Shown here piece after piece: positions 1 through 64,000 of a stretch of 64,000 nucleotides of DNA. Every line of letters begins with the position of its first letter. The stretch's first letter is position 1. The position numbers were made by a program, and so were the translations under genes. The notes beneath the pieces are model-generated. The model did no database searches. It was not told the origin of the DNA and saw only the letters and a program-made list of their open reading frames with translations. Location of the stretch: the IMG/VR virus record IMGVR_UViG_3300031707_002920, positions 21,904 to 85,903 of that record; one strand, written 5' to 3'. Origin of the DNA: a virus.

Positions 1-2
1 AT

Positions 3-150
3 AATTACAAGAGAGCATTGATTCGCAAACCATTTGCTCCGAGATTAGATAAGGCAGCTCCGGCTCATTTGGTTAGTAAAATAGCTGCTGAAATTCCACA
101 TAAGACGTGGATCGATTACATTTATTGGAACGTAATATTAGAGCCGTAGG
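3..150 (+). CDS. C-terminal end of an unknown protein (partial)
   Basis: The frame is open from the left edge of the window for 49 codons and stops at TAG 148-150, ending in ...YWNVILEP. It runs directly into the tRNA-Thr gene six bases later. The product is not recognised, and the start lies outside the window. Confidence 0.6.
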
Positions 151-155
151 TCAAT

Positions 156-227
156 GCTGGTATAGCTCAATCGTAGAGCAATGGTATTGTAAACCATAGG
201 TTGTGGGTTCAAGTCCTGCTACCAGCT
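156..227 (+). tRNA. tRNA-Thr (TGT)
   Basis: The acceptor stem GCTGGTA/TACCAGC closes a cloverleaf. The anticodon loop is ATTGTAA inside the stem ATGGT/ACCAT, and the T arm contains GGTTCAAGTCC. The 3' CCA is not encoded. Confidence 0.93.
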
Positions 228-247
228 TTTTAGCAATTGGGGCTTAT

Positions 248-607
248 ATGAATACTACGATAGTAAATCGACAAGTCAAGCCTATTGATAGTATTATATT
301 TTCGATTAAACCTGTAGCTGAAAGACGAAAGCTTGTATTTAGAAAAAAGAAGAAGATTACAGTAGTTGAAGACTATATACAGACTATTGAGAAACGAATT
401 GAATTAGTAAATAAAGATTTTTTGCAAAAGAAACTACTATATAAGTTTGCATTATGCGAATTTGACGGTCAATTTCTACTATATATGGTAATTAATAATG
501 ATAAAGGTGACGTCGTCATGTGCTATACACGCGAAGTCACTCGCGATAATTTTAAAAAAATTTTAGACGAAATGTTTCTAGGCACGGGCTTTATGTTCGA
601 TAGTTAG
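248..607 (+). CDS. Unknown 119-aa basic protein
   Basis: I start at ATG 248, which follows a GGGG-type ribosome binding site; a longer frame from 203 would begin inside the upstream tRNA. The N-terminal half is very basic (a KKKKK-like stretch near residues 33-38) and the C-terminal half alternates hydrophobic and polar residues like a small alpha/beta domain. No family is recognised. It lies between two tRNAs, so it may be co-transcribed with them. Confidence 0.7.
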   Translation: MNTTIVNRQVKPIDSIIFSIKPVAERRKLVFRKKKKITVVEDYIQTIEKRIELVNKDFLQKKLLYKFALCEFDGQFLLYMVINNDKGDVVMCYTREVTRDNFKKILDEMFLGTGFMFDS

Positions 608-616
608 ACAATAAAT

Positions 617-693
617 AGGCGTATCATCCAAACGGTTCAGGATACATGTCTGATAAGCATGAAATAGTAGTTCAATTCTACTTACGCCTACCA
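617..693 (+). tRNA. tRNA-Ile (GAT)
   Basis: The acceptor AGGCGTA/TACGCCT is followed by an encoded CCA. The anticodon loop is CTGATAA in the stem CATGT/GCATG. The T arm is AGTAG-TTCAATT-CTACT. Confidence 0.88.
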
Positions 694-713
694 TTTTTTA
701 CAAAGGATCAACA

Positions 714-923
714 ATGGTTCGCATCTTGTGCGCTGTATGCTTATCGATGTCGTTTTTAAATTGCGCAGCTCATAAGTTGATCATTGATCCGGCAGAGTAT
801 AGCGTAGTAAAATTGTATATGATACCACATGCTATTATTATTAGAGTCGATACTATTAAAGTCGACAATTCAAAAATGTTGCAAATTAAATATTTTGGTA
901 AAGAAAATAAATCAAGAGACTGA
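714..923 (+). CDS. Small lipoprotein-like protein, 69 aa
   Basis: It starts at ATG 714 behind AAAGGA. The N-terminus is a short hydrophobic signal ending in a lipobox-like FLNC, so Cys17 could be lipidated after export. The rest contains a second hydrophobic beta-rich stretch. No family is recognised. Small phage lipoproteins often act in superinfection exclusion or lysis control, but nothing here shows which. It ends five bases before tRNA-Ala. Confidence 0.6.
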   Translation: MVRILCAVCLSMSFLNCAAHKLIIDPAEYSVVKLYMIPHAIIIRVDTIKVDNSKMLQIKYFGKENKSRD

Positions 924-927
924 TCGA

Positions 928-1000
928 GGGGCTATAGCTCAATTGGGAGAGCCGGTGCTTTGCAGGCACAAGGTTGGAGGTTCAAATCCTCTTAGCTCCA
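928..1000 (+). tRNA. tRNA-Ala (TGC)
   Basis: The acceptor GGGGCTA pairs with TAGCTCC followed by A. The anticodon loop is TTTGCAG, and the T arm is GGAGG-TTCAAAT-CCTCT. CCA is not encoded. Confidence 0.92.
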
Positions 1001-1047
1001 TAAATATAAACTACAAATTCAATTTCTGTTATCATTTATATACAACT

Positions 1048-1168
1048 ATGTCTTATAGAAAAGCAATTAAATCAGTTTATAGGGCAAACTGTCTCTGCTA
1101 ATGAAGTTGATGACATTAAAAATGTCGTTAGTAATTTGTTACGATCGGGTGTTGGTTTAAGTCGATAG
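1048..1168 (+). pseudogene. Possible frameshifted 40-aa gene
   Basis: ATG 1048 opens a 17-codon frame. A neighbouring frame then continues coding-like sequence (LNQFIGQTVSANEVDD...) to TAG 1166-1168. A one-base shift near 1063-1066 would join the two halves. I see no strong ribosome binding site, so this may be a decayed gene or chance. Confidence 0.25.
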
Positions 1169-1286
1169 CAGAAAATTCTATTCATACAAATATATAACAA
1201 CAATGCGTGTTCAGTGCCACTAGAATTTATTGAAAGCGATGCAGGTTGTTACAACTGCTTAAGGACTAACTTTTTCAGGAGTGTTT

Positions 1287-1496
1287 ATGGCTACGAAGCA
1301 CGTCTCTCGCTTACCTCTTTTAGGAAAGCCGCTGCCTGAGTTTGATTATCGAACCTCGCAATCTTCCATAATTGTTGTGGATGATCCTGGAGATAAAGAT
1401 ATGGTAATTGTTAAAAAAGGTGAAAAACCTGTTGGCAGATGTGCCTGCTTTAATAATGGATTCACCCGTGACGGATTACCACTTCCTTTAGAATAA
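1287..1496 (+). CDS. Unknown 69-aa protein
   Basis: ATG 1287 follows AGGAG at 1277-1281. A GTG at 1281 in the same frame would overlap the ribosome binding site, so it is not preferred. The protein has a PLPEFDY motif, a short beta-rich core (SSIIVVDDPGDKDMVIVKKG) and two Cys near the C-terminus. Not recognised. Confidence 0.65.
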   Translation: MATKHVSRLPLLGKPLPEFDYRTSQSSIIVVDDPGDKDMVIVKKGEKPVGRCACFNNGFTRDGLPLPLE

Positions 1497-1565
1497 ATGA
1501 ATAGAGCCTAACACAAAGCAGATGTAAAGAAATTATGATAGTTAAACGTTACAACAAAACGAAAG

Positions 1566-1769
1566 GTGAATCATGCGAGCAAAGGTCATGCAGATTTAAA
1601 TGTCGATGCAATTGAATTCGATAAAAATCCTGAAGATACAACGGAACTTTTACTTGCGAATTTATACACATTACTCTTAATGATGAATATTTTTGTAAAA
1701 TATGACGATGTAAAATGTAAAGAAGAATATAAATTAGAAAATGGAACAACAATTAAATTTATTCGATAA
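1566..1769 (+). CDS. Unknown 67-aa protein
   Basis: The best start is GTG 1566 after GAAAG. The product has an acidic N-terminal half, a central Leu/Met-rich helix and a basic C-terminus ending KFIR. Not recognised. It lies in the run of small genes and tRNAs at the left end. Confidence 0.5.
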   Translation: MNHASKGHADLNVDAIEFDKNPEDTTELLLANLYTLLLMMNIFVKYDDVKCKEEYKLENGTTIKFIR

Positions 1770-1814
1770 TCTTTGAGGTTTATAAAAGGCACTTTCACTC
1801 TCAACAAACCCTTG

Positions 1815-1887
1815 CCCCAGTAGCTCAGCTTGGATAGAGCCACAGTTTTCTAAACTGTACGTCATCGGTTCGAGTCCGATCTGGGGT
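1815..1887 (+). tRNA. tRNA-Arg (TCT)
   Basis: The acceptor is CCCCAG/CTGGGG with a weak seventh pair. The anticodon stem ACAGT/ACTGT encloses the loop TTTCTAA. The T arm is TCGGTTCGAGTCCGA. Confidence 0.9.
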
Positions 1888-1892
1888 TTTTT

Positions 1893-2099
1893 ATGAAAAA
1901 ATACGGACGACAGAAACAACATCCAGGTAATTTACCTGACAATCATCCACCGAAAAGATTTCGAAATTGGTGGGAAATTGAATATCATAACGGTAAGTCA
2001 AAGAAGCGTGAATGCAGGCAAGCTGCCATTGATATCATCAAAGAACTAATTGAAAAATCCTCTCTTATTACGAACTTTGATAGTATTATTACTCTTTAA
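1893..2099 (+). CDS. Small basic protein, 68 aa
   Basis: It starts five bases after the tRNA. The N-terminal 45 residues are very basic and Trp-containing (RFRNWWEIEYHNGKSKKREC), followed by an amphipathic helix. Nucleic-acid binding is plausible from charge only. No family is recognised and no strong ribosome binding site is visible. Confidence 0.5.
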   Translation: MKKYGRQKQHPGNLPDNHPPKRFRNWWEIEYHNGKSKKRECRQAAIDIIKELIEKSSLITNFDSIITL

Positions 2100-2153
2100 T
2101 TATTTTTCGTATGTTTGATAAAATGAACAATTTATATGAAGAGGTAAAAAATT

Positions 2154-2354
2154 ATGGACGAAATTAAAAGGACTCTCATAGAGAAAGCAAAAGAAGAATA
2201 TGGTCATATAAGACCAATTAGGGGTAAATTAGGACAACACATGTCTTTAAATGATTGTTTTACATTACATGATGGTAAACTATTGTTTTGGTTTAATACG
2301 TCAGATGATACTACTAGAATGTTAATTAAAGAGGTTGTAAATGGAAGTAATTGA
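2154..2354 (+). CDS. Unknown 66-aa protein upstream of the acyl carrier protein
   Basis: ATG 2154 follows GAAGAGG. The product has an N-terminal charged helix and a C-terminal beta segment (GKLLFWFNTSDDTTRML). Its last codons overlap the acyl carrier protein start at 2341 by 14 bases, so the two are probably translationally coupled. Its function is unknown. Confidence 0.65.
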   Translation: MDEIKRTLIEKAKEEYGHIRPIRGKLGQHMSLNDCFTLHDGKLLFWFNTSDDTTRMLIKEVVNGSN

Positions 2355-2568
2355 TAAAATTAAACAAATAATAGCTGATCAATTATGTATAGAAGAATCG
2401 TTTATATTAATGCGTTCAAAATTTGAAGACGATTTAGGATCGGATTCAGTAAGCTTAGTTGAAATAATAATTGCTGTAGAAGACGAATTTAATATTAGTA
2501 TATCTGATGAAAGTCTTCAAAAGATGAAAACAGTTGAAGATTTAGTTAATCATGTTAAAAACATTTAA
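2341..2568 (+). CDS. acpP: Acyl carrier protein
   Basis: This is a 75-residue four-helix acyl carrier protein. The sequence DLGSDSVSLVE around residues 33-43 carries the serine that receives 4'-phosphopantetheine, followed by the conserved VEIIIAVEDEF helix II. Length and motif spacing match bacterial AcpP. In the cell it would carry acyl chains as thioesters for lipid or modification chemistry. No ketosynthase or acyltransferase is visible nearby, apart from a GNAT protein at 8025, so it probably plugs into host enzymes. Confidence 0.9.
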   Translation: MEVIDKIKQIIADQLCIEESFILMRSKFEDDLGSDSVSLVEIIIAVEDEFNISISDESLQKMKTVEDLVNHVKNI

Positions 2569-2588
2569 CGTTCATCAGAGGTGTTATT

Positions 2589-3080
2589 ATGAAAATATTG
2601 TTGTTTGTATTATTACTTTGTATAGGCAGTAACGCTAGTGCTAGCGTTAGTGCTATTAACGACACAGTCGATTCATTAAGAACGTATTCGGGCGCTATTA
2701 AAAAAATTGAAAAATTTTATGCTAAGCAACAACTTGATTATTCTGGTAGAATTTTAACACATGTACTAATTCCTGTTTCAATGTTTCCATTTTTATGTAT
2801 GCCAGATTCGATCACAAAAAATTTGCAACGCGGACAATTAGTATGGATGAATTCATTTGAATTAAATATGAGAAAACGAGTTGATAAATCAAATGAATAT
2901 TTGCAAATTGCAACTGTTAGTTATGTCGGGCTGCCTAATGGGCATCCTGATTTTAAAACATATAGATTATTCTTTTTCGTAAAAAATGTAGCGATGGGAG
3001 ATTGGGAAGAAACAAGAGATCCATTAGTAGTAATACTTGATCTTACAAGTAAATTAGAAGTCACTTATGGTTGTCATTAA
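2589..3080 (+). CDS. Predicted secreted protein, 163 aa
   Basis: ATG 2589 follows GAGGTG. A classical signal peptide (MKILLFVLLLCIG..ASAS) would be cleaved near residue 20, releasing a mature domain of about 140 residues, probably periplasmic. The DNA around the cleavage site holds a short palindromic AACGCTAGTGCTAGCGTT. No family is recognised. A second secreted protein of similar size is at 8375. Confidence 0.65.
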   Translation: MKILLFVLLLCIGSNASASVSAINDTVDSLRTYSGAIKKIEKFYAKQQLDYSGRILTHVLIPVSMFPFLCMPDSITKNLQRGQLVWMNSFELNMRKRVDKSNEYLQIATVSYVGLPNGHPDFKTYRLFFFVKNVAMGDWEETRDPLVVILDLTSKLEVTYGCH

Positions 3081-3110
3081 TAATAATCTTATGATTTTTT
3101 AGACAAAAAT

Positions 3111-3813
3111 ATGAAACATCTAATGATAGTCCAAAAAGAATTCTTGAAATATGCGTCAGACGGTCGTTCTATTCCTGTGTCGCAACTTGGCATTCATAGA
3201 CCTGGATCATGGTGGGATGATTTATGATCCTGTGAGCGAGAAAACCCACGGTTTCAACCGTGGGATGAAAGCGAACCAGTACACATAAAAAATAAATTAC
3301 ATTCTTTGTGAAAAATAATGTATATTTAAATCCAGACAGAGATTGTTCCTCAAAGCTGAAAATGCTGGTTGAACACTAAAAATCTCTATCTACTTTTCTC
3401 CTTGCTTCAGACCTAATAAATCTGATTCGGAGATCTCAAAGTTTTTAAAAGAACTCAGACTCGGGCTGGAGTCTGTTGAGCGACCCCCGCATCGCCGCAA
3501 GGCGGCAGCACGGGTGAGGGCTCATAGAAGCCCACGACTTTAGTCGTGGGAGCAGTCACCTTATAAAGAACAGATAGCATATCTTAGAAGACATCCAAAA
3601 TCATTCTGGAAACGATATCTAAAAAAACCACCTAAAGAAGAAACTATTGAACTTTCTACTGAGCCTTTAATTCAACCTACAGACTATTATGGAGAAGATT
3701 GGGACAGTCTAACACGAAAAGAACAACTACAGGAATTAGCTTATCATCAACGAAAACAACTTAAAAAACGACAAAACCTTCAACGGCAACTTATACTAAA
3801 GGGCATGATTTAA
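3111..3813 (+). pseudogene. Unknown gene split by a 331-bp IS-derived element
   Basis: ATG 3111 opens ...HRPGSWWDDL, then the frame runs into the element at 3226. Removing bases 3226-3556 restores ...DDL-SPYKEQIAYLRR... and an open frame to TAA 3811-3813, giving 123 residues. The product is basic, with a coiled C-terminal tail. The exact rejoining supports a clean IS200/IS605-type insertion after TTTAT. Function unknown. Confidence 0.7.
3226..3556 (+). mobile_element. Non-autonomous IS200/IS605-family remnant (331 bp)
   Basis: The left end has the hairpin CCCACGG..CCGTGGG and the right end has CCCACGAC..GTCGTGGG. Both ends nearly match those of the complete tnpB element at 45188-46450, including about 110 bases at its right end that encode the last TnpB residues. 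The middle of tnpB is missing, so it could move only in trans. It sits directly after TTTAT. Confidence 0.8.
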
Positions 3814-3987
3814 CTAAGAAATTAGGGTTAAAGTAATCTTAAGATTAACTTATAATTAATGGTTTTACTACGATATTTATAATGATTATTTATAATAGAA
3901 GTGGTGCTTAGAAGAAAATTTCAGAATTTACTTAATCTCAATTTTCTTCGAATTTCATCCTTCTTTTAAACTAAAAAAGGTTTTAAA

Positions 3988-4053
3988 ATGACGATTCGTA
4001 GGCAGCCGCAACAGCAACGTCGCCCTCAACCAGGACGGTGTATGCTCAAGTGA
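3988..4053 (+). CDS. Possible 21-aa Arg/Gln-rich microprotein
   Basis: ATG 3988 follows AAAAAGG. The product is MTIRRQPQQQRRPQPGRCMLK. It is preceded by an AT-rich stretch with an inverted repeat (GAAGAAAATT..AATTTTCTTC, 3911-3949) and followed by a strong terminator at 4081-4114, which makes it a short self-contained transcription unit. It could be a leader peptide or chance. Confidence 0.35.
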   Translation: MTIRRQPQQQRRPQPGRCMLK

Positions 4054-4080
4054 AGCTGTCGAATTAACGTTATATTTATT

Positions 4081-4114
4081 AAAGGCTTCACTTGAAAAAG
4101 TGGAGCCTTTTTTA
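4081..4114 (+). terminator. Intrinsic terminator before the tRNA cluster
   Basis: The stem AAAGGCTTCAC/GTGGAGCCTTT with a TTGAAAAA loop is followed by a run of T. Confidence 0.85.
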
Positions 4115-4129
4115 TTGTTGAAATAAGCA

Positions 4130-4204
4130 CGGGACGTAATGCAGTGGGAGCATGCAACATTTGGGATGTTGTAGTCGTCGGTTCGAATCCGACCGTCCCG
4201 ACCA
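4130..4204 (+). tRNA. tRNA-Pro (TGG)
   Basis: The acceptor is CGGGACG/CGTCCCG with C1 typical of tRNA-Pro, and CCA is encoded. The anticodon loop TTTGGGA sits in the stem CAACA/TGTTG. U33 is present, unlike the two other Pro tRNAs nearby. Confidence 0.93.
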
Positions 4205-4211
4205 ATTTTAT

Positions 4212-4286
4212 TGGAGTATAGCTCAATGATAGAGCACTGAGCTCTGGACTCAGATGTTTGAGGTTTAAATCCTCATACCCCAGCCA
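4212..4286 (+). tRNA. tRNA-Gln (CTG)
   Basis: The acceptor TGGAGTA/TACCCCA has one mismatch, then G and encoded CCA. The anticodon stem CTGAG/CTCAG encloses CTCTGGA. Confidence 0.88.
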
Positions 4287-4291
4287 AGTTT

Positions 4292-4364
4292 CGGGATGTA
4301 TTTCAAATGGTAGAATTTCTGATCCGGGATCAGAAGGTTAGCAGTTCAAGTCTGCTCATCCCGA
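4292..4364 (+). tRNA. tRNA-Pro (CGG), with C33
   Basis: The acceptor is CGGGATG/CATCCCG. The anticodon stem TCTGA/TCAGA encloses TCCGGGA, so the anticodon is CGG and the base before it is C instead of the near-universal U33. Confidence 0.85.
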
Positions 4365-4388
4365 TTACATAAGTGTCTGATTGTAAAA

Positions 4389-4463
4389 CGGAGCGTGGCC
4401 CAGTCGGTTCAGGGCTCCTGAACGGGGTTCAGGAGATCGGCAGTTCGAATCTGCCCGCTCCGA
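4389..4463 (+). tRNA. tRNA-Pro (GGG), with C33
   Basis: The acceptor is CGGAGCG/CGCTCCG. The stem CCTGA/TCAGG encloses ACGGGGT, giving anticodon GGG and again C at position 33. The stem can extend by further pairs on either side. Confidence 0.75.
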
Positions 4464-4468
4464 TTAAT

Positions 4469-4543
4469 GTTCCTATAGCTCAACTGGATTAGAGCAGTAG
4501 TTTCCGATACTACAGGTTAACCGTTCAAATCGGTTTAGGAACA
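4469..4543 (+). tRNA. tRNA-Arg (CCG)
   Basis: The acceptor is GTTCCTA/TAGGAAC. The anticodon stem GTAGT/ACTAC encloses TTCCGAT. Confidence 0.92.
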
Positions 4544-4550
4544 ATAAATT

Positions 4551-4624
4551 AGGGGTGTAGCTCAGTTGGCTAGAGCAGCAGATTTTGATTCTGCGAGTCG
4601 TGGGTTCGAGTCCCTCCACCCCCA
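4551..4624 (+). tRNA. tRNA-Gln (TTG)
   Basis: The acceptor is AGGGGTG/CACCCCC with a first-pair mismatch. The anticodon stem GCAGA/TCTGC encloses TTTTGAT. The T arm is GTGGGTTCGAGTCCCTC. Confidence 0.88.
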
Positions 4625-4631
4625 TTAACAT

Positions 4632-4705
4632 ATCTCTATAGCTCAATGGATTAGAGCAGCGATTTCCTACATCGCAGGTTGAGAGTTCAAATCTCTCTAG
4701 AGATA
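4632..4705 (+). tRNA. tRNA-Arg (CCT)
   Basis: The acceptor is ATCTCTA/TAGAGAT. The anticodon stem GCGAT/ATCGC encloses TTCCTAC. Confidence 0.92.
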
Positions 4706-4715
4706 CTATTTCAAT

Positions 4716-4785
4716 ATGCTTGTTTCTTAATTCAACGGTAGAATGCAAGCTTTGAAACTTGACACAGAGGTTCGACACCTTTTGC
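4716..4785 (+). tRNA. tRNA-like remnant
   Basis: A D-like arm (TTCT..AGAA), a weak anticodon-like arm (CAAG..CTTG) and a T-like arm (AGAGG-TTCGACA-CCTTT) are present, but I cannot pair an acceptor stem. It is most likely a decayed tRNA gene next to the zinc-finger gene that follows. Confidence 0.3.
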
Positions 4786-4809
4786 TATTGCTATTTCTAG
4801 TAAAATGAT

Positions 4810-5133
4810 ATGAACAATGTAATTCAGAAAAACTTGTACAAAACTTGTACAAGATGTAAATTAACAAAACCTATTGAAGAGTTTTATAAACAGGTTCAAG
4901 GAATATATGGTTGCAAGAGTGAGTGTAAAGAGTGTTCAAAAAAATTAACAAGCGACGATTATCAAATACATAAAAAAGAAAGAAATGCTACAAAAAGAAA
5001 ATGGTGCATAAGAAATAGGAAAAGATATAATGAAGTCCATTTAAAATGGGTACACGATAATAGAGAGCATTACAACGCTTATCATAGAGAGTATAAACAA
5101 AGACAAGCTCGTTTATTTGTGCCTGTTTCCTAA
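4810..5133 (+). CDS. Zinc-finger protein of the HNH-endonuclease type, inserted among tRNAs
   Basis: The N-terminal 40 residues form a CTRC...CKEC zinc module followed by basic NR..Y repeats, as in the DNA-binding part of phage HNH homing endonucleases. I do not see the catalytic HNH core, so it may be a truncated or DNA-binding-only form. Its last codons (LFVPVS) overlap the first 15 bases of tRNA-Arg(ACG). A decayed tRNA precedes it. The arrangement suggests a mobile gene that landed in the tRNA cluster. Confidence 0.6.
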   Translation: MNNVIQKNLYKTCTRCKLTKPIEEFYKQVQGIYGCKSECKECSKKLTSDDYQIHKKERNATKRKWCIRNRKRYNEVHLKWVHDNREHYNAYHREYKQRQARLFVPVS

Positions 5134-5191
5134 CAGGATAGGGGATCAGATTACGAATCTGATTGTGAGAGTTCGAATCTCTCCAGGCACA
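5119..5191 (+). tRNA. tRNA-Arg (ACG)
   Basis: The acceptor is GTGCCTG/CAGGCAC. The stem TCAGA/TCTGA encloses TTACGAA. A34 would need deamination to inosine. The 5' end overlaps the preceding coding sequence. Confidence 0.9.
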
Positions 5192-5327
5192 CTTTTTTCT
5201 TCATAGTTAATCTCACCTGATTGGTAAATTAAATTTAAAATTTATCATAAGATCAAATTTGAAGAACTGATTAGTTCGTGAAAAATGTATAGAAATTTAT
5301 AAATGTACTAAACTAAAAAGGATCTTT

Positions 5328-6554
5328 ATGAAGAAAAATGTATTAATTATTGGTGCTGGCGGTGTTGCACAAGTAGCAGCTCATAAATGTGCACAAAATA
5401 ATGATATTTTAGGTGATATTTGTATTGCATCTCGTACTAAAAGCAAATGTGAAGAAATAATTAATGGTATTTATCGATTGAATAATTTAAAAGATAAGAC
5501 AAAAATGATATGCTCACGACAAATAGACGCTCTAAACGTGCAGTCTACAATACAATTGATAAAAGATACGAATTCATCAATTGTACTGAATTTAGGATCA
5601 GCGTTTATTAACATGTCAGTTCTTGAAGCATGTATTCAAGCTAAAGTAGATTATTTAGACACTGCGATTCATGAAGAACTTGATAGAGTAGCAACTATTT
5701 GCGAACCACCGCCGTGGTACGCAAATTACGAATGGAAAAGGAAAGATCGTTGTACCGCTGCTAAAATTAATGCTATTTTGGGCGTAGGTTTCGATCCAGG
5801 CGTCGTCAATGCTTATTGTAAGCTTGCTGCAAATGAATATTTTGATAAAATTGATACTATCGATATTATGGATGTAAATGACGGTCGTCATGGTAAGTAT
5901 TTTGCTACTAATTTTGATCCAGAAATTAATTTTAGAGAATTTGTTGGTACGGTATTAACGTGGGTCGATCAAAAATGGGTCCGTAAATCGATGCATTCTG
6001 AAAAAATGATTTATAAATTCCCGATAGTTGGTGAACAGACGATTTATCTTACAGGTCACGACGAATTACATTCATTGTCTAAAAATATAGATGCTAATAG
6101 TATTCGATTTTGGATGGGATTTAGCGATCATTATATTAATTGTTTTACCGTGCTTAAAAATATTGGTCTGTTATCAGAAAAACCAGTAATTGTCGAAGGT
6201 TGCGAAATTAGACCGTTGAAAGTAGTTAAAGCTTGTTTACCTGATCCTAAGACATTAGCACCCGATTATAAAGGTAAAACATGCATCGGCTGTCTAGTGA
6301 AAGGCACAAGAGATAATCAAAATAGAGAATTGTTTATTTATAACATCTGCGATCACGAAGATTGTTATCGTGAAACAGCGTCGCAGGCAATAAGTTATAC
6401 TGCAGGCGTACCGATTGTAGCAGCTGCCATACTTGTTGCGACAGACGTGTGGAGTCCTAAAACCATGGTAAATGTCGAAGAATTGCAGCCTGACGTATTT
6501 CTGCGATTGCTTGATAAGATGGGCCTCCCGACAACGCTAAGCTTTTTAAAATGA
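5328..6554 (+). CDS. Carboxynorspermidine synthase / saccharopine dehydrogenase-like
   Basis: This 408-residue oxidoreductase has a clear N-terminal Rossmann NAD(P) site (VLIIGAGGVAQVAAHKCA, residues 5-22). The GVGFDPGVVNAYC segment, the long PPWYANYEW region and the overall length match carboxynorspermidine synthase, which reductively condenses aspartate semialdehyde with a diamine in the alternative polyamine route. Saccharopine dehydrogenase is the related alternative. It starts a run of accessory genes after an AAAAGGATC ribosome binding site. Polyamines neutralise packaged DNA and assist translation, so a phage role is plausible but inferred. Confidence 0.85.
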   Translation: MKKNVLIIGAGGVAQVAAHKCAQNNDILGDICIASRTKSKCEEIINGIYRLNNLKDKTKMICSRQIDALNVQSTIQLIKDTNSSIVLNLGSAFINMSVLEACIQAKVDYLDTAIHEELDRVATICEPPPWYANYEWKRKDRCTAAKINAILGVGFDPGVVNAYCKLAANEYFDKIDTIDIMDVNDGRHGKYFATNFDPEINFREFVGTVLTWVDQKWVRKSMHSEKMIYKFPIVGEQTIYLTGHDELHSLSKNIDANSIRFWMGFSDHYINCFTVLKNIGLLSEKPVIVEGCEIRPLKVVKACLPDPKTLAPDYKGKTCIGCLVKGTRDNQNRELFIYNICDHEDCYRETASQAISYTAGVPIVAAAILVATDVWSPKTMVNVEELQPDVFLRLLDKMGLPTTLSFLK

Positions 6555-6564
6555 TTAGATTAAT

Positions 6565-7122
6565 ATGAATGTGTATGTGCTTTCTCGCCAAGAAATTGAA
6601 CATATTATTACGTCGCATTATAAGAAATTTAATAAATGGGCATTGATTTCAATTTATAATATGTCAGGACCATTACTCAATGAGTGTACTAAAGAAATAT
6701 TACGTCTTATTGGTTGTCATAAAACGTTAAGCCTTAAGTTTTCTGATATTTCAAACACTGAATATTATAGATTAATAAATCAGTTTAAGACGAGAGCAGT
6801 CAATAGATTATTTTTATTTTCAACTGTTCAAGCGAAGAAAATAATATCTTTTGTAGATCGTATAAATACTAATACCACTGATCTAGTCGTCCATTGTGAG
6901 GCCGGAATAAGTAGATCTGGAGCTGTCGCATTATTTGCTTGTAGATATTTAAATTTAGATGAACAGCAATTTTGGCAATTAAATAAACGCAAAGGCAAGC
7001 ATAAACAGATTCAGCCTAATCGATATGTGTATGACACGCTATATCACGTGTCGGGTATGAAGAAGTTATATCAAAGTTTTTGGCAAGGCGCTATAAGCGA
7101 CAAACTTACAACAAAAACTTGA
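6565..7122 (+). CDS. Protein tyrosine / dual-specificity phosphatase-like
   Basis: Residues 110-119 read HCEAGISRSG, the HCX5R phosphate loop with catalytic Cys111 and Arg117. The 185-residue length fits the small dual-specificity class. An upstream Asp general acid is not obvious to me. It lies 10 bases after the polyamine gene. Its substrate is unknown: phosphoprotein, RNA 5' end or nucleotide are all possible. Confidence 0.75.
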   Translation: MNVYVLSRQEIEHIITSHYKKFNKWALISIYNMSGPLLNECTKEILRLIGCHKTLSLKFSDISNTEYYRLINQFKTRAVNRLFLFSTVQAKKIISFVDRINTNTTDLVVHCEAGISRSGAVALFACRYLNLDEQQFWQLNKRKGKHKQIQPNRYVYDTLYHVSGMKKLYQSFWQGAISDKLTTKT

Positions 7123-7139
7123 CTAAACAAGGAGGAGTC

Positions 7140-7355
7140 ATGTTTTGTGCATCATGTAATATTGAAGTAGACAATGATGATTTTACATGTGAAGAGTGTG
7201 GTAGCGCTTTATGTGAAACTTGTTATAAAGAAAATGATAGTTTATGTAAAGATTGTGTAAATACATTAGTTAATGATGACGAAGAAGTTAGTGAGTTGGG
7301 AAAATCTAAAAATACAACATTTGATTACGACGCCGCTTTTAACGAAGATGAATAA
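7140..7355 (+). CDS. Small zinc-binding protein, 71 aa
   Basis: ATG 7140 follows a strong AAGGAGGAG. Eight cysteines are arranged as CASC..CEEC..CETC..CKDC over the first 41 residues, resembling a B-box or double zinc ribbon. The tail is acidic. Probably a protein-protein or nucleic-acid adaptor; no specific family is assigned. Confidence 0.7.
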   Translation: MFCASCNIEVDNDDFTCEECGSALCETCYKENDSLCKDCVNTLVNDDEEVSELGKSKNTTFDYDAAFNEDE

Positions 7356-7357
7356 TT

Positions 7358-8023
7358 ATGAATTTTGCGAATTTTATTGAAACATGTCGAGTATTGAGGG
7401 CAACGTCGACTGCAGCTATTGTTAGTTTAGTGTTTGCAGACATCGAGCACGAATATAATATGTCATACAGACATTATCACAACAAATCGCATATTGAAGA
7501 TTGCCAGGCTGAATTAAAACAAATTATAGCAGATGATGCTAAATTGCTTGATTTGTATGAAATAGCAATTATCTCATTTGCGATTTATTATCACGATATT
7601 GTTATGTTATATCAAAACTACGTGTGTTCTTGCGAATGGTTGTCAACGCAACGTTCAGAATATGATTGTTTGCGGTTAGGCATAGACTCCAATGTACAGC
7701 GCGATGCTAGGCTGCTTATATTAGCAACAGAATTAAGTAGGCAAACGACACAATTATTTTTAACATCGTCTAAGCAAAAGATTATAGCTGACATTGATAT
7801 TTCAGTGTTTGGTAAAAATATGCAAGATTTACTAGAAGTAGAGCAACAAATTAGACAAGAACATTTTTACGTACCAAATGATTTATACATTAAAGAACGA
7901 ACTAAGATATTACAATCATTTTTAGATCGACCACATGTTTATCACACTCCATATTTTTGTGAAAAATATGAGAAAATTGCGATTGATAATTTGAAAGAAC
8001 TAATCATTAGTTTAAAAGAGTAA
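7358..8023 (+). CDS. HD-superfamily metal-dependent phosphohydrolase
   Basis: The 221-residue protein has RHYHNKSHI (residues 38-46), IYYHDIVM and IADIDISVFG, the metal-binding His/His-Asp/Asp pattern of the predicted HD hydrolases of the COG4339 type. These act on phosphoesters, possibly nucleotides. It starts two bases after the zinc protein, and the GNAT gene follows directly, so they form one operon. Confidence 0.75.
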   Translation: MNFANFIETCRVLRATSTAAIVSLVFADIEHEYNMSYRHYHNKSHIEDCQAELKQIIADDAKLLDLYEIAIISFAIYYHDIVMLYQNYVCSCEWLSTQRSEYDCLRLGIDSNVQRDARLLILATELSRQTTQLFLTSSKQKIIADIDISVFGKNMQDLLEVEQQIRQEHFYVPNDLYIKERTKILQSFLDRPHVYHTPYFCEKYEKIAIDNLKELIISLKE

Positions 8024-8024
8024 T

Positions 8025-8378
8025 ATGCGAGGTTACATACGAGTATATGATTGTGAAAATAATATTAGTGTACAATGGACACGATATCCAATAACACGTT
8101 TAAAAATACCGTTTGAAACAGGCATCGCAGAAGCTAACACTATAAATGATAAAGATTGGTGGATTACTCGCGTATTAGTTAATCCTAAATCGCTTCGAAA
8201 TAAAGGTATTGGTTCTCGGATTTTAACTCGATTATGTAAAGAAATTAGAAAGAAGAATTATAAATCAATATCTGTAGCGCCCGGTGGATATGATAACGAT
8301 AAATCTCGACAATTTAAGTTTTATCAAAAAAATGGTTTTCGTATTTCTACTACATCAAAAGAATTATTATTATTATGA
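8025..8378 (+). CDS. GNAT-family N-acetyltransferase
   Basis: The segment VLVNPKSLRNKGIGSRILTR (residues 46-65) is the acetyl-CoA pyrophosphate loop region with the RxxGIG signature, and FYQKNGFR near the C-terminus is the typical last GNAT strand. At 117 residues it is short, lacking part of the N-terminal region. Substrate unknown. The following secreted-protein gene starts inside its stop region. Confidence 0.8.
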   Translation: MRGYIRVYDCENNISVQWTRYPITRLKIPFETGIAEANTINDKDWWITRVLVNPKSLRNKGIGSRILTRLCKEIRKKNYKSISVAPGGYDNDKSRQFKFYQKNGFRISTTSKELLLL

Positions 8379-8845
8379 AAACGCTTGTATTTATATTTTT
8401 AATAGTACTGTGTTGTAATGCATCTGACTCATTAGCTGACTCAATTACAAGTATAATTAATAAAAAAGGTGAAAATTTTATTATCAATTGCTTAGCTGAT
8501 AGGGTCAAATTAGACCTTGATACTATAGACGAGTTTGAATGGACGTATCAATCTTTAAGGACATTTCCTATTAAAACCGGTGATACATTTAATATTCCTG
8601 GTTGCGATGAAGATAAAAATTATAAAACCATTGTAGGATTCAACAATATTATTTATTTATTTGATAATAAAACTGCTATAATTGGTATTAAATATCGGTA
8701 TGCATCATTTAATGATGATGAGCCTTATATATATACGACACTTAAATATGAGATTAAGACAGTTTTAAGTCAATGGCCAATGTGGAAATTTGTAAAATGT
8801 TATTATACGGTGACGTCAAAAAATCAAATTATGGGAATTCAATGA
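8375..8845 (+). CDS. Predicted secreted protein, 156 aa
   Basis: The start codon overlaps the GNAT stop (TTATGA). A signal peptide (hydrophobic residues 4-14, CCNAS, cleavage near ADS at 21-23) is followed by a soluble domain. Not recognised. It parallels the secreted protein at 2589 in size but I see no clear sequence similarity. Confidence 0.65.
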   Translation: MKTLVFIFLIVLCCNASDSLADSITSIINKKGENFIINCLADRVKLDLDTIDEFEWTYQSLRTFPIKTGDTFNIPGCDEDKNYKTIVGFNNIIYLFDNKTAIIGIKYRYASFNDDEPYIYTTLKYEIKTVLSQWPMWKFVKCYYTVTSKNQIMGIQ

Positions 8846-8892
8846 CAATAATGTTGATTATTTAATTGATAATCACTTTAACACGATAGACC

Positions 8893-9304
8893 GGGGGTGT
8901 AAGGTTTCGACAGATTGGGTGAAGTAACAGTTGCATGTAGAGGAAATCACTGGTTGGCCTCTTAAATCATCCGGTGAACTTTAACTGCCAACACAGGTGC
9001 AGTTCTGGGTGCAAAATTCGCAACACAGTTTGCTGTTCTTTGCGGATTGACCTCCCAGGTCAGCGTTGCTTAATTTAAAAGCAACAGAGTTTTAGTGAGA
9101 GCCACGGTAGCTAAAACTTCAAGTAGTGTGGATAGGACAACCGAATCGCAGTAGAGAAGGGGACCGAAATGACGTCTGCGCCTCTTACTTGTGAAGCTTG
9201 CTGATTCTTAGTAATAAGATAAGAGGAAGTTACAGAATCAGATAAACATGTAGTAACTGTTATAGAGCACATTCTGGACAGGGGTTCAATTCCCCTCACC
9301 TCCA
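8893..9304 (+). ncRNA. ssrA: tmRNA
   Basis: The 5' end GGGGGTGTAAGGTTTCGACAG and the 3' end GGGGTTCAATTCCCCTCACCTCCA form the tRNA-like domain (GGGGGTG/CACCTCC with one wobble). GGTTGGCCTC and the pseudoknot-like region follow the usual order, and the 412-nt length is normal. The longest tag-like frame begins GCC AAC ACA GGT (A N T G) and ends ..Q V S V A before TAA near 9069-9071, about 28 residues. That tag is long and its end is not the usual LAA, so the exact resume codon is uncertain. It would rescue stalled ribosomes during infection. Confidence 0.93.
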
Positions 9305-9321
9305 TTTTTTCTAAAAATCAA

Positions 9322-10020
9322 ATGATTAAAGACATTCGATTTTTGTCATTCGAAATTGGTACTACTTGTAATCTTTCTAATAAGCATTCTTGGTGCCCTA
9401 TCAACGATCAATTACGATATCCTCTGCACGAATCAAAACTACTCTTAAATGATAATGACATTGTAAAGTTCGCTAAATCAGTGATAAGTCGAGGATTCAA
9501 TGGTGAAATAGCGTTTCATTACTACAACGAACCATGTTTATCGCCCGATCGCATGAAAAATATCATGAATCAATTACCGGTAGCAAAATTTATATTGTGG
9601 ACTAATGGTCTTTTATTAAGAAATCTTGATCAAAAATTAATAAAATCTATGAATCGCGTATGCATATCAATCTACGAACTTGATAAAATGGACTACTTCA
9701 ACAACTTTTGTAAGCAATTTTCTAATATGACAGCATCACTGGCTCCCCACGATGCTCGCGCAAATGTTTATAAAGCGCCCGCTGCTAATCCGGGATTTTG
9801 TATACGACCATCACAGACTGAAATAGCTATAAATGCCTATGGAAACTTAAGGATGTGTTGCTCAGATTTTAGAGGCCAAGTAAGCTTAGGAAATATCACT
9901 CTTGAAGATCATAATTTTTTATTAGATGCTTGGGAAGAAATGGCTATTTTAATACAAGAATATGGATCTCATCTATGTTCTCAGTGCCGTAGCATTCATT
10001 CACCCTGTATAATGACATGA
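9322..10020 (+). CDS. Radical-SAM/SPASM-like protein with altered cluster motif
   Basis: The 232-residue protein starts with a strand and FEIGTTCNLSNKHSWCP, which sits where the CxxxCxxC iron-sulfur motif of radical SAM enzymes would be but has His in place of one Cys. A C-terminal RMCCSDFRGQVSLGNI and two later CxxC-like pairs resemble a SPASM auxiliary cluster region. It overlaps the next glycosyltransferase by four bases. It may be a peptide- or sugar-modifying enzyme; activity is uncertain given the altered motif. Confidence 0.6.
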   Translation: MIKDIRFLSFEIGTTCNLSNKHSWCPINDQLRYPLHESKLLLNDNDIVKFAKSVISRGFNGEIAFHYYNEPCLSPDRMKNIMNQLPVAKFILWTNGLLLRNLDQKLIKSMNRVCISIYELDKMDYFNNFCKQFSNMTASLAPHDARANVYKAPAANPGFCIRPSQTEIAINAYGNLRMCCSDFRGQVSLGNITLEDHNFLLDAWEEMAILIQEYGSHLCSQCRSIHSPCIMT

Positions 10021-10796
10021 AAATCGGTGCTACTTTACTTGTATATAATGAAATTGATGTAATACATCAAGTAATGCGTCATTATATTCCCGTGCTCGAT
10101 TATTTTATCGTGCTTAACAATATGAGCACAGATGGAACTCGAGAAGCTGTTCAATCGTACACGCAGTGTTCTAATGTGACTAATGTAATATTATTGGACG
10201 TTATATCGAAGACTTATTGGCAAAAAGAATGGGTGACTCGTGCATGTAAGCATCTCATTCAATTGGGCGCAGACTGGATAATTAATTTGGACGCAGATGA
10301 AATTTATACTGGCAGTATTAGAAATGTTATAGAGCAAGTAGACGCTCAGGGATTTAATCAAATTTATGCGACAGGCGCTTTTTATTATCCTACCATATTT
10401 GACGACGCGTTTGAATTAAATCCGTTTAAACGTATAACTTATCATGATTCATTTGATATTAAGTATAGTAACGATAAGATGATATTTAAAAAAGATGGAT
10501 TTTTGTCTGTCTGTCAAGGCAATCATTGGGCATTCTTTGATGGTATGATAAAACCACGCATGATGCGAACTCAAAATATATTATTACACCATTATCCAGA
10601 TAGGTCGGCGCAGCAATTTGCTTCTAAGTATCGGGGTAAATTCTCTGAACAGAAATTGAAGAATATGGGTGTCGGATGGCAAGCTAAAAATCGTATTTGG
10701 TTAGAAGGAGGCGATGAAGCTTTAATACGATATTATAACGACAATGTTGTCTTGAAAGAGAGGGATATAGTAGAAAGGAAATTAATAAATGATTAA
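10017..10796 (+). CDS. Family-2 type glycosyltransferase
   Basis: MKIGATLLVYNEIDVIHQ opens a GT-A nucleotide-sugar domain. NNMSTDGTRE and INLDADEIY (the DxD metal site near residues 98-101) follow. The 259-residue length fits a single-domain transferase. ATGA overlap with the upstream gene and an 8-base overlap with nadD downstream place it in one operon. Target could be DNA, capsid or host envelope glycan. Confidence 0.85.
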   Translation: MKIGATLLVYNEIDVIHQVMRHYIPVLDYFIVLNNMSTDGTREAVQSYTQCSNVTNVILLDVISKTYWQKEWVTRACKHLIQLGADWIINLDADEIYTGSIRNVIEQVDAQGFNQIYATGAFYYPTIFDDAFELNPFKRITYHDSFDIKYSNDKMIFKKDGFLSVCQGNHWAFFDGMIKPRMMRTQNILLHHYPDRSAQQFASKYRGKFSEQKLKNMGVGWQAKNRIWLEGGDEALIRYYNDNVVLKERDIVERKLIND

Positions 10797-11382
10797 TATA
10801 GCTATACTTGGTGGAGCATTCGATCCAATTACTAATGGGCATGTTAAAATTGTCGAGGTCGTTTTAAATTCAAATTGTGCCGACGAAGTCTGGATAATGC
10901 CTTGTTATAGACATAAATATAATAAGCAAATGGTGACTGCTAATGATCGTTTAAACATGTGTAAGTTGGCTGTAGGACTTAATACCAGGATTAAAGTATC
11001 AAGTTTTGAGATTCGTTATAGATTTACTGGTGAAGTTTATAATATGTTTAAATTTTTACAATCTAAATTAAGCAGATTAGGGACGTATAGTTTTATTATA
11101 GGTACGGACAATGCTAATACGATTGATCAATGGTTTAACTATCAAGAGCTATTGACTATTGTTAGATTTATCGTCGTCTCGAGACAAGGTGAGATACAAG
11201 ATCCAAAAGTCGACTGGTATTTAAAACGACCTCACATTTATTTACAGAGTAATGATATACCTGAAATCTCATCAACTCAAATAAGAAATGCTATAAAGTC
11301 GCACGATGATGTATTTGTTAGAAAAAATGTAAATCCTGAAGTTTTAGATTATGTTCATAAGAATAAATTTTATATTAGTTAG
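10789..11382 (+). CDS. nadD: Nicotinate/nicotinamide mononucleotide adenylyltransferase-like
   Basis: GGAFDPITNGH (residues 8-18) is the (H/T)xGH nucleotidyltransferase motif and EISSTQIRNAI near residue 163 is the ISSTxxR motif. The 197-residue length matches NadD. It would transfer AMP from ATP to NaMN or NMN, the last nucleotide step of NAD synthesis. No other NAD gene is adjacent; a Nudix hydrolase is at 59160. Confidence 0.88.
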   Translation: MINIAILGGAFDPITNGHVKIVEVVLNSNCADEVWIMPCYRHKYNKQMVTANDRLNMCKLAVGLNTRIKVSSFEIRYRFTGEVYNMFKFLQSKLSRLGTYSFIIGTDNANTIDQWFNYQELLTIVRFIVVSRQGEIQDPKVDWYLKRPHIYLQSNDIPEISSTQIRNAIKSHDDVFVRKNVNPEVLDYVHKNKFYIS

Positions 11383-11433
11383 ATAAAAGCATTAATTACA
11401 GGACCTTTTTAAAAATTTAATTAGGAGGATCAC

Positions 11434-11763
11434 ATGGCTATTAAGAAAGCAGTCGTATTACCGAGCGGTGTTGAATTGCCTGAAGCGTACCATAAAGTTA
11501 TTGCTATAAACAATATTCGAAATGGTACTGACAATCGAGTATTGTACGAAGTAGCAGTGTACAAAGATAGCACTGCAAGAACAGCTAATAGAGGATCTGT
11601 TTTACAATTTACTATTCCAGTTACTGGTGACGATACTGCTAGATTTTTTGGAATTGATGTATTGAGTGTTGCGGGCGTTAATCAAGTTAAACAATGTTAC
11701 GAACATTTAAAAACTCAAACAGCTAGAGATATTGATTATAGAGTCGATACTCTTGATGTATAA
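11434..11763 (+). CDS. Unknown 109-aa soluble protein with strong translation signal
   Basis: ATG 11434 follows AATTAGGAGGATCAC, one of the strongest ribosome binding sites in the window, and an intrinsic terminator lies just downstream, suggesting high expression as a single unit. The sequence is beta-rich with no Cys-rich motif except one Cys. It could be structural or an abundant DNA-associated protein; no family is recognised. Confidence 0.7.
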   Translation: MAIKKAVVLPSGVELPEAYHKVIAINNIRNGTDNRVLYEVAVYKDSTARTANRGSVLQFTIPVTGDDTARFFGIDVLSVAGVNQVKQCYEHLKTQTARDIDYRVDTLDV

Positions 11764-11791
11764 AAAAACTAAATAAAATCAATTTTAATGT

Positions 11792-11826
11792 AAGCTGTTT
11801 GTCTAAAGATAAACAGCTTTTTTTAT
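11792..11826 (+). terminator. Intrinsic terminator
   Basis: AAGCTGTTT/AAACAGCTT with a ten-base loop is followed by a T run. Confidence 0.88.
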
Positions 11827-12133
11827 GTTAGCTCTCTTAACTATAAAGTTATGTATTTAATCATAATAAAATTTGTTATATAAATTTAATACTGATAAGC
11901 ATTTTCGTATGTCTGTAGTCACGAAACAATTATTTATTTCATCTATATGGCGACATATATGCAAATATGACATGTATATATTTTTAGATTAGCAGAGAGT
12001 GTTTTCAATTTTACAATTACATCTTCGCCAAACTGTCGAGTAAAATACACAATTAAAACTCACAAGTATTAACAAATATTATTATTAGCGATTAATATAG
12101 TCGGTCTTCAAGTTTTAAATTGACAATATAATT
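11827..12133. other. AT-rich intergenic stretch before primase
   Basis: About 300 bases without a convincing gene on either strand. It is very AT-rich with several short dyads. It separates the terminated unit upstream from the primase and is the natural place for a promoter or replication signal, but I cannot identify one with confidence. Confidence 0.4.
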
Positions 12134-13270
12134 ATGTATTACTCTAAGTTAGAGTTACAAAAGATTTATCAAAAGATAGATATCGATAAATTTTTTAAAC
12201 ATTACAATACTAAGATAGATAGTCAATTTGGCGATGAACTTAGAATGTGCTGCATCTTACCAGGTCATAAAGATAATTCACCGTCTGCAAGTTTTAACGT
12301 AAAGAAGGGCATATATAATTGTTTTGTTTGTGGTGGAAAAAATTTTTTTACGCTAGTTCAAGAATTAGAAAGTTTGAAATCTTTTAAGAATAGTGTTGAA
12401 TTCGTTAAAAAAATGATCGGTTATGATAGTGATGAGACTACTCAAATAGATAATTTATTAGACGAATTGAAAGATATAAGAAATGAAGAAGACATTGAAT
12501 TAGAAAAACTAGAATATATAGAAATAGATTTTGTCAAGCACTTAGAATTCGAAAATGCTTTTAAATACTTTAGTAAAGTTAAAAAACGCGTTAATAAGCA
12601 AATGATAGATTTTTGGCATTTAAAATATGCAACGAGTGGTTATTACAAGGGTAGATTAATCGTTCCAATTACTGTCGACAATAGAGTCATGTCTTTTGCA
12701 GCTCGTGATATGACCGGTAAAGCAAATAGGTGGTTAAAGTTATTAAAACAAGCAAAAAAAGATAGGCTGACTATAACAGAAATCGCAGAATTAAAAATAA
12801 AGTATGAGTGTAAAAAGATATTATATCCGCCCGTCATCGATAAGGATAGTGAAATAGTTCATAAAGATAACATAATTTATGGTACTCATGTAAAATTTCT
12901 ATTGTTTAATTTTGACAATGCAGTCGGCACAAATAAAGATTATGTTATTTTAGTTGAGGGTGTTTTTGATTGTATGAGATTGTTTTCGTGGGGATTCAAT
13001 GCTGTCGCTCTATGTGGTACAAAGTTGAGTTCATACAACAGGTCATTATTACTCAGACATTTTGATAAAATATTCGTAGCACTCGACAATGATGCTGATA
13101 AGACAAAGAATGCGGGACAAGTGGCTGCACAATCAATTATAGACAGTCTTAAAGCTGAAGTTGATGTTTATAATATAGTTTTACCGTCAAACAAAGATCC
13201 TGATGAATGTACTCTAGAACAATTTACACATTGTTTTAATGAGTCAATGAATGAAAAAATAATTTTTTGA
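12134..13270 (+). CDS. dnaG: DNA primase (DnaG-type)
   Basis: The N-terminal CHC2 zinc site is visible: CCILPGHKDNSPSASF...YNCFVCGG, residues 36-70. The TOPRIM domain follows with VILVEGVFDCM and KIFVALDNDADK. At 378 residues it contains the zinc and polymerase domains but lacks a clear C-terminal helicase-binding domain, as in many phage primases. It makes RNA primers for lagging-strand synthesis. Confidence 0.93.
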   Translation: MYYSKLELQKIYQKIDIDKFFKHYNTKIDSQFGDELRMCCILPGHKDNSPSASFNVKKGIYNCFVCGGKNFFTLVQELESLKSFKNSVEFVKKMIGYDSDETTQIDNLLDELKDIRNEEDIELEKLEYIEIDFVKHLEFENAFKYFSKVKKRVNKQMIDFWHLKYATSGYYKGRLIVPITVDNRVMSFAARDMTGKANRWLKLLKQAKKDRLTITEIAELKIKYECKKILYPPVIDKDSEIVHKDNIIYGTHVKFLLFNFDNAVGTNKDYVILVEGVFDCMRLFSWGFNAVALCGTKLSSYNRSLLLRHFDKIFVALDNDADKTKNAGQVAAQSIIDSLKAEVDVYNIVLPSNKDPDECTLEQFTHCFNESMNEKIIF

Positions 13271-13388
13271 AAAAAAGTATGTACATCGAACAATTTATAA
13301 ATTATTTATAATTAGTATAGGTTATTTTTGTTTAAATGGATTCTCGCTTCGTCGACTCATTAACAATCTACTGTCGGGAGGGGATTTC

Positions 13389-14135
13389 ATGCCGATTATA
13401 ACTGATGAATCTTTGATTGCACAATACAGATTGCCACAGACTACAGAAACGAAGCAAACACGAATTTTTAAAATATTATTAAATCGCAGACGCGAAAATG
13501 ATAGTAAAAATTCATGGCATATAGTCATTAAAAAATACGTTAAATGGCGCATATCGAAATCAAAACACGGATTTGATATATACGATGAAGACGATCTGTA
13601 CCAGCGCTGTCTATGCTGTTTATACAAGGCTGTATCTGAAAAATTTGATTTCGATTACGGCGTAAAGTTTTCTACTTATATGTACACAGCATTGGAGAAG
13701 ACAGTTAATAGAGTTATGGTCGAACTTCGAAAAAAGAAGCGCACAGTCGAAGTCAATTTTGAAATTGACGGTAAGATCGTCAGTAAACGATTAAGTCCTC
13801 GATCTTTTACGGATAGCTTACAAGAGCCTGTTAATAGCGATGAACATTCAATAACATTGAGCGAAGTAATACCTGACAAAAGTGATGATATATCTGAAGA
13901 TGAAGGCGAAATTGCAGAAGCTATACTTGATAAATGTAAAAAATATCTATCGCCGATGCAATATGACATATTTATAAGAAGTAATATTCAAGGTTTAATT
14001 TCTGGTAAAGAATTGGCAAAAAAATATAATAAATCAGAACCCACAATATCAGCTATTAAAAAACGAAAAATCGCTAGAGCATTAGAGAAAATTAGAAACG
14101 AAACCATTGAAGAGTTCAATCTTGCAGTTCATTAA
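13389..14135 (+). CDS. RNA polymerase sigma factor
   Basis: Residues 59-103 (DEDDLYQRCLCCLYKAVSEK through FSTYMYTALEKTVNRVM) form sigma region 2 with the core-binding and -10 reading helices. The C-terminal LSPMQYDIFIRSNIQGL...ELAKKYNKSEPTISAIKKR is a region 4 helix-turn-helix. The 248-residue size fits a phage sigma of the SPO1 type. It would redirect host polymerase to late or middle promoters. ATG 13389 follows GGGAGGGG. Confidence 0.88.
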   Translation: MPIITDESLIAQYRLPQTTETKQTRIFKILLNRRRENDSKNSWHIVIKKYVKWRISKSKHGFDIYDEDDLYQRCLCCLYKAVSEKFDFDYGVKFSTYMYTALEKTVNRVMVELRKKKRTVEVNFEIDGKIVSKRLSPRSFTDSLQEPVNSDEHSITLSEVIPDKSDDISEDEGEIAEAILDKCKKYLSPMQYDIFIRSNIQGLISGKELAKKYNKSEPTISAIKKRKIARALEKIRNETIEEFNLAVH

Positions 14136-14178
14136 CAATTTCGTAAATCAATGAAGAAATTTTGTTAATGAATTATAT

Positions 14179-14691
14179 ATGAGTAAAAACAAAAATTGGT
14201 TCGTTCTTTTCGTAATGCAAGGTAAAGAATTTTATATTAAAGACAAACTTCTCCAACTAGTAGAAGATAAAAAAATTGACGATGTTTTATTACCAACAAT
14301 TAAAGAAATATCTGAAGTCCGCAGGAAGAAAATAGTCAGAAACCTTCCAGTATATCCAAGCTACTTGTTCATCCACGCTTGTCTTACAAGTGACATCAAA
14401 TCAGCGATCCTCGAAACAAACTTCGTAGTAAAATTTTTAGGCGTCAACCATCCACGACCAATTAAAGATGAAGAAATGGACATTGTAAGAGCTATTGCCG
14501 GAAATTGTAAAATTAATAGCGCGTTCAAATTTAAGATCGGTGATATGATAGAAATATTAGGCGGTCATTGTAAAGGACTATCGGGTAGAGTGGTTGATAT
14601 CCTCAACGTCAATAACTTAAAAATAGAAATTCAAATTTTTAATAGGGCTATTTATACTGATTTACGAATAGAAGACGTCAAAGTGGCATAA
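14179..14691 (+). CDS. NusG/RfaH-like transcription elongation factor
   Basis: The NGN domain opens with KNWFVLFVMQGKE and contains LPVYPSYLFIHA. The C-terminal KOW reads FKIGDMIEILGGHCKGLSGRVVDI. The total of 170 residues matches NusG. It would bind RNA polymerase for processive transcription and probably works with the sigma factor encoded just upstream. A phage copy suggests an operon-specific antiterminator. Confidence 0.9.
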   Translation: MSKNKNWFVLFVMQGKEFYIKDKLLQLVEDKKIDDVLLPTIKEISEVRRKKIVRNLPVYPSYLFIHACLTSDIKSAILETNFVVKFLGVNHPRPIKDEEMDIVRAIAGNCKINSAFKFKIGDMIEILGGHCKGLSGRVVDILNVNNLKIEIQIFNRAIYTDLRIEDVKVA

Positions 14692-14829
14692 GACATCTCA
14701 CAGTCATCAATTTGATAAAAAGAAAATTATACGCATAACACACGATCTTATACTGACTCTTCGATAATTCATTCTAAACTTATAAAAACATTGTAAGATT
14801 TAGTATATACTTTACTTAAGAGGTGTTGT

Positions 14830-15714
14830 ATGAGAATTAAAAAAAAATTAGCTTGCAAAATTTGTAGTGGATTAAATTTTCATCCTGATCAAGTTGAAAT
14901 TTTACTTGAAAAAGCATTTAAGTGTGAATATTGTAATGAGACATTTTTTGACAAAATTAACAAAGATCGAAAATATTGTAATGAATGTCAGTTATTAGCT
15001 AATAATAAAATCACAGGTAGATCACAATGTAGAAATAAAACAACGTCTAATTTCATAAAATATAATGGTATAACATTTAGAAGTTCTTGGGAAGCGCTAG
15101 TCGCACAACGCTTGCATAAATCACTATTCAAATATGAATATGAAAAATATAAGTTTTTTCTTAATGACAAGTTAGGTCACTATATACCTGATTTTTATAT
15201 TCCAGAAAAAGATGTATTTATTGAAGTAAAAAGTCAATGGTTATATAATTCAAGACAAAAAGTTGTAGAATTTAGAAAAAAATATCCTGAAAAAAAGTTA
15301 TATGTTATTGAACCAATGGACGAATTTAGCATGATGATGATGATGCAATATTTATATGGATTATCACATTATGATTTTAATTCAATTGATGAAAAGTATA
15401 TTGAAGATAAAATAAAATATACATGTATGTTAATGATTGATGAGATAATAGAACTTCTTCGTGAAACGAATTATAAAGAACATAAAGAACGCAAACCCAT
15501 TGATAAACAACACTTAATAGAAGAAACAACAGATGTTTTTATTTTTTTAATGAATATATTACACTTATTAAAAATTGATCCTAAAACGTTCATTCATACA
15601 GTTAAACAAAAATATACATTAAATAGATTTAGAATATTGTTTCCAAAAATTAAATTCAAATCAATTTCTTCTTTTGCAACAGATTTTCATATAAGTTCTT
15701 TAAAAAGACAATGA
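14830..15714 (+). CDS. Homing-endonuclease-like nuclease fused to a MazG-like domain
   Basis: Residues 20-60 hold a zinc module (CEYC...YCNEC). Residues 83-140 (FRSSWEALVAQRL...YIPDFYIPEKDVFIEVKSQW) carry the PD-(D/E)xK-type core seen in EDxHD/Vsr-like homing endonucleases. From about residue 165 the sequence changes to MLMIDEIIELLRETNYKEH...EETTDVFIFLMNILHLLKID, which has the ExxE..EExxD helices of MazG/dUTPase-2 pyrophosphohydrolases. The likeliest origin is a homing endonuclease inserted in, or fused to the front of, a MazG-like gene. Start ATG 14830 follows AAGAGG. Confidence 0.7.
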   Translation: MRIKKKLACKICSGLNFHPDQVEILLEKAFKCEYCNETFFDKINKDRKYCNECQLLANNKITGRSQCRNKTTSNFIKYNGITFRSSWEALVAQRLHKSLFKYEYEKYKFFLNDKLGHYIPDFYIPEKDVFIEVKSQWLYNSRQKVVEFRKKYPEKKLYVIEPMDEFSMMMMMQYLYGLSHYDFNSIDEKYIEDKIKYTCMLMIDEIIELLRETNYKEHKERKPIDKQHLIEETTDVFIFLMNILHLLKIDPKTFIHTVKQKYTLNRFRILFPKIKFKSISSFATDFHISSLKRQ

Positions 15715-15765
15715 ACTAACTTTTATTTTTAACAAGACATTGTAAATTTATAGGACTATATTATT

Positions 15766-16890
15766 ATGAGAATTGGCTATTCAGCATGGGGATTTATAGG
15801 TGATGGACTCGTAGACTCTCCAGACGGTGGACGTTTAACAAGAGCATTGCTTATTGAACACTTACTTAAAGAAAACTACGACATTATGTGGTTACAAGAA
15901 AATCGTGATGTCGATTATCATAGCATGCCATTATTTAGGCTCTCAGTAAGTAAATCTTACAAAGATGAACAAAGACAAACGCTTTGTAAAATAAAATATG
16001 ATAATGGTTTTCCACAAATTGATGTATTATTCCTTGAATGGCGATGGAAAATACCGGGCAGGAATTGTGACGTTTCTATTGAAGATGCTAAATACACTCC
16101 AGATTATGATAGACAGACGCAATTACTATTACATTACATCAACATGTCAACTAAAATTATCATTTGGGATAAGGATGAAAAACTCACTTTTAATGACGAA
16201 CATTGGCTTGATCATCATAAGAAGCATCAATTTCAAGTCACAATATTGTCGCCTGCGATTTATCCTCCTAAGATAATCTTCGAACGAAAAACGCTATTGT
16301 TTCCGTGTCAGTTAAGTAAGATAAAGGGCACTAAAATAAACAAACGATACGAATATCTTATTGGTTATGTTGGTTCTCAGTATGAGCGCGATGACCAGAT
16401 CTATAAATATATCAATCCTTTTTCTTTTCAATGGGCTCAATTAACTAAACAACTGCAAGTGATATTTGTCGGCAATTGGTTAAAATATGATGATCAGGCT
16501 AAGAGAAATTTAGTCAATTTTCCGCATATTAAATTTGAAGATAGAATCTTACCAAAAGATATGGGAACTATTTATAGTAAATGTTTGGCTTCAGTCTTAT
16601 TATGCAAACAAAACTATGCACGGCATTGTCACATAACACAGAGGATTTATGAACTTGCAATGAACGGCGTGATTGCTATCGGCCTTAAAGAGCAAATAGA
16701 CATTGATAAATTTATTAATAAGTCACTCATAATTTCAGATGCTTATGATCTTGTACAAGTGATCGACATGCTGCGCAGGTCGTCAATTGATTTTCGACAG
16801 CAAATATTAGATGAGCATATCGAAAGATTAGAACCATTTGATATAAACAATGTCATGAACAAGTTTAGAGAAGTACTAAGCCATGCATAG
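15766..16890 (+). CDS. Glycosyltransferase (GT-B, CgeB-like)
   Basis: The 374-residue protein has an N-terminal Rossmann-like half with VDSPDGGRLTRALLIEHLL and a C-terminal half with IYSKCLASVLLCKQNYARHCHITQRIYELAMNGVIAIG, the nucleotide-sugar binding region of group 1 / CgeB-type transferases. The next gene overlaps by eight bases. The target is unknown; DNA-base or envelope glycosylation are options. Confidence 0.7.
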   Translation: MRIGYSAWGFIGDGLVDSPDGGRLTRALLIEHLLKENYDIMWLQENRDVDYHSMPLFRLSVSKSYKDEQRQTLCKIKYDNGFPQIDVLFLEWRWKIPGRNCDVSIEDAKYTPDYDRQTQLLLHYINMSTKIIIWDKDEKLTFNDEHWLDHHKKHQFQVTILSPAIYPPKIIFERKTLLFPCQLSKIKGTKINKRYEYLIGYVGSQYERDDQIYKYINPFSFQWAQLTKQLQVIFVGNWLKYDDQAKRNLVNFPHIKFEDRILPKDMGTIYSKCLASVLLCKQNYARHCHITQRIYELAMNGVIAIGLKEQIDIDKFINKSLIISDAYDLVQVIDMLRRSSIDFRQQILDEHIERLEPFDINNVMNKFREVLSHA

Positions 16891-18502
16891 ATTTGACCAA
16901 AAAAATGTGTCTGATTTCTTTCCGTATCCGACATATAGACAGTATCAATTAGAGACCATTAATAAAATTCAACAACATTTTGTTGATGGTGTTAAAGACA
17001 TTATTATAGAGATGCCTACTGGTTCTGGAAAATCGCCTGTAGCAATTGCATGTGGATTATGGTCAGAGAATTCTTATTGTTTAACTTCACAAAAAATCTT
17101 GCAAGATCAATATATTAAAGATTTCACTGAAGATTACAGGATTTCTGTGTTGAAAGGTCGCAGCAATTATGAGTGCACATTTTTGGGTGATCCTGCAATG
17201 TGTAACGAGTGCTATGAACCTGCCAGAAAGCAATGTTATAAAAACGGAACGTGCCTTTATCAGATTGCTAAGAAAAGAACAATTAATTCTATTATAGCGT
17301 TGATGAATTATTCATACTTTCTGAATGTGACAGATTGTGATCCTAATAAATCGTTCGGTAAGAAGAAATTGTTGATTTGTGACGAGTGTCACTCGCTTGA
17401 GGGCGAGCTTATGGGGCAGGTCGAGTTCATTTTATCAGAATTTATGTTTAAGCGATCAGGGTATCCTGTTGCTATTCCCACATATGAATCATTAGATCAA
17501 TATGAAGCGTGGATAAAAGAAAATATAGAACAAGTGCAAGCGATTTTAAAGAAAAAAAATGATGAGTTAGATAGTTTGAATAGACAGCGAGTGAGTCTTA
17601 GTCGTGAATCTTTTAATTTTAAAAAAATGTCAGGAGAGACGGCTGAACTAGTGTCGCAAGTTGAAGAAATTGATCGTCTTTATCGACGAATGAATACGTT
17701 TTTGAATACTATAGGTTTAGTTGAATGGGTGTTTACGGTCGAAAGAACTGAAAAATTAAAGATGAAGAAAGTGATTTTTAAACCATTGACGATTAATTTA
17801 TTTGCACCCGATTGTTTATTAAATTACGGTGAACAACGACTTTACATGTCAGCTACTATTTTAGATAAAAAGAGTTTTTGTCATAGTCTTGGTATCAATT
17901 GTGATGAAGCTGCTTTTATAAGAGTGCCATCAACGTTTCCTGCTAAAAATCGGAAGATATTTTTTACAAATTCTGGTTTTATGAACTTAGCGAATATCGA
18001 CGATACGTTACCAAATATTGTCAGAGACTTGAAAAAAGCACTGGCATATCATAAGTCTGAAAAAGCACTAGTGCATTGTCATTCATATAAGATTGCAAAT
18101 TACATACAAGAAAATTGTCATGACCATCGGTTGATTTTTCATAATTCAGAGAATCGTGAAAAGATGCTTCAAAAGTTTATGCAATCGACAGATCCTATGG
18201 TTTTAGTTTCGCCGTCTATGACTGAGGGTCTTGATCTTAAAGATGACTTAGCACGTTGGGAAATTATAGTCAAAGTACCGTATTTATATTTGGGTGATAA
18301 ACAAGTATCTAGAAGAATGGCAATTGATCCTGATTGGTACAATTGGCAAACATGCCTGACACTGGTTCAGAGTTACGGTCGCATTTTTAGATCAGAGACT
18401 GATTGGGGAACAGTATATGTATTTGATAGTGGAGCAAGAGGATTTATACAACGTAATGTAAGTATTTTACCACAATGGTTTATCGACGCTTGTCAATTTT
18501 AA
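16883..18502 (+). CDS. dinG: DinG/XPD-type superfamily 2 helicase
   Basis: Walker A MPTGSGKS is at residues 44-51. Four cysteines (CTF..CNEC..QCY) between motifs I and II fit the iron-sulfur domain. Motif II is DECH, and motif VI reads QSYGRIFRSETDWG. The 539-residue length is shorter than E. coli DinG. It would unwind DNA 5'-3' during repair or R-loop removal. The last 30 bases of the gene are part of the 314-bp segment duplicated at 19476-19789. Confidence 0.88.
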   Translation: MHRFDQKNVSDFFPYPTYRQYQLETINKIQQHFVDGVKDIIIEMPTGSGKSPVAIACGLWSENSYCLTSQKILQDQYIKDFTEDYRISVLKGRSNYECTFLGDPAMCNECYEPARKQCYKNGTCLYQIAKKRTINSIIALMNYSYFLNVTDCDPNKSFGKKKLLICDECHSLEGELMGQVEFILSEFMFKRSGYPVAIPTYESLDQYEAWIKENIEQVQAILKKKNDELDSLNRQRVSLSRESFNFKKMSGETAELVSQVEEIDRLYRRMNTFLNTIGLVEWVFTVERTEKLKMKKVIFKPLTINLFAPDCLLNYGEQRLYMSATILDKKSFCHSLGINCDEAAFIRVPSTFPAKNRKIFFTNSGFMNLANIDDTLPNIVRDLKKALAYHKSEKALVHCHSYKIANYIQENCHDHRLIFHNSENREKMLQKFMQSTDPMVLVSPSMTEGLDLKDDLARWEIIVKVPYLYLGDKQVSRRMAIDPDWYNWQTCLTLVQSYGRIFRSETDWGTVYVFDSGARGFIQRNVSILPQWFIDACQF

Positions 18503-18786
18503 GTAGAGCAGCTATATCAATCTACGCAAAGCAGGTTGATTATAAAAGTTATGAGAACTACAATTGAAGTAGCTCCTGATAAACGAAGAATTTGGCGACA
18601 ATGGTGTAAGAAATTTAAATTAAGTAGTGTAAAGTTATTTGATAAATTAATTGAGAAGATCGAGCAACGACAACAACAAGAGTTTTATAATTCATTGCCA
18701 AGACCTATAAAATATGTTAAGCCATTGGAAAATAAAAGAATTAGGAAATTTGTATACAAAAAATAGGTTCATATAATAACTAGTTG
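18473..18786 (+). repeat. 314-bp duplicated segment, copy 1
   Basis: It spans the end of the helicase gene, the small gene at 18551 and the bases up to ..ATAATAACTAGTTG. The same sequence recurs 1003 bp downstream at 19476-19789, apparently without difference. Both copies end exactly at a cassette start (GTTG). Confidence 0.9.
18551..18766 (+). CDS. Small basic protein before the cassette array (copy 1)
   Basis: A 71-residue protein rich in Arg, Lys and Gln, with a helical middle (KLFDKLIEKIEQRQQQEF) and a basic tail (NKRIRKFVYKK). ATG 18551 is used; an in-frame TTG at 18536 sits on the AGCAGG motif. It resembles small nucleic-acid-binding proteins only in charge. It is the last core gene before the array and is present twice. 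Confidence 0.6.
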   Translation: MRTTIEVAPDKRRIWRQWCKKFKLSSVKLFDKLIEKIEQRQQQEFYNSLPRPIKYVKPLENKRIRKFVYKK

Positions 18787-18790
18787 CACG
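18767..18790 (+). promoter_or_regulatory. Candidate attI-like insertion site
   Basis: The sequence ..ATAATAACTAGTTG marks the border between core phage DNA and the first cassette. The identical border at 19789 is followed by a different cassette, which is what repeated insertion at one attachment site would give. No integrase gene is adjacent. Confidence 0.45.
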
Positions 18791-18822
18791 CAATAGGCCG
18801 CGAACCATGTTGGAGGTGAATT

Positions 18823-19056
18823 TTGGAAACGAGAATTATTCGTAACGCCAGTTGTAAATGTAGCGATTGCATGGGACCGGAGCGGGGTATCTGCCCTCGT
18901 AAGGGTTTCCAAAATTCACGGAGCACTAAGGAGTCGCGGCCTACAGTCCGGCGAAACGCCCGTGCAACAGACAAAGTGCGCCATGTAGATGATGGCCGTG
19001 TCGTTCCAGTAGATGGGTATGGTCAGCACAGCCACCCCGATTTTTTTCACGATTGA
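18823..19056 (+). CDS. Cassette 1: Cys-rich small protein
   Basis: TTG 18823 follows GGAGG at 18812-18816 with good spacing. The 77-residue product has CKCSDCMGPERGICP near the N-terminus, a possible zinc site, and a basic middle. The C-terminal third is encoded by the attC-like site. The start of the cassette (GTTGCACGCAATAGGCCGCG) pairs with CGCGGCCTACA..CCCGTGCAAC upstream of CAAC, with a 13-base interruption. Function unknown. Confidence 0.55.
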   Translation: METRIIRNASCKCSDCMGPERGICPRKGFQNSRSTKESRPTVRRNARATDKVRHVDDGRVVPVDGYGQHSHPDFFHD

Positions 19057-19082
19057 TTACGGCGCACGTTTGTCAACCGTTG
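18965..19082 (+). repeat. attC-like site 1
   Basis: CAAC-A-GACAAA-GTGCGCC pairs with GGCGCAC-G-TTTGTC-AACC-GTTG; the single G is an extrahelical base. Confidence 0.85.
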
Positions 19083-19122
19083 TTTGCAATTGTCAATTTC
19101 TCTTATATACTGAGGTGGCGCT

Positions 19123-19362
19123 ATGATGACAGAACGGTGCGGAAGGTGTGCGAATCTAAGTGGGTTATGTGCTATGGTCGGCTGTGGTGGCTTCGTCGAG
19201 AAAGCGCCACTGGAAGCTGTGGAAGAAATTGCCAACAGCACACAACAAACCAATGGCGCAGGGGCTGAAGCCACATTACCGCCCAGGTGCCTCATCACTG
19301 GTTGTTACGACGATGCAGAACCTACATCTGTGTTCTGTGCGTGGCATAATATAGGGCGGTAA
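19123..19362 (+). CDS. Cassette 2: Cys-rich small protein
   Basis: ATG 19123 follows GAGGTGG. The 79-residue product begins MMTERCGRCANLSGLCA and ends with CLITGCYDDAEPTSVFCAWH, two Cys/His clusters that could bind one or two metals. The 3' half of the gene runs through the attC-like site. Unknown family. Confidence 0.6.
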   Translation: MMTERCGRCANLSGLCAMVGCGGFVEKAPLEAVEEIANSTQQTNGAGAEATLPPRCLITGCYDDAEPTSVFCAWHNIGR

Positions 19363-19384
19363 CGTCGCCATTGGTCAAACGTTG
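19243..19384 (+). repeat. attC-like site 2
   Basis: CAAC-AA-ACCAATGGCG pairs with CGCCATTGGT-CAAAC-GTTG. Confidence 0.8.
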
Positions 19385-19445
19385 TAAGAAATGCTGGCCG
19401 TTCTGAAATTATAGGGCGGCGGCAAAACCAAAACAAGGAGAAAAC

Positions 19446-19505
19446 ATGAAACGCATTATCGAGAAGTACGACCACCAATGGTTTATCGACGCTTGTCAAT
19501 TTTAA
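19446..19505 (+). CDS. Cassette 3: chimeric 19-codon frame at a recombination joint
   Basis: The first 97 bp of this cassette (19381-19477) match the start of cassette 8 (21274-21370). They then join the 3' end of the helicase gene from the 314-bp repeat. The frame reads MKRIIEKYDHQ followed by WFIDACQF, the helicase C-terminus. It is a product of an illegitimate joint, not a functional gene. Confidence 0.7.
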   Translation: MKRIIEKYDHQWFIDACQF

Positions 19506-19789
19506 GTAGAGCAGCTATATCAATCTACGCAAAGCAGGTTGATTATAAAAGTTATGAGAACTACAATTGAAGTAGCTCCTGATAAACGAAGAATTTGGCG
19601 ACAATGGTGTAAGAAATTTAAATTAAGTAGTGTAAAGTTATTTGATAAATTAATTGAGAAGATCGAGCAACGACAACAACAAGAGTTTTATAATTCATTG
19701 CCAAGACCTATAAAATATGTTAAGCCATTGGAAAATAAAAGAATTAGGAAATTTGTATACAAAAAATAGGTTCATATAATAACTAGTTG
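19476..19789 (+). repeat. 314-bp duplicated segment, copy 2
   Basis: Copy of 18473-18786 with an offset of 1003 bp, embedded in the array. Its right edge is again followed directly by a cassette start. Confidence 0.9.
19554..19769 (+). CDS. Small basic protein (copy 2)
   Basis: Same 71-residue sequence as at 18551, carried by the duplicated segment. I see no difference between the copies, so the duplication is recent or an assembly effect. Confidence 0.6.
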   Translation: MRTTIEVAPDKRRIWRQWCKKFKLSSVKLFDKLIEKIEQRQQQEFYNSLPRPIKYVKPLENKRIRKFVYKK

Positions 19790-19828
19790 TCGGAAATTCC
19801 GCGCAGGTTTTATGATTGGAGGCGGCGC

Positions 19829-20059
19829 ATGAGAGATAGTGATTTCAAACGCAAATTGTTCTGGGAGTGCATCGACAATCTGGGATCGAAGGGGCGTAGC
19901 AGCGCCGCTAAACTGGCGGAACCTGCGCTCCACATCCCACAACAGGGCCAGCACAAAATTTGCCCTCAATGTGGTGGCAATCTTGTGGAGATGTATCAGG
20001 CTGATGTTTACATTTGCAATGATTGCGGTATCAAGGTTACGGGCAAACTTCGTGCGTAG
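19829..20059 (+). CDS. Cassette 4: zinc-ribbon protein
   Basis: ATG 19829 follows GGAGGCGGCGC. The 76-residue product is a basic helical N-terminus (RDSDFKRKLFWECIDNLGSK) followed by a single zinc ribbon, CPQCGGNL...YICNDCGIK. The ribbon lies inside the attC-like site, so hairpin arms encode protein. The function is unknown; a nucleic-acid adaptor is plausible. Confidence 0.7.
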   Translation: MRDSDFKRKLFWECIDNLGSKGRSSAAKLAEPALHIPQQGQHKICPQCGGNLVEMYQADVYICNDCGIKVTGKLRA

Positions 20060-20071
20060 CCCGAACCGTTG
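19940..20071 (+). repeat. attC-like site 4
   Basis: CAAC-A-GGGC..GCAC..TTTGCCC pairs with GGGCAAA..GTGC..GCCC-GAACC-GTTG. Confidence 0.85.
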
Positions 20072-20112
20072 TATGCAACCGGTCACGCGACCATATTGTA
20101 AAGGGGCGACAA

Positions 20113-20436
20113 ATGACAATCATCCAGGCGTTATCAAGCATTCGCGGTGAGTTGGAGGAAGCGGAGCGCAAGTTCCCCTCGTTTCCTACAGACCCGGTAC
20201 ACGCCGCCGCAATAGTGGTTGAGGAAGCTGGTGAGCTACAACAGGCAGCATTGCAGTTTACGTATGAAGGCGGCGGCTGGGCTGAGTTGCACAACGAGGC
20301 TGTGCAGGTTGGCGCGATGGCGCTCCGCTTTCTTTGTCACATAGATTCGATGAAGAGTCGTCCCTCCGAGCAGGTGGAGCGCGTGCCCGGCAGCATACAA
20401 CAGGGCCAGCACGAAACGGCGGCTGACAAGGGGTAG
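20113..20436 (+). CDS. Cassette 5: MazG-like pyrophosphohydrolase-type protein
   Basis: ATG 20113 follows AAAGGGG. In 107 residues, AAAIVVEEAGELQQAALQF and EAVQVGAMALRFL resemble the EExxE and following ExxD helices of MazG-type NTP pyrophosphohydrolases, though the second motif lacks the usual Asp, so activity is uncertain. Such enzymes hydrolyse NTPs or dNTPs and may affect alarmone or dNTP pools. The C-terminus GSIQQGQHETAADKG comes from the attC-like arm. Confidence 0.6.
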   Translation: MTIIQALSSIRGELEEAERKFPSFPTDPVHAAAIVVEEAGELQQAALQFTYEGGGWAELHNEAVQVGAMALRFLCHIDSMKSRPSEQVERVPGSIQQGQHETAADKG

Positions 20437-20479
20437 GGGATTATAGGCCGCCGCATCGTGCGAGTGGCCCGGGACGTTG
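20398..20479 (+). repeat. attC-like site 5
   Basis: CAAC-A-GGGCCA-GCACGA..GGCGGC pairs with GCCGCC..TCGTGC..TGGCCC-GGGAC-GTTG. Confidence 0.83.
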
Positions 20480-20548
20480 TAAGAAATTCGCCCCGCTTTG
20501 AGAATATTTAGGCGAGCGCGAAAACCAAAAACAAAAAAGGAGAAACAA

Positions 20549-20884
20549 ATGCAAGCAGGACCGGTATCGATATTTCAGTCCCCGAATATTGTAAGGGACC
20601 TTCGTGTCTTGCCCGAGTTTAAGACCGTTGCACAACAATTTCGAGATGATTTAGGGCACAAAATGGTGGAGCACAAAAAGAAAATCAAAACTGACGGTAA
20701 TAAACTGTGTGGATTTATTGTGTCTCCTGAGTACAAAGCTATGTTACTTACTTTTTGCCAGGACCTTGTTCAGCTACCTACTATTATGGGTGAGTTACCT
20801 ATGCTGTACGGGATGCCCATTGAAGATGGAGAGGTCTCAAATATCGCGTTCAAATTTGAAAAAGACGCGCTCGCAGGACACTAA
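20549..20884 (+). CDS. Cassette 6: unknown 111-aa protein
   Basis: ATG 20549 follows AAAAAAGGAGAAACAA. The product is mixed alpha/beta with one hydrophobic stretch (FCQDLVQLPTIMGELPMLYG) and no Cys motif. It ends before the attC-like site, unlike many other cassettes. Its leader GTTGTAAGAAATTCGCCCC pairs with GGGGCGAACATCTTACAAC after the stop. Not recognised. Confidence 0.65.
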   Translation: MQAGPVSIFQSPNIVRDLRVLPEFKTVAQQFRDDLGHKMVEHKKKIKTDGNKLCGFIVSPEYKAMLLTFCQDLVQLPTIMGELPMLYGMPIEDGEVSNIAFKFEKDALAGH

Positions 20885-20905
20885 GGAGGCGGGGCGAACA
20901 TCTTA

Positions 20906-20992
20906 CAACACAGCAAGGGATGCCAGAAACGCAGGACATTAAGGATTGAATTTTATTATAGGCGTTTCCAGCACCCGTTGCTGAACGCGTTG
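20906..20992 (+). repeat. attC-like site 6
   Basis: CAAC-A-CAGCAA-GGG..GAAACGC pairs with GCGTTTC..CCC-G-TTGCTG-AACGC-GTTG. About 85 bp are identical to site 8. Confidence 0.85.
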
Positions 20993-21035
20993 GTTGAAAT
21001 TCCAGTCGATTTATTTTATTGAAAGGTTGCGAATT

Positions 21036-21248
21036 ATGTTTGTTCCAATTTGGCTGCTTATCGTCTTATCGGGGTTTGGTTGCTGGGGCACACTTATATT
21101 CATCAATGCCATTCGCAACAGGAAATCTAAGGTGGTATCTCCTTCCGCATTCGCACAACAGGCAAAGTGTGCCATGCTTCCGTGTCTCGGCTATTTAGAA
21201 TCTGAGTGTGAAAATTGTAGCAACTACAATCTGTACCGTAAACCGTAG
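21036..21248 (+). CDS. Cassette 7: small membrane protein
   Basis: ATG 21036 follows GAAAGGTTG. The 70-residue product has one transmembrane helix (residues 3-24, PIWLLIVLSGFGCWGTLIFI), a short basic loop (RNRKSK) and a Cys-rich C-terminal part (CAMLPCLG...CENCSNYN). Probably an inner-membrane peptide with a cytoplasmic metal site. Its terminal arms match poorly, so the cassette may be hybrid. Confidence 0.65.
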   Translation: MFVPIWLLIVLSGFGCWGTLIFINAIRNRKSKVVSPSAFAQQAKCAMLPCLGYLESECENCSNYNLYRKP

Positions 21249-21277
21249 CGGCACGGCACACATTTGCCGAACCGTTG
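21156..21277 (+). repeat. attC-like site 7
   Basis: CAAC-A-GGCAAA-GTGTGCC pairs with GGCACAC-A-TTTGCC-GAACC-GTTG. Confidence 0.87.
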
Positions 21278-21338
21278 TAAGAAATGCTGGCCGTTCTGAA
21301 ATTATAGGGCGGCGGCAAAACCAAAACAAGGAGAAAAC

Positions 21339-21689
21339 ATGAAACGCATTATCGAGAAGTACGACCACCAGTTTATCAAAGATGGTAAGCGCATTTTCTG
21401 TACCTATGTTACTGTGCCATTTTCAGAGTTGCCTGAAGACTGTGATTTTTCTGGATTGGATGTGTCTATTATCAACGTGCTGTATGATGACTGTCACATC
21501 GCTGTTACGGGGTTTGATAGCAATCAAAACGGTATCTCAGTAGAGATACCCCCTACGCTGAAATTTCTATTTTATAAGGCAAGGGAGCAAGGTCAAGCGG
21601 TGTGTGCTGAATTGCTGACGAAGCATAACTTTGAAACAAACTGCATCAAGTTCAAAAAGGATATAGGGTACAGTAACACGGTAGCATAA
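21339..21689 (+). CDS. Cassette 8: unknown 116-aa protein
   Basis: ATG 21339 follows CAAGGAGAAAAC. The protein is a compact alpha/beta domain with no signal or metal motif (YVTVPFSELPEDCDFSGLDV near residues 24-43). The cassette leader GTTGTAAGAAATGCTGGCCG pairs with CGGCCAGCACATCTTACAAC after the stop, and GGGCGGCGGC pairs with GCCGCCGCC further in. Its first 97 bp recur at 19381. Function unknown. Confidence 0.7.
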   Translation: MKRIIEKYDHQFIKDGKRIFCTYVTVPFSELPEDCDFSGLDVSIINVLYDDCHIAVTGFDSNQNGISVEIPPTLKFLFYKAREQGQAVCAELLTKHNFETNCIKFKKDIGYSNTVA

Positions 21690-21733
21690 GAGAGCCGCCG
21701 CCAAGACATTAGGGATACGGCCAGCACATCTTA

Positions 21734-21818
21734 CAACACAGCAAGGGATGCCAGAAACGCAGGACATTAAGGATTGAATTTTATTATAGGCGTTTCCAGC
21801 ACCCGTTGCTGGGCGTTG
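21734..21818 (+). repeat. attC-like site 8
   Basis: Same hairpin as site 6; it differs only at the right spacer (TTGCTG-GGC-GTTG). Confidence 0.85.
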
Positions 21819-21847
21819 GTGGAAATAAACTTTTCTTTGGAGGTTAT

Positions 21848-22114
21848 ATGTTTGCCGAATTTGACAAGGTGATTAGGTGCCTTGCGTTGGAGTTACCCGA
21901 GTCCGTACATGCCGATGTTGTGGCGAAGTACGGCAAACTGAAAGCTGAGGTGGAAAAGTTTACATCCACCAACAGCGCTATGGATGCAATAAACGCTTAC
22001 ATTAAGGAATATGATAGCAAGCTGATTACTACTCCCGATGAAAAATGTGCATTGGCGGTGTGTGAATTTACGGATAAGTATGCTAATATTTTTAGGCGTT
22101 TACTGCACCAGTAG
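21848..22114 (+). CDS. Cassette 9: unknown 88-aa protein
   Basis: ATG 21848 follows GGAGGTTAT. The product is helical and charged, with no Cys motif. TSTNSAMDAI is encoded across the CAAC end of the attC-like site, so about 45 C-terminal residues lie inside the site. AAACTTTTC in the leader pairs with GAAAAGTTT upstream of CAAC. Not recognised. Confidence 0.65.
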   Translation: MFAEFDKVIRCLALELPESVHADVVAKYGKLKAEVEKFTSTNSAMDAINAYIKEYDSKLITTPDEKCALAVCEFTDKYANIFRRLLHQ

Positions 22115-22125
22115 CGCAGACGTTG
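21970..22125 (+). repeat. attC-like site 9
   Basis: CAAC-A-GCGCTA-TGG pairs with CCA-G-TAGCGC-AGAC-GTTG; the central loop is long. Confidence 0.75.
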
Positions 22126-22165
22126 GGTGCAATTCGCGCCCGACCATATGATAGGCGGTTTCGCT

Positions 22166-22453
22166 ATGAAGATATGTCGAAAGTGTAGTATCGTTTACGA
22201 GAATCGTACTTGCCCGCTGTGTAATCTGCGCAAGCACGATAATCTTGTCCACGACTTCATCGAGTCAAAGGGACGAAGTCTTGTTCGGGAGTTGGTAGCC
22301 TATTTGCAGCACCGCGAAACCGCAGCAGATAGCGGAGCGGGCGCGAACAGCACCCAACATTCGCAGCACAAAAGTTGCCCTACATTCAACCGAGATTGTC
22401 ATTTCTCTGTTGTCAAGATACAGTGTACGAATGCCGGAGATTGTCCATGTTAA
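22166..22453 (+). CDS. Cassette 10: zinc-ribbon protein
   Basis: ATG 22166 is preferred over an upstream in-frame GTG at 22127, which lies in the leader. Residues 4-20 (CRKCSIVYENRTCPLCN) form a zinc ribbon, followed by a helical middle (VHDFIESKGRSLVRELVAYL) and a Cys-containing tail. The last third is encoded within the attC-like site. Unknown role. Confidence 0.6.
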   Translation: MKICRKCSIVYENRTCPLCNLRKHDNLVHDFIESKGRSLVRELVAYLQHRETAADSGAGANSTQHSQHKSCPTFNRDCHFSVVKIQCTNAGDCPC

Positions 22454-22486
22454 ACGGGCAACCTTCGTGCGGTGCGGTGAACGTTG
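22355..22486 (+). repeat. attC-like site 10
   Basis: CAAC..CGCA-GCAC..GTTGCCC pairs with GGGCAAC..GTGC-G-GTGCG..AAC-GTTG. The upstream GCGGGCGCGAACAG arm pairs with the cassette leader. Confidence 0.78.
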
Positions 22487-22533
22487 GTGTAAATTTCGGT
22501 CGCTCTAAAACACGAATTATAGGAGGCGCAAAA

Positions 22534-22809
22534 ATGTCAGGAACGATTTATCATACGTGTTCGGTATGTGGAAGCGAAATGTATCCGAAGATTGGAGGGC
22601 GATCAAACGGCGACACCATAACAGAGTTTGTCATGGTGCCGTGTAAGATTTGCGCCTCTGAAAAAGAGGAATCCGCTCCCTCCGCATCCACCAACAGCGC
22701 TATGGTGTCATTGTGCTTAAAATGTAAATATACTTTTTCTTGTATAATGGCTGGTGAACACGTGCGAGAATCTTGTCCTACAAATGAGTTCGCACAACGG
22801 CACCAGTAG
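22534..22809 (+). CDS. Cassette 11: double zinc-ribbon protein
   Basis: ATG 22534 follows AGGAGGCGC. The 91-residue product has CSVCGSEM...VPCKIC and a second LCLKCKYTFSC...ESC cluster, the second one encoded within the attC-like site. SASTNSAM at the site's left edge repeats the peptide seen in cassettes 9, 12 and 16. Unknown function. Confidence 0.65.
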   Translation: MSGTIYHTCSVCGSEMYPKIGGRSNGDTITEFVMVPCKICASEKEESAPSASTNSAMVSLCLKCKYTFSCIMAGEHVRESCPTNEFAQRHQ

Positions 22810-22820
22810 CGCGGACGGTG
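22692..22820 (+). repeat. attC-like site 11 (variant core GGTG)
   Basis: CAAC-A-GCGCTA-TGGTG pairs with CACCA-G-TAGCGC-GGAC, but the right core is GGTG instead of GTTG. Confidence 0.7.
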
Positions 22821-22850
22821 GTGTAAATAAACCGCGCTTGGAGGTTATAG

Positions 22851-23087
22851 GTGGCCGCCGATGAAGTGCTTCGATTTATGATCCGATGGTTTGCGCGACA
22901 CGATACGCCGCCGACGGTTCGCCAGGTATGGAAAGCGGCCACGAAAGCAGCGGAGGCGCGGTTTACATCCACCAACAAAGCAAGTGCGCCATGCCCACAG
23001 TGTGTAGATTTTGGCGCTATTCCGCCGCTTGTCAACTATTGTAAAACCTGTGGCCGTAAGCTACATGAGCACGGCGCACGTTGCTGA
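22851..23087 (+). CDS. Cassette 12: helical zinc-ribbon protein
   Basis: GTG 22851 follows GGAGG at 22840-22844. The 78-residue product is a helical N-terminus (DEVLRFMIRWFARHDTPPTVRQVWK, close to a short winged-helix or phage antirepressor-like segment) and a C-terminal ribbon CPQC...YCKTCGRKLHEH encoded in the attC-like site. Confidence 0.6.
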   Translation: MAADEVLRFMIRWFARHDTPPTVRQVWKAATKAAEARFTSTNKASAPCPQCVDFGAIPPLVNYCKTCGRKLHEHGARC

Positions 23088-23094
23088 ACCGTTG
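22973..23094 (+). repeat. attC-like site 12
   Basis: CAAC..AGCAA-GTGCGCC pairs with GGCGCAC-G-TTGCT-GAACC-GTTG. Confidence 0.83.
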
Positions 23095-23147
23095 TAAGAA
23101 ATGCTCACCATTTTTGAATTTATGGGTGGGCGCAAAAAGGAGACCTA

Positions 23148-23468
23148 ATGCAGAACGTTTACGATGTTTTAAAATACAGGTTGTCTTTTATCTATGTTGT
23201 GTTAGCCTACACCTATTTGGTGTTAGCCTACATTTTTTGTATCATCATTAGTCCTTTGGGATTATTTTTAATGCTTTTTGAAAAACCTAAAATATGTTGT
23301 GTATGTAATAAGCGTATTGGTAAAAAAGAAGCTTGGACAAGTTATATTCATAGACCTGCTCATTATTCGTGTGTAGAAAACAAATGGTCATACTGGTATC
23401 AATTTGGCCCTATGGATAATCCTGATTATTGGCGTTATTTAGGTAGGAGTGCGCCCACAGAACAATAA
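23148..23468 (+). CDS. Cassette 13: membrane protein with Cys motif
   Basis: ATG 23148 follows AAAGGAGACC. Residues 12-45 are strongly hydrophobic (one or two membrane spans containing the repeat VLAYTYL/VLAYIF). A cytoplasmic part follows with CCVCNKRIGKKEAW and HYSC, a treble-clef-like Cys/His set, and an aromatic tail. 106 residues. The whole gene lies outside the attC-like site. Unknown. Confidence 0.65.
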   Translation: MQNVYDVLKYRLSFIYVVLAYTYLVLAYIFCIIISPLGLFLMLFEKPKICCVCNKRIGKKEAWTSYIHRPAHYSCVENKWSYWYQFGPMDNPDYWRYLGRSAPTEQ

Positions 23469-23489
23469 GGAAATGGTGAGCACATCTTA

Positions 23490-23553
23490 CAACAAACAAA
23501 TGGTGCCGAAGACTAAATCGTGAGTACACGACTTCACCATTTGTTGGACGTTG
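23490..23553 (+). repeat. attC-like site 13 (shortest complete)
   Basis: CAAC-A-AACAAATGGTG pairs perfectly with CACCATTTGTT-GGAC-GTTG. The leader GTTGTAAGAAATGCTCACC pairs with GGTGAGCACATCTTACAAC just upstream. Confidence 0.88.
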
Positions 23554-23600
23554 TACGCAAGTTTGGCGGTTCTGAATTTGATAGGCCGCCGAGGAGAAAT

Positions 23601-23969
23601 ATGGCATACCTTCATTGTCACAAGTGCGGCTGGTCACAGGATGATTTTTGGTATTGGCGGTGGTCTGGCCTCAAACAGTTTTGGAGGTGGCGGCATATGC
23701 CATTTGGCTATAATCCCGTTTCTCTTATTCTCGAAGATTTTGCCGAATACTGGAAGCCGCGCATGATAGGAATGGACTGTGTTTGGGCGCGTGAAAATGG
23801 TTTTAAAAGTAGTAATATTTTTCTTGGCATATTATGCTTTGGTCAATGGGTCGTCATGCGCGGCGTGTATTTAGTCAACGGTGGTGGTTTGACGATCAGT
23901 TTAAACGGGATTATAAAAACAATAAGGCCAAATGTCCTTCGTGCAAGTCACCAGATGATTTTGATATAG
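23601..23969 (+). CDS. Cassette 14: zinc-ribbon protein, probably frameshifted
   Basis: ATG 23601 follows GAGGAGAAAT. The N-terminal LHCHKCGWSQDDFW looks like a zinc/aromatic motif found in small phage proteins. The annotated frame ends without a partner motif. Another frame downstream of 23830 reads RWWFDDQFKRDYKNNKAKCPSCKSPDDF and ends at TAA near 23973, the expected second half. A frameshift between about 23812 and 23830, in ATATTTTTCTT, would join them. Confidence 0.55.
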   Translation: MAYLHCHKCGWSQDDFWYWRWSGLKQFWRWRHMPFGYNPVSLILEDFAEYWKPRMIGMDCVWARENGFKSSNIFLGILCFGQWVVMRGVYLVNGGGLTISLNGIIKTIRPNVLRASHQMILI

Positions 23970-24014
23970 ACTAATCGGCGGCAGAAGAATATTGAAACCG
24001 CCAAACCAGACGTA

Positions 24015-24091
24015 CAACAGCCGCAGCTTGAAACGGCTTTACACTAATGATTATGTTTTTGTAGGCCGCATCAAGCGTGCGGCAAACGTTG
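24015..24091 (+). repeat. attC-like site 14
   Basis: CAAC-A-GCCGCA-GCTTGA pairs with TCAAGC-G-TGCGGC-AAAC-GTTG. Confidence 0.83.
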
Positions 24092-24143
24092 TAGTCAATG
24101 CCGTGCCGAGTCTTTATTGTAGGTGCGGCCATAAGGAGCAAGT

Positions 24144-24371
24144 ATGTTTTCATGGATGCATCGTGGTAAAGTTGAACGACCTATGTCCGAATTTCATGCC
24201 GAGTATATGGCCACACAGAGAGCAAAAGAGGAGTCGGCACGTCACAGCCTACAACAGCTAAAGGCTGAAATTGCCGCTACTATGCTTCCAGCTATTGTGG
24301 CATTAAGTAAAGGTGATATGATTACAGTCGCTAAATGTATTGACGAACTGCGGCAACTATCAGCCGTTTAG
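24144..24371 (+). CDS. Cassette 15: helical protein ending LRQLSAV
   Basis: ATG 24144 follows AAGGAGCAAGT. The 75-residue product is helical. QQLKAEIA..LRQLSAV is encoded by the two arms of the attC-like site, and the same ending occurs in cassettes 24 and 25, whose N-terminal parts differ. The shared tail therefore reflects the recombination site more than protein family. Confidence 0.6.
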   Translation: MFSWMHRGKVERPMSEFHAEYMATQRAKEESARHSLQQLKAEIAATMLPAIVALSKGDMITVAKCIDELRQLSAV

Positions 24372-24380
24372 CGAACGTTG
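24252..24380 (+). repeat. attC-like site 15
   Basis: CAAC-A-GCTAAA-GGCTGA pairs with TCAGCC-G-TTTAGC-GAAC-GTTG. Confidence 0.86.
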
Positions 24381-24420
24381 GTTGAAATTCCAGTCATGCT
24401 TTTTATGTTTGGAGGCGAAC

Positions 24421-24639
24421 ATGCTGTACTTTATCATAGGATGTCTAATAATCGGGTTGTTTATCTCGTTTTCAATAGGTTGGTGGTGTGGCGAACGGCA
24501 TGTTCGCAGAAACACTATGGTAGGCATTCCTTCCACATCAACCAACAGCAAAAGTACGCCATGTAAATGCACCTCAGTGCCGTTGGTAATATCTGAGAAG
24601 TGTAGATGTCGTATCTGTGGTCGAGTGTGGGTTCAGTAA
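24421..24639 (+). CDS. Cassette 16: small membrane protein with zinc-ribbon tail
   Basis: ATG 24421 follows GGAGGCGAAC. One transmembrane helix (residues 2-21, LYFIIGCLIIGLFISFSIGW) is followed by basic residues and a C-terminal CKC...CRCRICGRVW. The domain order resembles cassettes 7 and 26. The C-terminal half is encoded by the attC-like site. Confidence 0.65.
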   Translation: MLYFIIGCLIIGLFISFSIGWWCGERHVRRNTMVGIPSTSTNSKSTPCKCTSVPLVISEKCRCRICGRVWVQ

Positions 24640-24664
24640 CACGGCGTACATTTTGCGGACGTTG
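24543..24664 (+). repeat. attC-like site 16
   Basis: CAAC-A-GCAAAA-GTACGCC pairs with GGCGTAC-A-TTTTGC-GGAC-GTTG. Confidence 0.87.
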
Positions 24665-24725
24665 TAAGAAATGCGGTTGGCTCTGAAAATTATAAGCCGC
24701 CGCTAAAATCAAAACAAGGTATCAC

Positions 24726-25121
24726 ATGAAATTATCATCCTGCTCTCAAAAATTATATGGTAAACCTTTTTCAGATCTCACAGACTCTGAAAAAATAACA
24801 GTTAGAAAAGAAACTGCAAAATTAACTGTAGAAGAAGAACTCGAAAAACAAACCAAACGCGAACAAGAGTGGCATGACAGAATCGAGGATCCTGGACAAT
24901 GGTTCTGCCCCCGATGCGGTCATAAACTAGAACCGGTAAGCAAGGACAATGAAGACTGGGGAGATTTTTGTAGCGGATACCATGAGGAGCACGGCACTTT
25001 CTGGTTTCTATGCTCTAACAAAGACTGCACTTACAGTGAGGCTCCTCTTGTCGTCCATCATCCTGTTTATGGATGGCAATGCAGATCAGGAGATAGTTGG
25101 GCTATTGGTTACGTCAAATAA
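24726..25121 (+). CDS. Cassette 17: zinc-ribbon protein, 131 aa
   Basis: ATG 24726 follows AACAAGG. An N-terminal charged helix (residues 15-50) precedes WFCPRCGHKLEP and FLCSNKDCTY, a four-Cys ribbon, then a Trp-rich tail. It is the longest single-frame cassette protein and has a more AT-rich codon use than its neighbours. Unknown function. Confidence 0.65.
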   Translation: MKLSSCSQKLYGKPFSDLTDSEKITVRKETAKLTVEEELEKQTKREQEWHDRIEDPGQWFCPRCGHKLEPVSKDNEDWGDFCSGYHEEHGTFWFLCSNKDCTYSEAPLVVHHPVYGWQCRSGDSWAIGYVK

Positions 25122-25165
25122 AGGCAGCGGCGGCGGGAAAGTAAGGAAGCCAACCGCACATCTTA

Positions 25166-25232
25166 CAACAAATGCATGGCGGGGAGTACCCGCAAATTTG
25201 GAGTACCAAACTTCGCCATGCATCGGACGTTG
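25166..25232 (+). repeat. attC-like site 17
   Basis: CAAC-AA-ATGCATGGCG pairs with CGCCATGCAT-CGGAC-GTTG. Nearly identical to site 20. Confidence 0.87.
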
Positions 25233-25266
25233 TAGTCAATTGTCGAGCGCAAAGAAAGGAAATTAT

Positions 25267-25497
25267 ATGCCCGCCGAAGAATTGCTTCCGTGTCGTAAAT
25301 GTGGGGCTCCTGCTGCGCCGATAGCTCCACCGAAAGATGGCTGGTCGTGTTTAATACACTGTTCAAAGTTTTGCGGTTATCATGAGCATGAAGGAACGGT
25401 AGAGAAAACGGTTCTTGCGTGGAATCGGCGGGCGGACACTAAGGAGTGCGCTCGCCAACAGCCTACAACAACCGTATGCCAAAATGTCGACGAGTAA
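25267..25497 (+). CDS. Cassette 18: Lar-like restriction alleviation protein
   Basis: ATG 25267 follows AAAGGAAAT. ELLPCRKCGAPAA (residues 4-16), a middle Cys pair (CLIHCSKFCGY) and TVLAWNRR match the short Lar family: an N-terminal LxPCPxCG, a central Cys pair and a terminal AWNRR. Lar proteins modulate type I restriction-modification and protect incoming DNA. The 76-residue size is normal. The right half of its attC-like site (CAAC at 25466) is missing. Confidence 0.75.
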   Translation: MPAEELLPCRKCGAPAAPIAPPKDGWSCLIHCSKFCGYHEHEGTVEKTVLAWNRRADTKECARQQPTTTVCQNVDE

Positions 25498-25508
25498 CCG
25501 ACGTGACT

Positions 25509-25739
25509 ATGAACGCTCAGATTTTCAGTTCCCTGAGAAAACACGGAAAAGATATGTTGGATGTCTCCTGCTTAGCTAAAGAATTAAAAAAGGGTCTTAT
25601 GGGGACGATGTGGGGTGCTCGCGTGTGGGTTCATAGAGATGCTACAGAAATTAGGTGTTACGGAGAAAATAGTGTTGAGTTTGAAAAGCAATTCCCTTTT
25701 CTCAAGGAGTCTAAAAGAGTTCTCAAAATTAAAGACTAA
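25509..25739 (+). CDS. Cassette 19a: unknown 76-aa protein
   Basis: ATG 25509 starts in a place where a cassette core would be expected, but GTTG is absent, so the left end of this cassette has been lost. The product is a mixed, basic small domain (MWGARVWVHRDATEIRCYGE). A second gene follows within the same unit. Confidence 0.5.
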   Translation: MNAQIFSSLRKHGKDMLDVSCLAKELKKGLMGTMWGARVWVHRDATEIRCYGENSVEFEKQFPFLKESKRVLKIKD

Positions 25740-25770
25740 AAGCCACAAACGAAGAGAGAGGAGGGATGTG

Positions 25771-26160
25771 ATGAGCCGGTCGTACTTTACAACACAGAAA
25801 ATTTCACGTAAGATATTTCCTAATAAAGTGGGAGATAGCATCCTACTTAAAAATGGAGAAAAACTAACTATTGGATCAGATAGAAAGGATATATCTGGAT
25901 CATTCTATCTGACGGATGGGATAGCAAGTGTGTGGTTGTATTTCGATAAGGGCCTTCTCTCTATGTACGATATAAACAATACATTTGCATGGAATGGTAC
26001 TGGAGAGCCATTGCTGAAAAAAATCCGATCATACGTGCGCAAACCAAAAGCAAAAGAGGCACGTCCTGTGCCTAAGAGCCGCCACAAGGACACTATGGTA
26101 GCGCGAAAAATAGCAGCCAACAGCCACAGCCCAAAACAGTGGAAGTTGACTAAGGACTAA
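25771..26160 (+). CDS. Cassette 19b: unknown 129-aa protein
   Basis: ATG 25771 follows GAGAGGAGGGATGTG. The product is beta-rich (DSILLKNGEKLTIG..SGSFYLTDGIASVWLYFD) with a basic C-terminal tail (RKPKAKEARPVPKSRHKD). It is the second gene of an unusual two-gene cassette. The tail is encoded in the attC-like arm. Not recognised. Confidence 0.6.
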   Translation: MSRSYFTTQKISRKIFPNKVGDSILLKNGEKLTIGSDRKDISGSFYLTDGIASVWLYFDKGLLSMYDINNTFAWNGTGEPLLKKIRSYVRKPKAKEARPVPKSRHKDTMVARKIAANSHSPKQWKLTKD

Positions 26161-26201
26161 TTTTATTATAGTCCGCTGCATCGGGCGTGCGGCGGACGTT
26201 G
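26118..26201 (+). repeat. attC-like site 19
   Basis: CAAC-A-GCCACA-GCCC..CAGTGGA pairs, with two mismatches, with TCCGCTG..GGGC-G-TGCGGC-GGAC-GTTG. Confidence 0.72.
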
Positions 26202-26257
26202 TACAAAATTTAACCGCGTCTTGGATTTATAGCCGGGGCGCAAAACAGGAGAAAAAC

Positions 26258-26479
26258 ATGAAAGACACAGAGTTGAGAATTATCAGCGACGGTACTGTTG
26301 CTGGCACACAGGTGGTGGATTCTAAAGGTAACAGGGTCAAATTAGTACAGAAAATAAAATGGGAGTTATCCCTATCGTCTGGTATATCTAAAGTTACATT
26401 GGAAATTGCCAAAACACCTATTGATGTCATCGCCAAAAAAGCAAGAGCGCCCCGGAGGAACATTAAGGAACGCGGTTAA
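26258..26479 (+). CDS. Cassette 20: unknown 73-aa protein
   Basis: ATG 26258 follows ACAGGAGAAAAAC. It is a small beta-rich protein (ELRIISDGTVAGTQVVDSKG) with a basic tail. This cassette has the longest terminal arms: its first 44 bases pair with the bases from GCGCCCCGG to CGTACAAC around 26444-26491, including GTTAAA opposite TTTAAC. Confidence 0.65.
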   Translation: MKDTELRIISDGTVAGTQVVDSKGNRVKLVQKIKWELSLSSGISKVTLEIAKTPIDVIAKKARAPRRNIKERG

Positions 26480-26487
26480 ACTTCGTA

Positions 26488-26554
26488 CAACAAATGCATG
26501 GCGGGGAGTACCCCCAAATTTGGAGTACCAAACTTCGCCATGCATCAAACGTTG
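26488..26554 (+). repeat. attC-like site 20
   Basis: CAAC-AA-ATGCATGGCG pairs with CGCCATGCAT-CAAAC-GTTG; one base in the loop and the spacer differ from site 17. Confidence 0.87.
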
Positions 26555-26589
26555 TGCGAAATAACCGGCGAACCATATTGGAGGCGCGA

Positions 26590-26919
26590 ATGATTCACAA
26601 ACACGATCTGCGTACCGCTATCAGCGATCTCGGGCAGGCTCTGGAGCATGTCGAGCACTATAGTGGTAGGCCGGAAGTTTTTTGCCTTAAGCAGCTTTTG
26701 GTCAATCCACTTTCGTACGCGCAGAACAATGGGAGTCGCCGGTTACATCGCACAACAGCGAAAGTGCGCAATGTCAACACAATTTTCAAGAGTCTATTTG
26801 TATTCGCTGTGGTAAAAAATTGTGATGCCACAGCGCACGTTTCGCGAGACGTTGGTTGCAATGGTCTTCTTAAATTTATTATAGGCGGCGCAAATGGCAA
26901 TTCCATTTTTCAAATGTAG
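26590..26919 (+). CDS. Cassette 21: helical protein, frame crosses cassette border
   Basis: ATG 26590 follows GGAGGCGCGA. The first 40 residues (HDLRTAISDLGQALEHVEHY) look like a real helical domain. The frame then crosses the GTTG at 26851 into cassette 22, which no other cassette gene does. In another frame ICIRCGKKL ends in TGA near 26822. A frameshift around 26700-26720 would give a normal zinc-ribbon ending inside the cassette. Confidence 0.45.
   Translation: MIHKHDLRTAISDLGQALEHVEHYSGRPEVFCLKQLLVNPLSYAQNNGSRRLHRTTAKVRNVNTIFKSLFVFAVVKNCDATAHVSRDVGCNGLLKFIIGGANGNSIFQM
26753..26854 (+). repeat. attC-like site 21
   Basis: CAAC-A-GCGAAA-GTGCGC pairs with GCGCAC-G-TTTCGC-GAGAC-GTTG. Confidence 0.86.
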
Positions 26920-27130
26920 TAAACATGGTGTTGTGAAGTTCAGGGTTATTCACGAGTGCGAGGTATGCGCCGCTGAAAACCGCTGTACTCAGCCCACAGA
27001 CAACCAACATACGCAGCTTGCAATTGCAGCTCTTCGCGGCGCGTTGTCTCGGTTGCCCGTCAATCTTGGCATGGTAGATCAGATATTGGTTGCCTTCGAG
27101 GAAGAGCTGCAACAGCAAGCGAGTGCGTAA
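26894..27130 (+). CDS. Cassette 22: small protein related to the second locus
   Basis: ATG 26894 follows ATAGGCGGCGC. An N-terminal CSKH..HECEVC metal motif is followed by QHTQLAIAALRGALSRLPVN...VDQILVAFEEELQQQ. The second part is closely similar to the C-terminal part of the gene at 63336, and both are encoded by the attC-like arms plus loop. Function unknown. Confidence 0.65.
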   Translation: MAIPFFKCSKHGVVKFRVIHECEVCAAENRCTQPTDNQHTQLAIAALRGALSRLPVNLGMVDQILVAFEEELQQQASA

Positions 27131-27137
27131 AACGTTG
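27005..27137 (+). repeat. attC-like site 22
   Basis: CAAC-A-TACGCA-GCTTGC..TTGCAGCTC pairs with GAGCTGCAA..GCAAGC-G..TGCGTA-AAAC-GTTG. Confidence 0.87.
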
Positions 27138-27216
27138 GCCGAAACTCCACGGCCAAAACGAATATAGATAGGCGGCATTATGCGGCCAAAGCGCCGCACT
27201 GCGCATAATCGCGGGC
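27134..27216 (+). mobile_element. Cassette 23: 83-bp remnant cassette without a gene
   Basis: It starts with GTTGGCCGAAAC and keeps a leader (ATAGATAGGCGGC) but has no CAAC half-site and only the right part of a stem before the next GTTG at 27217. A 19-codon frame from ATG 27180 crosses the border. It looks like an internally deleted cassette. Confidence 0.6.
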
Positions 27217-27260
27217 GTTGTACGCAATGGGCTTCTTAAATTTATTGGAGGTGGTTGCTT

Positions 27261-27497
27261 ATGTCAAAATGCAATAGTTGCGGTCGTGAGCCTCTTGAAT
27301 ATGTAACAAGGTGTGTGCGTTGCGGAGCGGCGCAACCACTGGAAAGCAGCGGTACTCAGCCCACAGACGTACAACAGCTAAAGGCCGAAATCGCCATGTG
27401 TGCGGCGTTGCTTGAGCCTTTATTCGGGGCGACTGAGGAACAAAGTAAGGTCATTACCGATGTCACGCAAAGACTGTGGCGACTATCAGCCGTTTAG
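27261..27497 (+). CDS. Cassette 24: zinc-ribbon protein ending LRRLSAV-type
   Basis: ATG 27261 follows GGAGG at 27247-27251; an upstream TTG in frame is less likely. The 78-residue product has CNSCGREPLEYVTRCVRCGAA at the N-terminus and QQLKAEIAM...LWRLSAV from the attC-like arms, as in cassettes 15 and 25. Confidence 0.65.
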   Translation: MSKCNSCGREPLEYVTRCVRCGAAQPLESSGTQPTDVQQLKAEIAMCAALLEPLFGATEEQSKVITDVTQRLWRLSAV

Positions 27498-27506
27498 CAA
27501 ACGTTG
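27372..27506 (+). repeat. attC-like site 24
   Basis: CAAC-A-GCTAAA-GGC pairs with GCC-G-TTTAGC-AAAC-GTTG. Confidence 0.82.
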
Positions 27507-27541
27507 TATGCCATTTACATTTTCTCGGAGGTTATAGGCAC

Positions 27542-27763
27542 ATGGCTATATGCGGTACGAATCAATGCGTAGAGTGCGAGCTGTATATACACTGCATACG
27601 ACATGTGCGCGACGTAGTTCCGCCATGTGCAAAAAATGTAAACCAGCTAAAAGCCGAAATTCGCGCATTGCTAAACGACAATTGTGAGTTTTACGAAAGT
27701 AACGCTTCGTTAAGTAACATTAGCGCGTTTTTGTTCAAATTGCGCGAACTATCGGCTGTTTAG
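27542..27763 (+). CDS. Cassette 25: Cys/His-rich protein ending LRELSAV
   Basis: ATG 27542 follows CGGAGGTTATAGGCAC. The 73-residue product has CGTNQCVECELYIHCIRH, a likely metal site, then NQLKAEIRAL and LRELSAV from the recombination-site arms. The ending is shared with cassettes 15 and 24. Confidence 0.6.
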   Translation: MAICGTNQCVECELYIHCIRHVRDVVPPCAKNVNQLKAEIRALLNDNCEFYESNASLSNISAFLFKLRELSAV

Positions 27764-27773
27764 CAAATCGTTG
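27641..27773 (+). repeat. attC-like site 25 (degenerate left core)
   Basis: The left core reads AACC instead of CAAC. CTAAA-AGCCGA still pairs with TCGGCT-G-TTTAG before the right GTTG. Confidence 0.6.
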
Positions 27774-27812
27774 TGCGCCATTAGAACCAGTCTTTATATC
27801 GAGAGGTAAAAC

Positions 27813-28046
27813 ATGTTTGCTTTGCAGTTAGTAGCACTCGTGCTGATTCTGTCTGCCGCTGCCCTCATAGTTACGATGCTTTTATTGGGTGTCGTAAGTT
27901 CGTTTTCGTCAAGTAAATGGTTCTGTACATCAATGGGTTGGCATCGTCAGCCAGACTCCATAGGCTTTGATGGCTGCTCGATGCTTGGTTGCTGTCCTCG
28001 GTGCGGCAAACATGTTTTACTGGATAGTCAAGGTAACTGGTTCTAA
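27813..28046 (+). CDS. Cassette 26: membrane protein with phage-type Cys motif
   Basis: ATG 27813 follows GAGAGGTAAAAC. One transmembrane helix (about residues 4-30) precedes WFCTSMGWHRQPDSIGFDGCS...GCCPRCGKHVLLDSQGNWF. The CxRCGK..DSQGNWF ending recalls small phage proteins of lambdoid and T-type genomes, function unknown. The leader GTTGTGCGCCATTAGAACC pairs with GGTTCTAACAGCGCACAAC after the stop. The right half of the site is missing. Confidence 0.65.
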   Translation: MFALQLVALVLILSAAALIVTMLLLGVVSSFSSSKWFCTSMGWHRQPDSIGFDGCSMLGCCPRCGKHVLLDSQGNWF

Positions 28047-28077
28047 CAGCGCACAACAAATAGACAAGGAGATTTAT

Positions 28078-28386
28078 ATGGCGCGCAAGATTGTAAAGTT
28101 CGATGTTCAGCAGGTGCCGAATGATTATTGGAGTCAGTGTCACTACATATCGTGGTGTCTGTGCGACGACGGTACTATGTGGGAATTGCAAGATAATGAA
28201 AGCGCGTGGCGTCAGTTGCCTGTACCGGGGTGCGCGCCGGACACTGTGGAAGGCGCAAATTTACATCCACCAAGTGTGCCAGTTTGCCCTTCATGGTGTA
28301 AGGATACGTCAAGTGGTACGTGGGGGTGTTTGAAGGGCAAACCAGCACACATTTTGAAAGGTGGCGATCATGTCAACAGACATTAA
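28078..28386 (+). CDS. Cassette 27: unknown 102-aa protein
   Basis: ATG 28078 follows AAGGAG. DDGTMWELQDNESAWRQLPVPGC resembles small phage proteins with a D-GT-W motif. Five Cys and several Trp occur. It directly follows the CAAC half-site of cassette 26 with no GTTG between them, so this cassette has lost its left end. It overlaps the next gene by 17 bases. Confidence 0.55.
   Translation: MARKIVKFDVQQVPNDYWSQCHYISWCLCDDGTMWELQDNESAWRQLPVPGCAPDTVEGANLHPPSVPVCPSWCKDTSSGTWGCLKGKPAHILKGGDHVNRH
28268..28357 (+). repeat. attC-like site 27 (degenerate)
   Basis: CCACCAA-GTGTGC-CA-GTTTGCCC pairs with GGGCAAAC-CA-GCACAC-ATTTTG, but both terminal cores are altered. Confidence 0.55.
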
Positions 28387-28723
28387 CGTAGGTTTGGGAG
28401 AGTTTAAACTATTAGAGAGATTTGTGGTAGCTATGGAGCGAATCGCCACCAAACTGGAGGAAATCGCTCCTTCCACACCAACTAACAAAAGTGTGCCATT
28501 ATCTAAAACTAGTTATAAATTTCCAGAAACTGGAGTCTTTTTGGATATCCCTGTCAAAGCTCATTGGGTTCATAAAAATGTTAGTGAGATGAAAGAGGTC
28601 CGTATTTTTGGTAACATTTTAAAACTGGCTGAAACTTATGACATAATGATAACGCGGTCAGATTCTGAAAAATTGGTAATTTATATCGATGAGCCAGGAA
28701 AAAAATTCCGAATAAGAGGTTAA
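28370..28723 (+). CDS. Cassette 28: unknown 117-aa protein
   Basis: ATG 28370 follows AAAGGTGG. EFKLLERFVVAMERIATKLEEIA is a helix of the type common at the start of small phage proteins. A CAAC-type left half-site is embedded at 28479 (encoding STPTNKS) without a right partner, so the gene continues beyond it into AT-rich sequence. It may be a fusion across a lost cassette border. Confidence 0.55.
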   Translation: MSTDINVGLGEFKLLERFVVAMERIATKLEEIAPSTPTNKSVPLSKTSYKFPETGVFLDIPVKAHWVHKNVSEMKEVRIFGNILKLAETYDIMITRSDSEKLVIYIDEPGKKFRIRG

Positions 28724-28813
28724 AAGGATATTTTATGATCTGGATAGAGGTAAACAATTTGGAATTATTGTCAATGTGGAAACAATGTGTACTTTTTAGA
28801 ATTGGAGGGTGCA

Positions 28814-29089
28814 ATGAAAGTTTTGCCGTTGTGTGATACGTCTGGACACGATATGGAGATTGTTGCTGAAACAGACTTTGAGGCGGAGTGGCTTAAATGT
28901 CATTTCAAGGTTTGGCGCGGTGTAGATGGATTTGTTGATGATACAACAGTAGGTGGTGTTCGCCTCAAAGTCAAGAGCGCATGGTGGGATTGCACTAGAG
29001 CACTGGCGGAAGCGCACACACAGCCTACAACAGCGCCATGCGGTACGGGGCAGAAGCCCCAAATTGCCGAAGCGTCAACTTCCGCATAG
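28814..29089 (+). CDS. Cassette 29: unknown 91-aa protein, last of the array
   Basis: ATG 28814 follows GGAGG. The product is an alpha/beta domain (VVAETDFEAEWLKCHFKVW-like core) with a low-complexity tail from the site arms (AHTQPTTAPCGTGQKPQIAEA). Not recognised. Confidence 0.6.
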   Translation: MKVLPLCDTSGHDMEIVAETDFEAEWLKCHFKVWRGVDGFVDDTTVGGVRLKVKSAWWDCTRALAEAHTQPTTAPCGTGQKPQIAEASTSA

Positions 29090-29100
29090 CGCAAACTTGG
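29038..29100 (+). repeat. attC-like site 29 (terminal, core CTTG)
   Basis: CAAC-A-GCGCCATGCGG pairs with CCGCATAGCGC-AAAC-CTTG with one mismatch. It marks the right end of the array; AT-rich phage sequence follows. Confidence 0.72.
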
Positions 29101-29372
29101 AAGAAAAATGAAACTTACATCGTTTGCGTAACTCAGGCCGGTTCGTGATGCAGCGATGCGTGTCGTTGAGGCTCAAACAGCGCCTCAATGCCGCTATTGT
29201 TTAAGCTTCATTGATGATTCTCATAAATTTATAGTTTTAAACTGTATATAGTAGCTAAAAATGTGTACAATATAAACTAATATCCCACTCAGGTATGTCG
29301 TATTTAAATACTCTGTTTGTGGTAGTTTTTAATGTAATCACATGAATATGAAAAACAAAACAGAAGAAGAAA
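29101..29372. other. Array-to-core transition, non-coding
   Basis: No convincing gene. An inverted repeat TTGAGGC/GCCTCAA lies near 29167-29190, without a T run. Base composition falls to AT-rich within about 100 bases of the last site. Confidence 0.45.
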
Positions 29373-30632
29373 ATGAAACTCGTACACAAATTTAACTATA
29401 GAAAGAAAAACATTGAGCTGGATACTTTGTGTAGAGTGTCTAATGATATCTATAATCAAGCGAATTATACCATAAAACAGGAGCTAAATAAATCTGGTAA
29501 ATGGATACGATATAACGAGCTAGACCAAATAATGAAAGTCACAGAGAATCTAGAGCACGAGATAAATTATAGGAAACTAAAAGCACAGGCGGCTCAGCAA
29601 ACATTAAGGATGCTGGATAAAAACTGGAACTCTTATTTCAGAGCACTCAAACCGTTTAAAAAGGATCCCAATAAATTTACCGGTCAACCGAGACCTCCTA
29701 GATTTCTAAAACGTGGGAGCATAAATTTACTAGTTTATACTAATCAATGCTCCCAAATAAAGGATAATAAAATAGTATTAGAAGAAAACATATCCATAGG
29801 AATACCCGAGGTAGATAAAGATTTTAGTAAATTTAATCAGATAAGAATTTTGCCGAGAAAAAATAGATATGAGATAGAGATAGTCTATAGCGTAGATTGT
29901 GCCAATTTAGAACTAGATCAGAACAATTATTTATCAATAGATTTGGGAGTCAACAATTTAGCGGCTTGTATTTCTAAAGATAAATCTTTTCTTTTAGACG
30001 GCAAACCTATTAAGTCTATAAATCAGTTTTTTAACAAAACTCTTGCAAAGAATAGATCTTTCAGAGACAAAAAAGGAGGCGGAGCATGCCGTAGAAAATC
30101 AAACGAACTAAGTAATTACAGAGAGTTTTTTATCAGGGATCAGTTTCATAAAATGACGAGGCTTCTTGTAAATTATTGCATAGTGAAAAACATTGGTACT
30201 ATAGTTTGTGGGTATAATAAGCGATGGAAAGACTCCATCGATATTGGTAAAGTTTCGAATCAGAAGTTTACCAACATACCTCATAAACTATTTTTGAAGA
30301 TGTTAAAATACAAATGTAATTTAGTAGGCATTGTGTTGATTTGTAAAGAGGAGTCATACACATCTAAGTGCGATGGACTAGCATTAGAGCCCGTAAAAAA
30401 GCACAAAGTTTACTTGGGCAAGAGGATTAAGAGAGGGCTTTTTCAGAGCTCTGTTGGAAAGCTTATCAATGCTGATATTGGTGGGTCTTTAAATACACTT
30501 AGAAAAGTAATCGGTGATGGTTCCTTTATCAGGGATCTAATCGATAGTGTGGTTCTGTTTAACCCAGTGAAGATAAGGTTTGCGGATTTAAGCTGCAAGC
30601 AGACTCTTTCAAATTTTTTGGTTAGATGTTAA
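29373..30632 (+). CDS. TnpB-like RNA-guided nuclease (IS1341 type)
   Basis: The 419-residue protein has the OrfB central region. SIDLGVNNLAAC near residue 191 supplies RuvC-I Asp, ICKEESYTSKC contributes a Glu, and INADIGGSLNTLRK supplies RuvC-III Asp. The usual RuvC-II Glu position reads VCGYNKRWKDS, as in the TnpB branch with a relocated catalytic Glu. The four-Cys zinc finger is absent. I see no flanking IS hairpins. It sits immediately right of the cassette array. Confidence 0.8.
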   Translation: MKLVHKFNYRKKNIELDTLCRVSNDIYNQANYTIKQELNKSGKWIRYNELDQIMKVTENLEHEINYRKLKAQAAQQTLRMLDKNWNSYFRALKPFKKDPNKFTGQPRPPRFLKRGSINLLVYTNQCSQIKDNKIVLEENISIGIPEVDKDFSKFNQIRILPRKNRYEIEIVYSVDCANLELDQNNYLSIDLGVNNLAACISKDKSFLLDGKPIKSINQFFNKTLAKNRSFRDKKGGGACRRKSNELSNYREFFIRDQFHKMTRLLVNYCIVKNIGTIVCGYNKRWKDSIDIGKVSNQKFTNIPHKLFLKMLKYKCNLVGIVLICKEESYTSKCDGLALEPVKKHKVYLGKRIKRGLFQSSVGKLINADIGGSLNTLRKVIGDGSFIRDLIDSVVLFNPVKIRFADLSCKQTLSNFLVRC

Positions 30633-30674
30633 AAGGTGAATACATTTTTTAACATTATTAACGAAAAGGATAAC

Positions 30675-30824
30675 ATGTCTAAAAGATATCGCAAATGTGA
30701 TGATCACGATATAAAAGATTTTTCATATCTTCTACAAACTTACGGGATTCATTGGGAAAATGCTGATAAAATTCTCAAAGCAAAGACGGCGCATGAAAAA
30801 GAAAAAAATGAAGTAAATAAGTAA
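30675..30824 (+). CDS. Small charged protein, 49 aa
   Basis: ATG 30675 follows AAAAGGATAAC; an upstream ATG at 30636 has no binding site. The product is highly charged (KRYRKCDDHDIKDF...EKEKNEVNK). It lies 13 bases before the exonuclease gene and is probably co-transcribed with it. Unknown. Confidence 0.55.
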   Translation: MSKRYRKCDDHDIKDFSYLLQTYGIHWENADKILKAKTAHEKEKNEVNK

Positions 30825-30837
30825 GAAAGATTGTGCT

Positions 30838-31806
30838 ATGCTGCGTTGTCAAGAATCTGCGAAGCTTCAGCTCAAGCAAAGTTTCAAAAAAGTCATTCTG
30901 ATAGATGCAAATCATTTATTGAGCAGGACATTTCATGTACCGTCATTTCAAAATTTAAAAGCTACAATTGATGGCAATGAAGTGTTCACTGGCGCTACGT
31001 ACGGTTTCTTATGGTCGCTCAAAAAAATAGTAGATACACATAGGCAACTTAATGATGTATTAATAGTCGTCTGGGACGGTGGCGGTAAAAATTTCAGGCA
31101 CGAACTTAGTGCAGACTATAAAGCTACTAGGGCTAAAAAAACACCAGAATTCTTGTTCCAAGTCGGTCTGACTAGGGACGTACTGAAAACATTAGGAATA
31201 ATGCAGTGTCAGATGCCTAATACAGAAGCTGATGACATTATCGGCGTATTGACAAAGCAAGCTAGATTGAAAGGTTATAAAGTCCTCATCATTTCGGGCG
31301 ATAAGGATTTCAACCAATTAGTCAGTAACAATGTTTCAGTATTACATCCCGGTTCTGGTCAAAGTGAAGATAAATTGATGACCCCTGATGTGATTAAAGA
31401 AGAGTATGGTATTTCGCCCAATCAATTTATCGATTGGTTAACTTTACAAGGAGATGGTTCGGATAATATCGCCGGAATCGAGGGTATAGGTAAAAAGACT
31501 GCGTCAGAATTGATTCAATGTAATGGTACGATAGAGAATATAATTAGTTCTGATATTCATTACAAGTTTAATCGGAAAGGGTTAAAAAAAGAAATAAGTG
31601 ATAACTTGCAACAAAAGATAAACGCATCTAAAGATAAGCTTAAATTATCAAAACAATTAGTGACAATTAAGACGGATATAAAAGATTTAGACGTTAATGT
31701 AGAACAAAGTAAGCCAGACTTCTCTCATTTAAGAGATTTATTTAAGACGTATAAGTTTTCTACGATCTTGCAAAAATTCAATGAATTCATAACTACGTTT
31801 TCATGA
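30838..31806 (+). CDS. 5'-3' exonuclease (PolI N-terminal / FEN family)
   Basis: VILIDANHLLSRTF (residues 19-32), VVWDGGG, AADDIIGVL-like TEADDIIGVL and ISGDKDFNQLV supply the metal-binding Asp residues of the FEN active site. DGSDNIAGIEGIGKKTASEL is the helix-3-turn DNA-binding motif. At 322 residues it is a stand-alone flap nuclease like T5 or T4 RNase H, removing RNA primers. Confidence 0.92.
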   Translation: MLRCQESAKLQLKQSFKKVILIDANHLLSRTFHVPSFQNLKATIDGNEVFTGATYGFLWSLKKIVDTHRQLNDVLIVVWDGGGKNFRHELSADYKATRAKKTPEFLFQVGLTRDVLKTLGIMQCQMPNTEADDIIGVLTKQARLKGYKVLIISGDKDFNQLVSNNVSVLHPGSGQSEDKLMTPDVIKEEYGISPNQFIDWLTLQGDGSDNIAGIEGIGKKTASELIQCNGTIENIISSDIHYKFNRKGLKKEISDNLQQKINASKDKLKLSKQLVTIKTDIKDLDVNVEQSKPDFSHLRDLFKTYKFSTILQKFNEFITTFS

Positions 31807-31835
31807 TACAATGTTTGATCTAATAAAGAAGAAAA

Positions 31836-32027
31836 ATGTCAGAAATAATTTGTAAAGGATGCAATAGAAGAACAATAACATCACTATCTATAGGGCCCTT
31901 TGAAAAAGAAGCCATAGAATGTTATGTAGCTCTTGAAAATGGACAAATTGTTAAAGGATGTGGCTACGAACGTGCGGATATTTTTTATAAAGAACTTGCT
32001 GATAAATATTTGAAAGATAATGCGTAG
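31836..32027 (+). CDS. Small zinc-ribbon protein, 63 aa
   Basis: ATG 31836 follows AAGAAG. ICKGCNRRT near the N-terminus and VKGCGYERAD near the middle give three to four metal ligands. A truncated relative with the same start (VCKGCGRNS) is at 63780. Unknown. Confidence 0.6.
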   Translation: MSEIICKGCNRRTITSLSIGPFEKEAIECYVALENGQIVKGCGYERADIFYKELADKYLKDNA

Positions 32028-32031
32028 TTAA

Positions 32032-32145
32032 GTGCATTCAAATATTTTTTTGCGAGAATATTATCTGCATGACATCTTTGAAGCTGTTAACACTTACTAC
32101 TACGATGCAATAAAATATGTAAAATTTATAGCGCAAGCAGTATAG
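32032..32145 (+). CDS. Possible 37-aa protein
   Basis: From GTG 32032 an open frame reads ...LREYYLHDIFEAVNTYYYDAIKYVKF.. to TAG 32143-32145. The sequence looks coding, with an amphipathic aromatic helix, but the ribosome binding site is weak. It may be a gene remnant. Confidence 0.3.
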   Translation: MHSNIFLREYYLHDIFEAVNTYYYDAIKYVKFIAQAV

Positions 32146-32208
32146 AATAAAACCGTAGTATAAAAGTTGGTTGTAGTATAACTTTTAACTTAACAGCAGG
32201 AGGTTTTC

Positions 32209-32586
32209 ATGGCTAAAGAAGGGAAAGTCAAGAAACAACGTCGGTCAAAGGCTGAACAATTCCGTATGCCTGATCTCATTACGGTTGTTCAAGATGTAAC
32301 CAGTCTTTCACGTCGTGAGTCGAAAGTAGCTATTCAGGCTGTGGTTTATGCTATTAAGAAAGGTTTGATAGAGAAAGGTTACGTAAAGATCCCAGGTTTT
32401 GGCAAGTTTGTCAAGATTCATAAGAAAGCTACAGAGCGCAAATCATTCGGTAAAATGACCAAGATTCCTGAAAAAGATGTTGTGAAATTCCGCCCGCTAA
32501 AGAGTCTGAAGCTGCTTGTCAACGGTGCTATTGAGCTTGAAAAGTATGTTGAAGAAGAAGAGACAGCCGGCGACGACAAAAAGTAA
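32209..32586 (+). CDS. HU/IHF-family histone-like protein
   Basis: ATG 32209 follows a strong GCAGGAGG. Residues 20-75 follow the HU fold: DLITVVQDVTSLSRRESKVA helices, then GYVKIPGFGKFVKIHKKA strands and the DNA-binding arm region. The N-terminus is basic and the C-terminus acidic, extending the usual 90 residues to 125. It is followed by a terminator, suggesting high separate expression for DNA organisation. Confidence 0.85.
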   Translation: MAKEGKVKKQRRSKAEQFRMPDLITVVQDVTSLSRRESKVAIQAVVYAIKKGLIEKGYVKIPGFGKFVKIHKKATERKSFGKMTKIPEKDVVKFRPLKSLKLLVNGAIELEKYVEEEETAGDDKK

Positions 32587-32615
32587 ATTGATCCTTAAAG
32601 ATTAACATCGATTCA

Positions 32616-32650
32616 CAAAGGCTGGTGCATTTTTGCATCAGCTTTTTTTT
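32616..32650 (+). terminator. Intrinsic terminator after the HU-like gene
   Basis: AAAGGCTGGTGCA/TGCATCAGCTTT with a short T loop is followed by eight T. Confidence 0.83.
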
Positions 32651-32749
32651 CGTAAAGTAGAAGACCAAAATTGTAAAGAATTTTCTTAAATTATGAAGCA
32701 GGAATCTTGAATGCTTCCAATAAGCACTTAGAAAGTAGCAGGTTTTTGA

Positions 32750-33754
32750 ATGAATGAATTTAATTGTACAATGGCAACTTCATTTGAGCACGCATATATT
32801 CAGGCAATTGATGCATTAATGAGACTAGGTCAGACGTCATATCCAAGAGGTTTGGAAACAAAAGAATTAATATCATATATGCTTGGATTTGAAAATTCTA
32901 GAAAACGGTTGATATTTAATCCTGAAAGAAAAATCAATTTGGCTTTTATGCTCGCAGAATGTTTATGGATTATGAACGGTCGCGAAGATGTCGACATGAT
33001 TTCATTTTATAATTCAAAAATTAGTCAATTTTCAGATAATAGTCACACTTTTCATGGTGCTTACGGACCAAGACTTCGAAGATTACCTGATAAAAATCTA
33101 ATACCTCTTGACCAATTTCGATTAGTCATTGATAAATTAAAATCTGATTCTGATAGTCGACAAGCTATTTGCAACATATTTTTAGCAGGATCAGATTATG
33201 TTATTACAAAAGATGTACCATGCACGATAAGCTTTCAATTTTTACTTAGACGTAATAAATTGAACATGATAGCTAGCATGCGATCGAACGATGTACTTTT
33301 GGGGCTTAGCACTGACGTATATAATTTTTCGACAATTCAAGAAGTGATGGCTTCAGAGCTTGAAGTTGAACTGGGTTGGTATTATCACGTCGATGGTTCG
33401 TTACACATTTACAAAAAAGATTTTGAATGGGCGCAAAGAATATTAGCTAATAGTAGCAGAACAGTCAGCGAAATATTAGAAATGCCGCCGATGCCGACAC
33501 ATTCTCTACAATATGTGAAAATGCTCGGCGAATTTGAAGAACAGTTAAGGACTCGGACTGTGTTTATGGACGATTTGCCAGAATATTGGCATAAATGGTT
33601 GTTAGTGTTTGCGTGTTATAAATATCTTAAAGAAAATAATATTGATAAAGCAGAAGATTGTAATGACCGTATTGGTAAAGATCATCCATTTTATGTTTTT
33701 ATGAAGAGGAGTATTGATAGAAAACTTGCAAAACGAGCAGGTGAACATGAATGA
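32750..33754 (+). CDS. thyA: Thymidylate synthase family protein
   Basis: The 334-residue protein has YGPRLRRL, DSRQAICNIF, the catalytic Cys in DVPCTISFQF, SMRSNDVLLGL and DVYNFSTIQ. The usual His after the catalytic Cys is Thr, and the RSxD..G..xN spacing differs from ThyA. It could therefore be a dUMP hydroxymethylase rather than a methylase. The conserved Asn suggests a uracil substrate. Confidence 0.85.
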   Translation: MNEFNCTMATSFEHAYIQAIDALMRLGQTSYPRGLETKELISYMLGFENSRKRLIFNPERKINLAFMLAECLWIMNGREDVDMISFYNSKISQFSDNSHTFHGAYGPRLRRLPDKNLIPLDQFRLVIDKLKSDSDSRQAICNIFLAGSDYVITKDVPCTISFQFLLRRNKLNMIASMRSNDVLLGLSTDVYNFSTIQEVMASELEVELGWYYHVDGSLHIYKKDFEWAQRILANSSRTVSEILEMPPMPTHSLQYVKMLGEFEEQLRTRTVFMDDLPEYWHKWLLVFACYKYLKENNIDKAEDCNDRIGKDHPFYVFMKRSIDRKLAKRAGEHE

Positions 33755-33948
33755 TTCATTTTTAACAGCACTTACAGCACTTTTTAAAAAATATTCAAAA
33801 AAACAATTAGCGACAATGTCATTTGTAGAATTTACGATCTTGCGAGCGGGAAAGCCCACGACTTCAGTCGTGGGATGAAAGCGAGCAATAGATAAGTCGA
33901 ACTCTTCTATGAAAATATAGTATATTAGATAAACGGGAGGTATCTAAT

Positions 33949-34344
33949 ATGCCAAGATGGGACAAGTCAAACAAGGCGACCTATAATTTGGGATACCACT
34001 TAATCTGGTGCCCCAAGTACCGACGCAAAGTCTTGGTTGGAGATGTAGAGAAAAGACTCAAAGAGCTGTTCCATGAAAAGGCAAAGGAGCTTTCTATTTC
34101 TATTGAGAAAATGGAAGTCATGCCCGATCATGTTCATCTTTTCGTTAAATGCTCTCCAGTCAATTCTCCTCATCTGATCGTAAAGCACCTCAAGGGATAC
34201 AGTTCGAGAGTGATGAGGATAGAGTTCCCAAAATTGAAATCAAGACTCCCGTCACTGTGGACCCGATCCTACTACTGTGAATCGATAGGTCACATTTCAG
34301 AAGAGACAATCAAAAAGTACATCGACGACCAAAAGAACAAATGA
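33949..34344 (+). CDS. tnpA: IS200/IS605 TnpA, HUH (Y1) transposase
   Basis: The 131-residue protein has MPDHVHLFV (the HUH metal-binding His pair near residues 62-64) and KYIDDQKNK near the C-terminus with the catalytic Tyr. ATG 33949 follows GGGAGG. It overlaps tnpB by four bases. It would excise and insert the element as single-stranded DNA. Confidence 0.93.
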   Translation: MPRWDKSNKATYNLGYHLIWCPKYRRKVLVGDVEKRLKELFHEKAKELSISIEKMEVMPDHVHLFVKCSPVNSPHLIVKHLKGYSSRVMRIEFPKLKSRLPSLWTRSYYCESIGHISEETIKKYIDDQKNK

Positions 34345-35366
34345 TCCTCACAATCAAAATCAAACATGGAGTAGACCTATCTGTCGAGCTTGAAAAGGCT
34401 CGCCGGATAGCTGTGTTTGCTTTGAAGACTGGATCACGTAGCTCGAAGGACGTTAAACACTTCGGTCTGAAATCAGCGCTGTCAAATCAGGTGCTCAAAA
34501 AGTACAGCGCGAATAAAAAGCTCAAGAGAGTCAGTCGTGTCAAGCTCACGGTGCCTAACCAGTCTGTCAAGGCTGAATCTGAACAACTCTCTATCCCCTG
34601 TCTGAAGCTCAAACTCCCCACTGAGCACTTCAGGTATGAGTTTCAGAAAATCAACCAGATAGAACTCGACAAGACATACGCCTATATTACCGGAGAGGTC
34701 AAAGAGCCGGATCTGATTAAGTCTGAGAAGCACCTTGGTGTTGATCTGAATACCAAAGGCCACTGTGCTGTTATTGGAATTCCTTCTACTGGTGATGTTA
34801 TTAAGCTTGGAAAGAAAGCTCTCCACATTCACACCAAGTACAAAAGCATCAGAAGGAAACTACAGAGCAAGAAGAAGTATAGGAAGCTCAATCAGATCAA
34901 GCGAAGAGAGTCAAATATCGTCCGAGATTTGAATCACAAGATTTCAAAGAAGATAATCTTAACTGCAAAGGAGAATGGCTGCTCGATTAAGTTGGAGAAT
35001 CTCAAGGGAATTCGAAACAACAAAAAACAAGCTCGATCTTTTAAGTACTCCTTATCCTCTTGGTCTTATTTCCAACTACTGACGATGATTCAGTACAAGG
35101 CCAAAAAGTTTGGAGTAGATGTAGGCTTAGTTGATCCCCGCTACACTTCAAAAACGTGTAGTAGATGCGGGACTATAGGCATACGGCAAGATAAGAGCTT
35201 CACGTGTCCGTCATGTGGGCACGTAGATCATGCGGATGCTAATGCTGCCTTTAACATTGCAGCATGGCCTCTAATTGATCCATTGCATACAGACAGAGAT
35301 GTATGTAAAGGGAGCACTGATGCCCCGCAATGTGGAGTAGCCTTATCGAGCGGCGTAGCCGCATGA
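34341..35366 (+). CDS. tnpB: IS605 TnpB, RNA-guided nuclease
   Basis: In 341 residues the RuvC motifs are GVDLNTKG, KLENLKGI and HADANAAFNIA. The zinc finger is CSRCG..CPSCG. The order and spacing are complete, so it is probably active, guided by RNA from the right end and flank of the element. It has a shortened N-terminal region compared with 400-residue TnpBs. Confidence 0.92.
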   Translation: MILTIKIKHGVDLSVELEKARRIAVFALKTGSRSSKDVKHFGLKSALSNQVLKKYSANKKLKRVSRVKLTVPNQSVKAESEQLSIPCLKLKLPTEHFRYEFQKINQIELDKTYAYITGEVKEPDLIKSEKHLGVDLNTKGHCAVIGIPSTGDVIKLGKKALHIHTKYKSIRRKLQSKKKYRKLNQIKRRESNIVRDLNHKISKKIILTAKENGCSIKLENLKGIRNNKKQARSFKYSLSSWSYFQLLTMIQYKAKKFGVDVGLVDPRYTSKTCSRCGTIGIRQDKSFTCPSCGHVDHADANAAFNIAAWPLIDPLHTDRDVCKGSTDAPQCGVALSSGVAA

Positions 35367-35550
35367 TGAGCGCAATGGACACAAGAACCCCACGACTTTA
35401 GTCGTGGGAGTACGTCAGATAAAATAACTAAGCGTATTCTTTTATTTAAGCAATATTTAAAAAATTATAGTAGATAAAAACGTATACTATATAAATTATT
35501 ATCATACTCAAGCGCATTACGTTCAGCATTCTGTTTGCGAAAAGGATAAC

Positions 35551-37824
35551 ATGGACAAAGAAGAAATTAGACAGTTATTATATAAAACAGGCGATAAAAA
35601 AGATTTCGTCCATCTTCACTTACATAGTGATTTTTCGCTTAAAGATGGTATTGGTAAACCCAACCAATACGCTAAAAAAGCGCTTGAGATCGGAATGTCT
35701 GCATTAGCAATAACAGATCATGGTAGTATTGGCGCACATCCGTCATTTTTTATGTACTGTAGGTCGGTCAATTTGAAGCCGATTGTCGGTGTCGAAATGT
35801 ACATGCAAAATAGACGGTCAGAAGTAGAAGAATATGACAGGACGATTGATGAATTGAATAAAAAAATCAAGATTTTAAAACAATTTATCAAACGTAAAAG
35901 CGCGAGCAGACAAGTGTTTGAATCGTATGCTGATATCATTAGACAAATACTTGATATGCCAAGTGCTGAATTTGAAGATATTAATACATTAGATTTTTCA
36001 GAAGTTAAAGAAAAAATTAATGAGATAATTAAACATCGGCAGATCGAAGAAAAAGAGTATTCTAAAAATAGGGATATACTTAAGAAGAACCAGCATATTA
36101 TATTGATCGCCAAAAATGAAATTGGTCGAAAAAACATTACAAAAATCGTAAGCGATGCTGCCAGAAATGGATTTTATTATAAACCGCGTACTGCATTAGA
36201 TTTTATAGTCGAAAATAAAAGCGGTATAATCGTTACCACTGCGTGTCTCGCAGGTATAATTAATAACGAGATGTTACAGTTTGAAGACGAAAAGGCAGCA
36301 AGGACAATGGGATTAAATGTAGCTAAAAAGTATAAAGACATTTTCGGCGATGATTTTTATATTGAAATAATGATGATTGATATCGACAAGCAACGATTAG
36401 TAAATAAATTGTTATTAGAAATTGCAAAAGAATTAGATATAAAGTTTATCGTGACGAACGACGTCCACTACATTGACAAAGACGGCGCAAAAGCTCAAGA
36501 GATATCTTTAATGCTCGGCTCTAAAGATGAAGGCGAGCAGGTTACGATGAAAGATAAGAAGAGATTGAATGCCATGAGAGAGATATTAGATGCTATAGGA
36601 GAAAATAATTCGCCTGAACACGTTAGGGCAGTATATAACGATTTTATTGAGCTCGATCGGTTTAAAGAATTCAAGTCATCGAATAAAGAAACTAGTATCG
36701 TTTTTGATGAAATAATGGATATTGTTGTTGGTAAGAAAAAATTTAAAAAAGTGTGGGAGTTTTCTACTAAAGATTTTTGGTTTAAAGATCGACATCAGAT
36801 GATTGATGCTTATATAGATCAAGGTCATCATGAATATATTGAGATTGATGATTTTAGACAAGCGTTAGATAATACAATTAAAGTAGCAAATAAAGTCGAG
36901 ACATGGGATTGGGATACTACGGAGAAGTTACCAAAAATAGATACTGGTAATTTAAGTAGTTACGATTTTTTAGTTTCACTAACTAGAGAAGGTTGGTCAC
37001 GTAAAGCTGAAGAGCACTGGTATGATGAAAGTAGTGAATATGCTAAACGAGTTAAATATGAATTGAGCGTAATTAGACGGACGCAGATGGCAGATTATTT
37101 CCTCATTGTTGCAGATTATATTAAGTATGCTAAGTCCCATAATGTGCTGGTAGGCGGAGCAAGAGGGTGTTTCGTTCCAGACTCTTTAATTAGAATGGCA
37201 GATAATACAGTAAAGTCAATTCAAGATGTGCAAGTTGGAGATAATGTAAAAAATCTTTTTTTGCACGATGTTGAAGTTTGTAATAAATTCATTTATGAAA
37301 TCGAGGAAAATATTGTAGAATTAAAATTTGATGACAAGATCATTAAATGCACATGTGATCATAAGTTTTTAACTAAAAATAGAGGTTGGGTAAAAGCAAT
37401 AAATTTAACTGACACTGATGAAGTAGTATTATTTGATTTAGGATTTAAAAATTTAAGTGAATTTCAACGAGAAATTGTTCCAATTTCAAAAACAATCAAA
37501 TTAACATCTAAAAAAATAATTCCTTATAAAGGTAAAGTGTTTGATTTAGCTGTTAAATCAGATGATAAGTCTTATAATGTGCAAGATATTGTTGTTCATA
37601 ATTCTTCGTGCGGGAGCCTTGTCTGTTATTTACTTGATATCACGAACATTGATCCTTTGAAGCATGATTTGTTGTTTGAAAGATTTTTGAGTATGTCTAG
37701 GAGTATGGCTATATATGATTTAACAGTGTCTACATTTAAAGAAATAGATGACAAAGTTGAGTTATTTTTAGGCGATGACTTTGAAGATTGGTCGAATAAT
37801 AGACTTGTGAGGTTAAACGAATGA
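35551..37824 (+). CDS. dnaE: DNA polymerase III alpha, N-terminal part, with intein
   Basis: Residues 20-40 (FVHLHLHSDFSLKDGIGKP) begin the PHP domain, and TTACLAGIINN and NDVHYI follow. The extein reaches MADYFLIVADYIKYAKSHNVLVGGARG, is interrupted by an intein (37168-37602), and resumes SSCGSLVCYLLDITNIDPLKHDLLFERFLS. It stops before the catalytic PDIDxDF, which is in the next gene. Extein length is about 612 residues. ATG 35551 follows AAAAGGATAAC. Confidence 0.9.
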   Translation: MDKEEIRQLLYKTGDKKDFVHLHLHSDFSLKDGIGKPNQYAKKALEIGMSALAITDHGSIGAHPSFFMYCRSVNLKPIVGVEMYMQNRRSEVEEYDRTIDELNKKIKILKQFIKRKSASRQVFESYADIIRQILDMPSAEFEDINTLDFSEVKEKINEIIKHRQIEEKEYSKNRDILKKNQHIILIAKNEIGRKNITKIVSDAARNGFYYKPRTALDFIVENKSGIIVTTACLAGIINNEMLQFEDEKAARTMGLNVAKKYKDIFGDDFYIEIMMIDIDKQRLVNKLLLEIAKELDIKFIVTNDVHYIDKDGAKAQEISLMLGSKDEGEQVTMKDKKRLNAMREILDAIGENNSPEHVRAVYNDFIELDRFKEFKSSNKETSIVFDEIMDIVVGKKKFKKVWEFSTKDFWFKDRHQMIDAYIDQGHHEYIEIDDFRQALDNTIKVANKVETWDWDTTEKLPKIDTGNLSSYDFLVSLTREGWSRKAEEHWYDESSEYAKRVKYELSVIRRTQMADYFLIVADYIKYAKSHNVLVGGARGCFVPDSLIRMADNTVKSIQDVQVGDNVKNLFLHDVEVCNKFIYEIEENIVELKFDDKIIKCTCDHKFLTKNRGWVKAINLTDTDEVVLFDLGFKNLSEFQREIVPISKTIKLTSKKIIPYKGKVFDLAVKSDDKSYNVQDIVVHNSSCGSLVCYLLDITNIDPLKHDLLFERFLSMSRSMAIYDLTVSTFKEIDDKVELFLGDDFEDWSNNRLVRLNE
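37168..37602 (+). other. Mini-intein 1 in DnaE N-part (145 aa)
   Basis: It starts CFVPDSLIRMADN, has a TCDHKFLT block and ends VQDIVVHN before Ser of the extein. The first Cys, the terminal His-Asn and the following Ser are all present. No room for a homing endonuclease. Confidence 0.9.
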
Positions 37825-38015
37825 AATTTCGTTTTTTAAAAGATGTCACAGTTTATAGTTGCATAATAATATAGATTTTAGTAAGTTATCATCATTTTTG
37901 AATAATTAAATTATGAACATGCGATGAGCCACAATTCACAAGGTTTTAACTCTCGATGGTTATGCTCACTAAAAATAATTGTTGACAATAAACTGGAGTG
38001 TTATACATTAAGATT
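37825..38015 (+). other. Gap between the two polymerase genes
   Basis: About 190 bases with stops in all frames. A 17-codon frame (MKFRFLKDVTVYSCIII) starts in the ATGA overlap after the first gene. TTGACA occurs at 37982-37987. I do not see intein ends here, so I do not call trans-splicing. Confidence 0.4.
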
Positions 38016-41000
38016 ATGAATAAAGCCATAACAAAATTAGATTATATACAATATCTTTGTGAGCGAAAGTTAAAAAATTTATCATTAGAAAACGATGAAT
38101 ACATTCAACAACTTGAAAGAGAACTTACAAATATTGACGTGCAAGATTTGCAAGATTATGTGATTAATTTGATTAAAAACAAGACAAAAATTGACAGACA
38201 TGGTTCGTTAATCTATTATCTTATTGGCGTGTCTGATATCGATCCAATTAAAAATAAAATACCTATTAAAGTTAAAAAACAGTCTTCGTTTCCCGATATT
38301 GACTCAGATTTTAGCATGAATGAAAGGGAAGAAGTCGTAAAGTATTTCATTAATAAATATGGAAGTGATCACGTCGCGCCGATTGGATCGTATGGTCAAA
38401 TGAAAATGAAAATGGTTATGAGAGATATTGCTAGGATTTTTGATGTAGATTTAAATGACACGAATGAAGTTGTAAAAAATCTTGGCGAAGATGTTGATGC
38501 AATGACAGAAGAAGAATTTGATGTAGCAATTGCTATCGAACCAGGCGAAGACGGTTTCAGGAACGATTTATATGAATTGAGAAAATATCTCGAACGACAT
38601 CCTGAAGTACGAGAAATATTATTCAAACTTAAAGGTCAATTGCGACATCTTACCAAACATCCTGCCGGCGTGGTTGCGACTCCTACCAAAATTGATGAGA
38701 CGATTCCATTAATGAGGCACAAAGACGAACTTATAACTAGTTGGGTTGACGGCATTACTCGAAAAGATTTACAATCTTCGGGCTTCATAAAATTCGATAT
38801 TTTGGGACTTAAGACATTGACGATTATTAAAGAAATTCTTGAACTTATTAGGAATCGTAAGTCGTATAATAAAAATGCAGACTTTGATCTTCAGTCAATT
38901 GATAGAGGTCAAATAACGTCATTACTTTATGAAGAATTTTCAAGCAAATTACCGTTAGACGGTAATGACATTATTTATGAAAGATTCAGAAATACAGATA
39001 CTAATGGCATTTTTCAATTTGAATGTATTGCCGGCGATTCATGGATCGGTAATTATAGAATAAAAGAGTTATACAAAGACTTTTTGAGAGGACCGGTACA
39101 TAAAATTGGATGTGTAGACATTAAGAAAAAAAGAAAAATTAGACAAATTGTTTACGCGATGAAGAAACAAGAAAGAGAAGTATATCGAGTGGTTGTCGAT
39201 TATGATAATAGATGCATTGAAACTTCTATTTTGCACGAATATTATACTCCGAAAAGTTGGAAAAAGCTGCAAGATTTGAAAATCGGTGATAAGATACTTA
39301 TCGACACTGAAAGATGTAGGACTCAATATTATTGTCCTGTCTCACAAACAGTGATGGATGTGTTAGGCATTAAAACTGGTTGTGAAGAATGTATTAAAAA
39401 CGGCAAGAGAATCTGTAAAACGCAAGTATTGAAAAAATTTAGACAAGTTAAAATTCGATATAAATTCGTTAAAATAAAGCAAATTGATTTTGTGGGCCTG
39501 AAAGAGGTTTATGATATTGGATTTTCAAACAAGCAACATCGCAATTACGTCGCAAATGGGTTCGTAGTTCATAATAGTAATTTAATGAAATCATTACTCA
39601 GAGAGATTAAGCCGACTACATTTAATGATATTACTTCTACTACTGCGTTAGGTCGACCGGGACCTTTAGACATGGGCATGCATCATGAATATGCTCAGAG
39701 AAAAAATGGGAAAAAGTTTGATTTTGGATCGCCATTAATTGAAAAATGTTTAAAAGACAGTTTTGGCATATTAACATATCAAGAAGACGTAATGAGACTA
39801 TGCAACATCGTCGCAGGATTTCCATTAGATTTAACTGATACAGTTAGAAAAAATTTGATGAAATCTATCAGAGATAAAGATGCGAAAGATAAAGAAGCAA
39901 AACAGAGAAAAGAAATTCATGAAAAATTCATCAGAGGCTGTGTTGAGCGAGGCCTTAAAGAGCAAATTGCTGAATCGTGGTGGCAAAGTTGTGTATCATT
40001 TGCTCGCTACGGGTTCAATAAGTGTTTAACTGGCGATACTGTTCTTACAAGATGTAACGGCAATCAACATACAAAAAGAAATATTACAATTAGAGAACTA
40101 TATTCAGCCTATAGATCAGACACAAAGGTCGGACAAAAGTATAGAAGATCTGGTTATCCAATAATACATTCAATGATTGATGGTAGAATTAAGATTGAAA
40201 AAATAAAAGATATAGTTTACAATGGTAGAAAGCCAGTATTTAGAATCACAACAGATAATGGGTTCAGTATTAAAGCTACTGACATTCATAGATTTTTAAG
40301 TGAGTTTGGTTGGAAGATGGTTAAAGATTTCAACATTAGTGATTTGATAGCAATTACATTACAAGAATATGATGACTATAAACGAATAGGTTATTATGAT
40401 ATGGATCGAACAAAACGATATGAAAAAGGGTTTGAAGTAACTTATGCAAAAATTGTCAGTATTGAACTTGTTGGTATTGAAGATGTTTATGATGTTGAAA
40501 TGTATGGCGATGAACACAATTTTGTAGCAAATGGATTTATAAGTCATAATTCTCACGCTGTAGCGTACACTGTTCTCAGTTATCAAATGATGTGGTTTAA
40601 AGTGTATTATCCGTTAGAATTTTATGTAGTGTTGTTATCAAATTCAATTAAAGAGAAGTTCGTCGATTATTTTTCCGAGATAATGGGTAAGGGCATCAAC
40701 ATTGTTCCGGCAAATATTAATAAATCAAAAGAAGGATTTACAATACACGGTGAAGATAATAGCATAATGTTTGGATTGGGATATGTCATAGGAGTAGGGC
40801 CGGCAATTATTAATGTAATCACTCAGACACAACCGTTTGATTCATTTATAGATTTTTGGCATAAAACAGAGAGGATTAAAAAAATTGGTAAATCTGCTAT
40901 TGTCGCACTAATAAGTGCTCATGCATTTGATGACTTTGGAGCTCAAAATGAGATGTTAGAAAAGTATTATAAAGTCATTAGACAAGATACAAAATGGGAA

Positions 41001-41528
41001 CGTGATATTGATTATAATGACCGTAGATATGAACACGAGCAATTTGTTGAAGCGTATAGTTTAGATTGGCGAACAAAATTATCAGATAAACAAAAGGCAG
41101 AAGTAACTAAGCTAAATGCTAAATTGTTGACAAAATTAGTGCAACCTAAAGCTAACATGAAAAAAACGATATGGGGCATTATTACTGGTATAATCGAAAA
41201 AACTAGTAAAAACGATAATAATTATTTTTATGTGATGTTGACAGATTCAAAATTTAATATTGTAAAAATCAGAATTCCTTGTTATAATAAAAGATGTAAA
41301 TACGCATTTATTCTTAATCAAGAGTCAGGAAAATATAGGAAAGTACCAGTTCAAGACGTTATTAAAATGGATAATATTTTAGTAGGAGATGCCGAAACAA
41401 GCGAATATATGGATAGAATATTTATTGATTTGTTTGACATTTGTTGCGTGGGTAACGTATATGAGAAAACGATAGAACAAATAGAAAAATTAGCAAAATA
41501 TGACAAGATAGCTGCAGAAGAAGAATAA
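38016..41528 (+). CDS. dnaE: DNA polymerase III alpha, catalytic and C-terminal part, with two inteins
   Basis: ATG 38016 is used; a GTG at 37998 overlaps GGAG. The first 90 residues include GSLIYYLIGVSDIDPIKN, which partly resembles the end of the N-part. The catalytic FPDIDSDF follows at residues 92-99 and KFDILGLKTL supplies the third Asp. Extein sequence continues through AALGRPGPL-like TTALGRPGPLD and YGFNKSHAVAY to a C-terminal region of about 400 residues. Extein length about 810. Inteins at 39024-39575 and 40023-40550. Confidence 0.92.
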   Translation: MNKAITKLDYIQYLCERKLKNLSLENDEYIQQLERELTNIDVQDLQDYVINLIKNKTKIDRHGSLIYYLIGVSDIDPIKNKIPIKVKKQSSFPDIDSDFSMNEREEVVKYFINKYGSDHVAPIGSYGQMKMKMVMRDIARIFDVDLNDTNEVVKNLGEDVDAMTEEEFDVAIAIEPGEDGFRNDLYELRKYLERHPEVREILFKLKGQLRHLTKHPAGVVATPTKIDETIPLMRHKDELITSWVDGITRKDLQSSGFIKFDILGLKTLTIIKEILELIRNRKSYNKNADFDLQSIDRGQITSLLYEEFSSKLPLDGNDIIYERFRNTDTNGIFQFECIAGDSWIGNYRIKELYKDFLRGPVHKIGCVDIKKKRKIRQIVYAMKKQEREVYRVVVDYDNRCIETSILHEYYTPKSWKKLQDLKIGDKILIDTERCRTQYYCPVSQTVMDVLGIKTGCEECIKNGKRICKTQVLKKFRQVKIRYKFVKIKQIDFVGLKEVYDIGFSNKQHRNYVANGFVVHNSNLMKSLLREIKPTTFNDITSTTALGRPGPLDMGMHHEYAQRKNGKKFDFGSPLIEKCLKDSFGILTYQEDVMRLCNIVAGFPLDLTDTVRKNLMKSIRDKDAKDKEAKQRKEIHEKFIRGCVERGLKEQIAESWWQSCVSFARYGFNKCLTGDTVLTRCNGNQHTKRNITIRELYSAYRSDTKVGQKYRRSGYPIIHSMIDGRIKIEKIKDIVYNGRKPVFRITTDNGFSIKATDIHRFLSEFGWKMVKDFNISDLIAITLQEYDDYKRIGYYDMDRTKRYEKGFEVTYAKIVSIELVGIEDVYDVEMYGDEHNFVANGFISHNSHAVAYTVLSYQMMWFKVYYPLEFYVVLLSNSIKEKFVDYFSEIMGKGINIVPANINKSKEGFTIHGEDNSIMFGLGYVIGVGPAIINVITQTQPFDSFIDFWHKTERIKKIGKSAIVALISAHAFDDFGAQNEMLEKYYKVIRQDTKWERDIDYNDRRYEHEQFVEAYSLDWRTKLSDKQKAEVTKLNAKLLTKLVQPKANMKKTIWGIITGIIEKTSKNDNNYFYVMLTDSKFNIVKIRIPCYNKRCKYAFILNQESGKYRKVPVQDVIKMDNILVGDAETSEYMDRIFIDLFDICCVGNVYEKTIEQIEKLAKYDKIAAEEE
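39024..39575 (+). other. Mini-intein 2 in DnaE C-part (184 aa)
   Basis: It begins CIAGDSWIGNYRI after FQFE and ends RNYVANGFVVHN before Ser. An extra Cys-rich patch (YCPVSQTV...CEECIKNGKRICK) lies inside. No LAGLIDADG motif. Confidence 0.92.
40023..40550 (+). other. Mini-intein 3 in DnaE C-part (176 aa)
   Basis: It begins CLTGDTVLTRCNG after YGFNK, contains TDIHRFLSE and ends HNFVANGFISHN before Ser-His. No endonuclease domain. Confidence 0.92.
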
Positions 41529-41577
41529 TTTACTTTAACGTCTTAAATTTGATGTGTTTTTCTGTATATAATATATC

Positions 41578-42138
41578 ATGATGGGAAAAAAAGGCAAACA
41601 AGTAGATTCATTTAAAGTACAATTGTCAGTTCGACAAGAGACATTAGAGATTGATATAAATGACAAATTATATATTCCATCAATCGATGTTTTAACACCT
41701 GCAAAAGCATGTAATATGATGGCTGAGAATCCTGCATTACATGCAAGATGGAACGTGCTTGCTAACGAAGCAGCGATGGATTTTGATAAAGAAAAAATGG
41801 AATTTGATATATGGGTTAAAGAAAGATCAAAACATTATAGAGAAGATTTAGCTGATGTGCTAGGTGGCAAAAGGATAACAGATAAAATGGTTGAAGAATC
41901 TGTGATGACTGATCCAGAATACATGAGGCGTTATAAACAAGTTTTAGAGAAAAAGAAAGATGCTGCAAATATAAGGTCTATTTCATTTGGATTCGGTGAA
42001 CGGGGCGAACGATTAGTCAACATTGTATCAATGATGAAGTCTGAAAAACCATCATCAAATATTAGAAGACAAGACGATGATGATAAAAATGCATTTACTG
42101 ACAGCCCATATCCTATGGATGATACGACTGAAGATTAG
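41578..42138 (+). CDS. Probable recombination/SSB-associated protein, 186 aa
   Basis: The protein lies between the polymerase and the SSB gene. It has LEIDINDKLYIPSIDVLTPAKA, NPALHARWNVLANEAAMDFDKEK and an acidic end. The helical middle and location recall phage recombination mediators of the UvsY role, but I assign it from context only. ATG 41578; little intergenic space on either side. Confidence 0.5.
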   Translation: MMGKKGKQVDSFKVQLSVRQETLEIDINDKLYIPSIDVLTPAKACNMMAENPALHARWNVLANEAAMDFDKEKMEFDIWVKERSKHYREDLADVLGGKRITDKMVEESVMTDPEYMRRYKQVLEKKKDAANIRSISFGFGERGERLVNIVSMMKSEKPSSNIRRQDDDDKNAFTDSPYPMDDTTED

Positions 42139-42178
42139 AAAAATATGAAAACAAACACAATTAACAAAGGAGTCAGTT

Positions 42179-43441
42179 ATGCACGATGATAACCCGTGGG
42201 CAAAAGAATATGAAGAAAATGCACCGAGAACTAGACGATCTGATATTACAGGTATGACGTGGAAACAGGGTGACAACACTATTCGCATCCTTCCGAATCC
42301 AAAGGGTGGTTTGCCGTTCGTAAAATATACTGTACACTGGATTCCAATGAAGACTAGTAAGAATAATCGGCCAATCATTCACGATGTTAAATTTAAATGT
42401 CCGGTTTGCGAGTTCGTAGGATCATTATGGAGCGAAGTGTATCGGCTTAAAGAAGAAGAAGGAATGACTGATAAAGATCCAGAAATTCAGAAACTGTTAA
42501 AACAAATTGGTGTTTTTCGTGGTAAAAAGACGTATGATATGAATGTCATACATCGAGAAGATTATCGCGCAGACGATTCTAAAATTAAAATTAAAAGATT
42601 AGTTGCAGGACCGACTATTTGGAAACCGATTATCGAACTCGGTAATAGTTCAAAATGGGGGAATCCTTCGACTGCAAGCGCGAAAGGGTATGACTTAACG
42701 ATAACTGTAGATGGTGAAAAACTAAAAAGAGAATATACAGTGCTTCCTGATTCTGAAAGAAAAGCGTTGACAGACGAAGAAATGACGGCTGTTAAAGAAC
42801 GCGCTTATGATCTTGCAAAATTAAGAGTGTTTTCGTCACCTACAGAGATGCTGGATGTCATTGAAAATTCTAAACCACCGCTTGATGGTATCAGTCTGAA
42901 AAAATTGAGAAAATTAATAAAAGGTGATGATGAAGAAGAAACGTCGACGGTTGGTCATGTAAATGAAGAAGATACTCAAGAACGTGCAACTGATACTGAC
43001 GATGATGACGACGATACAACTCCGGCGACTGCTACAGCGTCAATTGCAAAGGCACCGGCACCGGCAAAAGCAACGCCTGATGACGACGATGACAAGGACG
43101 TACCAGATCCAGATGATGACGATGATGACGACAAGACAAAAAAAGAAGTAGCAGAATCGAAAAAAGATTCAAAAGCATTTACAGAAGCAAATGAACCGGC
43201 GGCTGAGTCTGACGATGCTACTGTGACTTTAAATAATATGGATTGTCGTGGTACTTATGATCCTGAAGATATCGGTTGTCAAGATTGCTCATTAGCTAAT
43301 GAATGTCAAGAATTGAAAAAAGAAAAAGAAAAAGCAGCTGTGCCAAAGACGATGGGCAAACAAGGGAAAGCTGGTAAGCAGACCGAAACTACACCTGATG
43401 CAAAACCGGTCGATTCTCCAAAACGTAAATTACCGTTTTAA
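42179..43441 (+). CDS. Single-stranded DNA-binding protein, gp32-like
   Basis: ATG 42179 follows AAAGGAG. An N-terminal region (WKQGDNTIRILPNPKGGLPF) and KCPVCEFVGSLWSEVY with YRLKEEEG fit phage gp32-type SSBs with a zinc knob. From about residue 255 there are three Asp runs, an Ala/Pro linker and a second Cys set (DCRGTYDPEDIGCQDCSLANEC), ending RKLPF. The acidic segments and hydrophobic tip would recruit partners such as the RecA and polymerase encoded next to it. 420 residues, longer than gp32. Confidence 0.85.
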   Translation: MHDDNPWAKEYEENAPRTRRSDITGMTWKQGDNTIRILPNPKGGLPFVKYTVHWIPMKTSKNNRPIIHDVKFKCPVCEFVGSLWSEVYRLKEEEGMTDKDPEIQKLLKQIGVFRGKKTYDMNVIHREDYRADDSKIKIKRLVAGPTIWKPIIELGNSSKWGNPSTASAKGYDLTITVDGEKLKREYTVLPDSERKALTDEEMTAVKERAYDLAKLRVFSSPTEMLDVIENSKPPLDGISLKKLRKLIKGDDEEETSTVGHVNEEDTQERATDTDDDDDDTTPATATASIAKAPAPAKATPDDDDDKDVPDPDDDDDDDKTKKEVAESKKDSKAFTEANEPAAESDDATVTLNNMDCRGTYDPEDIGCQDCSLANECQELKKEKEKAAVPKTMGKQGKAGKQTETTPDAKPVDSPKRKLPF

Positions 43442-43448
43442 ATTCAAC

Positions 43449-43484
43449 AAAAGTGAGTATTAATTTATAGTACTCACTTTTTTT
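43449..43484 (+). terminator. Intrinsic terminator after SSB
   Basis: AAAAGTGAGTA/TACTCACTTTT with an AT loop is followed by a T run. Confidence 0.87.
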
Positions 43485-43500
43485 TGAAAAGGAGATTAAT

Positions 43501-44850
43501 ATGTCTAATGATGAAAATATTGAAATCGAAAGTGAAGAAGAGTCTTTAGATGAAAGTTCGGGAAGACGTAAAAAAGAACGAAAACTAATGACTGTGACTG
43601 CTGCTGCTATAATACAAAAACGTTTTGGTCGATCGATTGTACCTGCTGGCAATAAATATAAAGATTTACCGAAAGCGATATCTACTGGTTCAATACTTCT
43701 CGATAATGCGATAGGACCTTGTAAGGGCTATCCATACGGTTCGGTAATCGAAGTTTTTGGCTGGGAAGGCGCAGGCAAAACGTTAATGCTTTATCTTGCA
43801 ATCGCTGAATCTCAGAGAAATTGTCCTGAAAAACCATGTGTATTAATTGATGCTGAACGTCAATTTCAATTTCAGGCAAAATGGGCTGCCCAAGTCGGTG
43901 TTGACATTGAGAAATTAATTGTTATTCCCGTGTCCACAGCTGAAGAGGCATTTGACATAATGCATGCTCTCGTTCTTGGCGAACACGAAGTCGATAAAAA
44001 GACTAATCAAGTCGTTCGAGTCATTACGCCCGGTAATTATGCGATCATCGGTATTGATAGCGTCACCCAATTAGTGTCGACCACTGACGCGACAAAAGGT
44101 ATGGAACAAACTAGACAGAGAGGGACACAAGCATCTGCTATCGGTCTCGGTCTTAAAAAAGTTACATCAGCAATGGCCAGGTCAGACGTCGATTCAAAAA
44201 CCATATTGTATTTCATCAATCAACTAAGGAAAAATCCAAATAAGCGATTTGGCAATCCCGAATACAGAACAGGCGGAAACGCACTACCTTTTTATGATAC
44301 GATTGCAATTAAAGTGGCAAAAGTATGGGATTCAGAGGTAAGAAATGAAAATAGTGAAATAATATCTCACGATGTAAAAGTCACATTTGAGAAGAATAAA
44401 GCAGGTTCAATGCCAGAAGAAGCAATAGTATTTACATTGAAACATGATGGTACAGGCGTTGATAACCAAAAAGAATTATTTGATGTCGCAATGTTGAATG
44501 GTATTTTGAAAGAATTTGAAGTACAAAAAGACGACAAAGTCGTTTTACGATATAATTTTGTTAATGAAAATGGCGAGAAATTATATCCTGATCTTAAAGA
44601 CTTTGGCAAAAAGAAGTTTGAAACAGTTTTAGATGAAAATCCAAAGATTAAAGATAGAATTCAACTATTGATTGAAGATAAAAAAATATTTGTTAAAAAA
44701 GACAATGTAAAAGAGACTATTCCTGAATCAGTATATTCTGACAGTGAAGAAGACGAAACAGAAACAATTGAAGACGCTGAAGAAAATCTTGAAGATAAAG
44801 AATCTAGAAGAGACAGACGAGAAAAGAAAAGATCACTCAAGATCAAATAA
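43501..44850 (+). CDS. recA: RecA/UvsX-type recombinase
   Basis: ATG 43501 follows AAAAGGAG. Walker A GWEGAGKT is at residues 87-94, Walker B region NYAIIGIDSVTQL, and loop-2 region RNPNKRFGNPEYRTGGNALPFY. The N-terminus and the C-terminus (residues 405-449) are highly charged and acidic, then basic. It forms filaments on ssDNA for strand exchange. Neighbouring SSB, Mre11 and RuvC complete a recombination set. Confidence 0.93.
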   Translation: MSNDENIEIESEEESLDESSGRRKKERKLMTVTAAAIIQKRFGRSIVPAGNKYKDLPKAISTGSILLDNAIGPCKGYPYGSVIEVFGWEGAGKTLMLYLAIAESQRNCPEKPCVLIDAERQFQFQAKWAAQVGVDIEKLIVIPVSTAEEAFDIMHALVLGEHEVDKKTNQVVRVITPGNYAIIGIDSVTQLVSTTDATKGMEQTRQRGTQASAIGLGLKKVTSAMARSDVDSKTILYFINQLRKNPNKRFGNPEYRTGGNALPFYDTIAIKVAKVWDSEVRNENSEIISHDVKVTFEKNKAGSMPEEAIVFTLKHDGTGVDNQKELFDVAMLNGILKEFEVQKDDKVVLRYNFVNENGEKLYPDLKDFGKKKFETVLDENPKIKDRIQLLIEDKKIFVKKDNVKETIPESVYSDSEEDETETIEDAEENLEDKESRRDRREKKRSLKIK

Positions 44851-45187
44851 TTATGGATAAGCATCAAATCCTTTATCAACTATCTCAAGTATATTGTCGA
44901 TTAATGCCATCTAACATTTCGGGCGTAGGCGTCTTTGCGATCAAACTAATTCCCCAAGGAACTGATCCTTTTGTCGGATGCTTCTCTGACGAGTATATAG
45001 AGGTAACATCACAAGAATTACAGACAGTTGATCTCGCTGTGCAAGCATATGTTAAAGACATTTGCGCTTTCCAAGAGGGTAAGTATTTTTTACCATCGTG
45101 CGGGATACCACGAATTGATATGTCATTTTTTCTAAACCACTCTTTCCATCCTAACATGCAATCATTCGATTTGGGTGATAAATTTAT

Positions 45188-46450
45188 GCTCCTGTGAGCG
45201 AGAAAACCCACGGTTTTAACCGTGGGATGAAAGCGAACCAGTACTATCTATTAAAAATAGTCATACTCTTTGTGCAAAATGTAGTATATTACCTCTAATG
45301 CGCAAAACTTTCAAATACCGATTATACCCCACCAAACTTCAAATCACCAAAATGAATAACATTTTGGAACAAACTCGTTGGGTCTACAATGAAACTCTTG
45401 CACTCAGAAAAAACGCCTGGGAAATTGAAAAGAAATCTATATCCCTTTATGATACAGCTAATAAACTTCCTGAATGGAAAGCCAATAAACCTGAGCTGAG
45501 TGACGTGTATTCTCAGGTACTTCAGAATGCCCAGATACGCGTAGATCTTGCTTTCAAAGCCTTCTGGAGACGCTGTAAATCTGGAGAGAACCCTGGTTTC
45601 CCTCGGTTCAAAGGAAAGGGATGGTACGACTCTATCACCTACCCCCAGTCTGGATTCAGACTTCACTCTGACGGAGTCTACCTCTCTAAAATAGACCGAG
45701 TTCCTATTGTTTTTCATAGACCTCTTGAGGGTACCATCAAAACCTGTACAGTTAAAAAGACTCCTACCGGAAAATGGTTTGTGTATTTCTCTTGTGAAAC
45801 AAAAAGACCAGAGTCCCTTCCAAAAACTGAGAAAATAGTTGGAATTGATCTTGGACTTCTCACCTACGTTCAATGTTCTGACGGGTCGAAGATAGATAAA
45901 CCTCGCTTTTTCAAACAGGAGCAAGAGGCTCTTGCTCAAGTTCAGAGAAGATTTTCTAAAAACAAGAGCCCCATAAACAAACACTCTGTAGCTCTTGTGC
46001 ATGAGCGCATTAGAAACAAGAGAGAGGACTTTTGCCACAAAGTTTCGAAAAAACTGGTTGATAAGTATGATTTTATCGCACATGAAAATCTGAACGTGAA
46101 AGATATGTTGGAGCAGAAGAAATTCAGTAAGAGTATCTCTGATGCTGCCTGGAGTACACTGATACAGTTTCTGATCTACAAAGCTGAAAACGCTGGTAGA
46201 ATCAGAGTAGCAGTGGACCCAAGGGGTACGAGTCAGAGATGCTCTCAGTGTGGGTCGGTGGTGAGTAAAGATTTAAGTGTTAGAGTACATCACTGTCCTC
46301 ATTGCGGTTTCAAAACGGGTAGAGACCTGAACTCTGCACTTGAAATACTCAGACTCGGGCTGGAGTCTGTTGAGCGACCCCCGCATCGCCGTAAGGCGAA
46401 AGCACTGGTGAGGGCTCATAGAAGCCCACGACTTTAGTCGTGGGAGCAGT
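45188..46450 (+). mobile_element. IS605-family element with tnpB only (1263 bp)
   Basis: The left hairpin is CCCACGGTTTTAACCGTGGG and the right hairpin CCCACGACTTTAGTCGTGGG. It is inserted after TTTAT. It lacks tnpA, so HUH transposase would come from another copy, such as 33949. The 331-bp remnant at 3226 is its deletion derivative. Confidence 0.9.
45298..46437 (+). CDS. tnpB: IS605 TnpB, RNA-guided nuclease
   Basis: This 379-residue protein is complete. The N-terminal helix-turn-helix (FKYRLYPTKLQITKMNN) is followed by RuvC motifs GIDLGLLT, AHENLNVKD and GRDLNSALE, and the zinc finger CSQCG..CPHCG. Start ATG 45298 has no strong binding site, typical of tnpB. The end of the gene overlaps the right-end hairpin, where its guide RNA would originate. 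Confidence 0.92.
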   Translation: MRKTFKYRLYPTKLQITKMNNILEQTRWVYNETLALRKNAWEIEKKSISLYDTANKLPEWKANKPELSDVYSQVLQNAQIRVDLAFKAFWRRCKSGENPGFPRFKGKGWYDSITYPQSGFRLHSDGVYLSKIDRVPIVFHRPLEGTIKTCTVKKTPTGKWFVYFSCETKRPESLPKTEKIVGIDLGLLTYVQCSDGSKIDKPRFFKQEQEALAQVQRRFSKNKSPINKHSVALVHERIRNKREDFCHKVSKKLVDKYDFIAHENLNVKDMLEQKKFSKSISDAAWSTLIQFLIYKAENAGRIRVAVDPRGTSQRCSQCGSVVSKDLSVRVHHCPHCGFKTGRDLNSALEILRLGLESVERPPHRRKAKALVRAHRSPRL

Positions 46451-46520
46451 CACACAACATATATAGATATAGACATAAACAAACGAGAATTTTTGCTAAA
46501 GACACATGATGGGAAGTTGC

Positions 46521-46991
46521 ATGGCAGGGACTTGTAAATATTGTGGTTTTAGCGGCACTCACGAAATGCTGGCAGATCATGCATGTCATTGTCCTGCTGA
46601 AACATCTCCATCTGACGCCATAGCGAAAAAGATGACGAATGTTAAGTTTATAGGAAGTTTTCAAGGACTTCTTGCAAAAGGACATATTTTTACAGTTACG
46701 TCGATACAAACGACCATTTACAAAAATAAAGAAAAGAGTGCTAATCGTAGATGTTGGGGTTGGTTTCCAACAGAAAAAGAAGCTAAGCACGCAGTCGACA
46801 TAAATGCAGGTGATATGATGGAAATATCTTATACGTATGTAGTCATTGAAAAGCATCCTGCAGGAATTTTAGTAGAACCTGTAGTAATTGCTTGGTATAA
46901 ATGGACAGGTCGATATCCCAAAGGCAAAATTTGGAAACGATGCAAAGCTCCAGAATGGGCTGAAGGTACAATTGGGTGGGGGTTTGGATGA
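46521..46991 (+). CDS. Unknown zinc-knuckle protein, about 156 aa
   Basis: ATG 46521 follows GGGAAG; ATG 46506 in frame is the alternative. CKYCGFSGTHEMLADHACHC forms a C2H2-like module at the N-terminus. The rest is beta-rich with many aromatic residues (RRCWGWFPTEKEA, IAWYKWTGRYPKGK). It overlaps the next gene by four bases. Not recognised. Confidence 0.6.
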   Translation: MAGTCKYCGFSGTHEMLADHACHCPAETSPSDAIAKKMTNVKFIGSFQGLLAKGHIFTVTSIQTTIYKNKEKSANRRCWGWFPTEKEAKHAVDINAGDMMEISYTYVVIEKHPAGILVEPVVIAWYKWTGRYPKGKIWKRCKAPEWAEGTIGWGFG

Positions 46992-47758
46992 ATGTTGATG
47001 ACGTCGAATTACTTCTTAGATATCAAAAGACTACTACAGGTCGGCTAAAATTTGCCGCAGCAATTATAAATCCAATTAAAAATCAAATCTCAAAACTATC
47101 GCTGGCTAGAAAATTATTAAATACTTACAATCTCGTTGCCGGTCAATTGTCACCCGTTATTTTTGAAAATAGTCTATATCTCGGTGAAGAATGCACAATA
47201 CGTACTTCAAGTTGTGCGCGACAATATTTGCCAGAATTTGAGATTAATTACAGTTATTTTATACCCTTTAATATTCGCTACAACTGCAAGTGTTTACATA
47301 ATTTACTCCAAATTGATAATGAGATTTCTAAAAATATTGCAAAGACAGAATCTGATTCATGTGAAAAGATATTACACGCCTTTTATCAATCGACAAACGA
47401 AATTAATTCATGTAACATCCACGATCTAGTAAATTATAGATATATTTTTTGTAATAATTCTACTATATATGGTCAATTATTATTGAGTAATAATCGTCTA
47501 ATGACAATTATTAGATCAAATTTTGTTGAACCAGAAATTATATTTGCTATTAGCGATTTAGACGGTATAATTATAGATAGAAGATTAGAACCGGAAGTTT
47601 TACTAACTGATAATCCGGCTGAAACTTTACTTGGCTATACTTATGCTGAAACTATTGGGATGATGATTAAGCGACCAACAGAATGCGTAAAGTTTGTCGA
47701 TAAAGACATATACGAGCAAACACATACGAACAAATTTAAATGGATGGTGCATTCATGA
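46988..47758 (+). CDS. Unknown 256-aa protein upstream of ruvC
   Basis: ATG 46988 overlaps the upstream stop (ATGA). Several Cys (EECTIRTSSCARQ, YNCKCLHN) and a final domain with FAISDLDGIIIDRRL are visible. The stop overlaps the ruvC start, so the proteins are made together. Role unknown; DNA metabolism is suggested only by neighbours. Confidence 0.6.
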   Translation: MNVDDVELLLRYQKTTTGRLKFAAAIINPIKNQISKLSLARKLLNTYNLVAGQLSPVIFENSLYLGEECTIRTSSCARQYLPEFEINYSYFIPFNIRYNCKCLHNLLQIDNEISKNIAKTESDSCEKILHAFYQSTNEINSCNIHDLVNYRYIFCNNSTIYGQLLLSNNRLMTIIRSNFVEPEIIFAISDLDGIIIDRRLEPEVLLTDNPAETLLGYTYAETIGMMIKRPTECVKFVDKDIYEQTHTNKFKWMVHS

Positions 47759-48507
47759 AGATTCTGGGCGTTGACATTTCCTCGAGATCGACTGGTTGGT
47801 CGCTTTTAGATGGCGACAAGATACTTGATTTTGGTAAAGTAAATCCGACGGGTAAATTATCGTCTGCTAATAAATTGTTTTTATTCGCAGTTGAATTAAA
47901 GCGAATTATTGAAAGATGTAAGCCTGATGAAATTGCTATCGAAGATGTCGTGCAAGTGAAAAGCGTAAAAGTTGCAAAAATATTAGCGCGTTTTAACGGC
48001 GTGGCTATTATCGAATCGTATCGATATTTACAACGAGATCCTACTTTATTTGAACCTAGTGCATGGAAAAAGCAAATGGACAATTGTACAGGCGGTTCGA
48101 AGAAGAGCGAAGTTCAATTAGCTGTCTGTAGGAAATATAAATTTCTAACTAGTGACAGGTTACAATATTTTCAAGAAAAAATCGATGCTGCTAGATCAAA
48201 ATTTAAAGATTCAAATGAAGAATCAGGTAATAGTCTTAAAGACTTAAAAAAGCAACTAAAGAAGTGCCTTAAAAAAGATCCAGATAATAAAAACAAGATT
48301 AGTGAATTAACGAAACAAATTGAAAGCGCATCGAATATTTCTACTAAAAGTAGAAAGTTAAAAAAGAAAGAAATGAATGAAGCGTTTGATAAAATTAGTA
48401 TGGACATCTATACAGAATCTTCAATAAATGAAGATATAGCAGATTCTATAGGTGTTGCTTACGCATTTCAGAAGCTTGGTTCAAGTCAATCAAGGGATGA
48501 AGAATGA
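47755..48507 (+). CDS. ruvC: RuvC-like Holliday junction resolvase
   Basis: ATG 47755 overlaps the upstream stop. MKILGVDISSRSTGWSLLDG supplies the first catalytic Asp, AIEDVVQ the Glu, and NEDIADSIGVAYAFQKL the C-terminal acidic pair. A charged coiled insertion of about 80 residues (LKDLKKQLKKCLKKDPDNK) between the second and third motifs makes it 250 residues instead of about 170. It resolves recombination or replication branch points before packaging. Confidence 0.87.
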   Translation: MKILGVDISSRSTGWSLLDGDKILDFGKVNPTGKLSSANKLFLFAVELKRIIERCKPDEIAIEDVVQVKSVKVAKILARFNGVAIIESYRYLQRDPTLFEPSAWKKQMDNCTGGSKKSEVQLAVCRKYKFLTSDRLQYFQEKIDAARSKFKDSNEESGNSLKDLKKQLKKCLKKDPDNKNKISELTKQIESASNISTKSRKLKKKEMNEAFDKISMDIYTESSINEDIADSIGVAYAFQKLGSSQSRDEE

Positions 48508-49565
48508 TTCGAGATGAATATAGCCCGTATAAAGTAGTTCACCATCCAGAAAAAATTGCGCAATTAAAAAATAAACAGCAAACTTATCCTATACAGGTTC
48601 AATTAGTACCTACTAATGAATGCTGTCAGTCGTGCACATTTTGTGCATACCGCATGAAAGACTACCCGTCAAATGAACGATTTAATGATAAAGATACGTT
48701 ATCGTATGAAAAAATAGTCGAAACATTAGATTGTATGAAAGAAATGAATGTAAAAGCGATACATATCACGGGCGGTGGAGAACCATTAGTTCATCCGAGG
48801 ATATACGACATATTTAAAGCTACAAATGATAAGACGGTAGAGTTAGCATTAGTGTCAAATGGCCAATTATTGACCGAACAAATGTGTGAATTGTTGGGCA
48901 ACGCTTCATGGGTTAGGATTTCTATAGATTGCTTTTCACCAAAGCTATATGCATTTTTAAGAAATGTGCACCAAAATATATATGATAGAGTCATAAACAA
49001 TATTAAATTGCTCGTTAAATATCGACAATCTTGTATATTGGGTATAGGTTTTGTAGTTGAGCGAGAAAATTATAAAGAAATATACGATGCCGCAAAATTC
49101 TTTAAAGATATCGGCGTCGATAACTTTAGAATATCAGCTGCATTTACACCCATGGGTTATGAATATTTTAGCGGATTTGAACAAGAAGCTAGAGATTTAG
49201 CAAAAAGAGCTGAAAGTCTGTCTGACAATAATTTTACGGTATTTAACTTGTTCAATGACAGAGTTCGTGATTGCTTCGAAGGCACTCAAAATTATGCATT
49301 TTGTCCCACAAAAGAGTTACTGACGTACGTGGGTGCTGATTATAATGTGTACACATGTTGTACGTTTGCTTATAATTCTCTTGGATATATTGGTTCGATA
49401 AAAAATCAATCTTTCAAGCAATTATGGGACAGCGACCAAAAACAGATGTTATTTGCAAAACACGTGCCCGCACAAAATTGCAAGTGCGTGTGTATGTATA
49501 AAAATAAAAATGATTTCATAAACTATTGTATTAAGCGTGACGCTAGACACATTAACTTCATATGA
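48504..49565 (+). CDS. Radical SAM / SPASM enzyme
   Basis: NECCQSCTFCAYR contains CxxxCxxC for the [4Fe-4S]-SAM cluster. ITGGGEPLVHPRI is the SAM-binding GGGEP motif. C-terminal TCCTFAYNSLGYIGS and CKCVC give SPASM-type auxiliary ligands. 353 residues. Such enzymes modify peptides or other small substrates by radical chemistry. ATGA overlaps join it with ruvC upstream and a methyltransferase downstream. Confidence 0.9.
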   Translation: MIRDEYSPYKVVHHPEKIAQLKNKQQTYPIQVQLVPTNECCQSCTFCAYRMKDYPSNERFNDKDTLSYEKIVETLDCMKEMNVKAIHITGGGEPLVHPRIYDIFKATNDKTVELALVSNGQLLTEQMCELLGNASWVRISIDCFSPKLYAFLRNVHQNIYDRVINNIKLLVKYRQSCILGIGFVVERENYKEIYDAAKFFKDIGVDNFRISAAFTPMGYEYFSGFEQEARDLAKRAESLSDNNFTVFNLFNDRVRDCFEGTQNYAFCPTKELLTYVGADYNVYTCCTFAYNSLGYIGSIKNQSFKQLWDSDQKQMLFAKHVPAQNCKCVCMYKNKNDFINYCIKRDARHINFI

Positions 49566-50173
49566 TAGATTTAAGACGACATTGGCAAAATGTACACGTG
49601 ACAGGAAATACGTATTGGTTGACGGGATCTAATCCCGAGTATGTATATGACGTTCACCACCTGTCTGATTTGTTAAAAAACAAAGATTTGAATATAACAG
49701 AGATTGGTATTGGCAAAGGCGATTCTATTAAGTATTTAGCGGCGTTTAATAACGTTATTGCTATCGACATTGTGCCCGATGCATTTGAAAAAATCGCTAA
49801 CTGTAGCAGGACAATTTTAATTAACGATTTTAATATTGTAGAATCTAACTCTCAAGATTTAATATTATGTCATTTAGTTATACAACATTGTTCTAAAGAC
49901 ATGGTTCGACACTTAATAAATAATTCTATTAGATGTCTTAAAAAACAAGGCATCTTTTCGTTCCAATTTGCATATTTGCCAAATGATTGTAATATGATTG
50001 AAGATCATAAAAAATATATTGAAGACGGACTGCTTTATTTTTATTCTTTACACGAGATAATACAAATCGTAAAAGAGTTTAATGGCAAGATTGATGACGT
50101 GTTTGGACCGATAATACATAAATTGGAATCTAACATTCATTGGTATATTGTGCATTGTAAAATAGAAATGTGA
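49562..50173 (+). CDS. Class I SAM methyltransferase
   Basis: ITEIGIGKGDSIKYLAAFNNVIAIDIVPDA (residues 40-69) is the Rossmann SAM site, and SQDLILCHLVIQHCS is the motif after it. 203 residues. It overlaps genes on both sides by four bases, so it acts in the same pathway as the radical SAM enzyme. Substrate unknown. Confidence 0.82.
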   Translation: MIDLRRHWQNVHVTGNTYWLTGSNPEYVYDVHHLSDLLKNKDLNITEIGIGKGDSIKYLAAFNNVIAIDIVPDAFEKIANCSRTILINDFNIVESNSQDLILCHLVIQHCSKDMVRHLINNSIRCLKKQGIFSFQFAYLPNDCNMIEDHKKYIEDGLLYFYSLHEIIQIVKEFNGKIDDVFGPIIHKLESNIHWYIVHCKIEM

Positions 50174-50649
50174 TTATGGACGGCACAAACGAGTTTATAC
50201 GGCAGCACGTAATGCCCAATGATAGTGTGCTGGACATCGGTTGTGGTGATAAGCATCGGACTGCTTATTTGACGGATAATAAAGTCGTGTCGCTCGATGC
50301 TTGGGAAAAAGTTAATCCTGACATATTGTTAGATTTAGAAGTCAGTTCATTACCGTTTAAAGAAAATTCGTTCGATGTCATTCTAATGATAGACTTTATC
50401 GAACATCTTAGCAAAATTTCAGGCAAGCGCATATTAGAAGAAGCTTATAAGATTTGTCGAAAAAAGATTATATTGTTAACGCCGTTGTGGTGGTCGGATA
50501 ATTCTGAAAATGTCAATAATCCGGCTTTGTGGTGTTATAAAAATCAGTTTGATTATCATAAAAGCTTATGGACAGTCGAAGATTTTTCAAGTTGGACGTC
50601 AATACCTTGTGGACAATATTACTTGGGAATTTGGTACAAAGTAAAATGA
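50170..50649 (+). CDS. Second class I SAM methyltransferase
   Basis: SVLDIGCGDKHRTAYLTDNKVVSLDAWE contains motif I and the acidic ribose-binding residue, and FDVILMIDFIEHLS follows. GTG 170 overlaps the upstream stop; ATG 50176 is the alternative. The ATGA at 50646 overlaps the next glycosyltransferase gene, which is disrupted. Confidence 0.82.
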   Translation: MIMDGTNEFIRQHVMPNDSVLDIGCGDKHRTAYLTDNKVVSLDAWEKVNPDILLDLEVSSLPFKENSFDVILMIDFIEHLSKISGKRILEEAYKICRKKIILLTPLWWSDNSENVNNPALWCYKNQFDYHKSLWTVEDFSSWTSIPCGQYYLGIWYKVK

Positions 50650-50656
50650 AAATGAT

Positions 50657-51098
50657 AACGGGCCGCAATCCACGGCATTTTAATGCCGGTGGTTAGGCCC
50701 CCAAGATTATTGATTTTTCTCAAGCGATTGCGTATATTTAAACTATGGCAAAAAGAAAAAATCCAAATAAATTCGGCAAATCAGTGTCCAGTTCTGGGCA
50801 CTATCAACTTCGACGACAAATCTCTTACAAAAGCAGTATATGCGGTAGGAGATTTTTAGAAATTGATTCACGAAATTCCACCAGGATTTGTTCGTACTGT
50901 GGGTCCTTAACTGGCCCTACTGGATGGACAGGACTGTCGGTAAGAGAATGGGTGTGTTCGGCTTGTGGTGCCGTATTGGATCGAGATGTAAACTCGGCCA
51001 TAAACACCCTTATCGGGGCGGGTGCCGCCCACGAGGTGCTACATGCAGCAGCATGATTGCAGTCAAGAATCTGCGGGGATTTATCCCCGGCAGAGGCT
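50657..51098 (+). mobile_element. 442-bp IS605-family remnant with tnpB tail
   Basis: The left hairpin CCACGGCATT/AATGCCGGTGG and the right hairpin CTGCGGGGA/TCCCCGGCAG bound the element. It lies after ATGAT, a different target from the TTTAY elements, and its ends differ too, so it belongs to another IS group. Confidence 0.75.
50745..51056 (+). pseudogene. TnpB C-terminal fragment
   Basis: The 103-residue frame retains the zinc finger CSYCG..CSACG and LDRDVNSAINTLI (RuvC-III). RuvC-I and II are missing, so it is inactive. ATG 50745 is at the deletion border. Confidence 0.75.
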
Positions 51099-51800
51099 CA
51101 AATATAGTTTTATAATGCCATATTACAATCGCGAGAGTTTAGAATATACGTTATTGTCATTTAAATGTTTATATGAGCATCGACACGACTTTGAAGTCAT
51201 CGTAGTCGAAGAGAAGAAAAATGTGATGAATGATGAGTATCATAGTAAATTAATGAATATAATTTCTATATTTAACGAAATAATGTCGATTCAGCATTTG
51301 ACGTATTTAACGGCAGAATTGTTTAATCCTTCGCCGTTGTTTAATTTAGGCGTCGATCATGCTAAAGGTCAGTATATGGTATTGACTAATCCTGAGTGTT
51401 ATCATGCTGCAGATATATTACAAGGTTTTGACGAAGAATTTGATAAAAATAGTAATTGTTATGTAGTTTGTTCGTGTATTAACGTCATCCAATGTGCATC
51501 CAAAGATTTTGTCCAACAACAGTGGCTTCAACATTCTATTCACAATAATAGACTTTTACATTTTTGTTCGTGTATTTCTAGAGAAAATTATATTAAAATC
51601 GGCGGATTTGATGAAGAATACGCAAAAGGTATTGCTTATGATGATGATGATTTTAGAAACACAGTCCAAATAAATAATATACAAATAATACCTCGTGACG
51701 ATTTATTGATTTATCATATTAGTCACGATGTCAAATATCAATACAACGTTGATTTATGGAATGTTAATGCAAAATATTATGTAAGCAAGTGGCAAAGATA

Positions 51801-52520
51801 ATGATAGACATTTACATGACAAGTTTTTTTAGAAAGCATTTTACAGTTGAAGCTGTGAAGAAAATTCACAATAGGACTGAATCTGGTACTTTTCAAATTC
51901 ATATTTTTGATAATGGCAGCGACTTTGAAACACAGTGTGAGCTCTTTAAACTTTTACAGACAAAATTAATAGTGTCATTACATTTAGATTCTAGAAATAC
52001 TGGTTGTCTTTATAACAAATTAATTTTTAATTCTATGACAGAATCGACAAGTAAATATTATGTAGTAACAGATAATGATGTTTTACCGCCCGACTTAAAA
52101 CCTTCGTGGTTAACGCAGATGATTAATATCATGGATAATCATCTCGAATTAGCATTTTTAGCGCCGCAATTACCACCGGTCAGTTTACAACAACCGTACG
52201 AGATACATGATGATATTGTTTATTGTCAAGCTGTCGGTAACACGTTTAAATTAGTTAGGCGAGATACTTTTCCGATAATTGAACAAAAATTAGACGCTTT
52301 CGGAGATGATGGATTAGTTTGTAAAATAGTCGCCGGACAAAAAATGAAAGTCGCATTTTGCAAAAATATATTTTGCTGGCATGCAGGACAATGTACTAAT
52401 TGGGGATATAATACGAGCGAATTAGCGTTAGATAAACGAAAATGCGGTTATGGACAACCGTTTATTTATCAACCTGTAAATGAATTAACATACGAACCGC
52501 CTGCACATTTAAAGCTTTAA
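51801..52520 (+). CDS. Glycosyltransferase-like protein (GT-A)
   Basis: ATG 51801 overlaps the upstream stop (TAATG). IHIFDNGSDFETQ, YYVVTDNDVLPPDLKPSWLTQM (DxD region, residues about 87-92) and GDDGLVCKIVAGQKMKVAFCKN fit a family 2-type transferase. 239 residues. It closes the modification operon and is followed by a terminator. Confidence 0.78.
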   Translation: MIDIYMTSFFRKHFTVEAVKKIHNRTESGTFQIHIFDNGSDFETQCELFKLLQTKLIVSLHLDSRNTGCLYNKLIFNSMTESTSKYYVVTDNDVLPPDLKPSWLTQMINIMDNHLELAFLAPQLPPVSLQQPYEIHDDIVYCQAVGNTFKLVRRDTFPIIEQKLDAFGDDGLVCKIVAGQKMKVAFCKNIFCWHAGQCTNWGYNTSELALDKRKCGYGQPFIYQPVNELTYEPPAHLKL

Positions 52521-52552
52521 ATAGTTAAATAAACTGATTTGATATTAGTGAA

Positions 52553-52580
52553 AGCAGATGAAAAACATCTGCTTTTTTTA
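52553..52580 (+). terminator. Intrinsic terminator closing the modification operon
   Basis: AAGCAGATG/CATCTGCTT with a five-A loop is followed by a T run. Confidence 0.88.
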
Positions 52581-52606
52581 TGTGAATTTGAAGAGAAAAT
52601 TTAAAT

Positions 52607-52993
52607 ATGATTATTAATATGAAAACGGAAAAACTTAAAATTAGTGAAGACGGCACCGTTCCATTAATAATAAACGACGTAAAAGTCACATATGCAGAAA
52701 GTGAATTGAATACTAATTGGTTACTTAACAAAATACTTTGTGCTAAAAATTTGCAAATTACGCAAATTGACGATAAACAATTGCAAAAATTTTTAGAAAT
52801 TCTTTGCATTAGTAAACTAAAAATGCCAGATGGAACTGACTCATTAGAGTGGTTGAAGAAACGTATAGCTAAACGGTATGAACAATCTCAAAACCAACGA
52901 GGAATGACGTGGGACATTATTTCTCATAGATATCGATTTATACTTGAACAAATCGACATACTGCTGGCTACAAGAAGTGTAAATGATAGTTAA
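52607..52993 (+). CDS. Unknown 128-aa protein
   Basis: ATG 52607 or 52619 are both possible after GAAGAGAA. A beta-rich N-terminus (DGTVPLIINDVKVTYAE) is followed by charged helices. No family is recognised. It stands alone between a terminator and the ribonucleotide reductase gene. Confidence 0.6.
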   Translation: MIINMKTEKLKISEDGTVPLIINDVKVTYAESELNTNWLLNKILCAKNLQITQIDDKQLQKFLEILCISKLKMPDGTDSLEWLKKRIAKRYEQSQNQRGMTWDIISHRYRFILEQIDILLATRSVNDS

Positions 52994-53069
52994 AATCGAG
53001 TTTATCAAAATTGTAATTATGTTACAAAAATTAATTAAAATTTAACAATTTGTAAACATGGGAGAAATG

Positions 53070-55652
53070 ATGATTTTTAAGACGGCGATTGCGTATGAAA
53101 ATTGGCGCAAAAAATATAGATATAAAGACGAACAACCAATTGAAACGTTCATGCGATGTGCGAAGGCATTAGCTGCTATCGAAAATGATCCTCAAAAATG
53201 GTATAAGCAATTTCTTAAAGTGCTACTTAAATTTGACGGTGATATAGAAATTGATGAAAAAGGTTATCCTAATAAATACCCTGTCGGATTAAATGCGACT
53301 CTTGGCGGTCGAATCACCGCTAATATCGGTACTTCATTTAAAAATGCCACATTGATGAATTGCTTTGTAAATGGCCCGGTTTCAGGCGCTACAATTAACT
53401 ACAATAGAAAATCTGTAGATAAAACTATCAATTATGATGTTACGATTAAGACTGATGAAAATACAGATGATTTGTCTAATATTTTTCTTACGATTTTAGA
53501 ACAAGCAAAAACGCTTGCAGCTGAAGGTGGTTATGGCATTAACTTCGGCTTCATTCGACCTCGTGGTGCGATAATCAAAGGTACTGGAGTAAAGCATCCT
53601 GGCGTACTGTCGTATATGAAATTATGGGATTCAGTTTCAAATTGTATGGTAAAAGGTAACGATGACGGATATATTGATAAATTAAAAAACTATTTGTCAA
53701 ATGAACAAATTGAAGATTCAAAAATTGTAATTAAAAGTATGACAAGGCGCGGAGCTATGATGGGATGCTTACCCGTATGGCACCCAGACATCGAAGAATT
53801 TGTAAAAGCAAAACAGACTAAAGGTGTATTGACGAAGTTTAATATATCTGTACTGATTGATGACAAGTTCATGAATGCAGTTTTAAACGATGATTTTTAC
53901 GATTTGTTTTTTAAAGACAAAGTTTATAAAAAAATTAAAGCTCGTGATCTTTATGATTTAATAACATTGTCGACATATAATAGAGCTGAACCAGGTGTAC
54001 TTTTTTATGATAACATGCAGAAAAACAATCCGGTGTCATACTTAGGATCGTGCAGTGCTACAAATCCCTGCGGTGAAGTTCCGGGCATAGGTGACATTAC
54101 AACTGTTTGTTTGCTTGGCTCTTTAAATGTTACACAATACATTTATATCGATTCTGATAAGACAGTAAAATTTGATTATGATAAATATATCGCTGACATT
54201 ATGGTGTTCGTAAGAATGCTCGATAATGTTAACGATATAACAAGCGCACCTTTACCATCATATAAATATGTTATCAAAAAATTGAGACAATTCGGTATGG
54301 GGCTTAATGGTCTTGGATCGGCATTAATGATGATGGGAATACCATATAATTCAGATAAAGCTGTACAATTTACAAAGAAATTATGTGAATTAAAAGAAAA
54401 TTATACGTGGCAAGCATCAGCTTCATTAGCAAACGAAAAGGGCCAGTGTGAAGCATATGATGCAGAGAAATTTCAAAACACAAAATATTTTAAATCAGAT
54501 CGACTGTGGGAAGAAACCAAAGATTTGATTCGAAAATATGGTGTAAGAAACGCTAAAACCACAACAAACCCACCGCTGGGCAACAGCTCTGTCGTTTGCG
54601 ATAATGTGTCTAATGCAATTGAACCAGTATTTTCTCTGCAATACGAACGCAAGACCGTGTGCAAATGGCCTGAAGGACTTAATGAAGATAATGTGAAAGA
54701 CACATTAAAACATTGTAAAGAAAAAGATTATGAATATTGGAAAGGCACTTATAATAATGCGACATATTATTATGAACCTCATAATAGAGGACTTTGTGAA
54801 ATTAATATCGTAAGAGATTACGGTTATCAATGGTTATTAGATAATTTTCCAAATAAAGATCATTCTTCATATTTAGTGACCACGAGAGATCTTTCAGCTA
54901 AAAATCATATTGACATTCAACACATTGTTCAATATTATTGCAATCAATCAGTATCAAAAACTTGCAATTTGCCAAAAGATTATCCATTTGAAGATTTTAA
55001 ACAACTATATATTGAAGCTTGGAAAAATGAATTAAACGGTTTTACTGTTTACCGCGATAGTTGCATGGAATCTGTTATCTCGAGCTTAGAAGATGCTAAT
55101 AGAGAACAAAAAATAATAAGCAAAGATATTAAATTACCAGAAGAATTTCTTAATGGACCATGTCGTATTATTAAACGTGAAGGTATGAAATTCTACATTC
55201 ATTTCAGTTATTTACCAGAAGATCCCGAAATGAAATATCCAATTTGTTTATGGATATATAGCAATTCGAAAGAAGTGGGCAGGACAAAAGTTTGTAATAA
55301 TGCTGCTAGGAAATTAGCTCAATTAGCGCTTCAAAAGGGAATTACGATTGAAATAATTCAACAATGTATCGATAAGGCACGTACAGATTATTCTTATAAT
55401 AGATTGGGTAGAATGATATCGTTGTGCTTGCGTCACAATATTAAACGTGAAGAGATATTAGTCACATTAAAAGGTATTGAAGGCGATAATGTTTCGACAT
55501 TATTGACCGCCGTTAGAAAATTTATTGCATTAACAATCAAAGACGGCACTTTACTTAAAGGCATGATTTGTGAAGAATGTAAAGGAGACAAAATAATACT
55601 TGAAACAGGATGTTATAAGTGTCAAGATTGTGGTGCGAGCGTTTGCGGATAA
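53070..55652 (+). CDS. nrdJ: Ribonucleotide reductase, class II (NrdJ-type)
   Basis: ATG 53070 is chosen because GGGAGA at 53060-53065 is well spaced; ATG 53058 overlaps it. NCFVNGP and SATNPCGEVPG supply active-site Cys (the NPCGE loop). The C-terminal 180 residues include a TSCPD-like domain and end CEECKGDKI...CYKCQDCGASVCG, as in adenosylcobalamin-dependent enzymes. 860 residues. No small subunit gene is nearby, which supports class II. It converts ribonucleotides to deoxyribonucleotides. Confidence 0.88.
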   Translation: MIFKTAIAYENWRKKYRYKDEQPIETFMRCAKALAAIENDPQKWYKQFLKVLLKFDGDIEIDEKGYPNKYPVGLNATLGGRITANIGTSFKNATLMNCFVNGPVSGATINYNRKSVDKTINYDVTIKTDENTDDLSNIFLTILEQAKTLAAEGGYGINFGFIRPRGAIIKGTGVKHPGVLSYMKLWDSVSNCMVKGNDDGYIDKLKNYLSNEQIEDSKIVIKSMTRRGAMMGCLPVWHPDIEEFVKAKQTKGVLTKFNISVLIDDKFMNAVLNDDFYDLFFKDKVYKKIKARDLYDLITLSTYNRAEPGVLFYDNMQKNNPVSYLGSCSATNPCGEVPGIGDITTVCLLGSLNVTQYIYIDSDKTVKFDYDKYIADIMVFVRMLDNVNDITSAPLPSYKYVIKKLRQFGMGLNGLGSALMMMGIPYNSDKAVQFTKKLCELKENYTWQASASLANEKGQCEAYDAEKFQNTKYFKSDRLWEETKDLIRKYGVRNAKTTTNPPLGNSSVVCDNVSNAIEPVFSLQYERKTVCKWPEGLNEDNVKDTLKHCKEKDYEYWKGTYNNATYYYEPHNRGLCEINIVRDYGYQWLLDNFPNKDHSSYLVTTRDLSAKNHIDIQHIVQYYCNQSVSKTCNLPKDYPFEDFKQLYIEAWKNELNGFTVYRDSCMESVISSLEDANREQKIISKDIKLPEEFLNGPCRIIKREGMKFYIHFSYLPEDPEMKYPICLWIYSNSKEVGRTKVCNNAARKLAQLALQKGITIEIIQQCIDKARTDYSYNRLGRMISLCLRHNIKREEILVTLKGIEGDNVSTLLTAVRKFIALTIKDGTLLKGMICEECKGDKIILETGCYKCQDCGASVCG

Positions 55653-55672
55653 ATTAAAACGAAAGGACGAAT

Positions 55673-56158
55673 ATGTACGTAAAAAAGATGTTTGCAGATG
55701 CAAAATTACCAGAAAGATGTCACTCTACAGATTCAGGTGCAGATGTATTCGTTTATCGATTTGAGAAATTATTTGGTTTGCATCAAATTAGAGAAGACGA
55801 CGACTTACACAATCAAAAGAGTTTAATATTGCGCCCGTTAGAGCGCGTGCTTATTCATACCGGTATAATTGTGACTTATGGGAAAGGATATGAAATTCAA
55901 GTACGACCTCGAAGCGGTAATGCTTTAAAGCGCGGATTGACTATTTTGAACACGCCAGGGACAATCGATGAATCATATAGAGGTTTAGTCGGAGTTATAA
56001 TTGTTAATGTCGGAAATGATATTCAAGAGATCAATGTCGGGGAAAAAATTGCTCAATTAGTTGTTTGTCCGGTTATTACATCTGACATTATAGAAGTTGA
56101 TGACATTGACAAGACGACCAGAAATGATAAAGGTTTTGGTAGTTCAGGAAACATTTAA
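55673..56158 (+). CDS. dut: dUTPase
   Basis: Motifs are present in order: DSGADVF, RPRSGNALKRG, NTPGTIDESYRG, GEKIAQLVVCPV and GFGSSG. 161 residues, slightly long from a loop after motif 1. It is a trimeric enzyme that hydrolyses dUTP to dUMP, feeding thymidylate synthase. AAAGGACGA ribosome binding site. Confidence 0.94.
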   Translation: MYVKKMFADAKLPERCHSTDSGADVFVYRFEKLFGLHQIREDDDLHNQKSLILRPLERVLIHTGIIVTYGKGYEIQVRPRSGNALKRGLTILNTPGTIDESYRGLVGVIIVNVGNDIQEINVGEKIAQLVVCPVITSDIIEVDDIDKTTRNDKGFGSSGNI

Positions 56159-56172
56159 CAGGGAGAGTAGTT

Positions 56173-56313
56173 ATGTCAATTTGTAAAAGTTGCCATAAGC
56201 AGTATGCTTCTGGAGAAGTTGATGACGGATATTGTTCAAATGAATGTTGGGAAAAAGAAAATTGTGGTGAACCTGAATTACCTGAACCAATAATGGAAGA
56301 AGAACTTGCATAG
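56173..56313 (+). CDS. Small zinc-binding protein, 46 aa
   Basis: ATG 56173 follows GGGAGAG. ICKSCHKQY and YCSNECWEKENC give a four-to-five Cys metal site, and the tail is acidic (ELPEPIMEEELA). Only 14 bases after dut. Unknown function. Confidence 0.65.
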   Translation: MSICKSCHKQYASGEVDDGYCSNECWEKENCGEPELPEPIMEEELA

Positions 56314-56418
56314 CTTAGCAAAGAAATTGTTAGAGCTAAAAGCTTGAAAAATATTGTCATTGTATCTTAAGATCGCGTATGCGTAAATCATTTGATCAAT
56401 TGAGTATATAATTTTACT

Positions 56419-57627
56419 ATGAGTTTAGTCATAGTATCAGATCCACATATTGGCGAATATAGTTATGGACGTACAGATCCTACTACAGGATTAAATACTC
56501 GTCTACTTGATTTACTTAATAATTTTGATCAAACTATCACATACGCAATTGATGTTAAAGCTGCTGCTTACATTATCGTAGGTGACATTTACAGAGTCAA
56601 ACATCCTAATTCTAAAATAAGAAAGCAGTTTGCATCAAAGCTCAAGCGTCTTATAAAAGCTAATATACTGGTAATATTGATGACCGGTAATCACGACATG
56701 ACTGCTACATCTGACGGTGCTCATGCAATGTCAGAAATGGAAGAATTATCAGATCTTATCGATAATCTTACGATAGTATCTTCGCCTCAAATAATTCCAG
56801 TCAATGATGATGAACTCTATTTACTACCATTTGTAAATAGGGGTGAACAAGGATTGTTAACACCTCAAGAATTTCTTGAATATCAAAGAAAATGTATTGA
56901 TGATTTCAATCTTAAAACGAATAAAAGTCGATTTAAGAATAAATTGTTTTTTGGACATTTTGGAACTGATAAGTCAGTCATTGGTAATAGTTTTGATTTA
57001 GACATGTCTGATAATGAGCATGAAAATAAAGTCTCGTTGTCAGCGTTTGACGGTGGCGATTGGACGAAAGTTTATTTAGGACACATACATAAACAGCAGG
57101 AATTTAATAAAATCGCACGTCATGTAGGTTCTTTATGTCGAGTCGATTTCACCGAAGAAAAAGAACAAAAAGGATTCTATCATTACAATAAAGGACTTGA
57201 CCAATTCATACATCTTGATGATCGACAGTTTTTAACATTAGAATTAAAATTGCTAGATGAAAATTACAAAACTACATTGGTTGATTTTCAAACCATGTTA
57301 AATGATTTAAACGACAATGACAAGTTAAAAACTGCGATTGTTAAATTAAAAGTCGATGTGCTACAGACATACTATACTGCTATAAAACTCGATAGAATCG
57401 AATCATTTTTACGAGAAAATTGCTGGCACTTTACAGGCGCTAGTATTAATGTAAGTTCGAAAGAAGTAATTGACGATAATGTTAGTAAAATCACTAATAT
57501 AGACGCACCCGATGAAGCGTTGAAGAAATTTGTCGATAAACATTCTGATAGGTTTAAAGACATTAAAGATAAAATGGTAGATAAAGGTATTGATATTCTT
57601 AAACAGGTCAAATCATTTAGGAGTTAA
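56419..57627 (+). CDS. sbcD: Mre11/SbcD-type DNA repair nuclease
   Basis: VSDPHIGEY, VGDIYRVKHP, MTGNHDMTA, GHFGTD and YLGHIHKQQ are the five phosphoesterase motifs. 402 residues, with a C-terminal helical capping region. It normally works with an SbcC ATPase, which is not in the window. Equivalent to T4 gp47. Confidence 0.92.
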   Translation: MSLVIVSDPHIGEYSYGRTDPTTGLNTRLLDLLNNFDQTITYAIDVKAAAYIIVGDIYRVKHPNSKIRKQFASKLKRLIKANILVILMTGNHDMTATSDGAHAMSEMEELSDLIDNLTIVSSPQIIPVNDDELYLLPFVNRGEQGLLTPQEFLEYQRKCIDDFNLKTNKSRFKNKLFFGHFGTDKSVIGNSFDLDMSDNEHENKVSLSAFDGGDWTKVYLGHIHKQQEFNKIARHVGSLCRVDFTEEKEQKGFYHYNKGLDQFIHLDDRQFLTLELKLLDENYKTTLVDFQTMLNDLNDNDKLKTAIVKLKVDVLQTYYTAIKLDRIESFLRENCWHFTGASINVSSKEVIDDNVSKITNIDAPDEALKKFVDKHSDRFKDIKDKMVDKGIDILKQVKSFRS

Positions 57628-57628
57628 T

Positions 57629-58192
57629 ATGGTTCTTACAGGTCTTGAAATTATTGAACAAGTTAAACAAGGTAATATCTATATTGAAGATTTTGATCCT
57701 GCAAGAGTTAATCCTAATTCTTATAATCTTAAGTTATATAATGAGCTGCTTGTTTATGATGATCGTTATTTAGAACGTATTGCTTGTGGCGCACCGTTTT
57801 TAGATATGAAAAAGAAAAATGTTACAAGACGAATAATCATACCTGAAGATGGGTTTATTTTGTCACCCGGAGAATTGTATTTAGGTAGAACAGTAGAAAT
57901 GACAAAGACTATTGGATTCGTACCGCAAATTCAGGGTCGCAGTTCTATAGGTAGGCTCGGTATTGATGTACATAAAACTGCTGGTTGGGGTGATGATGGA
58001 TTTGAGAATTATTGGACATTAGAAATCGTCGCTACAAAACTAGTGAAAATTTATCCGTTCGTTGAGTTCTGTCAGATTATATATATGAAGACATTTGGTG
58101 ATGCTTCTTTGAAATATAAAGGTAAGTATCATAAAGTAAATGCTAATGCTATTGATGGCAGCAAACTTTATGAAGAGTTTAAAAAACTATAA
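57629..58192 (+). CDS. dcd: dCTP deaminase
   Basis: ATG 57629 follows TTAGGAG. RVNPNSYNLKL, FVPQIQGRSSIGRLGI and GFENYWTLEI match Dcd. RSSIGRLG is the trimer-site Ser-Arg region, and the catalytic Glu is in TLEIVA. 187 residues. It produces dUTP from dCTP for dUTPase and thymidylate synthase. Confidence 0.9.
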   Translation: MVLTGLEIIEQVKQGNIYIEDFDPARVNPNSYNLKLYNELLVYDDRYLERIACGAPFLDMKKKNVTRRIIIPEDGFILSPGELYLGRTVEMTKTIGFVPQIQGRSSIGRLGIDVHKTAGWGDDGFENYWTLEIVATKLVKIYPFVEFCQIIYMKTFGDASLKYKGKYHKVNANAIDGSKLYEEFKKL

Positions 58193-58215
58193 GTCATTAA
58201 TCTATGAGATTTTGA

Positions 58216-58470
58216 TTGATTATGATAATAAATCGCAGCTATTTAAAAGATTTTGCTGATGGCTGTTGCATTACAGCTATAGAAGATTTGACTATTGATG
58301 TCAATATCAATAATCTTAAATTTTATATTCATAAAGGATCAAAATTAAAATTATGTAAGTTTTTCAACGAACATTTTTTAGTAATACCATTATGTTGTGG
58401 TGTTGACATTTTACAACCAATTAATAAATTTACGTTAGAAGAAAAGTTTAATAGATTTTTCGATGACTAA
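58216..58470 (+). CDS. Unknown 84-aa protein
   Basis: ATG 58216 or 58222 are both possible; the binding site is weak. CCITAIEDLTIDVNINNLKF and a later CC pair are visible. It lies in the short-gene run after dcd. Not recognised. Confidence 0.5.
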   Translation: MIMIINRSYLKDFADGCCITAIEDLTIDVNINNLKFYIHKGSKLKLCKFFNEHFLVIPLCCGVDILQPINKFTLEEKFNRFFDD

Positions 58471-58482
58471 AAAGGAGATATC

Positions 58483-58674
58483 ATGAAATATAAAGTAATA
58501 GTGCATCACGATGGTTCATGGAATTGTGATGTTTTAAATCACGAAAAGCATCAATGCAGTGAAATCGTAAATGTTATTGGGTCGTTTGGTGAAATCAAAG
58601 CTGTAAAAGACAAGCGCGATGAAGTTCCCGTCAAAGATTCGATTCATATAATAGGAGGTGCGAATGTCTACTAG
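58483..58674 (+). CDS. DUF2997-like small protein
   Basis: ATG 58483 follows AAAGGAG. The 63 residues follow the DUF2997 pattern: short strand with DG, then HQCSEIVNVIGSFGEIK, where Cys and a helix precede the G-E. It overlaps the DUF1257-like gene by 11 bases, and the two families are often neighbours in cyanobacteria and phages. Confidence 0.6.
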   Translation: MKYKVIVHHDGSWNCDVLNHEKHQCSEIVNVIGSFGEIKAVKDKRDEVPVKDSIHIIGGANVY

Positions 58675-58975
58675 CGTTATTGGTTTAACTGAAATTCGCA
58701 ATACTGCGATTTTAAAACAAACTCTTACTGAGCTTGGTATCAGTTATAGAGAAGTTAATGCAGAAACTTTAACTTGGGGTGAAGGTTATCAAAAAATGAT
58801 GATTAATACTAATACTGGTGAAATCAAATACGATAATATGTATAATGAAAGTGTTAATCATATTAAACAAAATTACAGTAAAAATTTTATCATCGCAGAG
58901 ATTGCTAAAAAAGGTCATCGTATAAGTTCTATTAATAATGTCAATAATACAATAGAAATTATTGCAAGTTACTAA
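58664..58975 (+). CDS. DUF1257 / Ycf35-like protein
   Basis: ATG 58664 follows AGGAGGTG. LTEIRNTAILKQTLTELGISY and the C-terminal IAKKGHRISS match Ycf35/DUF1257. 103 residues. Function unknown in plastids and phages. It overlaps the next gene by one base. Confidence 0.7.
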   Translation: MSTSVIGLTEIRNTAILKQTLTELGISYREVNAETLTWGEGYQKMMINTNTGEIKYDNMYNESVNHIKQNYSKNFIIAEIAKKGHRISSINNVNNTIEIIASY

Positions 58976-59157
58976 TGCAAACTGTCGTTTCAGAACAAAA
59001 ATTTATCATTCAACCTGACGGTACTATAATTGTTGAATGGGTTAATCCTGATTTTTCTGATGTTATAATAGACGCACTTTATTCTGAAAAAGAAAAAGAA
59101 GAAATTTATAAATTAAGTAAGAAAACAAAGCTTAAACCTAAAATTTGGTGCGGTTAA
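58975..59157 (+). CDS. Small protein following Ycf35-like gene
   Basis: 60 residues; the start ATG overlaps the stop of the Ycf35-like gene (TAATG). FIIQPDGTIIVEWVNPDF recalls the strand-DG-strand start of DUF2997, so the cluster may hold two such proteins. Not certain. Confidence 0.55.
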   Translation: MQTVVSEQKFIIQPDGTIIVEWVNPDFSDVIIDALYSEKEKEEIYKLSKKTKLKPKIWCG

Positions 59158-59159
59158 CT

Positions 59160-59702
59160 ATGAGAACATTAAATACAAACGTTTTATGCAATACTAAGTT
59201 TGTTAATCTTAATGAGACGCATTATGAAGACAATAAAAAAGAAATACAAACTTGGGTATGGGCACAACGATCAAACGAAGTAAAAGCAGTCATGATTGTC
59301 GCTACTGTAAACGGTCGATTAGTAGTTACAAAAGAATTTAGAGTCCCCATTGGTGATTATGAATGGGGTTGTCCTGCAGGATTAATAAATGAAAATGAAA
59401 CGGTATTACAGGCAGCTTCTAGAGAATTTGAAGAAGAGACGGGATTAAAAATTGTTCGATTTCTTAGAGATCCAAGTCCATTGACGTATAATAGTGCTGG
59501 ATTAACTGATGAAAGTATTTACATTATATTCGCAAATGCAGAAGGTAAAGTTAATAGTTCAAATGCCGGTGATTCTGAAGATATAACTGTTTATCTTATG
59601 GATCAAAAAGAAGTTCGCGATTTATTAAATAATACTGAATGTAAAAAAGGCGCAAAATCGTATTTGATATTTTTATACTTCTCTAAGTATGGCACGATCT
59701 AA
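59160..59702 (+). CDS. Nudix hydrolase (ADP-ribose pyrophosphatase-like)
   Basis: GLINENETVLQAASREFEEETG is the Nudix box with REFEEE. KEFRVPIGDYEWGCPAG precedes it, as in ADP-ribose or sugar-nucleotide hydrolases. 180 residues from ATG 59160. It may act on ADP-ribose or NAD, which with NadD at 10789 hints at NAD metabolism. Confidence 0.88.
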   Translation: MRTLNTNVLCNTKFVNLNETHYEDNKKEIQTWVWAQRSNEVKAVMIVATVNGRLVVTKEFRVPIGDYEWGCPAGLINENETVLQAASREFEEETGLKIVRFLRDPSPLTYNSAGLTDESIYIIFANAEGKVNSSNAGDSEDITVYLMDQKEVRDLLNNTECKKGAKSYLIFLYFSKYGTI

Positions 59703-59829
59703 GCATATAGTTTCTTCGTCTAGATTACCACGACCGTGCTCAAGATGTCCCGTTGAGAAATTTATGTGCGGCCGATGTTTTGGTGATGTATTATCTTTCT
59801 TTTTACCCAATATAATAGAAAATTCTTGA
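59689..59829 (+). CDS. Small Cys-rich protein, 46 aa
   Basis: ATG 59689 lies inside the end of the Nudix gene (14-base overlap). PCSRCPVEKFMCGRCFGD has four Cys for one metal. It is followed by AT-rich sequence leading to the TnpB-like gene. Confidence 0.55.
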   Translation: MARSKHIVSSSRLPRPCSRCPVEKFMCGRCFGDVLSFFLPNIIENS

Positions 59830-59937
59830 AAAATATCCAGCAATTATCTATCTATAAAAATACACTATAAACACATTTGATAAATAATTTCGAATATAGT
59901 ATATTACTGATATACTATATAGCAAAACCACTAAAAA

Positions 59938-61433
59938 TGATAACCATAAAACTCCCCTATCAATCTTCAAAAAATAATAAAGAGATTATTATGAAGCTCA
60001 TGAAGCAGCAAAATAGCTGCATGCATCATATTTTTAACAAAATAAAAGATAGTGAAAACAGTCTGGACCAAAAAGATCTAACGGTTTTAGTAAATAGCAT
60101 GAATAATATAGATGACATAGATAGCTGGTTTAAACAGTCAGCAGTCTTTACAGCTAACTCTAAATACGGAATTTTAAAAGAAAACATAAAACAAATAGAG
60201 AGCCACAATAAAGAAAATCCTGGTAACAAAAAGAGAATACCGAACTCGGTACTATTTGGAGGAAAGAAACTTTTTATAGATAGAGTTTTAAAAAAGATAA
60301 AGAAAAAAGATTTTAAACTAATGCGGCTGGATCCTTTGATTTCTGTTGGAGAAACGTGCAAAGAAGGTAATAGAAAATACTTGTTTGATGTGATAGAAAA
60401 TAATCTGATCATGTTTTATCCAGATAGGCATACTGAGATAGAAATCAAACTCCCTAAATTAAGAAAGAATTATAAAAGAGATCTCTATAAAATTCAAAAT
60501 TTGGTGGAAAATAAAAAAATGCCGGTACAGATTGGGATCGATCTTTCTCATATATACATATCTTATGATGAAGATAATTTAAAAGAAAATGCATGCTGCC
60601 CCTATATATATAAAAGATTTATGGCTATAGACATGAATCCAAATGAGATAGGGTACTCTATAGTAGACTGGATAGATGAAAATAATTTTAATATTGTAAC
60701 TACCGGTATTTTATCCATTAGAAAAATAAATGATGAGCAATTCAAACTGAGAGCCCCTTCAAATGATCCTAGAAATATTTATTTGAATAATAAAAGAGAG
60801 TATGAGATATTCGAAATATCCAAAGAACTTGTTGAGATAGCTAAATACTATCAGGTAAGTACTTTTGGTTTGGAGAATTTAGATTTATATTCTAAAGATT
60901 ATACTAAAGGTAATAAAAATAATAGGTTGATAAACAATTTCTGGGCTTATAATAGATTTTCAAAAAACTTGATAAAGAGATTAGTCATAAATAGTATAAA
61001 ATATTACGAAGTTCCTGCTGCATATAGTTCATTTATAGGTAATTTGGTTCATAGTAATTATCCGGATGCAGTAGCGGCTTCTATAGAAATAAATCGTAGA
61101 GTTTATTTGTCTTTTATAGAGGATTCTTCAACAAAGGCAAGAGTTAAATTTCATGGGTTAAAGAAAAATAAGATAAAGGCACGTCCTAAGAAAATTGCTA
61201 TATTTCCTGAGTTTAAGGAAGTTAAAGATGCTCTTATTCATACATTGGAAGTAATGAATTTGAGGCCTCTAAAATCTTTGACAGACTCGGACTCATGGAA
61301 AGACTTATATAGCAAAGTAAAAAACTTTAAATTGAGATATAGAGTTTCCTTGGACTTATTCAAGTTCGAGGTTTTCAGTTTAGGTAATAGAAAATCTTTG
61401 GTACAGAGTATGGGATGTTTTTCTATTATTTAA
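59938..61433 (+). CDS. TnpB/Cas12-like RuvC nuclease
   Basis: I use ATG 59938; longer in-frame starts lie in AT-rich leader. The 498-residue protein has MAIDMNPNEIGYSIVDW (RuvC-I Asp), FGLENLDL (RuvC-II Glu) and YPDAVAASIEINRR (RuvC-III Asp). No zinc finger, and no IS hairpins are visible. The N-terminal 220 residues are not typical TnpB. A solitary RNA-guided nuclease or a derived homing-type element is possible. Confidence 0.72.
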
Positions 61434-61491
61434 GTATCTTATGTTCTCGTGAATTAGCACGATATTTTTTACGACAGAAGAAGAAAAAATT

Positions 61492-63204
61492 ATGAATATG
61501 ACTTCAATAGATTATTTGCAATCTAAATTAGACCAAATAACGCCCGTAATTTATGTTCTCACAGACGATGAGCACAGGTCTATTTTAGGTATCGATAATA
61601 TGTCACAAAGACAATCTAATAAATTTGCTACAGAAGTTTACGTCTATAAATCGACAATTGGTATTAAGTCTATTGCAAATTATAAAAGAGATATTGACGA
61701 AAAAAAAGGCGAAATTGATAGTGCGACGATAGATATTCATAATACATTAATTCATATTTATACGCAGAATAAAAAAGATCGTCGTCAGATCTATATAATC
61801 ACTGAAGCTGATTATCATTTAGAAGACGCGCAGGTTGTTCGACGAATAAAAGATTTTGTTATTCAGGCTGACAATAGTGATAGTAATTTAAAGATTATAA
61901 TACTAATGTCGTCAAAATTACATTTACCAGAAAAATTAGAAAAGTATATTGATGTATTTACGTATCCATATCCAACAGAAAATGAAATTAAAGAAGAAAT
62001 AAATTCTTGGGTTGCAAAATTTAATGGTGCTATTAGAGATAAGAAAAAGCAGGTTGAAATACGGACTGACTTTGAAATTATCAATTCTTTAAAAGGCATT
62101 GTAGTATCACAAATTCACCAAACGATAACTGCATGTATTGATATTACAAGGAGAGACGATAAATCAGGTAAAGGCCGGCTCGATCCATCGATTATCAATA
62201 TGTTGAAAAGAGAAGCTATTAATAAATCGACTCATTTGAAATTTAAAGAATCAAAAATTTCATTTAAAGATGTTGGTGGATTAGGTAGGTTAAAAAAATG
62301 GCTTAAAAAAATGTATGGCGGGTGGACTAATGACGGGCAAAAATTCGGTTTGCCTTTAATAAAAGGGTGTTTACTTATAGGCTTGCCAGGGTGCGGCAAA
62401 TCTTTAATTTGCGAAGCTCTTGCAAATGAATGGAATTTAAATTTGATTGAATTTGATCCATCAAAAGTATATTCATCAAGAGTTGGTGAGAGTGAAGGTA
62501 ACATGCGTATGGCTTTAGCGAGGATAGAAAGTATGGCGCCAGCTCTGCTTTTCATTGATGAAGTAGAAAAAGCATTTGCAGGTTTACAAAGTTCTTCATT
62601 CTCTGATGCTGGGACAACAGCTCGTACGATTGGTATATATCTGATTTGGATGAATAATAATAATTCATGGATATTTAATATGGCTACATGTAATCAAATA
62701 CATTTTTTACCGCCTGAATTAGTATCGAGATATGATGCTGTATTTTATGTTGGTCCGCCTGATACTAATGAAAGAAAAGAAATATTACAGATTCAAATTC
62801 GAAATAACAATAGAGATCCTTCAAAATTTAATTTAGACGAATTAGCAAGTGTTTGCGATCGTTTAGCAGGTCGCGAAATAAAACATGCAGTTAATGAGGC
62901 AATGTATGACGCATTTGGTTTATATAAAACTGATGGTCAAACTGATTTAAACACTGATGTTTTGAAAGAGACGTTAAAAAGAAAAATACCTGTGACTAAA
63001 ACAATGGAAAAGCAATTAGAATATTTGATTAAATGGGTTGGATATGACAAAGAACGTCGTGACGGAGTGAGGGCAAGATTTGCCAATAATGAAATAGATG
63101 ATATCGATGCATTATTTACTGAAATATTAACAAATACAGATGCAAATGAACAAGCAGGTACAAATTATGGACTGGGAATTGATCCAAATATACCGAATTT
63201 TTAG
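61492..63204 (+). CDS. AAA+ ATPase, Ycf46-like
   Basis: The N-terminal 240 residues resemble the degenerate first AAA half of Ycf46 (IYIITEADYHLEDAQVVRRIKD, PEKLEKYIDVFTYPYPTENEI). The second half has Walker A GLPGCGKSL, Walker B ALLFIDEVEKA and RYDAVFYVGPPDTNER (sensor/arginine region). 570 residues. Together with the Ycf35-like gene it forms a phage module shared with cyanobacteria and plastids. Confidence 0.85.
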   Translation: MNMTSIDYLQSKLDQITPVIYVLTDDEHRSILGIDNMSQRQSNKFATEVYVYKSTIGIKSIANYKRDIDEKKGEIDSATIDIHNTLIHIYTQNKKDRRQIYIITEADYHLEDAQVVRRIKDFVIQADNSDSNLKIIILMSSKLHLPEKLEKYIDVFTYPYPTENEIKEEINSWVAKFNGAIRDKKKQVEIRTDFEIINSLKGIVVSQIHQTITACIDITRRDDKSGKGRLDPSIINMLKREAINKSTHLKFKESKISFKDVGGLGRLKKWLKKMYGGWTNDGQKFGLPLIKGCLLIGLPGCGKSLICEALANEWNLNLIEFDPSKVYSSRVGESEGNMRMALARIESMAPALLFIDEVEKAFAGLQSSSFSDAGTTARTIGIYLIWMNNNNSWIFNMATCNQIHFLPPELVSRYDAVFYVGPPDTNERKEILQIQIRNNNRDPSKFNLDELASVCDRLAGREIKHAVNEAMYDAFGLYKTDGQTDLNTDVLKETLKRKIPVTKTMEKQLEYLIKWVGYDKERRDGVRARFANNEIDDIDALFTEILTNTDANEQAGTNYGLGIDPNIPNF

Positions 63205-63335
63205 AGAAAGAGTCATAATGAACGAAGAGAAAATGTAAGGGTTTAATAGGCTGTACTTCGAGCGAGTGCTGTAAACGTTGTTTGTAATGTCCGATAAGAG
63301 TGTTATTATAAGCCAGGCGAGAAGGGTGGTAGATT

Positions 63336-63701
63336 GTGAGTGATGATGAAATATTAGTTCCGATAGTGCGCGAGTCTTTGCGAGCGATAGTTGCAGATGA
63401 GGAAAGTTGTCGTCTTCTCAAACAAGCGTTAATCAATAGTGGTGTAATTGTCGCCCAGCAGAACACTGTGAAATCACCGGGCACAGACAAACAACATACA
63501 CAGCTTGCAATTACAGCTCTTCGCAGTGCGCTATCTCGGTTGCCTATCAAACTTAATATGGTAGATCAAATATTGGTTGCCTTCGATGAGGAGTTGCAAC
63601 AGCAAACGAGTGCGTTAAGGATGCCACCATGCCCATCATTTAACTCGTGTCATAACGATAGAAAAAATGACAAGTGTTTTGCTGGTCATCCATTTCAGTA
63701 A
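63336..63701 (+). CDS. Protein homologous in part to cassette 22
   Basis: GTG 63336 follows AAGGGTGG. The N-terminus (SDDEILVPIVRESLRAIVAD) is new, while QHTQLAITALRSALSRLPIK..VDQILVAFDEELQQQ matches cassette 22 closely. The last 30 residues carry CPSFNSCHNDRKNDKCF, added after the lost site border. So the same site-derived segment is attached to different starts and ends. Confidence 0.65.
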   Translation: MSDDEILVPIVRESLRAIVADEESCRLLKQALINSGVIVAQQNTVKSPGTDKQHTQLAITALRSALSRLPIKLNMVDQILVAFDEELQQQTSALRMPPCPSFNSCHNDRKNDKCFAGHPFQ

Positions 63702-63779
63702 GCGCTTCATGTAGGCACGGCAGGCTTGCGCCATGGCACCTTTATACATCGCACAGCACGCACTAGTAAGGAGGTGATA

Positions 63780-63818
63780 TGACAGTTTGTAAAGGATGTG
63801 GTAGAAACAGCACATGAC
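63780..63818 (+). pseudogene. 12-codon remnant of a zinc-ribbon gene
   Basis: ATG 63780 follows AAGGAGGTG and reads MTVCKGCGRNST, then TGA. The start matches the protein at 31836, so this is probably a truncated copy. Confidence 0.5.
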
Positions 63819-64000
63819 TCAGGAGCATTTTAAAGATTTCTTCATGGTAACTAACAGATCTATTTATGATCCGGCCTGCCTTGACGCCGGAAGCACAAGA
63901 ATTCGTTTCAAAACTATAAGGAGGGCCAATGAAATTTCAGCGCACCATCAAACGGCAACTTTACGTTTCGCTCACAGCCATCGAGAGGGATACGGCGGTA
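63813..64000 (+). CDS. Partial frame running off the window
   Basis: ATG 63813 overlaps the stop before it and stays open to the window end (MTQEHFKDFFMVTNRSIY...). A separate start, ATG 63929 behind AAGGAGG (MKFQRTIKRQLYVSLTA..), is open in another frame and has the better binding site, so the gene after 63929 is likely the real one. Confidence 0.35.
63929..64000 (+). CDS. N-terminus of an unknown protein (partial)
   Basis: ATG 63929 is seven bases after AAGGAG. The 24 visible codons (KFQRTIKRQLYVSLTAIERD) are basic. The rest is outside the window. Confidence 0.5.
   Translation, partial: MKFQRTIKRQLYVSLTAIERDTAV

Follow-up and report, generated by a model that had tools for sequence, protein, structure and literature searches.

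The window analysed here, a 64-kb stretch of DNA from an 85.9-kb phage record, carries a tandem array of small genes between a DinG-type helicase gene and a TnpB-type gene, both neighbours having been correctly named in the original prediction (Table 1). About 25 clear one-gene units follow one another at 18783-28057 on the + strand, each starting with GTTG and closing with a CAAC..GTTG hairpin, which bears out the arrangement first described; the earlier count of about 29 units has to be lowered, the stretch at 28058-29100 holding only remnants of decayed cassettes and hairpins. The GC content of the array is 45.7%, versus 33.8% outside it. Many open reading frames (ORFs) read on into the hairpin, and both hairpin length and ORF type travel with the upstream gene.

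Table 1. Units of the cassette array and the features that border it, in window positions.
Position	Strand	Feature	Family or recurrence
16883..18502	+	DinG-type helicase gene, borders array, outside it	phrog_2488
18473..18786	+	Direct repeat copy 1, 314 bp, perfect (DinG gene end, 76-aa ORF, array-start site); ends right after GTTG core
18772..18786	+	attI-like array-start site TATAATAACTA|GTTG, without upstream hairpin	15-mer exact at L132 array start, near-matches at L168 and L128
18783..19078	+	Cassette 1; ORF 18823-19056; own-end stem 18783/18965; hairpin 18965-19082
19079..19380	+	Cassette 2; ORF 19123-19362; stem 19079/19243
19381..19477	+	Cassette 3, truncated; 97 nt identical to start of cassette at 21274
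19476..19789	+	Direct repeat copy 2, 314 bp; second attI-like site 19775-19789
19786..20067	+	Cassette; ORF 19829-20059, zinc-ribbon-like
20068..20475	+	Cassette; ORF 20113-20436, MazG-like by eye, no Pfam match above cut-off
20476..20988	+	Cassette; ORF 20549-20884; short hairpin, conserved apex ACATTAAGGA..TTATTATAG
20989..21273	+	Cassette; ORF 21036-21248
21274..21814	+	Cassette; ORF 21339-21689; ends GTTGTAAGA..GGCGGCGGC / GCCGCCGCC..TCTTACAAC
21815..22121	+	Cassette; ORF 21848-22114, extends into hairpin
22122..22482	+	Cassette; ORF 22166-22453
22483..22815	+	Cassette; ORF 22534-22809
22816..23090	+	Cassette; ORF 22851-23087; divergent core CGGTGG replacing GTTG
23091..23549	+	Cassette; ORF 23148-23468; own-end inverted repeat 44 nt
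23550..24087	+	Cassette; ORF 23601-23969
24088..24376	+	Cassette; ORF 24144-24371, QLKAEI..LRQLSAV type
24377..24660	+	Cassette; ORF 24421-24639
24661..25228	+	Cassette; ORF 24726-25121
25229..26197	+	Cassette; Lar-like ORF 25267-25497 (below Pfam cut-off), two more ORFs, decayed internal site
26198..26550	+	Cassette; ORF 26258-26479
26551..26850	+	Cassette; ORF start 26590
26851..27133	+	Cassette; ORF 26894-27130
27134..27216	+	Short unit, no clear gene
27217..27502	+	Cassette; ORF 27261-27497
27503..27769	+	Cassette; ORF 27542-27763
27770..28057	+	Last intact own-end stem; ORF 27813-28046; hairpin missing
28058..29100	+	Decayed cassette and hairpin remnants
29373..30632	+	TnpB-type gene, borders array, probably outside it	phrog_506

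The hairpins were counted under a strict definition (CAAC, 1 nt, 6 bp, one extra base on the 3' arm, 6 bp, 4-5 nt, GTTG), by which 12 are found in the array, all on the + strand, and none in the remainder of the 64 kb, whichever strand is read. Folding no better than that of shuffled sequence had been named as a result that would refute the array, and the sites lie far beyond shuffles (a mean of 0.02 strict hairpins in Markov shuffles of the array). The extrahelical base of the original prediction is present, but most strict sites of the window have it on the R' (3') arm, as do 33 of 40 extra-base hairpins across loci, opposite to its place in integron attC sites. The core starts with GTTR, mostly GTTG, and continues KNNG (for example GTTGTAAG, GTTGTACG and GTTGGTTG), so that neither GTTRRRY nor RYYYAAC is met and the proposed departure from the classical core holds. 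The two ends of each unit are moreover complementary over about 40 nt, as 9 bp, a 2x2 mismatch, 10 bp, a loop and 8 bp, with covariation between units. Within the window array, own-end pairing reaches -44.1 kcal versus -22.5 with the ends of other units, and none of 20000 permutations was as low. A common profile (positions 0-8 paired, 9-10 unpaired, 11-20 paired, a loop, 36-42 paired) emerges from 76 cassettes in 13 loci, and a strict own-end signature marks 18 of 20 array loci, whereas no shuffle and not one of the 13 integron loci has it; gammaproteobacterial IntI loci were compared through signature counts and not through attC calls. That the own-end stem plays a role in the recombination site is an inference. 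The earlier description of the array had missed this complementarity.

The same array architecture, with different genes, recurs in 19 other virus records; all 13 integron loci tested lack it. Gene order fixed among related phages had been the other result named as refuting, and the order is not fixed: the closest relatives, L003 and L004 (DinG 82% and 68% identical), have no array at the corresponding place, and a 286-bp cassette is common to L162 and L164 with a single mismatch, inside the core, and with unrelated flanks. Because the identity of this one cassette in two phage contexts ends precisely at the core on either side, we conclude that units move; the evidence for exchange comprises one cassette and two contigs. 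Own-end pairing and this exchange meet the expectation that a unit is one gene plus its following site, gained and lost individually at the core. A blastn search of the array against isolated phages and plasmids found nothing, and a tblastn search of the cassette proteins yielded, apart from one weak huge-phage match, no more than a MazG-like protein of Erwinia/Dickeya jumbo phages. The 14-mer GTTGTAAGAAATGC was rejected as an array marker in viral contigs (120 matches, mostly chance), while a scan of genome contigs for CAACAGCTAAAGGCYGAAAT gave two matches, neither with an array, and thus no cellular host was found. L165, considered as evidence of an assembly branch, was dropped, starting at the core but not at the contig's end.

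No PF00589 protein was found in the 85.9-kb record, so the IntI-type recombinase that the original prediction had suggested looking for is missing there, but two array-bearing phages, L128 and L166, encode a tyrosine recombinase related to IntI and XerA immediately upstream, the array following its gene within 6 nt and about 27 nt, respectively. Both records are of phages, one with portal and baseplate genes and the other with TerL, portal and major head genes. The two recombinases are 32% identical, conserve the R-K-H-R-H-Y residues and lack the ~40-residue integron-specific insert (I2 helix), the spacing from the GKG motif to HxLRH being 57 and 66 residues compared with 106-107 in IntI and 64-72 in Xer. 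The L128 protein scores 125.5 bits against TIGR02249, whose cut-off is 265, and its nearest sequence and fold matches are 4a8e, 5hxy and NF040815 (below cut-off); the structure model is of moderate quality (pLDDT 61.7). In a phylogenetic tree IntI forms its own clade with support of 100, whereas the phage recombinases have no resolved deep position, neither a grouping with IntI nor one with Bacteroidota XerA-like proteins being rejected. A third recombinase relative (L213, 27%) has no array, and a weak, below-cut-off PF00589 match in a 416-kb relative resembles, by eye, a type IB topoisomerase. The link between recombinase and array rests on two phages. Since the recombinase is absent from the window record and from 17 of the 19 other array-bearing records, some of them >200 kb, most arrays must be supplied in trans, lie in incomplete records or be relics; the window phage itself would depend on a recombinase acting in trans or on a gene in the part of its genome that is missing.

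The alternative with most in its favour is an ordinary CALIN, that is, a cluster of standard attC sites picked up by a phage and movable by the bacterial IntI of its host. CALINs are known in phages, and IntI1 uses five of six phage attC sites tested (PMC9892861); the hairpins here share the scheme of R box, unpaired spacer and extrahelical base, the core begins with GTTR, and folding seems to be on the bottom strand. However, the phage CALIN sites reported are GTTRRRY attC sites used by IntI1 (PMC9892861), which the present cores do not fit, the spacer measures 1/4-5 nt, and the extrahelical base is on the arm opposite to the R''-L'' arm on which those of attC are defined (PMC2727003). With the own-end stem absent from the 13 integron loci and the array-adjacent recombinases not being IntI, we consider this explanation unlikely.

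Much less probable still is transposition of the IS200/IS605 type, in which a Y1 transposase (TnpA) would mobilise the hairpin units and the TnpB at 29373 would be its partner. TnpB genes do lie beside or near the array, hairpins are typical of IS605 ends, and a Y1 transposase occurs in G006. Against this, a PF01797 Y1 transposase was found in one of 13 related records, nearly all array-bearing (the window record was outside this search), the units carry no TnpA, and their boundaries are the GTTG core shared with the recombinase-linked arrays. TnpB is also not adjacent to the arrays read in L126, L128, L145 and L166.

On the + strand, A.C mismatches outnumber G.T mismatches by 31 to 5 in the R stems (p=1.3e-5) and by 17 to 1 in the hairpins (p=1.4e-4). 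The excess implies that the bottom strand tolerates G.T pairs, and suggests that the bottom DNA strand is the one that folds, as in integrons, although this evidence is indirect and evolutionary only; the test presumes equal mutation bias on both strands, and part of the excess comes from few positions. An RNA-level element, in which the mRNA folds through its own ends and hairpins to control expression without any DNA mobility, would account for the ribosome-binding sites that many units have within or close to the stem and for some L126 and L145 units that have no ORF and resemble structured RNA. Such an element seems a marginally poorer candidate than transposition, however, since the + strand has hardly any G.U pairs (5 in 68 stems x 14 positions) and more A.C mismatches than these, an Rfam search gave no match, and cassette exchange breaks exactly at the core. 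At core positions 4-8, pairing is with the R'' of the same unit (100-80%) rather than with that of its upstream neighbour (10-61%), which places the crossover, and by inference the putative cleavage, within GTTG, no recombination data being available.

At the start of the array, the 15-mer site of the window is found exactly at the array start of L132 and as near-matches at those of L168 and the recombinase-bearing L128; the array starts of L126, L162, L164 and L166 differ from it. An attI role for the TATAATAACTA|GTTG site is inferred. The direct duplication that interrupts the array loses its identity exactly after GTTG, and its second copy cuts short the unit at 19381 after 97 nt; this duplication could be an assembly artefact. 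That the whole array is false, produced by repeats or by mis-assembly of a mixed phage population, is the least credible reading of all. The perfect duplication and the 97-nt repeated cassette start inside the array speak for it, but the repeats between units are short, and arrays of the same architecture stand in the 19 other records with different genes.

We consider it likely that this region represents an integron-like cassette array carried by a phage and served by a XerA/IntI-type recombinase, recombination itself being inferred. The best reading, and one that the original prediction had raised as a possibility, is a system integron-like in its working but of a separate lineage, recombination being untested; the separateness follows from the failure of the tests for IntI and attC membership, and the differently built site, together with the different kind of recombinase in two related phages, points to a version of the integron that is separate and perhaps very old. 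We lean, with less assurance, towards a distinct phage integron class with an I2-less recombinase and a doubly extended ssDNA site, which would either be sister to the bacterial integron or have arisen independently from a XerA-type recombinase. In the mechanism proposed, each cassette comprises one small gene and a hairpin site, and its bottom strand would fold during DNA replication or another single-stranded stage. The L arm would come from the hairpin; the R arm and its long extension would be built from the two ends of the cassette itself or, in an excised circle, from those ends once joined. Cleavage by a tyrosine recombinase of the XerA/IntI type would then take place within the GTTG core, and cassettes would be excised and inserted singly, entering at the attI-like site beside the DinG gene.

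To handle folded single-stranded sites, integron integrases are considered to require a further domain that Xer recombinases do not have. The phage cassette system is widespread, its linked recombinases are without this domain and its site geometry is different, and it makes the origin of integrons testable. If the system is a sister of the bacterial integron, it would support the viral origin that has been suggested for integrons without a candidate being given (PMC4792948). The system also indicates a route by which jumbo phage genomes may acquire and shed small genes, among them a probable DNA methylase, a Lar-like protein and many zinc-ribbon proteins, and its site is a new structured-DNA substrate for recombination studies.

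Among known systems, XerA of archaea and Bacteroidota gives the nearest matches to the L128 recombinase, being of the same size and likewise without the IntI insert, but the Bacteroidota and plasmid relatives examined have no adjacent cassette array of the phage kind. Phage CALINs are likewise cassette arrays without an integrase in phage genomes; unlike in the window array, the own-end signature is absent from TJE1, M16-3 and the first 30 kb of MW202573, while the CALIN region of P12002L shows a single marginal match, with 0.1 expected. From the integron the phage array differs in its recombinases without the IntI-specific insert, in its core GTTGKNNGMAAT in place of GTTRRRY, in the arm of the extrahelical base and the spacer, in cassette ends complementary over ~40 nt with a fixed 2x2 mismatch, in being carried by phages, in a recombinase co-directional with the array and in the many ORFs that enter the hairpin. 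It shares with the integron one-gene cassettes in a single orientation with a core starting GTTR, the R and L boxes, unpaired spacer and extrahelical base of attC, the (here inferred) bottom-strand folding with crossover in the R' core, an adjoining tyrosine recombinase of the XerA/IntI superclade (L128, L166), and, at some of the array starts, a position behind a simple attI-like site ending AAC-TA-GTTG.

The window, which corresponds to positions 21904-85903 of a virus record 85.9 kb long, carries between 18783 and 28057 a tandem array of about 25 short plus-strand units, each with a GTTG start, a single small gene and a CAAC..GTTG hairpin as its end. This architecture, with its DinG-type and TnpB-type borders, is all present as in the original prediction, and the tandem array is real, but the predicted count of about 29 units is too high, since what extends to about 29100 consists of decayed remnants. 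The array has a GC content of 45.7%, compared with 33.8% outside it. Under a strict definition all 12 hairpins on the two strands of the window lie within the array, against 0.02 in shuffled sequence. Neither outcome named as a refutation materialized: folding exceeds that of shuffled sequence, and gene order is not fixed, the two closest relatives by DinG (82% and 68% identity) having no array at the matching place. Both relatives (L003 and L004) show a polymerase break similar to that of the window, with intein-like sequence near its end in L003.

Features of the window and of other loci examined (L-numbers; coordinates without a prefix are those of the window)
Feature	Location	Direction	Remark
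DinG-type helicase gene			One border of array
TnpB-type gene	29373		Other border of array
Further TnpB-type gene	34341-35366		
Adjacent ORFs, split DNA polymerase	35551-37824, 37998-41528		N- and C-terminal parts of family phrog_405
12 tRNA genes and a tmRNA gene	156-5192, 8893-9304		Predicted tag peptide unusual
Recombinase gene	L128:4149-4949	Same as array	Array from 4956
Recombinase gene	L166:2953-3807	Same as array	Array from ~3835
Terminator-like hairpins (GGTTGCC..GGCAACC TTTTG)	L126:3783-3842, 10413-10471		One phage, two arrays, each behind the same hairpin
Cassettes without clear ORF	L126:5127-5350, L126:8914-9010, L145:4873-5340		Same ends; resemble structured non-coding RNA genes
Own-end matches, class 1 cassettes aac(6')-Ib and aadA16	L159, reverse complement of 1501-5000, positions 315/892 and 2220/3033		12 bp, exceeding the 7-bp R box

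Complementarity between the two ends of the same unit (own ends) extends well past the R box. The mean pairing energy is -44.1 kcal/mol for own ends, compared with -22.5 for the ends of different units and -22.3 for those of neighbours, and none of 20000 permutations comes near the observed value. A common pattern emerges from 76 units at 13 loci: positions 0-8 are paired, 9-10 unpaired (AA facing A and C), 11-20 paired, and pairing resumes at 36-42 beyond a loop some 14 nt long. The helix sequence varies between units while pairing is kept, with three or four Watson-Crick types at nearly all positions. In an excised circle or a folded linear cassette, own-end pairing is predicted to give a single long rod of L hairpin, spacer, R box and R extension.

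Selection on RNA would make G.U pairs common. Counting mismatches with a finder that handles both strands identically, we find on the plus strand 5 G.T against 31 A.C in the R stems (p = 1.3e-5) and 1 against 17 in the hairpins (p = 1.4e-4). Because A.C on the plus strand equals G.T on the bottom strand, the folded molecule is likely the bottom DNA strand, an evolutionary inference and not a measurement. The excess is partly concentrated at a few positions and is highest at R5, R7, R8 and hairpin 10; excluding these leaves about 5 against 22 by our own count from the same table.

ORFs that run into the hairpin go with long hairpins and those ending earlier with short ones; the hairpin therefore belongs to the gene before it. 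Across 49 neighbouring pairs, core positions 4-8 pair with their own R'' in 80-100% of cases but with that of the upstream unit in only 10-61%, from which we infer that crossover lies within GTTG. One and the same 286-bp cassette stands behind non-cassette flank in one array-bearing phage context (L164) and internally in another (L162), the copies differing only at core position 4 and their identity stopping at the core on both sides, which, as far as sequence comparison reaches, is direct evidence of movement. Within the window, a 314-bp duplication stops exactly after GTTG, each of its copies leading into a different cassette, and the initial 97 nt of one unit recur in a truncated unit that lies before it; this is either an alternative population arrangement joined by the assembler or a real duplication. 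The first base of a 117-kb contig (G008) falls exactly at a core.

Before the first cassette of the window, TATAATAACTA abuts GTTG, and this arrangement is present twice. The exact 15-mer precedes the array of L132, while L168 has TATAATAACGA and L128 has TATAATAAGAA at the array start, the last overlapping the stop codon of the recombinase gene. The layout is similar to that of attI1, in which an inverted L box ending in AAC is followed by a short spacer and GTTR. The motif likely acts as attI, but this role is not shown, because other arrays begin behind terminators or other sequence.

PF00589 has no match in the record of the window, nor in the majority of those bearing arrays. G007 and G019, both identified as phages by portal, baseplate, terminase and head genes, have one each (L128 and L166), immediately upstream of the array and co-directional. 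The two recombinases share 32% identity and have retained the R, K, H, R, H and Y residues; in profile and structure comparisons the L128 protein is closest to XerA and IntI, every profile match being below its curated cut-off. The spacing that holds the extra domain in IntI measures 57 and 66 residues in the phage proteins, compared with 106-107 in IntI and 64-72 in Xer. The IntI clade excludes both phage proteins (support 100), which pair with each other (support 89), and whether IntI or the XerA-like proteins of Bacteroidota are nearer to them is unresolved. A 439-aa protein of a 416-kb relative (L125 of G002) is type IB topoisomerase-like by eye only, with a weak PF00589 match.

Three DNA patterns derived from the hairpins led to arrays of this kind in 19 more virus records, including contigs of 213, 219, 168 and 131 kb. 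Of 20 loci tested, 18 have the strict own-end signature; it is found at none of 13 integron loci, comprising an E. coli plasmid class 1 integron, Tetrasphaera phage TJE1, Shewanella phage M16-3 and ten gammaproteobacterial IntI loci, the last serving as sequence controls only, with individual attC sites unverified. Phage P12002L gives a single marginal match. Ordinary class 1 cassettes also have an own-end match, a shorter one of 12 bp (GTTAGRCATCAY), so they may contain a minor equivalent of the R extension, and complementarity beyond the R box is perhaps a general, little-noted cassette trait.

Cassette products in the window and related arrays are small proteins, many with zinc-ribbon cysteines; others are a C5-methylase-like protein, a DUF3307 membrane protein and a Lar-like protein, and most have no family match. 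We read the system as a route for storage and exchange of small accessory phage genes, used, we speculate, for example against host defences.

Phage integrons and integrase-less cassette arrays (CALINs) are already on record, with sites of the standard type and IntI (PMC9892861), and integrons have been proposed to derive from viruses, with no candidate named (PMC4792948). In the open literature (subscription papers and preprints were outside our scope) we found no report of a cassette system combining such a site with a recombinase lacking I2, the IntI-specific insert. The phage system does not meet the membership criteria for integrase or attC, both of which were tested. It nevertheless shares with integrons, where the bottom strand is the folded molecule (PMC2727003), an inferred bottom-strand folding, and by its sequence the array works like an integron, recombination itself being inferred.

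Follow-up and report, generated by a model that had tools for sequence, protein, structure and literature searches.

DNA replicases almost always have their catalytic palm in one chain. In DNA polymerase III (Pol III), the dNTP site includes the GRGS loop, and metals are bound by aspartates in the PDxDxD and KFD motifs. The split dnaE genes of cyanobacteria (Synechocystis, Npu) are interrupted inside an intein, and the halves are rejoined into a single chain by trans-splicing. In Trichodesmium erythraeum, a split intein reportedly accounts for the divided dnaE. Also known are fractured genes in which split inteins occur together with free-standing homing endonucleases.

A "minimal" split Pol III alpha, encoded by two genes, was described in group 2.2 jumbo phages (Iyer et al. 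2021, PMC7824862). According to the passages of that paper on this form, the split separates the NTP-binding from the Mg/template-binding subdomains, and reconstitution of an active enzyme was proposed. The same passages describe it as having no other Pol III domains (no PHP) and as occurring beside a family B polymerase. For Trichodesmium erythraeum, a split dnaE with multiple inteins is on record (Liu & Yang 2003, as cited in PMC5874633).

We analyzed a 64,000-nucleotide stretch (positions 21,904 to 85,903; hereafter the window) of the 85.9 kb virus record IMGVR_UViG_3300031707_002920, in which Pol III alpha is encoded by two genes, A and B. The closest undivided forms are the DnaE proteins of Geobacillus phage GBK1, Moorella phage MTATph1, Streptomyces phage LukeCage and LR756511. 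These share the domain order, motifs and fold of the window pair, but have GRGS and PDxDxD in a single palm. As in the cyanobacterial split dnaE, there are two genes, and inteins occur in the catalytic subunit. By contrast, the break in the window lies in extein sequence, intein halves are missing, and the chains have overlapping sequence.

The window pair resembles the "minimal" form in being split between NTP-binding and Mg-binding parts (PMC7824862). Unlike that form, it has a PHP domain in A as well as fingers and HhH in B, and no PolB or PolA match was found in the records searched. Moreover, both proteins contain a palm-1 region with reciprocal degeneration, a feature unmentioned in the passages on the "minimal" form (PMC7824862). 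A split Pol III alpha is therefore already known; what sets this pair apart is the full domain set, the lack of PolB in the records searched and the reciprocal, conserved duplication. We found no description of an overlapping, complementary split form in open-licence full texts, a body of literature that mostly excludes subscription papers.

A polymerase III alpha in two genes

An earlier note on this DNA placed the polymerase in two genes about 190 bases apart. Open reading frames and domain profiles agree with this arrangement, which comprises the following features (inteins are listed in the last section).

35551..37824, + strand: gene A, PHP and palm-1 of DNA polymerase III alpha; 757 aa
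35611..36372, + strand: PHP domain of A (Pfam PF02811, 1.9e-35; alignment)
37156..37167, + strand: GARG of the dNTP-binding GxRGS motif, which resumes as SS at 37603-37608 past intein a; corresponds to E. coli GPGRGS
37705..37821, + strand: tail of A past FERFLSMSRS, which replaces the catalytic strand; no PDxDxD (alignments)
37825..38015, no strand: gap between A and B, 191 bp to the ATG at 38016, 173 bp to the GTG at 37998
38016..41528, + strand: gene B (from ATG), degenerate palm-1 copy, catalytic palm, thumb, fingers, HhH and C-terminal part
38016..38291, + strand: second palm-1 copy, degenerate, without GRGS loop (BLASTP, hhalign, alignment)
38292..38312, + strand: catalytic strand PDIDSDF, equivalent of E. 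coli D401 and D403
38790..38798, + strand: KFD, expected third catalytic aspartate; K259, F260 and D261 are invariant in the close family

Gene B has an alternative GTG start at 37998, from which it encodes 1176 aa. Without their inteins, A and B would comprise 612 aa (minus intein a) and 810 aa (minus inteins b and c), respectively. Immediately upstream of A is an IS200/605 element.

In searches with Pfam and NCBIfam models, A matched PHP (PF02811, 1.9e-35), the start of PF07733 (1.1e-25) and intein HMMs, while B matched PF07733 (6.5e-37), the Pol III finger domain, HHH_6 and Intein_splicing. The domain set of family C DnaE (PHP, PF07733 palm/NTPase, finger, HhH) is thus complete, but spread over the two proteins. 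Likewise, neither chain contains GRGS, PDxDxD and KFD together, and this motif set is complete only across the pair. We take the D of KFD in B to be the equivalent of E. coli D555. The best Foldseek matches of both predicted chains are Pol III alpha structures. The global TM-scores of the B model are low, as this model is weak past residue 240. It is confirmed that A and B together encode one DNA polymerase III alpha.

The same gene pair, with the same boundaries, occurs in four further viral contigs (14.1, 62.8, 330 and 416 kb). Together with the window, these contigs (L007, L009, L010 and L011) form a close family (F1, n=5), whose members are all metagenomic. In the best segment, the four relatives are 63-73% identical to the window in A and 66-77% identical in B. 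The PHP signature residues H21, H23, D32, H57, E82, H182, C232, D304 and H306 (nine of nine) are invariant in all five genomes, and they correspond to the PHP active-site signature HHDHEH[C/H]DH (PMC12926913). The PHP metal site of A therefore appears intact, and the domain may be a proofreading exonuclease.

The region between A and B varies among the relatives, with a short overlap in L007, two ORFs each in L009 and L010 (one of those in L010 being ThyX) and about five in L011. A single read-through product is excluded in those relatives where unrelated ORFs, up to about five, separate the genes. The small ORF of the relatives has, at best, a very faint counterpart in the gap of the window (E=0.11). 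One scan of genome contigs revealed no bacterial relatives.

Palm-1 in both proteins and its reciprocal motif loss

The break was previously thought to lie just before PDIDxDF. PDIDSDF is indeed present in B only, but there is no bare cut, since palm-1 occurs in both genes. A covers positions 3-66 and 57-99 of PF07733 and B covers the profile from position 2, resulting in an overlap of positions 2-99. When A and B are compared over palm-1, their similarity is apparent from BLASTP (E=1e-4, 26% identity) and from a profile comparison (hhalign, P=96%, E=1.9e-9).

The two copies have kept different parts. Palm-1 of A is intact, with GARGS and FERFL retained, and is followed by the tail without PDxDxD. 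Palm-1 of B is diverged, is missing the GRGS loop and FERFL, and runs into PDIDSDF. At the position of GRGS, B proteins of the window family read HGS (HGSL), and the HGS is invariant in the close family. All five A proteins of this family have G.[GA]RGS and none has PDxDxD; conversely, PDIDSDF is present and GRGS absent in all five B proteins.

Both of the unusual segments evolve like the proteins that contain them. The pN/pS values, given because dS is near saturation, are 0.16-0.23 for the degenerate copy in B and 0.24-0.28 for the A tail, which are comparable to those of the remaining B and A, respectively. By this measure, the palm-1 copy of B is under purifying selection. AlphaFold2 predicts a mostly confident fold for residues 1-80 of B (block pLDDT 77-95), and a pLDDT below 50 for the A tail (residues 572-615 in L009) when A is folded alone.

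A distant family (F2) exhibits the same pattern. One member, L029, is about 30% identical and has the same anatomy as the window pair. Searches from L029 yielded 33 loci of A proteins with GPGRGS, none of which has PDxDxD after it. GRGS is likewise found in none of 21 B loci, whose palm-1 copy has N(Q/E)NNLL in its place. In each of five F2 records (70-381 kb), there are exactly two PF07733 halves, covering positions 2-98 and 100-259. At the sequence level, the reciprocal motif loss is conserved in two phage families.

Among the best 80 of 236 distant loci, about 70 other viral DnaE proteins are mostly undivided. Exceptions are L016, in which a detached PHP follows a uracil-DNA glycosylase-like part in one fusion, as well as L024 and L025, which have split inteins in DnaE; that of L025 lies exactly before SFPDIDSDF. 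An undivided relative of F2, L144 (LR756511; a 595 kb phage, 1183 aa), has GPGRGS and PDVDVDF in one chain. In AU tests on the catalytic-core tree, a clade of F1 and F2 without the undivided L144 was rejected (p=2e-34), while neither a clade of F1, F2 and L144 (p=0.12) nor F2 without L144 (p=0.31) was rejected. Therefore, one origin with a later re-fusion and two separate origins are both compatible with the tree.

A putative active site between two chains

Given that neither protein has both motif sets, a working enzyme is most simply explained as a heterodimer whose two chains share an active site. The fact that related viruses have kept the two-piece design also suggests a working two-part enzyme, not a broken gene. 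We consider it probable that A and B form the heterodimeric main replicase of the virus, a family C Pol III alpha with a composite active site. We infer the assembly, the shared active site and the activity of the PHP domain from conserved motifs and domains.

In the proposed enzyme, Pol III alpha would be divided inside the palm, with each subunit holding a copy of palm-1. A would supply GRGS, the loop that binds the triphosphate of the dNTP, B would give the metal-binding PDIDSDF and KFD, and the active site would form between the two chains. A would also add PHP, a possible proofreading exonuclease, and the degenerate palm-1 copy of B could be retained as a structural brace. Prior to assembly, A would have to lose intein a by excision, and B would have to lose inteins b and c. 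The arrangement probably goes back to a dnaE that was duplicated or overlapping, with complementary parts then lost from its copies. We also lean towards a more specific reading, in which a single active site is shared by two polypeptides derived from overlapping gene copies that lost complementary palm halves, selection has kept this state in at least two jumbo-phage lineages, it possibly evolved twice, and the B copy acts as a brace.

If true, an essential enzyme would have become a heterodimer via duplication and complementary loss, and the pair could be a natural template for switchable split polymerases. Because annotation pipelines would label such genes as truncated or broken, this class may be under-recorded.

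A second intact polymerase had been set beforehand as the refuting observation, and none was found in the 85.9 kb record or in the 416 kb and 330 kb relatives. In these two relatives, the A/B pair is the sole match to PF07733, and there is no match to PolA (PF00476), PolB (PF00136) or an unsplit DnaE. PF00136 had no match in the ten records searched with it, among them that of the window and the five F2 records with two PF07733 halves. The models for other polymerases were PF00136 and PF00476 in the close family and PF00136 alone in F2. The genomes of both families are metagenomic and possibly incomplete, which limits conclusions on the absence of another polymerase.

Alternatively, B alone might polymerize, with its short palm-1 (HGSL) binding the dNTP and with A as a separate PHP proofreading or scaffold subunit whose palm part serves only for docking. 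The palm-1 copy of B, which might fill the place of A's GRGS, is under purifying selection and predicted to fold. Its HGS does not vary within the close family, and the GS could partly replace GRGS. However, B proteins of F2 have NNLL and not GS at this position, and the invariant GRGS of A would be left without a function. We regard polymerization by B alone as unlikely.

A join between A and B, whether through a split intein, an RNA intron or ribosomal bypass of the gap, is highly improbable. Such joins are known for dnaE in cyanobacteria, and the split intein of L025 occupies the very position before the catalytic strand. However, intein halves are absent from the end of A and the start of B, unrelated ORFs lie between the genes in relatives, and the joined product would contain palm-1 twice. 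We rejected a split intein linking A and B because A ends and B starts in extein sequence. We also rejected an RNA intron in the gap, given that there was no Rfam match at gathering thresholds and that other genes are located there in relatives.

The N-terminus of B could, in principle, be an unrelated helical domain that resembles palm-1 by chance, and the single-sequence similarity is modest (26% identity). Yet the hhalign E-value, the alignment of PF07733 from its position 2 in B, the equal order of motifs in both families and the Foldseek matches to Pol III alpha make a chance likeness extremely improbable.

Finally, although an IS200/605 element is adjacent to A and the gap is short, a gene broken by a frameshift, insertion or assembly error, leaving A and B as a pseudogene or artefact, is almost certainly not the explanation, as the same split and boundaries recur in four contigs assembled from other metagenomes, as well as in the distant F2, and pN/pS is low on either side of the break. 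The pseudogene reading was rejected on this conservation and these low ratios.

Three mini-inteins with different distributions

The heterodimeric replicase proposed above would be assembled from chains that contain three inteins.

37168..37602, + strand: intein a, a 145 aa mini-intein inserted at GARG/SS
39024..39575, + strand: intein b, a 184 aa mini-intein inserted at FQFE/SN
40023..40550, + strand: intein c, a 176 aa mini-intein inserted at FNK/SH (TIGR01445/TIGR01443, PF14890)

Coordinates and profiles bear out the previous description of three inteins of 145, 184 and 176 residues at conserved core sites and without endonuclease domains; for the latter, Pfam and NCBIfam models gave no match in any of the three. 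Each begins with Cys, ends in HN and is followed by Ser. The block B motif TxxH is TCDH in intein a and TDIH in intein c. In intein b, the window reads SILH, and the T is present in L009, L010 and L011. The inteins of the window are predicted from these sequences to splice, and loss of any splicing event would be expected to kill the replicase. The earlier note also considered the density of inteins to be unusual. The count of three stands, but the split dnaE of Trichodesmium provides a precedent (Liu & Yang 2003, via PMC5874633).

The three inteins are separate traits, in that b is fixed in the close family, while a and c are sporadic. Intein b occurs in all five genomes, has no recognized endonuclease, and contains a conserved insert with four cysteines (YYC, then C-x2-C, then C). 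It could be an old, fixed passenger. Intein c is found only in the window and L010 among the close genomes. The L010 version has an HNH domain (PF01844, above the cut-off) that is missing in the window, and the splicing parts of the two are 77% identical. The window version might therefore be a disarmed homing intein.

Intein a occurs in the window and in L007, and its site is empty in L009, L010 and L011. In L007, it extends over two overlapping ORFs, for which a frameshift error is possible, and has an insert that resembles an endonuclease and weakly matches PD-(D/E)XK. The window version could be a bare remnant. Intein a of L007 and the dnaE genes of L025 and L122 resemble fractured genes, whereas the window inteins are unsplit and endonuclease-less. 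The series over the five close phages (HNH, no HNH, split with endonuclease-like insert, empty) makes intein decay traceable in one gene.

The site used by the cyanobacterial dnaE intein is presumably close to site c. F2 has inteins at two of the window's three sites, with L127 occupied at GRG/S (site a), and L100 and L102 at N/SHAVAY (site c). As both sites have inteins in this distant family too, they appear to be recurrent homing sites.

Divided dnaE genes in other phages

At the distant viral locus L025 (1404-7537), two split inteins leave dnaE in three pieces, which are separated by free-standing ORFs, one encoding a GIY-YIG endonuclease and the other Cys-rich. The sequence SFPDIDSDF immediately follows one of the breaks. 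A split intein also fractures gene B, the polymerase part with the catalytic strand, at L122 (12802-16872), a locus of the distant phage family F2. The 343 aa ORF between these gene B halves carries a PDxxF...ExK motif similar to the intein a insert of the close relative L007.

Our reading of another distant sequence, L016 (5848-7440), places the PHP domain apart from the rest of DnaE, fused behind a uracil-DNA glycosylase-like part. Bacillus phage KLEB27-3 (L143, 2864-7234) has two genes annotated as dnaE with an HNH endonuclease gene between them. This interruption is probably an intron or intein, unlike the A/B arrangement of the window.

The insert of intein b

Intein b has a four-cysteine insert that is conserved in the window (39024-39575) and in the close relatives L007, L009, L010 and L011, and no recognised endonuclease was found in any of these five versions. 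Its splicing is possibly metal- or redox-dependent.

Genes around the polymerase

The replication set of the window (30838-50649) is mixed: the Pol III replicase neighbours a FEN-type 5'-3' exonuclease, an HU-like protein and thymidylate synthase, as well as a T4 gp32-like SSB, RecA and RuvC. Three TnpB-type genes flank the replication genes, one of them accompanied by TnpA, directly upstream of gene A. A tmRNA gene is accompanied by 12 tRNA genes.

TnpB-type and RNA genes of the window
29373-30632, TnpB-type gene (IS605 OrfB/Cas12f-like)
33949-35366, TnpB-type gene (IS605 OrfB/Cas12f-like)
45298-46437, TnpB-type gene (IS605 OrfB/Cas12f-like)
8893-9304, tmRNA gene (Rfam 1.8e-48; ARAGORN tag ANTGAVLGAKFATQFAVLCGLTSQVSVA)
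156-5192, tRNA genes
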